Assembly (NCBI RefSeq): GCF_016808095.1
Contig: NC_068980.1
Location: 6,296,501 to 6,360,500 of the forward strand
Direction of reading: 5' to 3'
Source: Vigna angularis
Lineage: Eukaryota; Streptophyta; Magnoliopsida; Fabales; Fabaceae
Length of the DNA stretch: 64,000 bases
Shown: positions 1 to 64,000 of the stretch, piece after piece
Numbering within the stretch: the stretch's first letter is position 1
Layout of the letters: each line of letters begins with the position of its first letter
Made by a program: the position numbers and the translations under genes
The notes under the pieces: model-generated
What the model was told of the DNA's origin: nothing
Database searches by the model: none
What the model saw: only the letters and a program-made list of their open reading frames with translations

Positions 1-109
1 AAGCATAAGGATCAAAGTGTACCAAAGTTTGAAAGATGGACGAAAAATAAAATCGTTTGATAGTTGAGGGACTAAAAACATATTTAACCATTATTTAATT
101 GGTACAAAT

Positions 110-850
110 CCATAATGTTTGTATGATGCTTGTTGAATAAGTTGATGAAAAACACAAATAAAATAAATTTCTTGAGATACATAGATTTATTGTCCTTAAT
201 TATTTATCATTGATGTGTTGGATAAGTTTCTTTCCTGGATTTTTAGAGGATCTCAATTAGAAAAGAGCTCTAAAAAATTAAATAAATAATCTAAGATATT
301 ATAAAAGAAATATAAGAGAGAAAAGAAAACAAGAAAACGAGAGAGAATAAATGAGAGTGAGAAAGTGTTTTTTTTAAAGAAGCATAAAGCCTTATTTATA
401 GATGAAAGATGTGGTTGTGATGGGCTAAACCTATGATATCTGGAGGAAAATTTTGCAACTAACCCAATGTTTAACTTACTAAGGAAAAATCTAAAATGAT
501 TGACAACAATGCAATATGTTGTAACAAGTCAGCACCGCATCCAAAAAGGAATGAGAAGCATGTTATAAAGACTCTAATGGTTGTGGCACATCTCGATTTG
601 CAAGGATCCAAAGGCGATTCCTTATCTTTGCAATACACTTTGTTTTACAACAATCCCTACATGTTGCAAAGGATAAGATATAAAAAAAAAACATAGGTCT
701 CATATAAGATGTAAAACATCAGAGCTGATATAACAAGTTATATGAACCAGTTCTAGACGAAGAAACTTAATACACAATGTAATTGGTATAGCAAATTATA
801 TGAACCAGAGACACGTGGTGTGTAATGGTTTATCAATCATAATACACCCC
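110..850 (-). repeat. Decayed Copia-type LTR, copy A (3' LTR)
   Basis: This stretch matches, with many differences, the pieces at 2455-2674, 3087-3200 and 4430-4620. The match includes the segment with GAAGCATAAAGCC and the segment around TCAGCACCGCATCCAAAAAGG. On the minus strand a TATA-like TATAAATAAG lies at 391-400, matching TATAAATAGGG in the other copy, so both copies read leftward. With a gag/protease remnant between them I infer the 3' LTR of an old Copia element. The ends are too decayed to fix. Confidence 0.5.
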
Positions 851-1876
851 CACAATTCTTGTTGTCAATGTTGTGTTGCACTTCATGGGCCATACACATG
901 CTCGGTATTCCTGAGTGCTCTAGAGATTTTGCAAAGATTTCATGTAAGCGGCCCCACTCGACATTCATATAGGTGATTTTATCAAGTATATGTTAAAAAT
1001 TAAACACCATCCGTAAGAGATACAAAAATCATTAAAGTTTTGTTTAAAAAAAATTCTTACACCATTTAGAATTTTAATTATAAAGTTTAACTTCTCAGTA
1101 ATGCAGTCTCTAACATTTTCACACACACCATAGGAATAAACATAATTGATTTAAAATTAATTTAGTGCTATGAGAACTAACAAGTGACTTGTTTTTACTC
1201 ATAACCTTATTCAGGAATCTCCTATCACAAATATTGGATTACCATCACTTGTTTTTTTAAAAGTGGCTTAAGTTTTATTCCCCTCCATGCTTCTTCCCAA
1301 GGCTTTTGTCATAGAATATGCTAGATTTCATTCTGACTTCACATTGTCAATAAAAATTGTTTCACTATTTAGTAGTTGTTTCACCAAATTGTCTCAGTTG
1401 TATATGTTTGTTCTTTTCATTGTAATTTTTTTAGCTATAACTATTGTCGGTTGACAATCACAATTAATGTAAAAACAAAGATAAGATTGGTTTCATTCAT
1501 ATTGGAGTGTTTGCTAAGATGAATTAACCCTAACAATTCAATTTGATGTTTTACAAAGTGACAAGTTTTTTCTTTGTTAATTTAGATTCTACACATATAT
1601 TACATTTACTAATATGTTTATCATGCTTATTAATTAATCATAATCATTGCAATTTCATAATATACGAAGAATTCACATGTCCTAATCTAACATGACATAC
1701 ATCATATAAATTAATAATATAGGCAGAAGAACAAGATTAATTAATAATTTCGTAAATAGTGAGTATAAATAGACCCTAATCATTTTCCCCACAATCATGT
1801 TATTCTTTGTCATAAAAATGCTAGATTCAAATGACAATTTAACCCCAACTTTTTCCAATAAGGTTATATATAAAGA

Positions 1877-2134
1877 TTAGATTCTCATTAATGGCACATG
1901 TAGAACATTACTCAAGGTTAGAGTCTTCCCAATTGTGAGCTTTAAAAGAACTTTCCCTTTTCTTAGAACAAAAGTTATCCTGTAATCATCAAGATACACA
2001 TGTTCTTCTCCATCCCCCACACTAGTGTAGGAGATGAAAACATTTTTGTTTGCACAAATGTGTCTGGTACCACTAGAGTCTACCATATATTTGATCACAT
2101 TAGTCACAAGATTTATTTCAAAAAACAACCACAA
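1877..2134 (-). pseudogene. Copia gag/protease remnant
   Basis: The minus-strand frame encodes a stretch like the protease and pre-integrase region of Ty1/copia polyproteins: VDSSGTRHICANKNVF, where an active element would have the D-S-G-A protease motif, followed further on by LSNVLHVPLMRI. The motif here reads DSSG, so the protease site is damaged. The frame is closed on both sides and no integrase or reverse transcriptase follows. It lies between the two decayed LTR copies in the same orientation, so it is best read as all that is left of that element's coding region. Confidence 0.6.
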
Positions 2135-2674
2135 TAATTATATCTTCTCATCGGTTATATTTATCTCAAGAGGATTGTTGTTCCTAACTCTATTTTCTTT
2201 AAAAGTGGGGTTATATGCATTGAGATGAGATTTTCTAATGTTAACTTTACTCATCAACCTTTTTCTCGTACCTTTTTGGAGCTTGAGTAGATAATGCCAT
2301 AACCTTTATAGTAACATACTCCTTACTAGCTAGTATTTTCAACTTTCAAAATATCAAGAAAAGGTTCTGCAAACATTACCTGTATTTTGAAAACATTGTT
2401 TGACTTCTCCAATGTAGAATTGGTGTTGGTGTTGGTGTTCATACCGTCAACCTCTAAGTCCATAAGATTGTTGTATAAGCTGACGAAAAACACAAACAAA
2501 GTAGACTTACTGAGGCGTGTAAATTCGTTGTCCCTTAATAATTTATCCGTAGTGTATTGCACAAGTTCCTCAAAATATAACAAGAATTTTTCAAAATTTT
2601 TGAGAATTTCAAAACTAGCAAGAAACTTTCAAAAATTAAATAAATAACTCGAGATATTATAAGAGAAATATAAT

Positions 2675-3086
2675 TGTACTAGATGATACCCAGACAGGGA
2701 GGGCGTACGGTACCAGATAATCATCAAGGCCGGACGACCGTGGCGGATAGGTCTCCGAACATGATTAAGGTAAAACACTAGTAAAAGATGATTAGGCCCT
2801 AGATTGGGCCGTGATTAAGGCTTTACTAATCTAAGACCCACGACCAAAACTATAAATATAGATCAAAGGTAAGAGGTAGGCAGATTTATTAATTACGCAT
2901 TTATTGCAGCGCTTAAATTATCGATCGGACCATTACTGACTTTAGCATCGGAGCACCTTTAACATGTACCCTCCCAGGCGGACTAGACGGACAAAACTTG
3001 AATAACGGAGGAAAGAATCCAACGGAGGCCGGACGGAAGTGATAGAAAGTGCGCAAGATTAGGTGACTTGACCTCAAACCGGAACA
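2675..3086 (+). mobile_element. Solo LTR, 412 bp
   Basis: The sequence starts TGTACTAGATG and ends CCGGAACA, and is flanked on both sides by the 5-bp direct repeat ATAAT (2670-2674 and 3087-3091). It interrupts copy B of the decayed LTR. A TATA box (TATAAATATA, 2851-2860) supports the plus orientation. There is no internal region or second LTR, so it is a solo LTR left by recombination. It is more GC-rich than its surroundings. The family is not recognised. Confidence 0.8.
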
Positions 3087-3207
3087 ATAATTAAGAGAGA
3101 GAAAAAAGAGAGAACAAGATGAATGAGAGTGAGAAAGTGTCTTTTTGGAAGAAGCATAGAGCCCTATTTATAAACGGAGGATGCGGTTTGTGATGGACTA
3201 ATGATAA

Positions 3208-4413
3208 GTGTGAAAAAGAGTTGTTTTTACACTTATAAATGAGCTCAATCTTGTAATTATTCATGTTGTTCCTCATTGAAAAGTTGTAATAGGTAGTAGA
3301 TTGTTATGTAAAATCAAAAACTTGATAACTTTTTGGCAAGCATACCAAATCGTTCCAAGTAATACAATGAATAAGTAAAAGTATCGTTCTCCCAAAGGAC
3401 TTGTGCAACACATGACAATTCTTCCTTTTATAACTCAATTAGACATCAAAATGCACAAAACAACACAAGAAACTCTTTTTGGTATTTTATTAAACAGTTG
3501 GTGTGCAAGGAATTATATTTAAAAAAAACTTCGTTGGAATTGGGTTTCATGAATCATATGAATATAAAACTTTGTTCAATATTTCATTACTTCATTCAAA
3601 CATTTACATCAAGGCATACTAGTCATAATCCCTTAGCAACTAGTTCTAAATTAATATATTAAAATGATAATTCCCTAGTCAATTTAACATACAATTTGCA
3701 TTAAGTCCGATGTTAAGAATGATCAAGTTATTGACTCTATCCTAGATTCCAAATCACTTAAGTGTTCTATCTACGTTCTTGTTCAAAGTTACTTTCCAGT
3801 AATCAAAGACATTCAAATAACATTATATTTTCATACAATGATAATAAATTCAAGAAAGAGCATATGAACGAACAACGATATATTGAGAAGGAAAATTACA
3901 TCACAGTGAGTTCATTACATCCAATCCCAACGAAAGAGAAATTTAACTACTCCTAGTCATCTAAAACATACACATTTGAAGCAATCCCTTGCAACAATGG
4001 TGTCTTGATGCCTTGAAGTAGTCTCCGGAAGTTCCTGAGATGTTTTCGTTTCTTTCTTTTGTCCGGAACTTCTGTCAGAAGAATGTTTATGTCTTTCTGT
4101 CACGTCTTTTAAAGTCACTTAAGTTCATTAATTCGCTCAGCGCACATGTACTGGTGTGCTATGCGAATTTTCTTAACTGCTACACTTTAACTGATGTTAT
4201 TCGCTCATCGCACAGGTGCTGGTGCGCTATGCGAATTTCCTTCTTCTGGCAGTGCGAAATTTGGCTTTCGCTTTGCGAAAATTGGATGAAAGAGTCTAAA
4301 TACAATATTTTACATAACAATCTACTACCTATTACAACTTTTCAATGAGGAACAACATGAATAATTACAAGATTGAACTCATTTATAAGTGTAAAAATAA
4401 CTCTTTTTCACAC
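3208..4413. mobile_element. Non-autonomous DNA element with 106-bp terminal inverted repeats
   Basis: The left end (3208-3313) and the reverse complement of the right end (4308-4413) differ at only about two of 106 positions. Outer termini read GTGTGAAAAAGAG. The repeat may extend a few bases outward (GATAAGTGTG against GATTAGTGTG). A 6-bp ACTAAT occurs near each end but not symmetrically, so the target duplication and superfamily are unresolved. The interior has no transposase. It interrupts the decayed LTR copy B. Confidence 0.7.
4131..4236. repeat. Two copies of an imperfect palindrome starting ATTCGCTCA
   Basis: Two units (4131-4168 and 4199-4236) each begin ATTCGCTCA and end GCGAAT, with inverted arms enclosing GCACA...GGTG. 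Each could fold into a hairpin of about 38 nt. They lie inside the 1.2-kb inverted-repeat element. Confidence 0.6.
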
Positions 4414-4640
4414 TAATCAACCAAACCCATAACATGCAGAGGAAAGTTTGAAACAATATGCAATCTATTGCAACCAGTCAGCACCACATCCAAAAAGGAA
4501 TGAGAAGCTTACAAAAGACTTTGATAATTGTGACACATCTTGATCTGCAAGGATCTAAAGATCCTTATTTTTGCAATACACTTTGTTTTACAACAATTCT
4601 TACAACAAGATCACGATATTTTAAACACAGATAAAATACT

Positions 4641-5054
4641 CTTTGAAAAAAAAAAACTCTAACACATTGATTGTAAAAACTCAAATAAAAAAAAACTCTA
4701 ACACATATTGATTGTAAAAACTCAAATCAACATTCTTCCAATGCAAAAAAGATTTCAAAGAAAAACATAAATATTTCTTTTTCTCCTATTTCAACCCAAA
4801 TAATTAATAAAACTATAATAGTTTTCTCACATTCCTTTTTTAAAAATGAAAATATATTTTAACGAATTTGTTATAAAGAAAAATAGACAAGTACCAACAA
4901 ATACAAGTAACAAAACAAAGTGTAAAGATAAAAAGTAAAAATTCACATAAAACATGAGTGATATATATTCTATTGATAAGAGAGAAAAAGATGTATGATG
5001 TCTTTATAGCCTATTTTAGTAAGTTAAAAATTATTTTCTCATCTTCTTTTACTC
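4641..5054. other. AT-rich intergenic, no gene seen
   Basis: A short direct repeat (AACTCTAACACA...TTGATTGTAAAAACTC) occurs twice near 4653-4732. Nothing else is recognisable before the hAT target duplication. Confidence 0.5.
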
Positions 5055-5230
5055 TTTGTAACTAGGGGTGGGCAAAGTATAATGCACTGCACTATACTAT
5101 AAAAATTTGCAGTTAACTATAAAACAGTTCTCCTAAACTAAACTGAACTAAAAGTAGTTCGAGTGAACTGAACTGCACTGGTTTTTAGTCCACTCATAGT
5201 ATAGTGCAGTTCAGTAAACTAATTTTTAGT

Positions 5231-5742
5231 TTACTTATAATGCATGCAGTAATCCTGTTGCACAACACTGTTTTTCATTCCAAACTGGACCAGCCAACAA
5301 ACTGTAAAAATTGCAAGATTAGCATAACAATTTGAAGTAGCTGCAACAGCTAAAACTGTAAAAATTGAGACAAACAAGACTTGCCAAGTAACAATGGCTA
5401 AAACTGCAAGATTAGCATAACAATTTGAAGTAGCTGCAACAACAAACAAACAGCTGAATGCAACATCATGGTCCACAAGGTTGAGATCCGAGCAGACCTA
5501 AACAAGGAAATAACAGACAAAAAATTAGTGCTTCCATGCATTGCATTACATTGTAAAGGGAAAGAAAAAGAAATGTTAAATATGCTTACCCTAGTAAGTA
5601 TCCGTCCTAAAGGAGTGGAGTCATAAAAAGCAACTGTAGCAAGACTTCTGATCAACAAGAATATTGATGAAATAGCTCCAATCAACTTTAGATAACTAAC
5701 AAATTGTGGCAAAGCTTCAATCATCCAAATTAATAGCAGCAC
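5231..5742 (-). pseudogene. Captured fragment of an ABCC (MRP-type) transporter gene
   Basis: On the minus strand an exon-like segment ends at 5590 and encodes FYDSTPLGRILTR, a signature of the second transmembrane domain of plant ABCC transporters. A 93-nt intron-like gap (5497-5589) runs from GTAAGC to TTGTTTAG. The next segment encodes [14 protein letters not shown] and then [15 protein letters not shown], as in ABCC proteins just after the same splice point. The splice joins in phase 0. The retained intron means the piece was taken from genomic DNA. A segment with AGATTAGCATAACAATTTG is duplicated (about 5313 and 5411) and disrupts the frame. There are no nucleotide-binding domains. It is not functional as a transporter and lies inside the hAT element near its left end. 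Confidence 0.8.
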
Positions 5743-6178
5743 TTGAAGGTCTCACTTCATCTTGAGAGGTTATCTCTACAAAAATAAATTAAATATTTCA
5801 TAACTTGTGCGGTCATAGCACATAATTCTCTATATTGTGCAGCATCAAGACAAGCTGTGAATTACATTTTCTAAAAAGTTCTCCTTCCTTATATATATGG
5901 TTTTTTAAACTCTAACATCATTTGTGATTTTCCAATTTGTTTTCACATTTTTCTTTCAAATTAGTGTTCCTGTTAAACATTTTTCTTTACCAAGTGAAAA
6001 ATATAAATAGTTGTGCAGTATTTCTTTCTTATTTGGCTCCTATATATATCATGAGTTTCTTCTCATTTAGTTCCTCTAAATATAAAGATTTTTCTACTTG
6101 GTCTCTGGTGTAGAGAGATCAAATGAAATTTTTGTAACATTTAAGAATGATCAAATGAAAAAAAAAAGAGTTAAATTA

Positions 6179-6697
6179 GGTTTAATCCTTTTCGACATCC
6201 CTATTTATGTACGAATGTCTCCATTGGGTCCTCGTTTTTTAAAGTGTATCAAAATGGTCCCTAATTTTGAAAATTGATATCAATTGAGTCATTTCCGTTA
6301 AGTTGGCTGGACGGCGTTAAAAAAATTGATGAGTGGATGCTGAGATGACGAGCGAACGCTCGTCCACCAGCGAACGAACGTTCGTCCACCAGAGAACGAA
6401 CTCTCGTCGACCTCTTACTGCTGGACGACCGTTCGTTCCACACTGGACGACCGTTCGTTCGGTGGTCGACGAGCGTTCGTTCGCTGATGGACGAGCGTTC
6501 GTTCGCTGGTGGACGAGCGTTCGTTCGTCATCTCAGCATCCACTCATCAATTTTTTTAACGTCGTCCAGCCAACTTAACGGAAAGGACTCAATTGATATC
6601 AATTTTCAAAATTAGGGACCATTTTGATACACTTTAGAAAACGAGGACCCAATTGAGACATTCGTACATAAATAGGGATGTCGAAAAGGATTAAACC
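6179..6697. mobile_element. Mutator-like foldback element, 519 bp, 9-bp target duplication
   Basis: The ends are GGTTTAATCCTTTTCGAC and its exact inverse, and the inverted arms run for about 170 bp each with few mismatches. An identical 9-bp direct repeat GTTAAATTA flanks the element (6170-6178 and 6698-6706), as expected for Mutator-like insertions. The centre (about 6350-6525) is a run of repeats containing GACGAGCGTTCGTTCG and its inverse. No coding capacity. It inserted into the hAT element. Confidence 0.85.
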
Positions 6698-7583
6698 GTT
6701 AAATTATATGCATGGAAAGCTTTTCACACATATCTAATAGGAATTTATCATATTATCACGTCATTCTATTCATTAATATGGTGTTATGACATGCTAAATT
6801 CCTACTGAATGCTTATGCTAAAAAATTTACACCAAAAATACAGTTAAACACCAAAAATCAAACATAAGACTATCAGAGGAATCATTTCGGTAACAAAACA
6901 TGGCTGAATCAAATATGAAATTAGTGATTTTTTAAAGGACCAAATGATATTATTATACAGGATGAAGTCATCCAGAACATGATTGTCAAGACGTTCATTC
7001 TTAAACATGTGACATGTTTATATATAAGGAGACATGAAATGTACATATGCTTGCTATGTTTGTTGTGTTGTGACTTTTCTTGCAAGATGATATATTCCTG
7101 TGTGATAACACTGAAAGAGAGAAGTGGGTGTTTACCCTACTAAAGTTGAAGAAAATGGCTTTATCTATTACCTGCTCCTAACCTCTGAAAGGCCATGTTG
7201 ATGTCTAATAAATCAATGATAAATGATAATGCTCAAATCAATGAATTTTCATTCTACATTGTATTAACAAATCTTGTTAACCATTCCAATATACCACAAA
7301 GAGTGAGAAAAGCATTCATACCACAAAATTCAGCTTTCATCCCAGCATCTCCCCTTTCCTTGCAGCTCTGACTCAGAGGCAACAAGATTTATTAGCACAA
7401 ACATTCCAATATAAGCATAATTTTTTAGCTAAATCAAAGATCATTCACAGATACAGTGACTCCACACACTCCTTTTGAAAGTCATAACATATATCCCTTT
7501 TGAAAGGGAAAGGGAAAAACATTATTACCTTGGGTTGCACAGTTCCAGCTAAAGGAGAAGTGTTACGGCAGAGTGTGGCAAAG

Positions 7584-7675
7584 CCTTCGATGGTGAACCT
7601 TCGACGGCGGCGAGCCTTCGAACGGCGGCGAGCCTTCAACGGCGGCGAGCCTTCGAACGGCGACGAGCCTTCGAC
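7584..7675. repeat. 18-bp tandem repeat, about 4-5 copies
   Basis: Units of the form GGCGGCGAGCCTTCGAAC repeat with small changes. The array is much more GC-rich than the rest of the hAT element and could be a relic of a captured exon. No protein family is recognised in either frame. Confidence 0.7.
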
Positions 7676-8029
7676 TGCTCAAAAACTAAAAACTATTATC
7701 TTCTAATCACCATCAAACTGAAAAAGAACCTAGAGTAATCAAAACTAACCCCACAGAAAAACTATTATACAACTTTTTTTATAGAAAAACTAAAGGAAGG
7801 AAAAAGGGAAGGGAAAGAAAAACCCAAACCATGCTTCGCGCTCCTCTTCGAGTGACTTCTGTCAACACCCAATTTCGTCCGGATTGACAAATAAATTGCA
7901 TTTTCCCATAAAAATAGAAAAAATAAAAATAAAAAAATAAAATAAAATAATAAAATAATAAAATAAAAAAAAAAGAAAAGAAAAAAAGAAAAAAGAGCGT
8001 TCGGCCTTTTGCTGTAGCTTTACGAGCGT

Positions 8030-8950
8030 TCGTCCTCCACCATGCTCTTCTCATCTCCATATCTAGTTGACGTTCGGCATTTCTTTAGCTTCAAGCGTTC
8101 CTGTGTTTGGCCGCTCGTTCTCAACCGTTCGGTCATCCTCAAGCGGACCGTTTGACCGTTCGGTCATTTAGGACGTTCGTCCTCACCAATTCACAGCCTC
8201 AACCGTTCGGTCATCCTGGGCCTCAAGTGTTAAAGCGTTTGTTTTAATGAACGTTCGCTCTTTGTCTGGACGTTCGGTTTTAGACATGTGAGTTTTAACG
8301 TTCGATCTTGGTTCTGAATCAATAAATTGTGTGCGCTCGGTTTTCTCATGTTTACTTCGTGAGCGTTCGGTCTTGTTTTGTTGGAACGTTCGGTCGTGAT
8401 GTGTTTGAACGTCCCGTTGAACGTTCGGTCATTTTATGTGTTAGTGAGCGTTCGGTCATGTGTTAGTGAGCGTTCGGTCATGTGTTAGTGAGCGTTCGGT
8501 CATTTGTTAGGGAGCGTTCGGTTATATTGTTTGGTCTTCCTTTGAGCGTTCGGTCTCAATTCCGTTTGTCTTCAGCGTTCGTTCGTCCAGCGTTCGGCCC
8601 AGCAGCCAACAGCATTCGTCAAAGAGAGTGGTGAGGCGTTCGTCCTAATCACTCTCGTCTTCTAACGCTCGTCCAAATCACTCCTGTACTTTCTACCGTT
8701 CGTCCTAATCTCTCCTTTTCTACCGTTCGTCCATCATTCCATTCTTCTACCGTTCGTCCCTCTTTCAATTCTTCTGCCGTTCGTCCTAATCATTCCTGCC
8801 GCTCGTTGAGGTCACTATTTTCTGCCTTTCTACCGCTCGTCCGCCTCATTTCATTCTTCTACCGCTCGTCCTAAATCACTCCCGTCTTCTAACGCTCGTC
8901 CAGCTCACTCCTCCCCTTTCTACCGCTCGTTCATAATTTCCCTCGCTCGT
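8030..8950 (+). repeat. CGTTCG-motif-rich zone in the LTR, with a 22-bp tandem array
   Basis: GCGTTCGGTC, CCGTTCGTCC and close variants recur dozens of times. Between 8434 and 8522 they form a regular tandem array of a unit containing GTGTTAGTGAGCGTTCGGTC, with about four copies. The same zone is in the right LTR (about 21970-22880). Being near the LTR start it probably belongs to U3, where such clusters can be factor-binding sites. That role is inference. Confidence 0.7.
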
Positions 8951-9912
8951 CCTGATCACCCGTGGGCCCAATAATGATTTCCAGAATCTTCCACCGGTCC
9001 ATTTCTACCTTCCCCACTTCACCAACCCTCCAATTATTCCAACAATCTTCCACCAACCCAATAATTGCCTCATCCTCCAATCACAGCTACCGACACTCTC
9101 ACCTCTTACTGTGCTATAGCCTACATAATTCACACGAGAGAGGGAGGAGGGAGACACACACAGCTACTAGGGAGACACCTGGGAGGAGGATACCGTGGCC
9201 GAACTCCAAACTCTGGAGGAGCCTGCATCTCCAACAGCCCCTCACCCGTAACCATACCAACCACACTCCCCTCACTTCCAAGCTTCTCTGAAAATTCAAT
9301 TCTCTACACCTCACACTACTCGCTTGTAAACTCTAGACAGACCTTTATCTCCAACTCCCTTCAACCATCACCCCTTTTCATCTCCAACACCCATCATCTT
9401 CACTGCAAAAAGGGGGGATCCATCTCTTCATCCCCACGCCTCACGGCCAATACCTTTCTTCACCATCTTCCACCCATCAACCACAGCCAAACACCCATCA
9501 TCCATATTCACCCACTGTGCAGCCACCTTATACACGGTCAACATCAATCTTCAATCAATACCCTCCCTCACACTATTCTCACTCACTCAACAAGAAGATC
9601 TCTTGAGAAACCATACGCCTCTGCCTTCATCACCAGCCAGTCCCACGTCTCTGTTCCAATCACGCTTATTTCCAACTACCATCGCGTACAAGGAAGTCAT
9701 GCTTCCTCATTGAATCCCCTCACCGTGTTTCCCAACCGAACTGGATCTTCATCACTCGTAGCGTCCCTTGCCGGTGTGGACATCACGCTCCTGCCAAGCC
9801 CATCTTCTTCTCCGTATAACAATCCCTTCAAACCCCCACATTTTCCTCTACCGAGACCGTGCCTCAGCCCTTTCTCCGAAGTCACCAAACCACCATCATC
9901 CACCTCATTACC

Positions 9913-10053
9913 TTCGCCTCGCGCCATCCACGCGTTACACTCTGTGAGGTCTGCGAGCGGGCGCCCGCGCATGTCACCTGCAAAGCCGACGCCGCCTCGC
10001 TCTGCCTCGCCTACTGCCGCGACATCCGTCCGCCAACCAGCATCGCCGGCGGC
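9913..10053 (+). pseudogene. Captured B-box zinc-finger fragment (CONSTANS-like/BBX) in the 5' LTR
   Basis: The plus-strand frame encodes [20 protein letters not shown] followed by [10 protein letters not shown]. This is the junction of the two B-boxes and the first half of B-box 2 of CONSTANS-like proteins: the paired cysteines of CEVC, then cysteine after eight residues, then the K-A-D-A-A-x-L-C signature. After that the zinc pattern breaks down: the next cysteine is displaced by one residue and the expected D-I-H-x-x-N reads RDIRPPT. There is no B-box 1, middle region or CCT domain. The segment is far more GC-rich than the rest of the LTR, as expected for foreign coding DNA. In the CONSTANS family this domain mediates protein contacts. 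Function here is unlikely or unknown. Confidence 0.8.
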
Positions 10054-10640
10054 AAGAACGTGAGGAGGGAGCTGGATGTCAACGTTGGAATCAGAGAAAC
10101 TGTGGCGTGGGTGTGCCCTAGATCCAGACTTCATCAAGGAAATAAAATGCTTCTAAAAAACAATCCCTTGATCCTAAGTTGCTGGGCCGGTTTCGTTTTT
10201 TTGAAAATAAAAATAATATATAAACAAAAAAATATTTTTCTCCTTCACGCAACTCCCGCTTATATCTTTGCACCCTTTTTTCATTTGGGCTTAAGTTTTT
10301 CTGCCAGCAGAATACAAAATAAAGAAGGAATTGGACCTGACACACATTTCGGGATGCACCTCCATTTTTCATATTTACACTCTTGGCAGATATAAAGTTG
10401 AAGAAAAAGTTTTGGGCCCAAACCAAAGAGCTTCAATTCTTTCCACACCTCTGGTTTTTATCTCTACACTTTTTGCTTATTGGTTGTTTTGTTTTATGCT
10501 CTTTAATGTTTTTCTTTCTTTTACTTGATTGTTTTATACGTGGCTATGTGTGATAACTTCACTCTTGTATATTGCATCTTATATTTTGTTGGATTTGTTC
10601 ATAAAAAATATAAACAAAAAAATAAAATAAAACAAACAAA

Positions 10641-11200
10641 GTCGTGTGAGTGCTCGTGCGATCGTACGCATCAGCCTAGTACTCATTACGCAAACAATAA
10701 GCAAAAAGCCGTATGAGTACTCGTGCGATCATACGCATCAGCCTAGTGCTCATTACGCAAAATTAAAAGATAAATTAAAAATCAAAAAAATATGTTTTAA
10801 AGGTCAAGCACATGTGTGATCGCTCGCATCGTCCTTGTGCTAGACATCTTTCCTTTTTATAAAAATATTAAGCACATGTGTGATCGCACGCATCGTCCTT
10901 GTGCTGAAAACATTGTCTTTTATAAAAACACCAAAAAAATATAAAATTTTCAAAAACTAAAAACATTCACATTTTCAAACAACAATCAATCTTCCTGGCC
11001 AGAACTACGTGATCCTTGATTCTCCATCAAAAGTGGAGATACGTAGGAGCAAGGTCAGTCCTTGTCAGGTTCATTTCCCCAAAAATCCAAAATCAATTTC
11101 TTCAAGCAAATTTCTCAAACAATTTCAGAACGAACTACGGAACCCTGATTTCTCATTCTGAATGAGAATACGTAGGAGCAAGGTCAATCCTTGTCGGGCC
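10641..11200 (+). repeat. Paired short repeats in the 3' half of the 5' LTR
   Basis: Three different sequences each occur twice: one with GTGCGATCGTACGCATCAGC (about 10641-10760), one with CACATGTGTGATCGC and GCATCGTCCTTGTGCT (about 10808-10905), and one with ATACGTAGGAGCAAGGTCA (about 11001-11070 and 11132-11200). The same pairs occur in the right LTR. They lie downstream of the candidate TATA, so they are probably transcribed as R/U5. Confidence 0.7.
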
Positions 11201-11510
11201 CAAAAACCTAAAAAATATTGTTTGTTTCTTTCGAGTTTTATTTCAAGGGAAAGTTAAACATTTTGAAAAGCACATCCATATTCGCATATTTAATTAAAGG
11301 TACTGCCTTAAGGCAGGCGTTGTAGGGTGCTAATACCTTCCCTACACGTAACCGACTCCCGAACCAAGAATCTGGTTCTAATAGACCATGCCTTATCATT
11401 TTATGGTTTTTCCGTAGTTTTCCAGAATAAACTATGGTGGCGACTCCAAATCTCTTTTCAAAACCCGTTTTTTCGGATCGTCGTCCCGTCGCGATTCCGG
11501 TTGCGACAGA

Positions 11511-11528
11511 TGGCGACTCCACTGGGGA
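11511..11528 (+). other. Primer binding site, tRNA-Arg(ACG)
   Basis: Two bases after the LTR end is TGGCGACTCCACTGGGGA. It is complementary to the 3' end of plant tRNA-Arg(ACG) including CCA, with one mismatch (A where G is expected). Use of tRNA-Arg is typical of Ogre elements. Confidence 0.8.
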
Positions 11529-14280
11529 AATGAAAGAGAGTCAGGCCATTTAATTAGATAAGCGAATTCGATGTGGTTTTCCTTTGGGTATTTATTCCCT
11601 TTGTCTTTATCTATGTTTAATATTTGGAATAATTGCATGTGAGTTTCTTTTACTTTTTATTTATGTTTGAAATAATTGTTTCTACTTATCTGTGTTTATG
11701 TTTGCAATTGTTGTTTTACAGTATAATCTCCCTTCACACACATTATGCATATCATGAGTGAGGCCCTATACCCGGGTCTGAGCGCAACTTAGAAATAGAG
11801 GAGTTGTTTAGCGATGTCACTCTCGGATGTACTTCCCGTCTGGCTATCGTGAGAATTCCAGCTAGAGTCTGTTCTCTTCATTTGTGTCTCCACATCTAGT
11901 TGATTAATCTGACTGTTGTGGAGAGACAATGAAAAGAGCCATAGCTCTGGTGACCTTGATTTAAGAATTAGGAAACCATCCTGGTGAGTGCATGTATGTG
12001 GTCTTAGAACTTTAAGTACCATCCTTCGATTAAGACACGAAAGGGAGATCGTTTTGTCAATTCTTTTTCATCTTTTCTTTGTATACAGCAAATAAATGTA
12101 CCCAAAAAAATGTAAAAAATTTTAAAGCAATAAAAATGTACGTGTTCTGATTCATATGTATTTTGTTTCGCATTTATCTTGTTATCGAGTTCATGGAATA
12201 ATTCTCAAGAAAATAAAAATAAAATTGTCAAATAAAAAAATGCTTTTGAGGCAAAACAAAGATTTTTTGGTCCAATCGTTCAATTTAATTTTATCATTGA
12301 TTTGAAATGTTCATCCAGCTTTCATGATATGAAAATGTTCAAGATCATCGTTTGACCACTGATCCATCGCCGATTTTCGTTCGTAAGAGAGGAATCATCA
12401 GATAAGGGGCTTTATTCGTAAATGATCGCAAGCAATTCTCACCAAAGTAAATAAAAAATAAAAATAGGGGCAATATTTTGTAAATTTTTCTTGTAATTTA
12501 AGATGTTTAGAAATAAAACAACCACGATTTATGTTTATGTGCGAACTTGTTTCGTAAAAATGTATCGTTTTTTTGGTACTGATTTTATTAAAAAAAAATG
12601 AAAAAAAATGTTCCAGTTTTGTTAAAATAATTTGTGAAAATTAGTCACGGCTGAATTTTGTTTTTCATTAAACCATCTGGAAAATAAATGATGATAATTT
12701 GAAATGATTGAAAATATATTCCTTTGCTACTGGAAATTATATCATCTTTTGTAATCCAGTTTAGGGTCAAAAATAAAAAAAGGGCATATTAAAAAATAAT
12801 AATAGAAAATATTTCAAATTACTTTGAACAAGGAGATTATTATGATTTTTGCATCTAATTTATGTAATAAAAAGAAAAATTTGCAAAGAAAATGTTTTCG
12901 AAAAATATTTAGAAAATGAAGCATATTTAGATGAAATTTTGTCAACAAATTTTTAAGTAATTCAATCCATTTTTAGTTATTTCACAAATTCAATAAAGTT
13001 CGCACACATTATAGATTGGTTGTTTGTTCTCTAAATTTTTTAACTCAGAGGAAAATGTTTAAATGTGTAATAAGTTGCCCTGATGAAAAATAAAAAAGGT
13101 GTGTTAATAGATTTGCTTGCGGGCCATTTTCGGATTATTTTCTCAATGATCATCACTTTTCAAGGGTCCATCAAATTTATAGTCTGTTCACCGTGTCAGG
13201 GGCATTTTCTCATTTTGTACCCCATATTCCTTTGTCATCCGATGTATTTGTCATACTGGTTCAGAAACGTTTTTTTATCTTAAACTGTTGAAGCCCAAAT
13301 CGTAATCCACTGTCAGTCTTAATCTCCCTGTCTTAACCTAAACCTTGTCATGTTCGGCCCATCATCTGTGCCTAAGCCTAAACATTGTCCAAATCGTTTT
13401 TGTTATCGTGTCCGTGTTCTAATCCAGCCATGTCAAGCCTGATTTTTGTTTTTAAACCTCTCTCTGTCTAAGCCTATTTTGGCTCTCATTAACATGTGTT
13501 ATTCATTTTCATGGTCGTTAAGTGTCAATCTGATTTTCCATTTACATCCATTCAAGTCATGTTAAATTTGTGTAGGGGCATATTTCCACGTCTGTCTTAA
13601 TGTGAGTTCATATTGGTCAATTTTTAGTCTCTAGGCGCATAAGCTTTTCCAGATTAGGGGCAAATTCGTGTTCATGTCTGTTTACCAAAAAAAAAATGTT
13701 GAAGCATTTTTAAAATCTTGAACAATTTTATACATGATTATTCAGATGTTTTTTCAAATTCAATGATAAATTAATTGTTTTTCTTTCGGACCAAGTAAAA
13801 GCAGAGGAAAATTTTGAGAAAAGTTCCATGAACCCAGATTGCATAATATGTGTAAATTAATTTGTGTATATTTTTGAACATGTACGTAAAACAAAAAAAA
13901 ATATACATTTAAATTTGCATTACTACAAATAAAGGCCTTTAGGTGGCCGAAACATAAAAACCAAATTACAAAAAAAAAATAATAAGGAAAGAAAATTACA
14001 AAAAATAATATCTATGGAGTTCTTGTCTTCTGCCGGTATTCTCGAGTTTTGTAAGATGAAAGTCTGCACAAAACTTATTAGATATCAAAAAACAAAAAAC
14101 ACATAATAATAAAGGAAACATTAAACATACATATTACGGAATTCGGCCAAGTTCGACCACTGACCGTAAAAAACAAAGAAAGAAAATAGAAAAAACAAAG
14201 GCAAATAAAGGATGTTCAGAGTTCGATCAATGCTGATCGTTAATATTACAGACCATGAAAATAAAAAAAATAAATAAAAA
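11529..14280 (+). other. Non-coding leader of the retrotransposon
   Basis: No reading frame here resembles gag or any retrotransposon protein, although gag would be expected in this position. AT-rich sequence, possibly holding packaging signals. The element has lost or never had its own proteins. Confidence 0.6.
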
Positions 14281-14282
14281 AT

Positions 14283-14827
14283 TCAACGAAAAAATTCCCG
14301 AGCTGGTTGTGGTGGTCTAAGGGAGAGCTCCGTCGAAGGAGCTCTGGTTCGGAAGGTGAGAAGCATGGGTGGAGCGATTTGTCGTTCGTCTCTGTCGTCG
14401 TCGATCATGATCGGAACGGGGAACAGGTCCAGCAGCCTCGGCGCCCTCATAATTACCCAGTCGTACTCTTTCAAAAAAAAAAAAAAAAACTTTGTGTCAG
14501 TAATAGAGACGGAAGAGTAAAATTCAAAAAATAGAGGTGATCAGGTTTCTTACCATACATGTATAGCGGCAGTTGTGAAAAGAGAGTGCCAGTGGGGTCT
14601 ATCTCCGCTTGCCAGCGCCTGACCCGATTGCCATGGTTGTTGAACCAGCAGTGCACGTTATATTCGCTGGCATCTCCGAAAGCCCTTAGTCGAGACGTAA
14701 TCTCGACGACTTGGGCTCTGCTGGGATGTGTGACCCCGTAATTATAGATGTTGGTCATCATCTTGATCTGATCGTCAGTAGGACGCCACCGCGGACTGGT
14801 GTACCTCTCTATTTCCATCTCACTCAT
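14283..14827 (-). CDS. WUSCHEL-related homeobox (WOX-like) gene carried antisense in the retrotransposon
   Basis: There are two coding exons on the minus strand: 14554-14827 and 14283-14467. The 86-nt intron starts GTAAGAAACC and ends after a long T-run at GAAAG. The junction rebuilds a codon in frame, giving about 152 residues. Residues 9-74 form a WOX-type homeodomain: SPRWRPTDDQIK (helix 1), ITSRLRAFG (helix 2) and NVHCWFNNHGNRVRRW (helix 3). WOX factors usually have NVFYWFQNHKAR there, so the recognition helix is divergent, though W61, F62 and N64 remain. Residues 103-110, LLDLFPVP, resemble the WUS-box, the repressor motif of the WUS clade. No stops or frameshifts. Start choice: first methionine after the leader-intron acceptor. 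Known WOX proteins are nuclear DNA-binding regulators of stem cells. Whether this one is made is unknown. Confidence 0.8.
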
Positions 14828-14845
14828 ACTTCCTCTTGAAGTATT

Positions 14846-15701
14846 CTAAAGCGTAAAAATAAAAAAAATATAAAATAAAAAGAACAAAAACAAAACAAAA
14901 CAAACCATAAATAACAAAAATATTATGTTCATAGTCTAATGTCTTCTTCCATTGTTTTTCTTTTAAGCTAATTTTGTTCTTTGTATTGGGTCTTTCGAGT
15001 CTTATTGTCCAATTTGTGATCTGTTTCATGGTCCTCGCAAAGGTTCCTAAACGGATCTATGTCCATATTGTCCATGTCCGGTTCATACAAATAAAATTCT
15101 CTTTTTAAGTTTTCTGTTTTTATGGGGTACGTGGCGTTGTTCTACCCGATTGTCTCTGCCATACCTTCAATCGAAGGGAGATTAACGTCTGGTTTCCAGC
15201 CTATATACCCCTTAGTTTAAGACAGTGTGTTCTTGTTTTTTTTAAGTTAAGAAAGAAAAATAGAAGGTGAAGAGGAAAGCGGATAAAAGCTAAAAATAAA
15301 GAAGCGAGCAGGAAATAAGGAAAAGAAAGCGAAAAGTAAAAAAAAAGTAAAGTGCATGAACGTAAAGAGCGAGAAGAATAAAAGACAAAGTAATGAAAAG
15401 TGCGAGTAAAGAGGTGAAGATGTAAAATAAGAGCATAACGAAAAGAGAAAGCAGAAAAGAAAAACAGAAAGGGAAGAGGGGAAGGAAAGCAGGGAAATCG
15501 AAAAGGGAACAAGAAAGAACAGCAAGAACAGAAAGCGTAAAGAAAAAAAAAACAACAGAGAAAGGGAAGAGGGAAAGAAAGGCAGAGAAAGCGAAAAGGG
15601 GAAAGAAGAACAGAAAGTTGAAAGGGGAGGAAGAAAGGAAAAAGCATGAAGGAAAGAAAGAAGGAAAAAGGACTTACCCGGAAGAAGAAGGGCTTACTTA
15701 C
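14846..15701 (-). other. Leader intron of the antisense WOX-like gene (predicted)
   Basis: On the minus strand a strong donor TTCTGTAAGTAAG (GT at 15701-15700) and a T-rich acceptor TTTTTACGCTTTAG (AG at 14847-14846) bound an 856-nt intron. A second donor-like GGGTAAGTCC is nearby (about 15672-15680). The exon upstream (about 15702-15820) contains no ATG, so the first start codon is the homeodomain one, 18 nt into the next exon. Predicted from sequence only. Confidence 0.6.
15240..15690 (+). repeat. 450-bp purine tract (A/G almost only)
   Basis: The plus strand is made almost wholly of A and G in varied GAAAG/AGAAA blocks. On the minus strand this is a long pyrimidine tract within the predicted leader intron. 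The apparent F/S/L-rich frames on the minus strand here are composition artefacts. Confidence 0.75.
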
Positions 15702-15845
15702 AGAAGCTCGCCGGAAGACTCAGACGCCTTCGAAGGCACGCAGGTACAGAGCCTCTTCGTAGATTCCAAACGCTCAAGGAAGAAAGAGAAGGATAGAGAG
15801 AGAGCGAGATCGGGAAAATGCCGCTCAGACGCCGAAGGGATACCC

Positions 15846-15853
15846 ATTTTATA
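15846..15853 (-). promoter_or_regulatory. TATA box for the antisense gene
   Basis: The minus strand reads GGCTATAAAATGGG, a strong plant TATA box. About 30-60 nt downstream lies a pyrimidine-rich patch (CTCGCTCTCTCTCTATCC), a usual initiator context. With the leader donor at 15701 this gives a coherent promoter-exon-intron order for leftward transcription. Confidence 0.6.
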
Positions 15854-16139
15854 GCCGAGCAAATCCACTGTGGCTACAGTTTCGGTCGCTGCAACCGTCT
15901 GGTGTCGGTCTGATTTCTTTCTGAAAAAAAACAATTTTGAAAATCTGAAAACAGGTAGGGTTTTGTTGGGTCGATCCGGCCCAATTCAAGACTTCTTAGA
16001 TGATCCAATTTCACAAAAAACAATAAAACAAAAAAATTAAAAATATGATAAATAGGAAATTTTCAAAAAATAATAAGTGGAGTGATGTAAAATTTGAAGT
16101 GTTCAAAATTGTTTTTCATTTGCATGATAAAGGACATTT

Positions 16140-17500
16140 TTCAGGTTCATTGGGCCTCATTGTCATGTTAACCTTCTTTGAACCCAATTCTTCTGAAATA
16201 TAAATTTGAGTGAAGAATTATTTTGGCATGTGTGTAATTTCACATCACACCATTTTGTTTGATTTTTATTCCTTCTTCTTCTACATTTTGAATAAATCTA
16301 AGAATAAAAAATATTGAAAAAAGAGAACAGTGCTCGAGCCCATTAGGCCCAATGGCCTTCGTGGTTTTCTCTCGAGTCTACTTCTTTTGAAAATATGTCA
16401 AAAATATTTTGTTTTCACATTTTTGCTGTTAAATGAGGTATCATTCTGAGATTTGTCAAAAAAAAAAGAATTCAAGTTAGATTTCAATTTTTTCAGTGTG
16501 ATAGTAGGAATAGTTATCGTTGAGCCCATCTGGGCCCATTTTCAGTGTAATGTTTTCCTTAGCTTGTTTTCTCAAAAAAAATGTGTATATAAAGAATTTT
16601 TTTTTCCTTGCATAATTTTCACATATGTCATATTTAAAAAAAAAAAAGAATAAAAATATTTTCAATTCCTTGTGTCGCACTCACATTTGGGTCCGTCCGG
16701 CCCGTTAAGCTAAGACTGCCTCACATTTGGTTCGATTTTTCTTCAGGTCCAAGCTTGACCTAGTTTTCTTTGTAGTCTTGTAAAATAAAAGTCAATCCAA
16801 AAATCTCAAAAAAGTATCAAAGTGCAAATTTTCAACAATGTCTTTAGAGTACAATCTTCCAAGATTGTCATGTGTGATTTTCTTTGAATTTGTAGTTAAA
16901 AAAAAATCTGATAATGAAAGATGAACAATTTTTGAGCCCATTAGGCCCCTTGTCATATGTGGTTTCTCTTGAACCAGTGCATCTGAATTTCTGAAAAATA
17001 AAAAATACATGTTTATGTAGATTTTGTGTTTTCAATTCATAATTTCCCTTTTCATTTGTGTGAACGATGTGAAAAAAATGAAAATAAAGGAATTCAGACC
17101 CTTGTCTGAAGATTTTGTCATGATTGTAAAAGAATAGTGTTGGGCCCATTGAGTCTAGTAGTGTTGCAAAATTTTCTTTAGTTTAATCTTGTGAAATCCT
17201 CTCATAACAAAAAATGAAAAAAATGAATTTCTTTTAGCTTGTTCCATAAACAATGAAAAAAAAATGTTTTCTTTGTCATCTTCTTGTGTCAAGTTCACAC
17301 GGCTCAGGTCATCTGATCCATTGGGTCAATGTGTCTGGTAAGTCCAACTTCCTTTTGTTACTTCTCCTCAGGTTCGATCCGATTTGGATTTTCCCGTGTC
17401 GGAAAGTAAAAAAAAAACAAAAAAAATCGAATCAAAATAATTTTTTTGAAAATGTTCAAACTTTTTTAGCCCAGCTCGGCCCATTACATGCATATTTCTC
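16140..17500 (+). repeat. Degenerate tandem repeat with GAGCCCATTAGGCCC motif
   Basis: Variants of GAGCCCATTAGGCCC, each followed about 40 nt later by TTTTCTCTTGA-like sequence and AAAATA-rich spacers, recur near 16148, 16337, 16523, 16690, 16935, 17143 and 17468. The period is about 170-330 bp and highly diverged, an old tandem expansion in the retrotransposon. Confidence 0.55.
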
Positions 17501-17639
17501 ATTAAATTCTATTTCTAAAAGATAAAAGAAAATTCTAATATGTTTAATATTTTTCACATTGTGTAAATAAATAAAAAATGATTGAAAAAAAAACATTTTT
17601 ATTTTTCAAACGTTTTTCTAAATCAAGTTTTCTCATATC

Positions 17640-17990
17640 AATTTTTGCATTGCTCACCAAGCCTAGTTTCTGCACTGGTTCCCAAGCCCTTGTTTCCATT
17701 TTAGCTCTCATAAAGCCCATTTCCCATACTGGCCTGCAGAGCTCAGTTCACATGCTGACCCGCAAGGCCCAGTTTCCATTGGCCAAGAAATCCCATTTCC
17801 CCAATGGCTCACAAAGCCTATTTTCCACATTAGCCCAGAAAGTTCATTTTCCATACTGGCTTGCAAAGCTCAGTTTCCATACTGACCCGCAAGTCCCAGA
17901 TTCCACAAAGGCCACAAATCTCAATTTCCACAATAGCTCAGAAGGCCCAGATTCCACATTGGCTGAGAATTCCCAATTTTCTCAAAAAAA
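17640..17990 (+). repeat. Degenerate tandem repeat of about 30-35 bp
   Basis: Units like CAAAGCTCAGTTTCCATACT and AAGGCCCAGATTCCACATTGG repeat about ten times. The 157-codon frame across this stretch merely reads the repeat. Confidence 0.6.
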
Positions 17991-17999
17991 AAAATCTGT

Positions 18000-19730
18000 T
18001 TTTCAACTAGTATCATCATTTTCATTTCATATTACTTTTCTTCATGCATAAAAAAAAATACGCAAAAGTTGAGTCAATTGTTTTCGATGCAAATCGTCCA
18101 TTTTATGAGATTTCAAATAAAATGTAATGGATGTCATAATCTCCTGTAGTCAAATGTTTAAATCACATATTCTTAAGAGATATATGTGTGTGCATTGCTT
18201 GAAAACATCATCCTTCAGCCCTCGCTATACCTAGAGATTGGCCTCATCATGTTGTTGAGCCCAAATAATAAACAATAAAGTTTTACACTAGGGCAGATTT
18301 TCCATTACCTCCACTGGCTTTCATTTGGGAGATTCCTAAATCTGTTAGGACAAAACAAAAATAAGAAAAAAATGAATAAATAAAAAAAAATGAATGACTC
18401 TTGTTGAGATCATTTAGTCTTGTCTCCTAATTAATCTTTTGAAAATAAATCAATCAAAATTTGAAATGATGTGTGGCCATTTTTCTTCATCCAAAAAACA
18501 AAAATATATCCTTTGATACCAAATTCGAGCCAAAAAGAAATTTCTTTTCAAATTTTACCCAAACAAGGGTTACCATCATAGTAGAAGTCAACTCAAATTG
18601 CAAAGGAGCACACTTAGTGATCAAATGAAGAGAATTCCTCAAAAGTGAAGCAAAAACGGAAAGAATCACAAAGTGATGACAAACAAAGAGTGAAATTTGC
18701 AAATTAGCAAAGAAAGTCAACAATGTTGACGAATAACTGATACAAGGTGCAGATGGTAACTCTTGTTTCAAATAACCCACAAAAATTTATTTGAGCCTTT
18801 ATATCATTTCTTTCAACACCCTTTAGCCCCCGCCACATTACAAGCCCAATAAAAGTCCATACAGATTGAATAATGGTTGCTTAATTTTTCATGAAGCTTA
18901 ATTTTCAGACAAGACATAAATGACTAACAATGCAGTTGTAAAAAAAATGATGAAAAATAAATGTCCTCGGATGAAGGGAACTCCCTATTGATCAAAATTA
19001 TATGAAGGAAAATCAAGCCAATTGGGGCAATCCTTTCAAGCCAATCCTTTCCATATCTATCACAAATTCATATCCCGTTCAAATTCTTTCCCCGATTCCC
19101 AAACTAAGGGGCAACATTGTAAGTGTTACATACGCCCATTCTTCAAAACTAAGGCAATTTTGTGAGTTTCATGTGTTTTTGGCCCATTCAAAATATGGGG
19201 CAACTTTGTGCATCCCTTGTTGGGCCTCCCATGATTTTGGTTCGCCCCGAACTTCAAAAATCCATCATCACCAAAATTGGGGCAATTTGTAAATCTCACA
19301 TGATATTCTCACTCCCTGATTCATGACTTATTCCCTCACAATTCCCAGATACATTTGTCCATACCTATCTTTTTACCATGCTCCAAACTGGAGCAGCAAC
19401 TGAGTATCTACAACCTCATATTGGCATTTATAACTGCTTTAAGGAGTAAGAGGCCCAAGTAGCCAACCCGTTACTCTCCAAATGCTTCCACACATTTGTC
19501 CCAACCCTTGATATCAGGCATGCATACACTGATGTTTCAAAAGAAAATGTTGAACGCACAAGTTTGAACATTTGACTTTAGAATTTGACATCCAAAAAAA
19601 AAATGATGAAAGTCTAAATCTTCATAGACCAGATGATTTCAAAGAAAAACAACTTGACTCAGTAAAAAGTGTCATAGTTTCATAATCTTCCATCACGGAT
19701 CAAGAGTCAACATCATGTACACATTTTCAT
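18000..19730 (+). other. Non-coding part of the retrotransposon, weak repeats
   Basis: No protein recognised. Between 19018 and 19290 the motif GGGGCAA(C/T)TTTGT recurs four or five times at 60-80-bp spacing, another short degenerate repeat. The remainder shows nothing clear. Confidence 0.45.
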
Positions 19731-19734
19731 GAAT

Positions 19735-20180
19735 TTTCATCAAATCTTCTTCTTTCAAAAAGACAAAAAAATCAAATTGCATCAAAGTTTTCTCCTCCAA
19801 TTTCAAAATTACATATTTTCATCAAATCTTCTTCCTTCAGAAAAGACAAAAAAAAAATCAAAAAAATCAAAATGCATCAAAGTTTTCTCCTCAAATTTCA
19901 AAATTTACACCAACCATATTTCTCTCATATATCAAGATTTCAAATCCTTGTACAAAACTACAACACTTTGTTTATTGATTTCAAAACTTTCAAAAAAAAA
20001 TCATCAAAGTCAACATCATGTACATATTTTCATCAACTTTGAATTTGTTTTCGTGAATATTCATCAAATCTTCTTCTTTCAAAAAAAGACAAAAAAAATC
20101 AACATGCATAAAATCTTTCTCCTACAATTTCCAAATTTACATCAACGATGTTCTTATTTCAAAAAAAAAAACTAAATAAA
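19735..20180 (+). repeat. Tandem repeat with TTCATCAAATCTTCTTCTTTC
   Basis: The unit TCATCAAATCTTCTTCTTTC, then AAAGACAAAAAAATCAA, then GCATCAAAGTTTTCTCCTCC recurs at about 19739, 19819 and 20060 (partial copies between). It sits next to the main minisatellite. Confidence 0.65.
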
Positions 20181-20364
20181 TAAATAAATAAAATAAAATA
20201 AAAATAGACACTCATTTCTATCTCAAAAAAAAATCAAAAAAAAATTCAACATCTCAAAATTTCAACAAATTCAAAAATTTCAAATTCAAAACAATCAAAC
20301 GATTTTACTTTCTATTTCGGCCCTCTACAAGGCAATGGTTAAATCCAACAATCAAACTCAAATC

Positions 20365-21640
20365 ATTCACTTCCATAGGGTTACGACACCCTCCACGAGG
20401 TTTGGACACCTCATTCACTTCCACTGGGTTACGACACCCTCCACGAGGTTATGACACCTCATTCACTTCCATAGGGTTGGTACACCCTCCACGAGGTTTC
20501 TACACCTCATCAACTTCATCCATAGGGTTGGTACACCCTCCACGAGGTTTGTACACCTCATTCACTTTCATAGGGTTGGTACACCCTCCACGAGGTTTCT
20601 ACACCTCATCAATTTCATCCATAGGGTTGGTACACCCTCCACGAGGTTTGTACACCTCATTCACTTCCATAGGGTTGGTACACCCTCCACGAGGTTTCTA
20701 CACCTCATCAACTTCATCCATAGGGTTGGTACACCCTCCACGAGGTTTGTACACCTCATTCACTTTCAAAGGGTTGGTACACCCTCCACGAGGTTTCTAC
20801 ACCTCATCAACTTCATCCATAGGGTTGGTACACCCTCCACGAGGTTTGTACACCTCATTCACTTCCATAGGGTTGGTACACCCTCCACGAGGTTTCTACA
20901 CCTCATCAACTTCATCCATAGGGTTGGTACACCCTCCACGAGGTTTGTACACCTCATTCACTTCCATAGGGTTGGGGTTGGTACACCCTCCACGAGGTTT
21001 GTACACCTCATTCACTTTCATAGGGTTGGTACACCCTCCACGAGGTTTCTACACCTCATCAACTTCATCCATAGGGTTGGTACACCCTCCACGAGGTTTG
21101 TACACCTCATTCACTTCCATAGGGTTGGTACACCCTCCACGAGGTTTCTACACCTCATCAACTTCATCCATAGGGTTGGTACACCCTCCACGAGGTTTGT
21201 AAACCTCATTCACTTCCATAGGGTTGGTACACCCTCCACGAGGTTTCTACACCTCATCAACTTCATCCATAGGGTTGGTACACCCTCCACGAGGTTTGTA
21301 TACCTCATTCACTTCCATAGGGTTGGTACACCCTCCACGAGGTTTCTACACCTCACCCACTTCATCCATAGGGTTGGTACACCCTCCACGAGGTTATTAC
21401 ACCTCATTCACTTCCATAGGGTTGGTACACCCTCCACGAGGTTTCTACACCTCATCAACTTCATCCATAGGGTTGGTACACCCTCCACGAGGTTATTACA
21501 CCTCATTCACTTCCATAGGGTTGGTACACCCTCCACGAGGTTTCTACACCTCATCAACTTCATCCATAGGGTTGGTACACCCTCCACGAGGTTGCTACAC
21601 CTCATTTCACTTCATCCATAGGGTTGGTATACCCTCTACA
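20365..21640 (+). repeat. Minisatellite, alternating 51- and 48-bp units (99-bp higher-order repeat)
   Basis: About 25 monomers share GGTACACCCTCCACGAGG. They alternate between a 51-bp form (TTTCTACACCTCATCAACTT) and a 48-bp form (TTTGTACACCTCATTCACTT), so the true period is 99 bp. The left edge has older GACACC variants. Both lengths are multiples of three, so a frame stays open from 20402 to 21202 and from 21224 to 21670, reading GLVHPPRG repeats, broken by a TAA near 21199. GAGGT...ACCTC in each unit can form a small hairpin. Tandem repeats just before the 3' LTR are a known property of Tat/Ogre elements and a source of satellites. Confidence 0.93.
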
Positions 21641-21794
21641 ATGTCTACGTGCCCCATTCATTTTGTTTAGATTTCCCTGTTTATTTCTCGCTCATTTTGA
21701 AATCCGGACGAAATTAGTGTCTTTTTCTTTACTTAGCTGTTACTCTAATAATACGAAAATGTCAAATTTTCATATTATCTAGTAAAATCTAAGT

Positions 21795-21807
21795 AAAGAG
21801 GGGCATC
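21795..21807 (+). other. Polypurine tract
   Basis: AAAGAGGGGCATC lies directly before the TG of the right LTR, in the position where plus-strand synthesis is primed. Confidence 0.65.
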
Positions 21808-24800
21808 TGTCAACATCCAATTTCGTCCGGATTGACAAATAAATTGCATTTTCCCATAAAAATAAAAAATAAAATAAAATAATAAAATAAAAAAAAAATA
21901 AAAAAAAAAAAAAGAAAAAAGAGCGTTCGGCCTTTTGCTGTAGCTTTACGAGCGTTCGTCCTCCACCATGCTCTTCTCATCTCCATATCTAGTTGACATT
22001 CGGCATTTCTTTAGCTTCAAGCGTTCCTGTGTTTGGCCGCTCGTTCTCAATCGTTCGGTCATCCTCAAGCGGACCGTTTGACCGTTCGGTCATTTAGGAC
22101 GTTCGTCCTCACCAATTCACAGCCTCAACCGTTCGGTCATCCTGGGCCTCAAGTGTTAAAGCGTTTGTTTTAATGAACGTTCGCTCTTTGTCTGGACGTT
22201 CAGTTTTAGACATGTGAGTTTTAACGTTCGATCTTGGTTCTGAATCAATAAATTGTGTGCGCTCGGTTTTCTCATGTTTACTTCGTGAGCGTTCGGTCTT
22301 GTTTTGTTGGAACGTTCGGTCGTGATGTGTTTGAACGTCCCGTTGAACGTTCGGTCATTTTATGTGTTAGTGAGCGTTCGGTCATGTGTTAGTGAGCGTT
22401 CGGTCATGTGTTAGTGAGTGTTCAGTCATTTGTTAGGGAGCGTTCGGTTATATTGTTTGGTCTTCCTTTGAGCGCTCGGTCTCAATTCCGTTTGTCTTCA
22501 GCGTTCGTTCGTCCAGCGTTTGGCCCAGCAGCCAACAACATTCGTCAAAGAGAGTGGTGAGGCGTTCGTCCTAATCACTCCCGTCTTCTAACGCTCGTCC
22601 AAATCACTCCTGTACTTTCTACCGTTCGTCCTAATCTCTCCTTTTCTACCGTTCGTCCATCATTCCATTCTTCTACCGTTCGTCCCTCTTTCAATTCTTC
22701 TGTCGTTCGTCCTAATCATTCCCGCCGCTCGTTGAGGTCACTATTTTCTGCCTTTCTACCGCTCGTCCGCCTCATTTCATTCTTCTACCGCTCGTCCTAA
22801 ATCACTCCCGTCTTCTAACGCTCGTCCAGCTCACTCCTCCCCTTTCTACCGCTCGTTCATAATTTCCCTCGCTCGTCCTGATCACCCGTGGGCCCAATAA
22901 TGATTTCCAGAATCTTCCACCGGTCCATTTCTACCTTCCCCACTTCACCAACCCTCCAATTATTCCAACAATCTTCCACCAACCCAATAATTGCCTCATC
23001 CTCCAATCACAGCTACCGACACTCTCACCTCTTACTGTGCTAAAGCCTACATAATTCACACGAGAGAGGGAGGAGGGAGACACACACAGCTACTAGGGAG
23101 ACACCTGGGAGGAGGATACCGTGGCCGAACTCCAAACTCTGGAGGAGCCTACATCTCCAACAGCCCCTCACCCGTAACCATACCAACCACACTCCCCTCA
23201 CTTCCAAGCTTCTCTGAAAATTCAATTCTCTACACCTCACACTACTCGCTTGTAAACTCTAGACAGACCTTTATCTCCAACTCCCTTCAACCATCACCCC
23301 TTTTCATCTCCAACACCCATCATCTTCACTGCAAAAAGGGGGGATCCATCTCTTCATCCCCACGCCTCACGGCCAATACCTTTCTTCACCATCTTCCACC
23401 CATCAACCACAGCCAAACACCCATCATCCATATTCACCCACTGCGCAGCCACCTTATACACGGTCAACATCAATCTTCAATCAATACCCTCCCTCACACT
23501 ATTCTCACTCACTCAACAAGAAGATCTCTTGAGAAACCATACGCCTCTGCCTTCATCACCAGCCAGTCCCACGTCTCTGTTCCAATCACGCTTATTTCCA
23601 ACTACCATCGCGTACAAGGAAGTCATGCTTCCTCATTGAATCCCCTCACCGTGTTTCCCAACCGAACTGGATCTTCATCACCCGTAGCGTCCCTTGCCGG
23701 TGTGGACATCACGCTCCTGCCAAGCCCATCTTCTTCTCCGTATAACAATCCCTTCAAACCCCCACATTTTCCTCTACCGAGACCGTGCCTCAGCCATTTC
23801 TCCGAAGTCACCAAACCACCATCATCCACCTCATTACCTTCGCCTCGCGCCATCCACGCGTTACACTCTGTGAGGTCTGCGAGCGGGCGCCCGCGCATGT
23901 CACCTGCAAAGCCGACGCCGCCTCGCTCTGCCTCGCCTACTGCCGCGACATCCGTCCGCCAACCAGCATCGCCGGCGGCAAGAACGTGAGGAGGGAGCTA
24001 GATGTCAACGTTGGAATCAGAGAAACTGTGGCGTGGGTGTGCCCTAGATCCAGACTTCATCAAGGAAATAAAATGCTTCTAAAAAACAATCCCTTGATCC
24101 TAAGTTGCTGGGCCGGTTTCGTTTTTTTGAAAATAAAAATAATATATAAACAAAAAAATATTTTTCTCCTTCACGCAACTCCCGCTTATATCTTTGCACC
24201 CTTTTTTCATTTGGGCTTAAGTTTTTCTGCCAGCAGAATACAAAATAAAGAAGGAATTGGACCTGACACACATTTCGGGATGCACCTCCATTTTTCATAT
24301 TTACACTCTTGGCAGATATAAAGTTGAAGAAAAAGTTTTGGGCCCAAACCAAAGAGCTTCAATTCTTTCCACACCTCTGGTTTTTATCTCTACACTTTTT
24401 GCTTATTGGTTGTTTTGTTTTATGCTCTTTAATGTTTTTCTTTCTTTTACTTGATTGTTTTATACGTGGCTATGTGTGATAACTTCACTCTTGTATATTG
24501 CATCTTATATTTTGTTGGATTTGTTCATAAAAAATATAAACAAAAAAATAAAATAAAACAAACAAAGCCGTGTGAGTGCTTGTGCGATCGTACGCATCAG
24601 TCTAGTACTCATTACGCAAACAATAAGCAAAAAGCCGTATGAGTACTCGTGCGATCATACGCATCAGCCTAGTGCTCATTACGCAAAATTAAAAGATAAA
24701 TTAAAAATCAAAAAAATATGTTTTAAAGGTCAAGCACATGTGTGATCGCTCGCATCGTCCTTGTGCTAGACATCTTTCCTTTTTATAAAAATATTAAGCA

Positions 24801-25434
24801 CATGTGTGATCGCACGCATCGTCCTTGTGCTGAAAACATTGTCTTTTATAAAAACACCAAAAAAATATAAAATTTTCAAAAACTAAAAACATTCACATTT
24901 TCAAACAACAATCAATCTTCCTGGCCAGAACTACGTGATCCTTGATTCTCCATCAAAAGTGGAGATACGTAGGAGCAAGGTCAGTCCTTGTCAGGTTCAT
25001 TTCCCCAAAAATCCAAAATCAATTTCTTCAAGCAAATTTCTCAAACAATTTCAGAACGAACTACGGAACCCTGATTTCTCATTCTGAATGAGAATACGTA
25101 GGAGCAAGGTCAATCCTTGCCGGGCCCAAAAACCTAAAAAATATTGTTTGTTTCTTTCGAGTTTTATTTCAAGGGAAAGTTAAACATTTTGAAAACCACA
25201 TCCATATTCGCATATTTAATTAAAGGTACTGCCTTAAGGCAGGCGTTGTAGGGTGCTAATACCTTCCCTACACGTAACCAACTCCCGAACCAAGAATCTG
25301 GTTCTAATAGACCATGCCTTATCATTTTATGGTTTTTCCGTAGTTTTCCAGAATAAACTATGGTGGCGACTCCAAATCTCTTTTCAAAACCCGTTTTTTC
25401 GGATCGTCGTCCCGTCGCGATTCCGGTTGCGACA
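21808..25434 (+). repeat. 3' LTR of the Ogre-like element (3627 bp)
   Basis: Nearly identical to the left LTR over its whole length, with the same ends and the same internal repeats, B-box piece and candidate TATA. The A-rich stretch near 21866-21920 is shorter than its left counterpart. The flanking ACTTC at 25435-25439 matches the left flank. Confidence 0.9.
23839..23979 (+). pseudogene. Captured B-box fragment in the 3' LTR
   Basis: Same B-box sequence as in the left LTR ([19 protein letters not shown]). Presence in both LTRs shows it was part of the LTR before this insertion, because both LTRs are copied from one template at integration. Confidence 0.8.
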
Positions 25435-25439
25435 ACTTC

Positions 25440-25821
25440 GCACCAGCTTTAAGCAAAGGTTTTGTTCGCGCCCCTCAATCATCCCCTTTTGTAGCTTCAA
25501 TCTTTGTAGGCAGCCTCTGATCCATTGAATCGAGCCTCCTAGTCCATCGTCGCGAAGGAACCATGAAACTCTCTTCTAATTTCTCTCAATCCTCTCGAAC
25601 CTTAGCTTCAAGGGTTTTCAATTTGGGGGTGAAATTCTCAGTTAGGGAGAAACTGTGATTCACAGTTAACTGCACTTAAATTGTGTAAAGTTCAGTTTGT
25701 TTTAACTGAACTGTAGAATAGTTTAATTAGTTTTAGTTAAAATAAGTTTAGTTTTTTTAAGTATAATATAATTCAGTTAATTGTAGTTCCAGTACAGTTT
25801 GGTGAATTATGCCCAGCCCTA
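25440..25821. other. Right arm of the hAT element
   Basis: The first 220 bp is of higher complexity than the rest, with a 32-codon frame on the plus strand from ATG at 25563 to TGA at 25656 (starting MKLSSNFSQSSRTLASR). It might be a captured exon, but I do not recognise it. The last 160 bp is rich in AACTGAACTG/TTTAGTTAAA motifs mirroring the left end, and closes with the terminal inverted repeat. Confidence 0.5.
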
Positions 25822-26866
25822 TTTGTAACACATTGTTATTTTCATTCTTTCATTACATGTTCATGGGTGGAACACGTTATTAAACACAACCAATTCAAGT
25901 TTATAACACTAAATTATGTTTTTCTATATTTTAATAAGTTTATGGTGTTTGAACATATTTGTAAGATAAAACAACTTTTTCTTAAAATTGTTTTATTGGG
26001 ATAGACTAGAGAGATTGACCATATTCGAAGTATGAATTGTTTGTATAAGATATTTATATCACTTTTAACATAAAACTTTTAAGATTCAATATTTGTGAGT
26101 CTTGTTTATATACTATCTAACATTTTCATTTATAATTAATGTGTCTATTGGGATAGAAACTAATGGTTAAATCTAACTCAAAGAGAGATACTATTAAAAA
26201 AAATTATGTCCTTTAAAGTTGAAGGTTTTAAATAGAGTATTAGTTAAACTCTAATCACGCAGTTTATGACCTTGAGAAAGAACTAATAAGTAGGTATAAA
26301 ATACTTTGGTTCCATTCCGATTATTGTATTTGTCCAATCATATTTTATTTGTTACTTGTTTGACAACTAAAATTCACTTAGTACTTTATGTTTCTCAGTT
26401 GAAACTGTGTTATAGAAATCATTAACAACCTTATATTTTACTTTTATATATATTTTTAAAATGTTAGACCTATATTACGTACAATTGCAAAATTATCGTA
26501 GTCTCGTATAATTTGAAATATTGTTACAATGAGAAAACATATATAAGTGTTTGACGTACCAATGTTGTTATGACGGAAAAACATAGGTGCTAAACTTTGA
26601 AAGATTATACTCTAATATAGCAAGCATAAATTAATTTTAACGTTGAGGTGTTAATTTCAATGGACAACAGTAATGTGACAAAGAAAACTTAAGAAAAATT
26701 AAAGAAATATCTAGATAAAGAAATCAATATATAGAGATGATTTATAAATACATTTTTTAAGAAAAATATAAATAAAAAAGCATTTTTATTAAAATTAACT
26801 TATGCACAAATTAGTTTATAAAATCGGTTCCAATATATTGTTGTAAATCTTTAATTTTAAATATGC

Positions 26867-26871
<5 letters not shown>

Positions 26872-26932
<61 letters not shown>
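26872..26932. repeat. (AT)n microsatellite
   Basis: About 60 bp of uninterrupted AT dinucleotides. Confidence 0.95.
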
Positions 26933-26934
<2 letters not shown>

Positions 26935-28622
26935 GAATTCGTTTTTTATTATTTTTAATTTTAAAATCCTTAGTTCAAACAAATCCTTATACTTATAATA
27001 TCAATCCCCGTAAGTTCTTTTAGAAAGTAAAGAATACAAGATAAATTTAACTAAGTATGTTAATATTAATATACATACAAGATAAAAAGTAAAAAAAAAA
27101 CTTAAAAACATATATATATATATATATATATATATAAATCAAATTTACTTTTTAAATTTATAAAATTACTTACATAACTAAATATATTACTATTTCATTC
27201 TAAAATTATATTTATTATTATTATTATTTAAATGAAATATTTTGTCATTGAGAAAAATCTAATGATGATTAAAAGAGCTGATTAATTTTTCCTAAGATAA
27301 CCATGAAAAAAGAAACAAACAATGAATGCACTTTGTGTATCTCTTGTAAACTAGCAGCTTGGTTCCAATTCCACAGTTTTGTTTTCTCTTCTGTTACTTC
27401 CTTTTCTTAACTCTTAGCATATGACAAAGAAAAAGGAAAATGAAAGACAATAAAGAGAGTATCAGTAACTTTAATCATTACCTGGTGGTGGTCAATTACA
27501 GGCTAGATAGGTGACCTTTATATTAACTGATTAGCTGATTGTAGGTCAATCACTGTATATTTAATAAATTATTTGTTTTCAATATGAAATTCTGTTTTAA
27601 AATCACGTTATAAAATAAGAGAGAATTAAATATTTAAACTGTGTTTATACAAAATATGTATATGAGTTCTATAATATAATATTATGTTTGGTCCGTTTAA
27701 ACTGAACGGTTAAGTAATCTATAATTTCATATATAATCGATGAAACGGTCGGATTAAAACTGAAATTAATTTTAAGAATAATTATATTAAATTTAAATTA
27801 AATCATTATTAATTAAGTTGTAATTAGATTAATATTATCTGAAATTCATATCAAACTCTATAAATACAGATTTATAATGTTATAATAGGTTGATTACTTG
27901 TTGAATATTTATTAATTTTAACATTCAGAGTCTTCTGTATATAACTTCTTAATTCAACTGAACGATAAAAGAAAACTGTTGTAAAAAGTAGACTTCACCT
28001 CAATTCCTTAAACTTAAATATAAACAAACATATCTTAGTCGAATGGAAGGTGGTGCTATTACTTGTATTCACCTATCCATGCCTTATTCCTTCATTTTCT
28101 GCTTTTAGTTGGTGGCTTCGATGCTCGTCTCTCATATAAATGAACCATTAATTTGTCACCTAACGTAGCATCTCCAACAACGATTTAACGCCTGATTTTC
28201 AATTCAATACGTAAGGTGGCACCATGAAAGTATACAATTATCGTGCAGGAATAAACAATGAGTAGGACAACTTTGCATGCATTGCATCTTGTTCTAGTTT
28301 AAGAAATAAGGCTGAACCAAAATTTTGTGTTTTCTTTTATTATCGGAGATTCACATTAAAGATGAAAAGATTTTATAATTATAAATAATGTAAATTTTAT
28401 TTTGTAAATCGATTTTTAAAGATTTAATATTATTTTTTTAAATTAAGTATATTAACAACATGGATCTAGGAAAAAAAAAAAGGAAACGGAAAATATAGAT
28501 GTGTATAAACTACGTGCAATCGATGGCCAACAATATGCATCATTATATACTCTACTGCTAAAATGAAAATCAGAATTGTCTTCAATGCTCTGTTGCTGAA
28601 AAGTTGTGTAGGCACATTAATG

Positions 28623-29078
28623 CATTGTTTGGTAGAAGGAGGGAATTGTGATGGAGAGTGATTCGAAGAAAAAGTGAATAGAAGTAGAGATGGTTTAGTT
28701 TAACGGAAAGATAGTGAGTTTGAGAAGAAATTGATTGATAAACATTAATTGATTTAATTTAATCGAGAGAGAGGTTAGTGAGTAGTGTAAATTCAAAATT
28801 GTCTTTTTAAAAATGTATACATTTTCTTGTTATAAAAATTATTATATAAAAAAGGGAAAATGAATTATTTGTTAAAAAATAATTATTAATATAAAAATAT
28901 CATTTATTAACTGACAATAATAATTAAATAAAAACTAAATACATAAATAAGTCCAAAAATCCCTTACTTTCTTATGTAATTTTCTCACTCCAAACTTTTT
29001 TTTAAAGTCCATTCAAAACACATCTACCACATCTTTAAAATCCTTTCATAAATAGTAAATTTATTGCACCAAATACAC
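28623..29078. mobile_element. Candidate MITE, 456 bp
   Basis: The ends are weakly inverted (CATTGTTTGGTAG against GTGTATTTGGTGC read from the other side) and are flanked by CATTAATG on both sides (28615-28622, 29079-29086). That 8-mer is its own reverse complement, so it may be part of the termini instead of a target duplication. The TTTGGT terminus recalls Tourist-type elements. Confidence 0.35.
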
Positions 29079-29396
29079 CATTAATGAAAAAAAAAGTTGG
29101 AGGGTAGGATGCTACTCATAGAGGGTAGAAAGTTACTTTACATAAACTCAAATACATAAAGTATATTGTTTTAATAAAATGGAAGGAGAAAAATAGAGCA
29201 CAAAATATACGAAGGAAAAAACCTAACTACCCATTCTAAAATTTGTCTTATAAATTAGTTTGTATCTTGGGCTTGTTTAGGTGGTAATATTTCAGACATC
29301 TATAGAGTTTGATTGAAAATTTTGGAGAAATAAAAATCAGAAAAATAAATTTGGAGAGAAAGTTTGAAATAGAATTTTAAGTATTAAATTAAATAC

Positions 29397-29438
<42 letters not shown>

Positions 29439-30407
29439 GAGAAAATTTTGGAGGAGAGATGACCTGACGCCTTAAAAAATATTATAGTCACTCATTTACG
29501 TTGTTTTTTGTATCGAGTGTTGATACTGTTTGTTTTGACGAATTTGCAGCGAAATGCGAGTGTCAATTTAGAACTAACCTTGATAGAGATTCTACGCACA
29601 ATTGAAGAGATGAGGAAGGAAAGTTAAATCAGTCCAAACTAAATTACCTATGTACTTGTGATTTTAACGTAAATAAGTGAAATCATTTGAAAATATAATA
29701 AGAGAATCAATTCTCTTCTTTTATTTAAATATGCAGAATTGATTACGATTGTCCTCTCTTATCAGTTACATATAATTAATTCAAAATTACTGGAGAATAA
29801 TAGTAATAATGTAAATAAATAAATAAATTATTATTATTATTATGGTTAATTATGTTTTTTTTCTTTAACTTTTAATGAAAATAGATATTAGACTCTCTTC
29901 AAAACTATGGAACAATTTAATTTTTACTTTTTAAAAATGCATAAATTTAATTATTTTAACTAAATTTTCATCTAAACATAAATCTGTCAAATCATATTTC
30001 TTAACTAATATTTGAAGCAAGAATATATAGTATAAACAACTTAAATGTTACTATGAAATAAATTTAAAAAGTCAAATAAACTTAATAAATTTTGATTAAA
30101 AAAAATAAATTTACACATTTTTAAAATGAAAAGATAAATTAGACTAAATTTTCAAAGAATAATTAATTTCAAATTTTACTAAATTTAAGAAACAAAAATA
30201 TATTTAACTCTTGTTATTATATTATCACGAAACTCAAATAAAAGCACATCATGATGAGTAACATATTAAAATCGATTTTTAGAGCATGAAAATGTTTTTT
30301 TAGTTAGGAGGAAAGTAATTTCCACTTCTTCACATTTGTTACAAGAAGTTTCTATCGATAGATTCATAAAAAAGTTAAAAAATAAAATAAAAATCCCCTT
30401 AAAAATT

Positions 30408-30722
30408 AAAAGAGTAATTGTTTAGATGAAAAACATATAGTAGAAAGTTTGTAATTACTTTGATATATGAAGAAATTTACCAAATCACATTCACTTTCTT
30501 CCGCTTCTTCTCATTTGATAAAAAAATCATATAGTCACATAACAGACTAATTTGTTATATTTGAATAAAGGAAATAATTGTTACTTTTTAATCAGTATTC
30601 TAGTTAAAACTTATTATATAAGGATAGTCAAAATTGATTATAAAGAGATAAAAGAAAAGAAAAAGAGTAATTGTTTAGATGAAAAAAAGATAGTAGAAAG
30701 TTTGTAATTACTTTGATATAAT
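30408..30722. repeat. Direct repeat of about 62 bp, 254 bp apart
   Basis: AAAGAGTAATTGTTTAGATG followed by TAGTAGAAAGTTTGTAATTA occurs at 30408-30470 and again at 30661-30722 with few differences. The cause is unclear. Confidence 0.7.
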
Positions 30723-32613
30723 AAAATATTTTTGTATATTAACATATTTGTAAAATAATTTTTTAAAACTAGTTTTATATAGAAAATAATTTATAAAAAA
30801 TTTAAATTAGATTTAAAATATAATTTAAATAAAAATAATAATACATTTTAATAAAAAAGTTATATTTCAAAATAAATTAATTTTCTAAATATCAATATTT
30901 AATTAATTAATTTAATTTTACTATGATTATAGTTTATTACTTTAAATATGTGTTACCATATATATTTTTTATTAAAATGTATACTTTTATATTTAATATA
31001 TAACATTATAATATAATACAATATTAGTAATATAATTATTACAAACATTCTTTTATGAATGTAAATAATCAAAATAATATTTTTAACTATAATTAATTAT
31101 GTTAAAAGTATTTTATAATTATTTACAAAACAATTTCAATAATTAATCACGCAAACTTTATTACCAAATTCTTTGGAATACAACCAAGAAAAATTTATTT
31201 ATTAATCTTATTAATAAATAAAATTTGGTTTTTTAACTAGTGGCAAATCTAATTGCTTAGACAAAAATTTTTAAAATTAGGTTTATAGACGAGTTGTGCG
31301 GTACAACTTCAAATAAAAAAATAATATAAAAGTGCACGATTTTAGTTATGATCAATCCTTTACAAAAATGAAGTCGTGTATTCTTACATATTTTTTGAGT
31401 TTGAAATTGTAATAGATTACGTAACGCTGAAATAATTAGAGGTGTATAATTGAGTGTAATTGATTATAATTAAAATATAATTTGATTATAATTCAATGAA
31501 AAAATGAATAAATTAAAATATAATTAAGATAGAATTAATTGATTAAAAAGTATCTATCAACAAAAATACACGACTTTACTTTTTAAATGGTTCAGAATTA
31601 AAGTCCTAATTTTCTAGGAGATTAAATCGTGTGAAAACTATATGATTTATCTATAAACGTAGTTTTAAAACTTTTTGCTTGTAAAAGTAAAAAAAAAATC
31701 ATAAAATTTAGATTTTGTTAACAAAAATTTAATCTTTCCATTATCTTTCAAAAAGTTTTATTTTTTATTTATCAGAAAAAAAAAGAAGGTGATGTGATAG
31801 AGATTTTGCATGTTATGGTGCGGGAATGAATTAAAGATAATGATAATGGTTAGATCTTCAGAAGGTCTTGTTACTGCAAACGCATCTTCAGCCCAGCCCC
31901 ATGAAAATCTCACTTTTGTGCCAAAGATGCCACCAACCACATCAATCAGTCATTTCATCTTTTCAAAAAAATTTCCTTTACTATGACTTGATCATGTTGT
32001 CATTGGATATAGATTATCACCCAATTCAATTCAAAACCAAAAATCATACTCAAAATCTTCCCTTCTCACTCTAATTCTGTTTCCACCAAATGCCAAAACC
32101 CATCATCACTACGTTTACCTTAAACTGCACACACACATACGTAAGTAAAAACTACATTTATACTAAGATTTTTTAGTTTAAAAAACAACTCATTAGTATT
32201 TCGATAAGAGCCATTAGATTTCTGTGTGTGTAGTACAGATTCTTCCCATAACAGACACAATGAGATAACTCTTTAGCATAGCAGACATATTCATATGTTT
32301 CGATTTGAATCTTATATTCTTAAAAAACATTAAATATTATAATTTTAAAAAATAATAGGAATAAAAAAGGGAAATCATATCCTCGTGAGTTTATTTTGGC
32401 ATGATGCATTAGATGGACACTTGCATTGTTGGCACCTGCCACCAGGTGATTTTCAGGTGGCTCGACAACCACACAAGACGGCGCTGTCACAGAGATAGCA
32501 GTGGTATCTATGGAATGTGTTTTTCAATAATTAAATTTTAGCTTTACTTTCTTTAATCATTTCTTTTTAAAATGGCTGCATGAGCCATCATTCTAAACTT
32601 TGAATCATACCAC

Positions 32614-32621
32614 TATAAATA
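32614..32621 (+). promoter_or_regulatory. TATA box of the CLE gene
   Basis: CACTATAAATAACTCC lies about 105 bp before the start codon, with CA-rich sequence about 30 bp downstream suitable for initiation. Confidence 0.55.
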
Positions 32622-32719
32622 ACTCCACACCATTCTCATCTTCACCTCACAACACACCTTCCTCTCCCTGTGCAAAAGTTGCACCCCTTCCTTCATTCTC
32701 TCAGGCTTTTTTCTCTTCA

Positions 32720-33291
32720 ATGGCATCAAAGTTGATTTTTACCACTTTCGTTTTACTTATGCTTCTGTGCTTGCTTCTTACGAGGGAGCCTTCTGGTTTG
32801 TCAATGTTCTTTTTTCTTGTTAGTCGAGGAACAAAACAAATGCATGGAGTAATAACTGTTTTATTCATGTTTGTTGCTATTGCAGGTTGTGGTTCTGCAT
32901 ATGAATGCTTTGGTGCTAATGCAGCTGGTCTCAGGGACATTCCAAACAGGAAGGTCTGTCACACTTAACATATATAAAAGTTGTTAACATTTCAAAGGGT
33001 TTTTCTCTTTTTGGCACTTAATTTTATACGACCATAACATATGAGAATGATGTTTTTGGAACATATCTTCTGGGATGCGTATATGTTGTTCTTCATTTCT
33101 GTAACTTTAATTGCGTTATGCAGGCGCTGTCTCTTTTGAAGAATAAGAAAACTGCTCTAAAAGTTTTGCAAGGATCATCAAGCATCAAGTATGGTGAAAA
33201 GCCACTGAGTTGGGAGTTGAGGAAGGTTCCTTCAGGTCCAGACCCGCTGCATCATAATGGTGTCAACCCCAAAAAACCTCAAACTCCTTAA
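32720..33291 (+). CDS. CLV3: CLAVATA3-type CLE prepropeptide
   Basis: There are three exons: 32720-32795, 32886-32953 and 33124-33291. All borders are GT-AG and the frame is continuous, giving 103 residues. Residues 1-22 are a hydrophobic signal peptide (KLIFTTFVLLMLLCLLL). The conserved 12-13-residue CLE peptide is RKVPSGPDPLHHN, starting at residue 81 in the last exon, with a short tail ending KKPQTP. It is very close to Arabidopsis CLV3 (RTVPSGPDPLHHH), including both prolines that are hydroxylated, and the next residues VNP also agree. Two introns are typical of CLV3/CLE40 and not of most CLE genes. In the family the secreted peptide binds CLV1-type receptors and limits WUS expression in the shoot meristem. 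The start is the ATG directly before the signal peptide; an in-frame start cannot lie far upstream because of the TATA at 32614. Orthology to CLV3 and not CLE40 is likely but unproven. Confidence 0.9.
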
Positions 33292-34085
33292 ACTCACCAC
33301 TTGAACCTGCTTTGCCCTAGTTTTTGTTATCAGTGTGAACATCTATGGCATATGTTTATTGAAAAAAATATATATAAACATACACTCGTTTTCTTTTTTA
33401 TCATCTCTTTGTATTTCTCGTTTTCCTTCACCTCAGCCACCCCATTTCCTGGTGTATGTTTATGGGTGCTCAAATGTATCAGTACTTTGACTTGTAGTAA
33501 CATTAGTTATATATATATATATATATATCTATGTATGTCATGTTTTTGTACTTAGCTTTGTTGATTAAGTAGTATTCAAAGCATGCATCCTTCAAAGTTA
33601 ACTAAAAGCAGTGAATATGATGGATATATATACTTTGGAGTAAAAGGAAAGAGAAGAAAGCCAGTGTTATTTATGATGGAATATTTTTTACCTGCTAAGA
33701 CATATCGTGCACACAGCTCATTCATGGATTGGACATGAACAACAGTGACATGATGTGCTCTGGCTCCTTTCACCCGAATACCACAAAAATATGTATATGC
33801 AGATATGCTTCTGCAATAACTAACCTTGAGCTTCTATTCATATCTATCTATGCTCATGCTGACGCGAGTCAGTTGGATATGACAGCAATGTCACAAAGAT
33901 GACGAAAGCGAATCATTTCCATTTTCAAAAAAACACCCAAATATCTAACTTATACAACATAGTGAAAAAACCTAGTAATGGGAACAAAAAGTAACCGTGA
34001 CCCATAACCAAATCCAGTAAAATATTATCGGACCGTGTTAGCGAAGGCATGCATGTTTTAAGAAATATATATAATTCGTGAAACA
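33292..34085. other. 3' flank of the CLE gene
   Basis: Presumed 3' untranslated and downstream regulatory DNA. A short AT repeat lies at about 33509-33529. In Arabidopsis a downstream region of CLV3 holds WUS-binding sites, so this stretch is a candidate, but I cannot identify sites with confidence. Confidence 0.4.
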
Positions 34086-34106
34086 TTGTTTATAAAGTTG
34101 AAAACA

Positions 34107-34410
34107 GCTTCGCTGCGTGCATATGGTGTACTTGTTAAGATGATGGCTAATCTTCGCGAACTCGTGCCTCTCTACACTACACTTCTCGACGCTTGCTCTT
34201 CCGCGAAGCACTTAAAGAATCTAAAACAAATCCATGTGATGACCATCACCTTAGGCATTTCAAGCAATGACTTCATTCGAAGCAAGCTTGTGTCTTCCTA
34301 CTCTTGTTGTGCCCAATTGCACGAATATCCTCTTCTCCTTCACCAATCGCCAACCCGTGTCCTTTGATCGTCACATGTTATCCGTGGTGCTGAAATCTTG
34401 TTTATCGGAC
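34107..34410 (+). pseudogene. Truncated PPR pseudogene
   Basis: Closely matches the start of the PPR gene at 37007, from VKMMAN through ELVPLYTTLLDACSSAKHLK and on to LGISSNDFIRSKLVSS. Relative to that gene it lacks about five bases after CACGAA and then over 100 bp, so the frame breaks after LHEYP. After ATCTTGTTTATCGGACTGCC the similarity ends. It is a partial duplicate 2.9 kb upstream of its paralogue, in the same orientation. Confidence 0.85.
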
Positions 34411-34649
34411 TGCCGCTACATGTTGGAGAGCAGAATGGTAGGACGGCTTCATGTGGAGGAAAGAACACCGATCATTGTGCCTACACGCCCCGGATCATTG
34501 TGTCTACACGCGCCGATCTTGAAGTAGAACGGGCAATTCACCGTCACCTTCCCCGTCCCAAATATCGATGGCAAGGGCTCCGCCATTGCCACAACCACAA
34601 GGTTCAGATGTGGTTTTACTTCCTGCAAAAATGGGGATGTTAACCTTTG

Positions 34650-36890
34650 TTTAAAAATAAGAGAGGGAAAGTCTGAGACTGAAATAAAAGGAAAAGACGA
34701 AAATTAGAGTAAAATTAAAAATTTAGATTATTTTAATTAAATATGAAATAGTAAAAGGTAATATTAATAATTTCATTTTATATTTTTATATTATTTATAA
34801 ATCTTTTATTGTTATAGCTACATATTGTGTTTGTAAAATTTTTATAATTAATTATATTTTTAAGTTTCTAAACTAAATCTTGGTGAAATTGGAATTGATA
34901 GCCTCCTCAAACTTTTATACATTTTTTATCTTTAAGTTTAAAAAATAATAGATGTACTCATTTTAATATAATGTGATATTAATTCTTTTTTATTAAATGA
35001 TATTTTATATCTGTTATTTAATTTGAATGGTTTTAAAGGATATAAATAATTCAAACATTTGAAACTAATTTTTTTTAACAATTAAATCAAAATGATTATA
35101 TATTTTTTTAAAATTTAATTTTAAAATATATGAAAATTTTGAAATAGAACGAATTTTTAGATGGTATAAGTTTAAAAACTAAAAATATATTTAGTTTTTT
35201 TTCTCTTGTTATTTTAGAGGTTATGTTTAATTAAAAATATTTATAATTAAATTGTATAAATTAATTATTTTATACTTTTTATAATTTAATACTATTTTTA
35301 TTTTAATGATTCTCATAATATATTTTTATTTTTCATTATGGTAAAAAGTTGATGTATATATGTGTTACTAGTAATTATAATGAAAAATATACCTTTTAAT
35401 AAAATATAAGATAAGAATATTTATTTATTATACATGAGATGTCAATAAGTAAGGATGGTTGTAAATTTTATTATTCCATCTAAAATCCAAAATAAAAGTT
35501 AATGGATTTGTCCTCCACCTAAATACACCTTTCTACTAATTCATATATAAAACGTGATGTTTTTAATTATTCAATAATTAAAAGAATATATATTTTTTAT
35601 CCAATATTAAAATGGAGAAATAAATTATAATTATATAATATTAATTGAGATGATGTCAATCTGACTCACTACAAGTTCGGGTCATGTTAGATTTAAAAAA
35701 AAATGTAATTTTTTGACACGGGTCAATTTTCAACCCGACCTACTTAGAACTCTGTTCACTCGGGTTGAACCCGTGAGCCAGATTGACTCACCAACCCATC
35801 TAATTTAATTTATTTATTTATTATTTTATGTTTCAATATATATTAATTAACATTTTTTATTGTATTGTAGATGAGGATAAAGAAGATGTTTCGAGAGAGA
35901 AAAATATTATGGATTTATCCATCTAAGACTCTAATCTTATAAACGGATAAATGACACAAAAATTATTAGAAATTTATTTATTCGCTTTTTGTGTTTGTTT
36001 TTGGATTTCATTTAGATTGTATGGTACGTTTTTTGTTTTTGAATAATGAATAATTTTAGAGTAAAATTTATTTACATTTGAATTACAAGAAAAAATGTAA
36101 TTTTTTGAATTTAAAAAAAAAAACTTGTAATTAAATGAGTTGACCCATTTAACCCACTAATCTGTGGTGGCCAGATTGAAATTGAAATTTTTCGACTTAC
36201 TAATAAATGAGCTAGGTTAGATTGGTTCACTAAGTGACCAACCCATACTAGATCGAACCAGCCGGACTGAATTACCCATTTTGATTTTGACAACACTAAT
36301 TTAGACTTATAATTATATAAATATTAATTAAGAGTGTAACTCTCTTTTAACCAATGCATAAAAACATGAAAAAAAAATGTAACTTTTTTTTAACTTGCAA
36401 TCTCGTGAAGAAAGTGTTAAATTTTATATATAATTACTTATCTATGTTAAAACAATTAAATAGTTAATATTAAAATATTAAATAAAATATAATTAACTTA
36501 TTTACATTTTTATAATTTATTTTAACTTGAATATTTCTTTATAGTTTTTATTATTCTTCCCTTAAAATGACATAACTAATGGAAATAAACCATTTGGATT
36601 ATGTTTTCCTTCTTTTCAATGAGTTGAACACAAATATTTTTTACCTAAACTTATAGCCTTTAATTTGAAGCATAAAATGAATGTAAATGTTTAAAAAAAA
36701 AAAGTAATTGGAATTAGGATTAGGTTAGCATATGGTTGACAATGATTTAAAGAAGGGTAGATTCTTAATACAAGAGAGAGAGGTTAAAGGGTGATAGAAA
36801 TTATTTCTGTGTGATATTGTATCTTTTAACATAAATCGTAATTTCAAATTGTTAACATGAGAAACTGGTTTGGTTGAGATGTTAAAGGGG
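34650..36890. other. AT-rich intergenic, possible hAT-like MITE at about 35650-36295
   Basis: No gene. Within 35650-36295 are many CGGGTC, AACCCA and GACTCACCAACCC motifs, ending TTTTGACAACACTAA. Repeats with such TAGTGTTGTCAAAA ends are often non-autonomous hAT elements. The left end is unclear and I found no target duplication. Confidence 0.35.
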
Positions 36891-37006
36891 AAGACTTGGA
36901 TCTTCTGCACAAAAGTACGCGGTGGGTTCGCATTACTTGCTGTTTTCAACTTTTAGCTCAAATCATCTGCATAATATTATATAAAGTTCATGGTGTATTT
37001 GTTAAG

Positions 37007-37951
37007 ATGATGGCTAATAGTCGCGAACTCGTGCCTCTCTACAGTACACTTCTCGACGCTTGCTCTTCAGCGAAGCACTTGAAGAATCTAAAACAAATTC
37101 ATGCGATGACCATCAAATTAGGCATTTCAAGCAATGACTTCATTAGAAGCAAGCTTGTGTCTTCCTACGCTTGTTGTGCTCAATTGCACGAAGCCAATAT
37201 CATCTTCTCCTTCACCATTCGCCAACCCACTTTTCTTTTCAACTCTCTCATCAGAGCACATTCATCTCTCGGCTTTTTCGCTCGATCCCTTTCCATCTTT
37301 CACGACATGGTGCTTGCTCACAAGCCCTTTGATCGTCACACGTTACCTGTGGTGCTGAAATCTTGCGCTGGTTTATCGGCTTTGCGGCTTGGGCAACAGG
37401 TCCATGGGGCTGTTTTGATTAATGGGTTTGGCTTGGACTTGGCAAATTCTAATGCTTTGGTAAACATGTATGCCAAGTGCGGGGATTTGGTTAGTGCGCG
37501 CAAGGTGTTTGATAGAATGTGGCAAAGGAACGAGATTACGTTTTCAACCATGATGAAGGGTTATGGAATGCATGGGAAGTGTGAGGAGGTGTTCGAACTG
37601 TTTGATAAATTGGTGGACGCAGGGGAGAGGCCTGATGGTGTGACTTTTACTACGGTTTTGAGTGCGTGTAGTCATGGTGGGTTAATAGACAAGGGGAGAG
37701 AATATTTTGAGATGATGGAGGTAAGGTTTGGAATGAAACCTGAGCTGCACCATTATACGTGCATGGTGGATATGTTGGGGAGGGTTGGTCAGGTTGAGGA
37801 AGCAGAGAAGTTAATTTGGAGAATGGAGGTTAAGCCTGATCAGGTTTTGTGGCGTGCCTTGCTGGCAGCTTGTAAAACTCATGGGAAGGTTGAGGTGGCT
37901 GAGAGAGTAGCAGAGAGGGTTTATGGAAAGGAACTTAGTATTGCATCTTAA
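37007..37951 (+). CDS. Pentatricopeptide repeat protein, PLS class, short
   Basis: An uninterrupted frame of 314 residues. PLS-type repeats are seen through motifs such as ALVNMYAKCGDLVSARKVFD, TTVLSACSHGGLIDKG, YTCMVDMLGRVGQVEEAEKL and LWRALLAACKTHGKVEVAE. The frame extends upstream to 36896, but the paralogous pseudogene conserves the sequence best from MMAN, so I chose 37007. It ends soon after the start of an E-like region. Most relatives continue with full E, E+ or DYW domains, so the C-terminus seems shortened or the gene is degenerate. PLS PPR proteins usually act in RNA editing in plastids or mitochondria. No clear transit peptide is seen. Target unknown. It converges on the next gene, with stops about 280 bp apart. 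Confidence 0.75.
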   Translation: MMANSRELVPLYSTLLDACSSAKHLKNLKQIHAMTIKLGISSNDFIRSKLVSSYACCAQLHEANIIFSFTIRQPTFLFNSLIRAHSSLGFFARSLSIFHDMVLAHKPFDRHTLPVVLKSCAGLSALRLGQQVHGAVLINGFGLDLANSNALVNMYAKCGDLVSARKVFDRMWQRNEITFSTMMKGYGMHGKCEEVFELFDKLVDAGERPDGVTFTTVLSACSHGGLIDKGREYFEMMEVRFGMKPELHHYTCMVDMLGRVGQVEEAEKLIWRMEVKPDQVLWRALLAACKTHGKVEVAERVAERVYGKELSIAS

Positions 37952-38233
37952 TTAAAAAAATTTGTACGTGGATTTTGTTCATCAGAGAATGCATGCAGCT
38001 TAAGGATAAGCATTTTCCAGTCTTGCATGGCCATACTTTAGATATTGTGTACATTCTTTCATATATATTCAATATTTTTTTATGGCCTTTAATATGAGAC
38101 GCAATAACCAGTGTCTTCCAAATTTTGTCCCAGTTTATAAACAGTTTGGACTGGTATATGTAGTTACAAAAGAGAGAGCACATTTGTATAATCGGTTACT
38201 TTCTTGAACTGAACTAATAGGTCTGTTACAAAA

Positions 38234-39778
38234 TTAATCGTCCTCGTAACATTCTTTTCCAGAGAAATCTGGAACATAGCCACATAATTGCAGCTCAAAA
38301 GACAAAAGTTTCAATGCTGCGTAAATATGATCTTTCTCTTCATGAGATTTATCTCCAGCCACAAATTTGTGAATGCTGGAGTCAATCTCAATAGAACTAA
38401 ACCCTGGTATCTTTTGTATCCCACGTTCCTTCATTCTCCTCCTAACCTTGCTCGCGCCATCCCACTTTCCAACTGCTGCATATATGTTAGAAAGAAGCAC
38501 ATAATTGGAATCTTTCCCTGGGTCCAATTCAATAAGATATTTCATGACATTTTCAGCCAACCCAATGTTCCCCTGAGTCCTACAAGCTGCGAGCAGTGAC
38601 CCCAAAACAACTTCATTTGGCCTCATGGGCATATTCTTCAAAACATTCCATGCCTCCTCTAACCTCCCAGCTCTACTATAGAGATCAACTAAACAACCAT
38701 AATGCTCGATTCTAGGCGAAATCCTACGAACTCTCCTCATATTTTCAAAGATTTTGAGTCCCTCGTTAATTAAGCCTGCATGACTACACGCCGTTAGAGC
38801 ACCTGTGTAGCTGACTCCGTCTGGTTTGAACCCTTCCTCCTGCATTGAATTGAAGTGATTCAGAGCCTCGTCCGCAAAACCATTAACTGCAAAACCCACA
38901 ATGATTGAGTTCCACGTCACTAAAGTTCTATTGGGCATTCTATCAAACACCTGACGAGCTAACTCTATGCATCCACATCGAGAATACATGTCTATCAAAG
39001 AGTTGGAAACTCTAACATTGTTCCTGAAAGCTTGTGTCATCACAAGTCGGTGCACCCACAAGCCAAGACCGAGTGTGCCCAAGTTCGCACACGCCGCAAT
39101 AACAGCAATAATAGTCACATAATCATATTCCACCCCAGCTAGCTGCATTTCTCGAAAGCACTCCAGAGCTTCCTCGTGAAAATCCTTCTTCACAAAACCA
39201 CCAATTAGGGCAGTCCAAGAGACAGCATTCTTCACAGGCAATTGATCAAACAATTGGAGGGCATCTTCAATTCTCCCATTCCTCATATACCCATTAATCA
39301 TCGTGTTCCAAGACACCAAATTTCTGACACCCATTTGATTGAATGCCAACCTTGCAAAATCTACACGATCACATTTACCGTACATGTCAATCAGCGCAGT
39401 CCCAACCATGACATCGTTCACGTGCAAGCCCAATTTGCACGCATGTGCATGTACGGCAGTTCCAAAGGAAATACTACTCTGCGAAGGATGATGAGCGCAA
39501 ACAGAGAGGAGTGTGATGAGAGTGATATGATTAGGTTCAATGTTAGCTTCTCTCATTCGCACAAACTCGGAGGCAGCTTTAACGAAATGTCCACCTTTGC
39601 AATACTGAGCTATGGAAGATGTCCATGCTACAATGGGGTCAGCGTATTTTGTAGTGTGTTTTAGGGACAGGCTTTGATTGGTGTTGAAGTGTGTTTGATT
39701 TGGAACTGAAATTGGTGAAGATGGTTTTGGAGGGTGGGGAAGCTGAGTTGGCTTAATCGCGCACGCAGGAAGGATCAT
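38234..39778 (-). CDS. CLB19: CLB19-like PPR RNA-editing factor (PLS-E class)
   Basis: A single exon of 514 residues. The first 45 residues are rich in P, S and T, as in a plastid transit peptide. PPR repeats follow, for example VGTALIDMYGKCDRVDFARL, NTMINGYMRNGRIEDALQLF, ALIGGFVKKDFHEEALECF and NSLIDMYSRCGCIELARQVF. The C-terminus has the E/E+ region (SNYVLLSNIYAAVGKWDGAS, KIPGFSSIEID) and no DYW domain. Overall order and wording match Arabidopsis CLB19 (At1g05750), which is needed for editing of plastid rpoA and clpP transcripts. I rely on remembered similarity, so orthology should be treated as likely, not proven. Lacking DYW, it would need a partner deaminase. Intact. Confidence 0.85.
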   Translation of the reverse strand: MILPACAIKPTQLPHPPKPSSPISVPNQTHFNTNQSLSLKHTTKYADPIVAWTSSIAQYCKGGHFVKAASEFVRMREANIEPNHITLITLLSVCAHHPSQSSISFGTAVHAHACKLGLHVNDVMVGTALIDMYGKCDRVDFARLAFNQMGVRNLVSWNTMINGYMRNGRIEDALQLFDQLPVKNAVSWTALIGGFVKKDFHEEALECFREMQLAGVEYDYVTIIAVIAACANLGTLGLGLWVHRLVMTQAFRNNVRVSNSLIDMYSRCGCIELARQVFDRMPNRTLVTWNSIIVGFAVNGFADEALNHFNSMQEEGFKPDGVSYTGALTACSHAGLINEGLKIFENMRRVRRISPRIEHYGCLVDLYSRAGRLEEAWNVLKNMPMRPNEVVLGSLLAACRTQGNIGLAENVMKYLIELDPGKDSNYVLLSNIYAAVGKWDGASKVRRRMKERGIQKIPGFSSIEIDSSIHKFVAGDKSHEEKDHIYAALKLLSFELQLCGYVPDFSGKECYEDD

Positions 39779-39789
39779 TCTTCTTGAGG

Positions 39790-41630
39790 ATCATAAATTT
39801 TTTGAACAGTGCTTCTTCCAGCATATAAGTAGTAGTTTTAGCTGTTGCATAATTTCACATTTGTGTGGAATGTTAACATTTGGAGTGTCCAAGAAAACTG
39901 AGGCACATGGGTTGACTCGCCCTTTTTTGAGCTAAAAGACTGAATTCTTGTTGAGCTGCACCCACCACACTAAATAGGTAAGGTGGATTGAGTTACTCTC
40001 ATTTATTGTTGTTAAAAAGAAAGTTGTTGGATGGAGATAAGGAACTTAAAATTTGTATACAAATTACTTTTTCTATAATCTAAAATTAAATTATGCCTAA
40101 AACGTGTAGTTTTCACTGTTTTTATTTTAATTTTAGAAAGAGAATCAAGTAGTTGCACTAGAATGTTGTGTCATTACATTATTTATGTGAAGAAAACACT
40201 TTCATATAGTGTGTTGTGCATTATATTATCAAATGACAGAATACATGAAGTGGATAACAAAAATACATAATTAACAAAGCTTCAGACACGAGTGTGCATT
40301 GAAAGAGAAAATGTATCAAAAGTTTGACAAAAGAAATTACGGATACTTCCAAAGAAACAAGCTCATCCAACTTAGTATTCAAACTTAAATCACCTCTGTA
40401 GTTGCTTTTTAAAACTAAAAACATACTAAAAATGTAACATTAACGTAGATAGTCCAAAAATTTCTAAGAATTCTGAACGTTGATGGATTTGGCAAGAATC
40501 AAATGTCATCAAAGAGCAAGAGTTTAAGTATTAGTATGGCAAATGAGTAAAGCTCAAATCATTAAAGAGCAGTTGCAGTTGAGTTCCTTAAAATCAAAAA
40601 TAGTTTTATCTATCAAACAACTTTATCAATGTGATTCCACGACTGAAGGAGACTGCTGTAACATTAAAGGAGAAAATTACCAGTAGAAAAACCAGGAAAT
40701 TATCTTATCACATTAGTTAAGCAAGTTTTGATAAGAAAAACGTACGACTCTATTTTCTTGTGGCAAGTAATAGCATAACAGAGACTGGCCTCTATAATGA
40801 AGTTTATTAATTTCAAAACTTAAAAGAAGATTGCATAGCCAATGGAATAAACAAGGACTTTGAACACAAACCACAGTAAAGCAAGCCTATTATGAGGCTG
40901 AGAGAAACATGGAAGTCGTGCTAGCCAGGTAGCTAAGAGATGCATTGCAAAAGTAGCAGCTGCTAGCTACAATAAAGACAGACAAGAAAATAAGAATTCT
41001 CAAGCATAGAACCTTCTATGAATTCTTACGTTATAGTTTGTTTTCACCATATTGTACATTTTAGAATTCAAGTAATTGAAAGTCACAGTTGAAACTCAGT
41101 CTCTCCTCAGTATGAACACAACAAATTTCAAGTGACAAATCTGACAAATTCCTAGCCTTTTGTTATCTATCAAAAGGCTTCACCCCTCTTTGGATTGATA
41201 TAACATAGGGAAAGATTCAATGAGAAGAAAAGGCACAAAAGAGGCTACCAAGACTTCATGTGCCTAAAAATGTGTCACCATATTTAATTTATCAATGCAG
41301 GTGGAAAATATCATGGATAAATTGTTCTGCTAAGCATTTCAATGATAACACCTCCCATAATAAGATGGATGGGATAACAACATAGATGAATGTGACTTGT
41401 TACACAGAATCATTACTATCAAGTAGAAATTGGTGTTCTTGTATATAAGACAAAATAAAGAGAAAACATGTATAACTTATCTACATCTTCCTATGGTATT
41501 TTAATGTCCAAAAACAGAACAAAATCCAGAGACATGATTTTTGCCTCTTGGCTGAAGAAACAGACGTGGTGAATCCAAGTGAATTTGAATAAGGATACAA
41601 CAACAGGATCCATAAATTGCACTAAATATG
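39790..41630. other. Intergenic region and probable 3' UTR of the receptor kinase gene
   Basis: No coding signal. The last few hundred bases before 41639 would be the 3' untranslated region of the leftward-transcribed kinase gene. The first about 100 bp is the 5' flank of the PPR gene. Confidence 0.5.
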
Positions 41631-41638
41631 CCTAAAGA

Positions 41639-44600
41639 TCATCTTGCATCAGCAGAAGTAAAAGAGTCTGCAAACCCAGTAGGCCTGGCTGCAATACTGC
41701 TTCTGCTGTTGTCAAGACTAGAAGCATAGCTGAACTCTTTGCTTTCTGCTTCCTTCCAAATCTGCAACATCTGAGGAAGTGGTCTTGTGTAGTCGATGCC
41801 AGAGTAGCAGTCTAATTCATCATCAACTGGTTGCCATTTTTCCACTATTGCTGATAGGACATTGACTGCATGACCCATATCTGGCCTATGATGTGCTTCC
41901 CTTGCAGTGCAATGTCCAGCAAGTTCAGCTACAATAGTTATGCTGTCAAAAGTTTCTTCAGATGCTTCCACAACTGGATCAATGGCAGCCATAAGCTTCT
42001 CCTTGCTTGATTTAATTCGCCAAAACCATTCAGCCAAGTACCGGCTCTCCTCTGGTCGGCTCTCATCAAGTGCCACAAGTCCAGTCAGAAGTTCCATCAA
42101 AACCACACCGTAGCTGAACACATCAACTTTTGTGGTGATTTTCCCCATCACTGAAACACATCGATACATAGTATAAAAAGCTAGGCAGGCACATCAAACA
42201 CACTGATATGATAAAACGTCACACATTGCAATGGTATGACCAACTGTTAGATGAGTGACACAAGTACCGCATTGCTTACAAATTTGAAACATTATGACAT
42301 ATAATTAGACATCATTCCTTGTTAACTTTTACTTTTTCAAATACAGACAGAAAGAGAGACCTCTTGCACACTACTAAGATGTTTTCATCTAAGAACAATG
42401 TAACTGAATATAAATTAACATACAGAGAGGGTATAATGATTCCATTTGGCAGTTATGCTAAATTTCTACATATACATCATGGCCAGAAGAGGTGATTTTA
42501 AGCAAGTCATACCTGCATATTCAGGGGCAAGGTATCCAAATGTCCCAGCAAGCTTGGTAACTACAGACTTCTCACTGTCTGGGGCATGCTTCACCAAACC
42601 AAAATCTGAAACTTTAGCTCGGAAATCATCACCCAATAAGATATTAGAAGACTTAAGATCTCGATGAATAAAAGTCTGACGGGCAAGACTGTGAAGGTAT
42701 TCTATCCCTCTGGCAACATCTAGTGCTATTGCAAGCCTCTTTGACCAAGACAAAGGCTCCAGGTTCAAGCTTTTCCAATGAAAAAGATGCTGGCTTAGAG
42801 CTCCAAGAGACATATATTCATAAACCAAAAGTCTTTCATTGCCTTCAATGGAATACCCCAACAAGGATACCAGATGGCGGTGCCGTACCTTGGAAAGAAC
42901 AGCTATTTCTGCTTGAAACTCCTCTATTGCCTTACTGGTAATAACCCCATGCTCCATTCTCTTCACAGCTATTTTTGTCCCATCTTCAAGTTCCCCCCTG
43001 TAAACAGTCCCAAACCCTCCACGACCTAGTTCATTTTCTGAAGCAAATTCATTGGTAACCTTGCGTAGTACTTGTATAGAGATGACAAGGTTTCCATCCT
43101 CAATCATGTGAGAGTTTTGAGTTTCACCACTGATGTTACTCAGAGAACTTGTACCAGTCTTTGTAGACAAACTTCCAGTGGCGGTCGAAACTGCAATTTT
43201 AACTATGTTGTCTGGATCAGATGGATTGCGAGGGTGGACCACAATGGAACTTGGAGCATCTAAGGAGGCTTTTTTCTTCTTCCTACAACATAGCAAGAAA
43301 TAAACAACCAAAAGTGCTACAAGAGTAAACAATACAACTCCAGCCACAATTGCTGCTGTTTTGAATCTTTTCAATTCATTAGGCTTGGATTGATTTGCTC
43401 TTGAACTCTGATCTGGAATAGGTGGCTTATGAGAGGATGGAGGCTGTGATGGATCTTGTGGTGAAGGTGGGCTGTTAATAGGCATAGGACTGGGACTTCC
43501 TCCAGTTTTATTCAGAAGAAGGGGATTACCCGTGATAATAATCTTCAAATCATCATGAAAATTTGGAAATGGAGGCTCAAGATTGTTATTACTTAAATCC
43601 AACAACTCCAAAGATGTTAATTTGGTGAAATTAGTAGGAACAGAGCCGGTTATGTTGTTTCCTGAAAGCCTAATTTGACGGAGTGAATCTAACTTAGCAA
43701 GTGAGGGACTTAGTGTACCATTTAGCTTGTGTCTAGGTAGATTGATAATAGATATCTCTGAGTTGGAATTGCAGCTCAATCCAAACCATGACCCTGTGCT
43801 GCGTGTGCAAGGTTCATCACCAGACCAATCAGAAACGAGAAATGAAGGGTAATTCATCTTATCTAGAAAATCCAGCAAAATAGTAACTTGAGGGCCACAT
43901 TCAAGTCCAGGCTCATTTTGACAAAATAAATTGTAATCATAAGAAACATTGGCAGCCTTAAATTTTGGTATTGGACCCATTAGCATGTTGTTATTTAACA
44001 CAAGGATATCAAGATCCATAAGTGCCAGAGACTCTGGAATCAAGCCAACAAGTTGATTGCTATTGAGATTGAGTTCCTGCAAGGAAGTTAGATTTCCAAT
44101 ATTCTGAGGAATTGACCCAGTTAATCGGTTTCCATGTAGCCAAACCTGTCTAAGGAAAGGCATTGAAGCAATAACATCAATAGGACCACTCAACCCACCA
44201 CCTTCTTGATTATTCAACCACAAAACCTGGATTGAAGACTGTGCAAAAGTTGCAGGTATGGCACCAGACAGCTTGTTACCTGAAAGCCTCAGATTTGTGA
44301 GAGATGGCAATGTGCCGAGAAAATCCGGTAACGGTCCAACCAAGTTACATTGCACCAGAGAAAGGTTGGTTAACTGTACTGATTTTTCCAAATCCATGGG
44401 AAACAACCATCCACTACTCATATTCAGTGGATTTTCTTCCAAAGACAAGACTCTAAGGCTGCTAAGCCCAATAAAGAAATCAGATGGAATTGAATCAAAT
44501 TTATTGTAATCCAAGAAAGCAAATTCCAATTTGGATAATCCACTAAAAGAGGGCAACACCCCACTGAGGTTGTTGCGTTGGAGACCCAAATTGTAGAGTT

Positions 44601-44883
44601 CTGAGAGTTGGTTAAAGTTTTGAGGCAATGACCCTCTAAGACCAAGATTCTTTGCCTGAATCTGGTTGACTCTGTCTCCAGAACAGTACACGAAAGGCCA
44701 TAAAGGAGGACCACAGGGATCATCTCCGTCCTCCGGCCACTTCAAAAGCTCAGGATTCTCCAACCCTTTTCTGAAATCATTCAAAACTTTGACATCATTT
44801 GGGTTTGTAGCACCAAAACTCACTGTGGCTATCAGACAAAAACAAAACAAGACGAAGACTTGTTCTATCTGAACACCTTCCAT
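41639..44883 (-). CDS. TMK-family leucine-rich-repeat receptor kinase
   Basis: Two coding exons, 42513-44883 and 41639-42150, join G|TG in frame to give 960 residues. Residues 1-24 form a signal peptide. Two blocks of leucine-rich repeats (about 70-305 and 375-450) are separated by a non-repeat island with cysteines (about 308-372), the hallmark of TMK proteins. A P/S-rich linker leads to the membrane segment (about 509-532) and a basic stop (CCRKKKK). Kinase: GRGGFG at 620-625, lysine 641 in AVKRM, HRDLKSSN from 740, DFG 760-762, then PEYAVMGKITTK. All catalytic residues are present. Hence an active kinase at the plasma membrane. TMKs act in auxin-related growth and signalling. C-terminus ends GFADSFTSADAR. 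I chose the ATG at 44883 because it follows the leader-intron acceptor. Which TMK paralogue is not resolved. Confidence 0.92.
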
Positions 44884-44890
44884 GGTTAGC

Positions 44891-45081
44891 CTAGTAAAAC
44901 AGAAACAAAAAACAAAAGAGAGAATCAATATACGAACTTTCCCAGTAAAATCAGAACCCCATTATACCAGAGGCCCAAATGAGAGACACTAGCCACAAGA
45001 CTTAGAAAAATGACTAATGACAAGCTTAGAACTAGAACATGAGTGTGAATGTGAGAGTGCCTGCTTGGTAGTTACTCTTAC
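44891..45081 (-). other. Leader intron of the TMK gene (predicted)
   Basis: On the minus strand CCTATAG|GTAAGAGTAAC (donor at 45081) and TTTCTGTTTTACTAG (acceptor ending 44891) bound a 191-nt intron in the 5' untranslated region, ending eight bases before the ATG. Confidence 0.6.
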
Positions 45082-45199
45082 CTATAGGTCTGCATAAACA
45101 AAGAGTCTTTTGTTGAGAAAACGTTGAACGGATCAGGAAATTGAAGTTCCCAAAATTGAGAAAAAGACAGGAAGGAGAATGTGCCAATGTGGAATGTCT

Positions 45200-48100
45200 C
45201 TAACTTTTCACATTTTACGAAGGAAGGAAGGAACCCTAAACAAAGTGTCAGGCCACTTCACAAAGATTGTCCCTCTCCAAACCCTCTTGTCCTTTTCTTT
45301 TCTTTTTCCTTTTTCTTTTTGCCTCTTACCATTGGTTGGCCTATGATTTCAATTAAAAATTTGTGAGGCAGTAAAAAAGAAAGAACTTCACAATGATTTT
45401 GTCCCCCATGTTTTGATTAACTAGTAGCAAATGGATGACATGTAGAATCATGTGGGCTTGGAATTTCATTCATTGAAAAAAGATTATCTTTTTAATCTTT
45501 TATACATTTCCAGTCAACTGCATCGTATTTCCATATTTCATAAATAAATGAATTTAGTGCTCAAATTTTAAACAACAAACAAACTTATTTTTCCATCTTT
45601 AAACATTCCCAATATTTATAAAATTAAAAGATTTGATCTTTATAGAGTTTAAAGCTCAAATTCCATAAAAAAAAATAGAATCTTTGTTCTCATTTAACTG
45701 AACTACTAATCCAAAAAAAAAAAAGCTTTTTTATCTGGTATTCACAGTTTTGTTGGTTAAATCATAGCAAAAATGTTAACACTGTGAAGGCAACTGAAGT
45801 TGTAGTGAGAGTAGAAACAAGATCTGAGGTTGAAGGTAACATATGCTGTGAGGTTTGAGGAACCTGGTGATGTTGCAGAACCAATGGTTTTGTTTTGTCG
45901 GCATGCAAAATTGAAAGACAAAACCAAAGGAGTGGGTCCTATATTTAGGAAAGTTCCATAGATTGTGGTGGCGGGTCAATTTAGGAAAGTGTTCCGCTAA
46001 TGTCGGTATGTGATTTTTCTAACAAAGATCTACACTCATCCTTTCAAACATGAGTATGTTTGTTTGATTAAACTTTCCATATAAATTAGTTATTGAGAAG
46101 AACATTATTTCCTCTTAAATAATTTTTTATTAATATTTGATAGAAATATATTTTTTTAAAAATTAAATATTTGAAGACTTATATACATTTTTCATTCAAA
46201 TATAAGTATGTTTGTTTGATTAACTTTTTTTCATAATAATTAGTTATTGAGAAATTTATCTCCTCTTATGTCATTTCTTTATGAATATTTGATAGAAAAT
46301 ATAATTTTTTAAATTAAATATTTGAAGACTTATATACACTTTTCAATTTTTTATTTATATAAATTTTCTACCTAAAAGTTCTATCATCACGTGCACTCAT
46401 CTTTCAAAACATTACCCATAATTATTAAGTTTCTTCAAAAAAGAAATTCATAAAAGTTTCAAAAAAAAAATTAAAAAAAATGTAAAGAATTGTCTTGTCA
46501 TTTCTTATGTAGTAAGATGAAACAATAAACTACATAGATGAAAATGAAAAATATTTTAAAGACTAAATATAAATATAATAAAAATTTTTAGTAAAAGTTC
46601 AATTTGAAAATATCTAGATTTATTAAACATTTAATATTTAATTAAACCTTTGTATATGTCAATGATATGGGTGCATTATTGGACATAGAATTAATTAGGA
46701 CATTAACTTGCTAGGACTGAAGAATGACCCACTTACAATAAATTAACTCATGCACTGTTTAAATGTGTCTCTATTATGTTGTTTGGAATAAAGACCTACA
46801 CATGCATATGCTAATGGAAGTTTATTCTAAGTGAGAAGAAAGAGAATTTTGAACCACAGCACATGATATTGTAATTTAAGTAGAGGTTGGAGTTAATTAG
46901 AGAATTTGCACATAAATATTGGAGAATGGAATTTGGGATTTTATATTCATTAGACATTGGTTATTTCAACTTTGAATTTGGTATTCCTAAAGCATATTAC
47001 TTGACTTTGGTTAAGTTTTGGTATCTTATTCTAATAAAGCACTATTGCATAGCAAATAGCTTCAAAGTATAATGTTATTATTAAAAGAATGTTGGTTAAG
47101 GAATTTCAGCAACAATATAGATTTAAGCAAAATAAAGTCATACCAATTTTCACCCACTTTCCGCGGCGTCAATTGGCATAATTTTCTAAGCCTAACTTCA
47201 AATGTCTGTTTTACTTTACATTAAAGTGGACTTCGTTTGTTGATGCCTTTTTCATATTCACCCAAAAGTTCTTATGCTTATGTTTTTTTTTTTGGTGAAT
47301 TTATCCTTTTTCTTTCTTCACATAATAATGTTTTGTGAAATATTTAAAAATCTATAGATAAAATAAATTTATAATATATAAATGTGTGTAAAGTTTTTTT
47401 TAATGGTTAATTTTGTGGAATTAAATTATATTTTAAATTTCTTGAATTGAACCTCTAACATCAGATAGAAATAAAATAGATTTATAATATATTAATTTAT
47501 AAGTGGGTGGATAATCAAAATCCATTTTTTCAGACATCGTGTCAAAACAAACTAAAGTGTTGTGCAATGGAAGAATTTGAAGAAGGCTGTTTCTCTATCA
47601 GTTAATGTGTGGTTTCGTGTTAGAAGTATGAGTGATTAAAATAGTGTGGTTATAGAAATAGAATATATACTTGTCAAGGAATAGATAAAGATAAATGGGG
47701 CAGAAAGTTCTAATATATCTTTCATAAAAAGGTGCAAAAGAAAGAATGAATGATGTCAATAAAACTGTCAAAATTGAATGATTGAAAAAATGTGTCGTCA
47801 TATAACAGTGAGAATTTTATAATAACTATTTTTAATACAGATTTAAATAAGATAAAACCACAGACATACTTAAGAAAATATGAAATTAATTATAATTTAA
47901 ATGACTAATTTCCAAATTAATGATTATTATTGTATTATATCATCTTTGTCACTTAAAAAAGCGTAATTTTTTAATGTAAAATATAAGTTATTAATATACC
48001 CATTAAACTATCATAAAAAAATAAAATAAAAACCCAACAATAACCCTCAAACTCAACTAGATAAAAAAATATTACATTTATAAGATAATTTTAAAAAATC

Positions 48101-48715
48101 TTGAGAATTACATATAAATTTTGAAGATATCGCTATAAATTTGACGTTTGAATTAGATTAATACTTCCAAATCTATTAATCATTTGTCATTATATAAAAA
48201 TTACATAAAAATTTATTAAAAAAAATACAAAAATAAAAGACCATACCAAACTCATAATAAAAATAATTACCTGATAAATATCAACCTTTCTTATCTCTAT
48301 TAATTTACTTTTCCCACATTTAATGACATAAAGTTTACATAGCCATATAATTAAATTGGATTGAGTAGTTGAATCAATTGATTATAATAATATATTTAGG
48401 TAATTTAAAATTAAAAAATGAATTTCTTTTCCTAGAATTGAAAAACAAGGAATTACTTAAAATGTGAGTCCAATGGTGGAATGTCACAAACACAAATGTA
48501 TGTCCTAAATGGCATAATACATGTCCCAAATAATGCTAATAATCATTTCATTATTTCTATAATATATACATTGTGCTGAAGCAGAATAATAGGATTAGTC
48601 AACTCAATTTTAATTGAGTCAAACAAAATAAGTCCAACTCAATTTGCAGAAATATAATTGAATTGAGTTGGGTAAACAGAAATTTGGAGGTGAATCTCAT
48701 ACTCCTAGGAGGAAG
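45200..48715. other. AT-rich intergenic, no gene seen
   Basis: Includes the promoter region of the TMK gene at its left end. A tandem duplication (46050-46345) is listed separately. Short frames here have no recognisable product. Confidence 0.55.
46050..46345. repeat. Diverged tandem duplication of about 148 bp
   Basis: Both halves contain AGTATGTTTGTTTGATTAA, AATTAGTTATTGAGAA, AATATTTGATAGAAA and AAATATTTGAAGACTTATAT in the same order. Confidence 0.75.
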
Positions 48716-48719
48716 AATC

Positions 48720-51700
48720 TTAAGAGTTTCTCCAGAAGGGCACTTTATCTTTTTGAAAATTCTTAATGGCTTCTATAACTTTGACTGAAAATGTCTCGTC
48801 CTCTGGGTACCCTCCTCCTAGAGGATCTGACAGTAGAGTGATAGGAAGGTTGAGAACCCCCTCAAGTGTTGCATGTAAACAATATGCAGAATATGTGACA
48901 TGATAACCACCTTCCTGAACAATTAGAAGCCGCCCATCACTCTCACTTTTCGCAAGAACATGAACAATCCGTCCAATTTCTCTATAGCCCTCCATTGTTA
49001 AGCACTGTCTTCCGTTGGGATCAAACTGAGGCACACCAGGTTATAACATAAGTAAAACACATATTTTTAGTACTGTAACCTGGATTCAACATTACAACAT
49101 AGCCACATAAGGTCACTGTTGTAACCTTGGAACAAACAAGTGAGGTGATTAAGTGACATGCAGTCAATCTTTGAGTGATTGAAAGGAAATGGACCATTTG
49201 ATTATTTATAAGTTATAACATACTATAATTTATCAGAAAACAAAAGTCCACGAGAAAAAGGCAACAGTGAATTTGAAAAGACCGCCTAGTTAACTTGTCC
49301 ATTTGTCCAAGGGATTGTTCTCAGTGCAATGAGTGTGAGGATACTCAGGTCAAAATTGGTCATAACAGTTTATTAAAGACTAAACACCGAGGTAATGTCC
49401 TTTTCATATAATCAATTGATCACCCTGACATTAGAGCTTTGATTTATTAAATAAATCATGAAGAAACTCACATGTAATCTTTTCAAAACAAAGAGAGCCT
49501 AAAAGCTATTGACAGATTTGCTTCTGTCGAATAACCACTTACTGAAACATGATCTTGGGATTCGTATTAGCACGAAAAAGTTTGCTTTTTTGGAGTGTAC
49601 AATATTTCAAAATTCAGAAAAGTATTCGTTGGATTGATGGGGATATCAAACTCAAACTTGTTTCTACACTCATTTTATCTGTTTCGTTCCATGCTACTGT
49701 CTAAGTTTTCAAACCATGGTTAAAAAACTATGGATGTCCCTTGAAAGTCACGTGCCACTGCCATTATGTTACCACATTTTTATTTATCCGTGAGCATGAA
49801 ATCAAGTTTATATAAACTTGGCAATAAATATTAATGGGGTAGAGAAGAAAATCATAACTTACTGCACTAGAGTCTTGTCCAGCAACCAAAACTATCATAT
49901 CAGGTCCAAACTTTTGGATTGATGGAACAACCAACTCATTGAAGGCACATATATATCCTTTGTCCCCAGTTCCATTTGGTAGAGGTAAGTTCAAGTTATA
50001 GCCATAACCTTCTCCTTCGCCCAGCTCATCAACTGATCCATTTTGGGGATGAGATGGACCCCATGATCCATGATTCATATGAAGAGAGATGGTAAGAACC
50101 TTATTAGATTTATAAAACCCCTCTGCTGTGCCATTTCCATAATGAACATCAATATCTATAACTGCAACCTTCTTGCACCCAGAATCTAAAGCCAATTGCA
50201 CTGCTAGACCTGCATTGTTAAGGAAACAGTAGCCATCAGCCTGAGAAGGTTGAGCATGGTGACCAGGGGGCCTAACCAAGGCATAAGCAACTTTTCCATG
50301 GCCATCCAATAAATGCTTCATTGCAGAAAGTGTAGTTCCAGCAGCAAGAAGTGCAGCATCCCATGATCCGGGGTTCAAGAATGTCCCAGCACATAGGTCC
50401 TTGCCCCCTTCTTTATCAGCTTCTAAGAGTTCATTTACGTATTCTAGAAAATTACAGCATTGCAAACCTCATCATACAGTTTCATATCAATCCCCAAAGT
50501 ATCTCCAACACAGCTATATATATCTATATCTATTAGAGGATTAATTTAAGAAAGTATAACTCTTATTTTTTCATCTTCTTAAATATCTACTTTAGGTATT
50601 CTCTTGCTCTCTTGATAAACAATGATTTACAACATTTGAAAACCATTTCAATACATTGTTTCACACCAATCACCAAATTATCTCCAAAACAATTATGTAT
50701 CTCTATTTCTATATTATAACTTTGCAACTCTTATTCTTCTTATTTTGTAAATTAACTTTCTTAGCTTTTTCTTACTCTCTTAATTAACTCACTTTAGGTG
50801 TTGTCCTGTTCTCTTGATACACACAGTGGCTAACGCCAAGAACATATGAAATTGAAATTGATTTTTCTAAAATTTTACAATCTTTTTTATAACTAATCAT
50901 TGCTATAAGTATGCTATTATTTTTAAATATAAATTATGTAGCATTCTGCTTTTAATTATAACAATATTATTTTAAAATTTTAAATTAAATGATATGAATT
51001 ATTTGTTGATATAATAAGTATGTTTTATTTATAAATTTAAATCAGATCTTATTATTTTAAATTCTAATAAAATTTAATTACTCGGTAGTAGGTCCTTAAA
51101 CATTTGTAATTTTTAAATAAGTCCTAAATCTATTTTGTTTTTCAATTGGGTCTCTAAACTAAAGAAAAGTTTTCTAAATTAACTTTTTTGACAATTTAAA
51201 ACATACTACAAATGACACATTGTGACAAGTTAAAAAAAATTCAGCGACCAAGACATAAAAAATTTACATGATCAAATACCTAAGTAAAAAGGAAAATAAT
51301 TTGGAACCTATTCATCAATAAGTCAGAGACTTACCTATTATTTAACCCCCCCCCCTAACAAATCCTGCCCTCTTTAAATTTACATATATTTTTATATTAA
51401 TTTAATGTATTAAAAATTATAATACAATTTTATTATAATTTACATAATCAAATAACTATTGATATAAAAAAAAATTTGCTCGACATATCTTTTCGCAGTT
51501 ACAATAAATAGAATACTAGTTTAAAAAAAGAAAATACATTTATCATCCCAAACCCAAGCCCTAAATTTTGTTTCTAATATTGTCTTTGGATTGTAGTCAC
51601 AGCATCCAAACCAACTTTCACTTTGTGTATTAAACCGTGGCTCAATAAATCTGACTTTTCTTAATCCTATATGTAAACTAACCTCAAACTCTGTTAAATT

Positions 51701-52228
51701 CATAGCTATAACGTCTCTAATTAAATTGAAGTAAACTTAATTTGTTAACCAAAATCCAAACGCACTTACTTCCTAAGCAAGAAGGACAAAACCAAATCAA
51801 TGAAATCCCAACATTTCTGTCATGCAAAGCACGAATTGTTTACCAAAATCCCGTCTTAATCCTAAATTGAAAATAATAACAAGTAACAACAAACTCAAGC
51901 ATGTGTGAATACACTGAATTAAGGTGAAAATATAACGACGATGATGACGATGATGGAGAAAGAAAAGAGTACCAGGAGTGTGAAAGGAAAGAAGCTCAGA
52001 GATGAGAGCGGATCTACCAGAGTTCCAAGAAATGTAAGGAGCGATGGGACCCTTTTTCAGGATAGAAACCATGTTCCGAACTCTGTCGGAATTTTCAGGG
52101 TGCTTCTCCAACACCTCTAAGAACCCTACTTCCATTCCCGTGTCAAATACACCGATTCCAGTATCGTGCTTCAACATTCCTTCGTCCCAGAACACGTCAA
52201 TTTTCACACCTGCACCTGCATCACCCAT
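48720..52228 (-). CDS. HDA8: Class II histone deacetylase, HDA8-like
   Basis: Three exons on the minus strand: 51973-52228, 49863-50443 and 48720-49025. Introns are 1529 and 837 nt, both GT-AG, joined in frame for 380 residues. Arabidopsis HDA8 is about the same length. The whole chain is a single deacetylase domain, with FLEVLEKHPENSDRV near the start, RPPGHH (catalytic H147-H148), VIDIDVHYGNGT (zinc ligands D184 and H186) and GQDSS (zinc ligand D276). VQEGGYHVTYSAYCL near the end is also typical. All catalytic residues are present, so an active zinc-dependent lysine deacetylase is expected. Natural substrates of plant HDA8 are poorly known. No transit peptide is seen. The start at 52228 matches the family N-terminus. 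Intron 1 holds only AT-rich sequence and a C10 run near 51345. Confidence 0.92.
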
Positions 52229-52497
52229 GCTGCACCCTCCTTCGTTCTCACTTCTCGTCTCTCTGCTTCACACTCGCAACTACACTGTTCCTGAATGGCC
52301 AAGTGGGCTAGCCAGTACCTGCATTTGTCAGAAAAATTAAACCCACTGGATCTGTTATGGGCCTCTTTTCTTCTGTTACTAGTTGTTTTTTATTTGAAAT
52401 TACTACTTGTCACCGTTTTTCGCTATGTATATCCCCTTGCTTTTCTTTAGTCTTGCTGGAGACACATTTCTAACTATTCAATAAGAGATCATGAGAT

Positions 52498-52563
52498 GTT
52501 TTTTTGCACATTGATTTGTACTTATAATGTTTTTTTTGCACATTGATTTGTACTTATAATGTT
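52498..52563. repeat. Perfect 34-bp tandem duplication
   Basis: The unit TTTTTTGCACATTGATTTG plus TACTTATAATG occurs twice in direct succession, a recent slip or duplication. Confidence 0.85.
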
Positions 52564-53587
52564 TTTTTCTTATAAAAAATTATTTGTTTATTAAAATACG
52601 AAGGTAAACAAAACCTCATCAGCAAATTGAAAAGCTTTCGTGTTTAATTTTGGTTGTACACATACAATTTGAAAATACAATAAAAGTATGGTTTCGAGCA
52701 CCCAAAAGCATGAAAACGATAGAATATTCCGTCTTTATATGTAATTTTTAGGCCAAAGTAAACAGCAACTTTAATACTTTAACGTATTTCATTATTCTTC
52801 AATGCAGAAACTCATGTCACAAAATTTTATAGGTTTGTTAGTTCGTCAGCAACTTGACAAATATTATTAAAAATCGTTAATCTATGTCTATTAGAATAAA
52901 AGACATTAACTGAATCATATAAATAATGAGATTGTGCAAGGTTAACAAGTTTTAACAATTCAACATGGTCCTCTGTTTATTAAGCTGATGTGCATTAAAT
53001 CTTGATTTAATTATATTTTGAATTTACTCTAGAATAATAATCAAATTTTTACTAACGATAATAAAAATTTTGGGGTTTAGGATAGTGTAACCCTCATCTC
53101 CTACTTGCGCCATGCTTCCATCTAATTCACCATTTAATTTTTTATCTTCTATTTCAGAATTCAAACAAATCATCATATATAATAATGACATATATATGTT
53201 TGAAAGTTCATCGAGACATTTTTAGGATTAATATATTTTTTTTTTTTAAAAACCAAAACTCTATAACGTTTTTAACAAGCGTATCAGAAGGGAAAAAAAT
53301 AAATTATGTAAAACTATTAAATATAATAGAACAATAATATTTTCAAATTCATGATATTACATCTCATATAAAATATCTTTTAATAAAATGAAACATAATC
53401 TTACAAAAAGAATAATCTTTCCAGCGTGTAATTTTAATGTGTAATAATATAAATTAAGAATTGAATCTTTAATATCATATAATACAAAGATGAAATTATT
53501 TATTATTTATATTCTGAACAAATATTATAATACATAATTAGTTGGAAAACATTTGATTTCAATGCATAATCATTATACATTATCTAG

Positions 53588-53589
<2 letters not shown>

Positions 53590-53644
<55 letters not shown>
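53590..53644. repeat. (AT)n microsatellite
   Basis: Pure TA/AT dinucleotide run. Confidence 0.95.
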
Positions 53645-53647
<3 letters not shown>

Positions 53648-56600
53648 ATTTTTTCAACATTTCTAATCCGTTTAAATTTTAATTTGAGTGAAAAAATAAC
53701 ACAAATTTTCACCAGTCAAAATAATATTCTCAATGATTTTATATAGTTCACAATAATATATTGAAACAGAAATGGAATACTTTCCAAAATATTTTATAGA
53801 TAAGAATGGTGACAATTTTCACTCATTAAGGTGATAAGAAATTTGATGAGAATATAATATAAAGGGTAAGTCTTGAATAAGTCTATTTTTATAGAATCAT
53901 TAAATAAGTGGGTAAAAAAAGTTTCAATTTCCAAAATTTCTTTTGATTTGATTTAAATTATCCAGAAGATATCTCATCTTTTTATATAGATAAATATAAA
54001 TATTATATAAAAAAAATAGACTAATTAAATTTATTTATCCATTAAATAAAAACTCAATTAGATTAATTAAATAAGATCCTAAATAATGAAATGTATTTAA
54101 AAAATAGTTTTTACGTCTATTCCTAATTAAATAGAATGAAAACAAATATCTATTCCTAATCTTAAATAGAATGGAAACAAATTTCTATAAGTAAACATAA
54201 TATCTATTTAGACACGTTGAATGAACTCGTAATAAAAATGTATATAACCACATTTAGTTTAAATCCAATAAACTTAAAATAATAGAATCAACTCAATTAC
54301 CAGATTTTTTATTTTAAGTTCATAATCCTAACACATTCTCATTTTAGATAGAGTATATCTACTTTTTTATTTTATTTCAATTAAGGTAAGAGACTATAAA
54401 TTCCTCTAAATCAGTTCATCTAAATAAGTTTTACACCTCCTTTTATTTTCTCTGTTTTAAAGTGTATCATTTCAAATAAATCTAATCTTAAAATGAGTTA
54501 TGTCAAATCAAAATAAATTTCATCCTATTTCACTATTTCAATTAACTTTTGAATATGATTGAGATAAATACATGTAATAAATACATATAATGAAATTTTT
54601 ATTTAATTTCGTACTAAAAATCCTTAATTTGTATTATAATTAAAAAAACTCATAATCTTATTTTAATTAAATAAGATTTTAAAAATGGACTACATTAAAA
54701 GAAGATATTTATATCCTTAAACATCTAATAGTCTTCCAATTTATGTCCGTCCAAATTACTATCAAAATAATATAAGATAATCATATAAATACATTCAAGT
54801 GTGACAACTCCATCAAAATTCCATTTTTTGAAATAATTTTAAACTTAACCTTTTAAGTGTTCAATTTTCACAAACAGAATACAAATGTTTTAAATGCGTT
54901 CATGCATAGTTACTTGCATATTTCTTCTTTTTAATCAATATTCTAATATATGACCTAACTTATTAGGTGAAATAGTTTTTTTTTATTATCTAAATAAAAG
55001 TAAAATGCAAGATACTTTAGAAAAGTTGGCATAAAGTAATTTTAACTTTCCAAAAATCATTTATTTGCATATAAACTATTAAAAGACTATTTATTCAATT
55101 TTCATGAAATAAATAAATAAATTAATATTTGTAAATTGTTGTAATATAGAAAATAACATAAGTAAAATTTTAAACATTTATAAATTTAATTAAATGTGCA
55201 TATACTGTAATGTATATTCCAAAGTATACTCTTCCAATGAAAAACATTAAATTTTATAGATTAATGTCACTTAATTCACTTTCAAAATTCAAAGTAATTA
55301 CAAGTTATACTTAGCAAAAGTATTTTCTTAAAATTTTAATATCAATATAAATACTTTTAAAAAATTATAAATTTAAACGAAAATTTGTATGTTTTTAAGA
55401 CAAAAGTGATGCATATAACTTTTATTAAAACGTTATATATTCTAAAAAAAATATGAATATAGATGAGCTATGTTTTAAATTAATTTCACAATGATTTTTT
55501 TTTATTTCAAAGCATAATTTTAATTTTTTATTTTCAGTGAGTTGAAGTCGGGATGACTGATACAATTTCATTTTATTCGCATGCATTCTGTTTTCTTTAC
55601 CATTGATAATGTAAATGGAATAGATACATTTCTTAAATATTTATTTTAAATATTGTTTATTTATAAAATAATTTTCTTTTTTAAATCTAATTTAAATTCG
55701 ATTGATAAAATATTTTTTTATTAATCGAATGAAATTTGATAAAATTAAAAAATTAAGCAAAATAGGTTGTTCTTCAACTAAAAGAAATACAAACTATTAT
55801 TTAATATATATAACGATGTTAAACAAAAACTTAAAAATTAAAAAAAAGTATATTTGTGAGAGTTTTTGGTGCAATTTGGTCCTCTTATTCATTAAATAGG
55901 TTGTTTGGTTCATGTTAATTAAGTCTTTATATTATGCCTTGATTTTAATGAATACAACTCAGGACTATGAATGCTATTTATGTAAGTGTCTCAAATTGAA
56001 TTGCATGCATTCATCTAAATAGATAGGGGACTACCGTATTTAAATAATTAAATCAATCACCAACATCTCACAGACCTACCAAATAACAACAAATAAAAAA
56101 AAATTAAAAACTTATGGTACAGAATTTTTACAATTTTTTTTTCTATTTTTGGTTAACGTATATTAATTTTAACATCCTTCTTTACTTTTTCTTTATTTTC
56201 TCAAATTCCATATTTAATTGATAGAATATTTTAATTTATTAACCAAATTTAAAGTGCATACAAAGAAACATAAATTATATCAATCTAAAAAAAATTCTTT
56301 ACTGCCAACAATTTTTAGTTAACAAGATGGTTGCATAAATTTGGTAGAAAGAGGCCTAGCTTATTATCTTTTCTTGAGACAACATCTATTAAACAAAATT
56401 TGGGGTATATTAAGAAAAATTGACTATTAAAAAAATGAAATTATTGACTTAGTGATAACAAAATTTTATCAGCAAAACAAAATTTTTTATATAAAAAAAA
56501 TTGTCAGTAAAATATTTGTTAGTAAATTTTATTAATAAGAAAGAAAATTTCTTCTCCAATTTTGTTACCACCTCCTTCGGTTTTGTTGTAGTCACTTCCT

Positions 56601-58309
56601 CTGACTTCACCCCTCTTTCTTCTTTTTGTCACTTCTTTCCAATTCATTGATAAGACATATTTTGTCAAATTTGGCATACTATTTAAAACTTATTTTATCG
56701 ATGAATTTCTGAAAAAATATAAGATTTTGTCATGAAATGGTACAAAGATATTTGACATTTATTTTATTGATAAAATTTAACAATAAATTATTAAAACAAT
56801 CAATTTCGACGTGTTACAGTGGCATCCCTTAAATTCATCACCAACGTGAATTGCATACATTCCTTTTTAATAGATAGGAAACTAACACATCTAAATAATT
56901 AAATTTGACCGACACCTCGTAAACATACCACATAACAACAATAATAATGAAAAATAAAAAATATATTTTGTATCCCTTTTAGCTGAACACCCTTCTTTAC
57001 ATTTTTTTTCTCAAATTCCATATTTAATTGATAAAATATTTTAATTTATTAATCAAATTTAAATTACACACAAAAGGCGAAAATTCTCTCAATCCAAACT
57101 TATATGTTGTCCTAGAATATTTCGAAGTCAATTAAAAAATAAATTATACTAAAAGGTTTTTCGTTTACAATATTTTATATTTTAAAAAAATCGTTACATA
57201 AAATTTGTAGAAACAAACAACAAATGGAATAGCAAAATTTTGTTGGTAATAATAAAATAAATATTCATTACCAAAATATCGAATAGCAAAAGTTTGTTTG
57301 TGATAACAAATTTTTTCTAATATTTTCTTTCTATGAAAAAACCATAAATTTTATCACTGGGTAATAAAGTTTTGTTAATAATTCATAATTTGTTAATCCT
57401 AATTTTGTTGATAGTTATCGAGTGTAATTATCAAATTATAGTCATAAGTAATTATTGCAATTTGATTTTTTTTTACATGCTCGTATTTATTTTCTTTTTA
57501 TTATTCTTTATATCCTCTCTTTTTATTTATCCTTCGTCTCCAATTCATTTATATAATATTTTATGATTAACCTATCGTTGCATAATATTTGTAGACAATG
57601 TTGTTTATTGTCTTGTTTGAGACATCTATTAAAATTTCATAGGCATAATAAAAAAATTATCCACTAAAAAAATAATAAAAGTATTCACAGACAAATAGTA
57701 AGAGTAATTTTTTTTTTGAAAAAACAATTTTCTTTTATGAAAAAACAATGATAGAATAATTCATCAATAAAATGTTTGTCAGTAAATTTTATTGACAAGT
57801 ACGAAAAAATTGTCTCATTTTTCTTTTACTCTATTTTATGGTTATTATTACCTCTTTTGGTTCTTTCACCTTTGACTTGTTTTTTTTTTCTTTTTATTTT
57901 TAATCATCTCTAATTTATTTATAAAATATATTTTATTAAATTTAACAAAAAAAGTTTAGTATTCATATTATCAATTAATTTTATTAATGTTTTTTATTAA
58001 CAAATTTTATTATAAAATGTTCAAAGTTCAAAGTTTGAACTTTAACACACATTGAAAAAATTTACATACATATTATTAAAATATTTAATTACCAAAACTA
58101 ATATATGTTCTTAACAAAAATTCTAATGGAACAAAGACCAAACTATTACCGAAAAAGTTATAGGTTAAAATTCTAATGGATCAAAGACGAAATTATTTAT
58201 TGATAATAAAAATTTTAATTTCAGTAACTAAAATCTGTTTTATTAACTTATTTTTTCTCATTAATAATTATTATATATGTTATCTTTATTTTGTCAAAGA
58301 AAAGATTTA

Positions 58310-58671
58310 CTTGAAGCAACTTTGCAAATTTGTTGCTTAAAAAAGTTTTTTGAGTTGATATTTCGTTTTTTATGTCGTTTTGTAAATTATTAGCAATTTG
58401 GTGTCACTCGAGTAAATAGATATTTTTACTAAGACTTGATGAATTATATTAGTAGCAAATTTGGTACATATGTATGTACCAGCTTGAGAGGGAGGGTTAG
58501 ATATATTATTTTTATTTTATATTTATCTTTTATCTTTTGTTAGTTTGTTATTATTTCTTATTTGTATGTTGGGCTTATCCTATATTTCTTCGGTTATAAA
58601 TAGAGGACCCTATGTGTATATTCAATACAAGGGAGATTAATCCAGTATATAATTTTTCATTATATTCAACA
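58310..58671 (+). mobile_element. 3' remnant of a Copia element with LTR
   Basis: The sequence AGTAGCAAATTTGGTACATA, then CCAGCTTGAGAGGGAGG, is the typical end of Copia pol followed by the polypurine tract. The LTR follows at 58495-58671 (GGTTAGATATATTA, where TGTTAG is expected, to TATTCAACA), with a TATA box TATAAATAGAG at about 58594. The rest of the element upstream is missing. Confidence 0.6.
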
Positions 58672-58787
58672 ATAATTAAGAAATTTTCCCTTAATAATTA
58701 CGAAATTATTACAAAATTATTTTATAATGATTGCATGTTAATTAGAATTTACAAGCTCCTCAACCACTTATAAGAAATAGTTACCAT

Positions 58788-58970
58788 TATCATGCTTAAG
58801 TTTTTAGATTTCCATATCTAATTACGTAGAGTTTTGAAGTCTCTTATCATGTTTAAGATTTTAGATTTCAGTATCTAATTATGTAGGGTTTTGAAGTCTC
58901 TTATCATGCATAGGTTTTTAGATTTCCATATCTAATTATGTAGGGTTTTGAAGTCTCGTATCATACTATC
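58788..58970. repeat. 59-bp tandem repeat, three copies
   Basis: Each copy contains TATCATG, TTTTTAGATTTCCATATCTA, ATTATGTAGGGTTTTGAAGTC in that order, with minor changes. Confidence 0.85.
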
Positions 58971-59936
58971 ATGAACTTAAAGTTCATACGACATTTTTTT
59001 ATTTATTTTAAATCTATCAATTTACAAGAAGTTGATTCAAAGACTCGAAATAAAGATGATACAACACTTGGAAAAATCTTAATTTATATTTTTTTAATCA
59101 ATTTGTATGTATTAAGTTTCTTTTGTTTTCCCGTTAAATACCTACAATGAAGATGACAACATTTTATAGCTTACATAAACTACATGCTTTCCTCCAAGTA
59201 GATAAGGGACTACCACATCTAAACAATTAATGCATCATAACATCTCATAGACCAACAAAACAACAATAATGACAAATCAATAAATTTAACTTATGGTACA
59301 AACTTTCACAACTTTTTTTCCATTTTGGTTTAATATCATCACTAGTTATATTAAGTAAAATTTCGTATTCCTTTTAGCTTAATTAACACCCTTTTTCATC
59401 TTTTTTTTCTTCTCAAATTCCATGTTTAATTTATTATCAAATTTAAATTGGATAAAAGAATATAAATTATCTCAATCCAATAGAATGTTGTAATAGAATA
59501 TTTTGAATATTCTTCATTAACAACATTTTATTATTAGCAAAAATGGTTGTATAATTGTAGAAATAAGCGTTGCTTATTGTCTTTTTGAGGCAACAACATC
59601 TATTAAAAATTTGTGAGCATAAAAAAAAGTGTTCACTAAAAGAATAATAAAATTATTGATTGAAAAAATATGTTAATAATACCAAAATTTCATTGTAAAA
59701 CAATTTTTTTTATGAAAATTTGTTGATAAAATATTTATAAGAAAATTTTACAAAACATATTTTGTTAGTAATTATTAACAACCAAAATTTATCAATAATT
59801 ACATATTCTTCTTATTGTTTTCTCCTTCTCTTCCTTTGAATTTGTAACATCCCATAATCTCACACTTGATAGTTCATAGTAGTTGATATATTGTAGCATT
59901 ACACCACCATTCACAATGAATATAAAGGATTTCATA

Positions 59937-59939
<3 letters not shown>

Positions 59940-59990
<51 letters not shown>
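59940..59990. repeat. (AT)n microsatellite
   Basis: Pure AT dinucleotide run of about 50 bp. Confidence 0.95.
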
Positions 59991-59993
<3 letters not shown>

Positions 59994-60242
59994 TTAAACT
60001 CATATTTCAACTACAAACTCATAAATATAACTCGAACTCTTCTAATTTATTCTTTTATCTCTTTCTTCATTGGCACTGAGTCGGACGACATTCCTTCATC
60101 TGCTCCCGTATAACGAATTATACGATCATCGCACAAACACAAACACAAACAAGTAGGGTGAGCTAACATGCAACAAATCATTCATAAAACATGCATAATT
60201 ACTTTGATACACTCAACAAACATCATATAATAATTATGTCAG

Positions 60243-60343
60243 ACACCCTCGTACCATCATACCACAATCCCTAATAGACACTCATCCTATCGTACCACAG
60301 ACACTCATCCCATTGTACCACAATCCCCAATAGACACTCATCC
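60243..60343. repeat. Short tandem repeat, TACCACAATCCC...AGACACTCATCC
   Basis: The motif GTACCA...TACCACAATCCC(T/C)AATAGACACTCATCC occurs in two full and one partial copies. Confidence 0.75.
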
Positions 60344-61217
60344 GGATGATACGTTGATGAGCGGTCACGGGAGGTTATGCATTTGTGATGACCTCTACTT
60401 CTCCTTACAAATACACTTCCAAAATAATTCATACCATCCACAAGGTTAGTCCTCAACACTGTGTCCAAAACCGGCACATAAACCAGGACCTCCTGCCCCT
60501 CTCACCACATAACTCATCATTCTCTACTTGAGATCGGATGATTATTAGAGTATCAGGATAACCTCCAACAACAGGACCCTCAACATCAACATATACACTA
60601 ATATCATGTCATTACATATCATGCTCATATTCCTCAACTCATACTATACCATTACAAAATCTTCCAATAATACTCATATCATGTTCAGATGCATAAATTC
60701 AAATCCAATATAATAAAATACAATCATCACAGAAATCATACAAAATGAATATATCACAAAATAAATTAACAATATTAAAATATCACTATAAATGGAGAAC
60801 TAAGAAGTTGAATCTGGCTTTTTTAATAAAAATAAGAATAAAAATCGACAAAAATAAAAATAGATATAGTACAAATAGTCAATCGAGGTACCCTTATTTA
60901 TGATAAACTTTCCTTCCATTTTTGTTCCTTTAGTGGGTCTAGTATTTCCGGCAATTGCAATGGCTTCTTTATTTCTTCATGTTCAAAAAAACAAGATTTT
61001 TTAGATACGGCGGTCAGTAGGGAAAAATATTCTAGATATTTTTTTGAGAGCTAGAAGCAATTGGATGAATTCCCCCTAAGTGTTACAAGATGTTTACCAT
61101 GTGAGTTAGTGTAAATTTTTGTTTAACTTATCACGTTTTATTTATATAAACTTATTAATTATATTTTTCATTCACAAATAAATTTACTTATTATTATTAA
61201 TAATAAAATTTTTAAGG

Positions 61218-61456
61218 TGAATATTTTTCATAGTTTTACAGAATTCGTAGATGCTATCTCATGCTTCAGTGATGTGACCTCCTTTGACTTTATTGGAACA
61301 TACGTAGAAGGACACAACACAAAGGGTTTGCAAAGAGAAAAAAATAAAGCAAAACGAGAGATAGTTTTACAGAGACGTCTGCATGAAATATATAGGCATG
61401 CAGACTAAACAGAAACTAACAACAACAAAAAGAGGTTTGAATTACAACAGCTAACA
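61218..61456 (-). repeat. 3' LTR of the Copia element at the right end (239 bp)
   Basis: On the minus strand it starts TGTTAGCTGTTG directly after a purine tract and ends AAAATATTCA. A TATA-like CCTATATATTTC lies within it. Its partner LTR is beyond the window. Confidence 0.65.
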
Positions 61457-61469
61457 CTCTCCCTTAATT
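61457..61469 (-). other. Polypurine tract of the Copia element
   Basis: The minus strand reads AATTAAGGGAGAG, directly before the LTR. Its start overlaps the TAA stop of pol. Confidence 0.65.
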
Positions 61470-64000
61470 CAAATTCTCGAAGGACACCATTCCAATTTTT
61501 GATCGCATATTCACGAACTTATCAATGGCTAAAGACTTGGTACATAAATCTGCCAATTGTTCCAAAGTCTTGCAGTATGTCAACTTGATCCTTTCCTTGT
61601 TAACAACATCACGTAAGAAGTGAAATTTCACTTCAATGTGTTTGCTCCTCCCGTGGCTGACAGGATTCCTGGCAAGGTTTATGGCCGAAGTATTGTCCAT
61701 TCTCAGCTCCACAGGTTCCTCCAAAACAATTCTCAGTTCAGACAATAATTCTTCAAGCCAAACTCCTTGGCATGCTGCATAGCAACCTGCGACATACTCG
61801 GCTTCGCAGCTGGACAGAGCAACGACCGTTTGCTTCTTGGATGACCATGAGATGGGTGCTCCATTAATGAAGTATATGAACCCGAAAGTACTTCTCCTCT
61901 CAACAGTGTCACCACCATAGTCAGAATCGCAAAAACCTGTGATCTTCAAACAACTTTCCTGGTTTCCAAAGGGAAACAATATTCCATAGCCAGTGGTGCC
62001 TTTGACATATCTGAGAATACGCTTGGTAGAGTCCATATGACTTTTCCTTGGTTGGCACATGAACCTGCTTATCAAGCCTACACTAAACATTAAATCAGGT
62101 CTACTATTACACAAAAATCTTAACGACCCAACAACCTGTCTGTATTTTGTGGCATCTGCATACTCTTCAGCATCGTTATTCCCAAGTTTTATATTTGCCT
62201 CTAAAGGACTTTGAGCTGCATTGCACTGGTGCATTTGAAATCTCTCAAGTATTTCATTTGCATACTTCTATTGGTGCATAACAATACCTCTTTCAGACCG
62301 TGTGAACTCCATTCCGAGGAAATAATAGAGTTCTCCCAGATCTGTCATATCGAAGTCTCTTTTCATGTTCATCTTGAATTCATCTACATCCTCCAGTCTT
62401 GATCCAGTTACAAGTAAGTCATCTACATATAAACAAACAATTAACATATTACCTTTTGATGTTTCTTTCACGTAGACACTGTGCTCAACCTTACATTTTT
62501 CAAATCCTTGATTTATCAGAGAAGAGTCAATCCTCTTATTCCAAGCTCTAGGTGCTTGGCGCAGACCATACAAGGCTTTCTGCAACCTATAGACCTTTCT
62601 CTCATCATTCTTAATCTTAAAGCCTGGAGGTTGTTGTACATAAACCTCTTCTTCCAACACTCCATGAAGAAAGGCAGACTTGACATCGAGTTGGTAGATC
62701 TGCCATCTTCGAGCACAAGCAATTGCCACCACCATACGAATGGTTTCCAATCTCGCCACTGGTGCGAAAACTTCGTCAAAATCAATGCCCTTCTTCTGCA
62801 AAAATCCTCTGGCAACGAGACGTGCCTTATACTTTGACACCGAGCCATCTGGATTTAGCTTTCTCTTGAATATCCATTTGACACCAATGCTACATTTTCC
62901 AGGTGGAAGATCAACTAAGCGCCACGTGTTGTTCCTTTCAATGGAGTTCAGTTCTTCCATCATTGCATTCTTCCAAACAGGTTGTTTCAGCGCATCATCA
63001 ACACTCACAGGCTCTGCCTCTGCCATTAGAGCTATGTGGATTAGACTCCCTTCCTCATCAATAGCAGAATCTGAGTATGTCTCATAATCGGAAAATCTTG
63101 AGGATCTCACAATCTGCCTTCTGGGTCGTTGATTACCAACTTCAACACTGATGTTCTCAGCAGAGTCATCCTCAGTTTCAGGTACAACCTCTGTTCCTTC
63201 TTCTTCTTCATGATTTTCGAGAGTTTCTCGTATCAAGATTCTTTTAGGATTCTTATGCATGCAGCTCCAGTCCTAGGTTTCCTTTTCTAGCACAAGCACA
63301 TCCCTGCTGATGACCATTTTTTGCTTTCTTGGATTGTAGAGCTTATACGCTCCAGTGGGATGATATCCCATGAACACCATAGGTTCACTTTTGTCTTCAA
63401 GTTTGGTACATTTCTGATCTGCAACATGAACAAACGCAAGGGAACCAAAGATTTTTAAATGCTTTACAGAAGGTGTGTTACCTGTCCATACTTCGAGAGG
63501 CACCTTTCCTTTGATACGCTTTGTAGGACACCTGTTTAAGAGGTATACAGCTGTAGCTACTGCCTCTGCCCAGAAATCACGTGGCACGTTCTTTTCTTTC
63601 ATCAAACACCTTGCAGTATTCAGGATAGTGCGGTTTCTCCTTTCTACCAAAGCATTATGTTGTGGGGTATATGGAGCAGTAACTTCATGACTTATACCTT
63701 TCTTTTGGCAAAAATCTTCAAACGCATGAGAGGTAAACTCACCTCCACCATCAGTTCTAAGAACCTTCAACGTCTTTCCACTTTCTCTTTCCACAGCAGC
63801 AATATACTTCTTGAACACATCAAGAGCTTCTCCTTTCAATTTGATCATATAAACCCAACACATTCTGCTGAATTCATCCACGAACACGATAAAATACCTA
63901 TTTCCACCAAGAGATGGTGTATCTAAAGGACCACAAATGTCCGCATGTATGATATCAAGGCATCTTTTTGACCTCATCTCTATTTCAGATCGAAAAACTT
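61464..64000 (-). pseudogene. Copia pol (integrase, reverse transcriptase, RNase H), two in-frame stops, runs off the window
   Basis: One continuous minus-strand frame. The integrase core (63273-64000) has the D of HADICGP, the D of LRTDGGGEF and the E of ALVERRNRT. Reverse transcriptase (62268-63260) has [32 protein letters not shown] and the catalytic [11 protein letters not shown]. RNase H (from 62234 to the stop at 61464) has GFCDSDYGGD, SSCEAEYV and DNTSAINLARNP. TAG stops at 63273-63275 and 62268-62270 interrupt the same frame with no frameshift. Gag and protease are expected to the right of the window. The stops make a full polyprotein unlikely, although the rest is well kept. The small frames on the plus strand are shadows. 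Confidence 0.9.

Follow-up and report, generated by a model that had tools for sequence, protein, structure and literature searches.

An antisense WUSCHEL-clade homeobox gene with the mark of selection inside an apparently non-autonomous LTR retrotransposon of Vigna angularis

The window analysed here is a stretch of 64,000 nucleotides of the Vigna angularis genome (contig NC_068980.1, positions 6,296,501-6,360,500), and it holds a complete LTR retrotransposon at positions 7860-25434 (Table 1). All the hallmarks of such elements are present: paired LTRs; a target-site duplication (TSD); a primer-binding site (PBS); and a polypurine tract (PPT). The full LTR anatomy of this subfamily was read in the window's copy. 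An alignment of its two LTRs has 27 substitutions in 3,627 sites and a further 22 columns with gaps (K2P 0.0075), which we take to correspond to an age of 0.29-0.58 million years, assuming rates of 1.3e-8 and 6.5e-9. In the 20 stop-to-stop internal ORFs that were scanned (80-388 aa; 20 of the 43 ORFs of at least 60 aa), no domain of gag or pol was found, and what Pfam matches there were are weak or fall in frames of the tandem array; because of this the element looks non-autonomous. Large non-autonomous LTR elements of the LARD type have complete LTRs, a PBS, a PPT and a long internal region. The window's element resembles them in its LTRs, PBS, PPT, TSD and long interior with no gag or pol found, but differs in that this interior carries a selected protein-coding gene. 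The non-Met type of its PBS is compatible with a non-chromovirus lineage (PMC6317226, available text).

Both LTRs contain a 332-aa open frame (9065-10063 and 22991-23989), the first copy of which has no Pfam match at E 0.001, and an Rfam scan returned just two sub-threshold U6atac-like matches, both in LTRs. Elsewhere in the window are a Ty1/copia reverse transcriptase fragment of a separate element (62271-63272, minus strand; RVT_2, E 2e-80), and PPR-repeat ORFs with an LRR receptor-kinase-like ORF (36878-39790 and 42469-44961), probably ordinary host genes.

Table 1. Coordinates in the window of the retrotransposon, its antisense WOX gene and the upstream features.
Feature	Position	Strand	Remarks
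Target-site duplication, left	7855..7859	none	ACTTC; 5 bp, same letters as right copy
5' LTR	7860..11508	+	3,649 bp, TGTCAACA...GCGACA
PBS-like site	11511..11528	+	TGGCGACTCCACTGGGGA, just inside 5' LTR; non-tRNA-Met type
Exon 2 of antisense WOX gene	14283..14467	-	185 nt, in 40/40 copies; TGA end
EAR-like motif	14316..14336	-	STELSLR, residues 136-142; retained across element subfamilies; motif type after PMC6305195 (available text)
WUS-box-like motif	14418..14435	-	LLDLFP, residues 103-108
Intron	14468..14553	-	86 nt, GT-AG, phase 1; 73-100 nt across copies
Exon 1 of antisense WOX gene	14554..14827	-	274 nt, in 39/40 copies; ATG at 14827
WUS-type homeodomain	14612..14794	-	residues 12-72
Predicted leader intron	14846..15677	-	donor GTAAGT at 15677 in 39/40; acceptor AG 14847-14846 in 31/40
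Block directly upstream of WOX ATG	14998..15345	none	present in all three subfamilies
Candidate TATA box of antisense gene	15847..15853	-	TATAAAA; TATAAA in 33/40 copies
Tandem array	20363..21636	+	99-bp double unit, 12.8 copies, 14 TCATTCA/TGAATGA sites
Polypurine-tract-like site	21795..21807	+	AAAGAGGGGCATC, ahead of 3' LTR
3' LTR	21808..25434	+	3,627 bp
Target-site duplication, right	25435..25439	none	ACTTC

Inside the element, and antisense to it, lies a gene of two exons that join in frame to give a product of 152 aa. The only domain found in this product by Pfam is the Homeodomain (E=5e-6, above the curated cut-off), and phmmer matches it to WUSCHEL (6ry3, E=5e-12) and STENOFOLIA (6wig, E=2e-11). 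It has the traits of WUS-clade proteins: a homeodomain of WOX type; a WUS-box; and a C-terminal EAR-like motif of the WUS/WOX5 type (STELSLR, compared with LELRLSF/LDLRLSF in the WOX5-like pair of the host). The consensus of the WUS-box, which follows the homeodomain, is TLxLFP; the window has L for T as its first residue, and the proteins P0073 and P0074 of subfamily 3 (see below) have TLDLFP. Judged by these likenesses, the WOX identity of the antisense product is not a matter of chance. The equivalents of WUS R38, N90 and R94 are invariant among 26 aligned proteins, whereas at the position of WUS Q89 the 71 element proteins with the motif have either N (48 proteins) or Q (23 proteins), and the window's subfamily has N, for which reason DNA-binding specificity may have changed in that subfamily (roles of the WUS contact residues from the available text of PMC7203112). 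Repression by the element's WOX protein is likely. The original prediction, made from the letters of the window, had described a young LTR retrotransposon devoid of gag and pol, with an antisense WOX-type homeodomain, an 86-nt GT-AG intron, a WUS-box-like motif in the second exon, and a helix 3 unlike that of known WOX proteins; the young element, the antisense position, the intron joining in frame and, by the search of the 152-residue product, the WOX identity were borne out by our analysis.

Proteins of this element are already in the databases, for example as Homeobox domain-containing or WUSCHEL-related homeobox; the best match is at 97%, and all 58 matches of the first search are named Vigna angularis. 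That some copies bear the name WUSCHEL-related homeobox would suit a normal WOX paralogue of the host with LTR elements inserted next to it, a reading to which we give almost no credence: the gene is enclosed by a pair of LTRs that share a single TSD, an anatomy that refutes it for the window; 40 copies of the gene align over 1.6 kb upstream, and seven fetched copies have some 2.2-3.6 kb of surrounding sequence in common; and eleven ordinary host WOX loci were read separately from the copies of the element.

These 40 copies, the window and 39 other long matches, are the best 40 scored of 506 first-look candidates in the 448-Mb assembly of V. angularis, and represent the top matches by DNA identity and not a random draw. 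Both exon lengths are retained in 39 of them, the ATG and the GT-AG borders in all 40, and a fully open coding sequence in 33; with its intron in every copy, the gene lacks the intron removal of a processed, transduced gene. Across all 780 pairs the Nei-Gojobori dN/dS is 0.173; among the 473 pairs whose pS is 0.2 or more it falls to 0.155 (codon bootstrap 0.099-0.230), and among the 64 closest it rises to 0.323. Divergence at synonymous sites matches that of the intron (pS 0.206, intron distance 0.199), and diversity at codon positions 1, 2 and 3 amounts to 0.041, 0.046 and 0.151, against 0.095, 0.096 and 0.103 in a nearby non-coding stretch. In the copies examined, the WOX coding sequence thus shows the mark of purifying selection while the predicted intron drifts, and the element therefore likely gains something from the protein. 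That constraint is weaker between close copies would fit insertions that decay neutrally once in place, on top of selection acting on the replicating lineages. The original prediction had held that selection might keep the gene, and that stops and neutral evolution in other copies would speak against this; the collected copies came out on the side of selection over both exons.

Could this signal be a mere legacy? A functional gene might have been captured and amplified as a passive passenger, its low dN/dS being inherited from the history of the donor, and both the higher ratio of close over distant pairs and the decay of the other subfamilies would be in keeping with it. We nevertheless consider this very unlikely: the element flanks are common to all 40 copies, which consequently diverged as copies of the element; dN/dS falls as divergence rises; and the three codon positions differ in diversity, where a passenger should vary alike at all of them. 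Selection might also act at the level of the host, through element-borne WOX copies recruited as developmental regulators. The many open copies speak for this, as does the published expansion of the WOX family in V. reflexo-pilosa (PMC10357499, available text), but the constraint extends across dozens of dispersed copies and not one fixed locus, and the window's copy is young by its LTR divergence; we regard host use as improbable.

Upstream of the gene lies a block whose core (15121-15220) reaches a mean pairwise identity of 0.95-0.98 in the 40 copies, above that of the coding exons. A leader-intron enhancer, a promoter and a packaging signal are candidates only for its function. The predicted leader intron has an alternative GT 24 nt upstream of its donor, kept in 25 of 40 copies, and the database protein P0014 (LOC128194728), a gene model, is extended at its N-terminus, with the junction where the leader-intron acceptor lies. 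A second TATA-like site lies inside the block (35 of the 40 copies read TATATA and the other 5 TATATC, as does subfamily 2); from the sequence we prefer the candidate TATA at 15853 together with the leader intron. The fold of the block on the element-sense strand of the window has a z of -3.1, against -1.05 on the opposite strand. We rejected a reading of the block as structured RNA: over 39 distinct sequences the covariance term is about 0, one pair has changes on both sides, and several are broken. For the block, sequence conservation alone is claimed. An antisense RNA that regulates the sense genomic RNA, with the protein secondary, would account for a block whose core is better conserved than the coding sequence and which recurs in all three subfamilies, and antisense-RNA roles are discussed for such elements in the available text of PMC7264820. 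We think this quite unlikely, since it leaves the codon-position periodicity and the constant exon lengths unexplained, and the fold of the block is without covariation support.

Many units of the tandem array carry TGAATGA, close to the TGAA direct repeat preferred by WUS. In the window's array 14 such sites are observed against 0.5 expected, a surplus that we treat as a lead only, because tandem copying multiplies a single unit. Four fetched stretches gave 17 (L090), 1 (L092), 0 (L089) and 0 (L091), the last two without any match to the window's tandem-array region, and we did not retain the array as a set of WUS sites. In the LTR and the remaining internal region the tested sites are not enriched, save one TTAATTAA in the LTR.

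Profile searches recovered two further subfamilies, whose proteins have 45-49% and 32-37% identity with that of the window or with P0001 and include members from V. umbellata (P0073, P0079) and V. radiata (P0067). In the reference loci of both, a phase-1 intron separates the homeodomain from the WUS-box, and the EAR-like motif is kept in the proteins of both. In subfamily 2, 11 of 20 copies are open and 17 of 20 have GT-AG (dN/dS 0.47, 0.36-0.65), the 20 loci being most of the first-listed ones, less near-duplicates and one other entry, and some having stops. In subfamily 3, GT-AG is found in 6 of 8 copies (dN/dS 0.67, 0.50-0.93), and the 3 of 8 that are open are if anything an overestimate, because the loci were chosen as having no stop listed in exon 1 and two adjoining entries with a stop were omitted. 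By these measures both subfamilies are more decayed than that of the window. Subfamily-2 WOX loci recur about every 23-31 kb in two places (C3:29995354, 30018250 and 30041043; C2:32949487, 32972733 and 33004153), possibly as segmental duplications containing the element.

The same WOX module was found in two kinds of LTR backbone. In 10-kb reads of L048, L049, L069 and L070 the gene again lies antisense in LTR elements, with LTRs of the form TGTAAGACCC...TTACA, and in the three junctions viewed the 5' LTR is followed by TGGTATCAGAGC, which we take to be a tRNA-Met primer-binding site. By BLASTN the window's element has only the block upstream of the gene in common with these loci, at 81% identity over 363 columns (L048, L049) and 77% over 107 (L070), with no match to L069 at the same threshold; the genes themselves match at the protein level. 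The block also has weaker matches in other subfamily-3 loci. As the carriers differ in their LTRs and in PBS type (tRNA-Met-type as against non-Met), the module likely changed backbone, conceivably through template switching. Among the 40 copies, intron diversity (0.199) exceeds that of upstream element DNA (0.095-0.103), and this greater divergence of the gene intron is consistent with module exchange.

Eleven loci of WUS-clade type, apart from the element copies, were read in the V. angularis genome; their WOX numbers are our presumptive assignments from known features. In the homeodomain tree a 100/99 branch parts 21 element sequences from 14 host and asterid sequences; on the element side subfamily 3 lies closest to the host, and subfamilies 2 and 1 follow further out (98/96). 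The tree comprises 64 columns with long branches, and places the element sequences neither with WOX5 nor with another named subclade. Its topology fits one capture. Several features point to a WOX5-type host gene as the likely donor, namely agreement in phase-1 intron, WUS-box context and EAR-like C-terminus. Between homeodomain and WUS-box, the WOX5-like pair of the host (L058 and L060) carries a phase-1 donor, AAA/GTAAGT. Of the five other host loci compared, L052 and L056 offer good donors in phase 0, L053 has candidates in phase 2 only, and L051 and L057 gave none. The WUS-box context is PDRVTLDLFPI in subfamily 3 and PDRVIETLQLFPI in L058, and both have a terminal LxLxL motif. Against WOX5, besides the tree, two WOX2-like genes rank first among the 11 host genes by homeodomain identity to the window, at a maximum of 44%. 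For the homeodomain of P0072, L051 (48%) stands just above WOX5 (47%), and for P0080 WOX5 comes first (50%). Compared with proteins of the WUS/WOX5 type, with which it shares the phase-1 intron of the host WOX5-like pair, the window's protein is short (152 aa), altered in helix 3, and multicopy in a retrotransposon.

Antisense genes in plant LTR retrotransposons have precedents in Grande gene23, RIRE2, Retand ORF4 and pvRetro13 ORF2, which are likewise antisense, internal and multicopy; for Grande gene23 an own promoter and a nuclear product are reported. The review of Vicient and Casacuberta (2020) describes such antisense ORFs as without clear similarity to other proteins and mostly without a known origin or function, and argues that they are not transduced genes (PMC7264820, available text, for all of these points). 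By comparison, the window's product is a recognisable WUS-clade homeodomain protein, encoded by a gene with an intron. The Transposase_28 domain of the Retand/Tat antisense ORF was found neither in the WOX product nor in the 20 other internal ORFs scanned; the available text of Vicient (2025) gives the TRP28 domain in 97% of clusters (PMC11963269). Orchid Ty3/Gypsy elements with an acquired m6A demethylase domain likewise carry an extra domain of host type, but by the title of that paper an RNA demethylase domain and not an antisense, intron-containing developmental transcription factor (PMC9289625). No WOX gene in a plant retrotransposon turned up in searches of the PMC literature, which lacks most subscription papers, and the words homeobox, WUSCHEL and WOX are absent from the available main text of PMC11963269, PMC7264820 and PMC13317346. 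In Rosa chinensis, R. multiflora and R. rugosa, 381, 170 and 105 WOX genes are reported, none collinear, and 359 of 364 members of the expanded rose clades are almost unexpressed during rooting; the string 'transpos' does not occur in the available text of that paper (PMC11405225). The rose expansion may be a second transposon-borne amplification, and together with that in V. reflexo-pilosa it is a lead suggesting that the phenomenon may be overlooked.

Taken as a whole, we think it probable that this is a non-autonomous LTR family of Asian Vigna with a WUS-clade gene captured once, antisense, from a WOX5-type host gene, and kept under selection for a DNA-binding repressor that aids propagation of the element. 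Capture antisense to the element's genome would have let the intron survive, since splicing would not remove it from the sense genomic RNA. The gene would have a promoter of its own, with the TATA at 15853, and a leader intron, and its product, presumably recruiting TOPLESS-type corepressors, would act in the same cell as the active copy that encodes it. There it might hold the cell in a state resembling that of a stem cell, giving new insertions access to the germ line, or bind element DNA and control element transcription; we put the first route slightly ahead. A trans-acting product under selection in a non-autonomous element needs some cis-preference, which would follow if the product is linked to the copy that is transcriptionally active in its cell. 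Against this explanation stand the predicted nature of splicing, promoter and repression, and the decay of subfamilies 2 and 3. We are doubtful of, but still entertain, a bolder proposal: a selfish element with a WOX5-derived repressor and its own promoter, whose module hops between unrelated backbones and makes or prolongs stem-cell identity to secure germ-line insertions, similar captures perhaps underlying the hundreds of WOX genes in roses.

Here, then, is an antisense accessory gene of recognisable origin, from a family of stem-cell transcription factors, and with selection, an intron and a predicted activity besides, so that the function of antisense accessory genes becomes directly testable. 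The case raises the questions of why a non-autonomous element keeps a selected trans-acting protein, and by what route a gene module passes from one retrotransposon lineage to another. In addition, the 'WOX gene family expansions' of plant genome papers may be transposon amplification.
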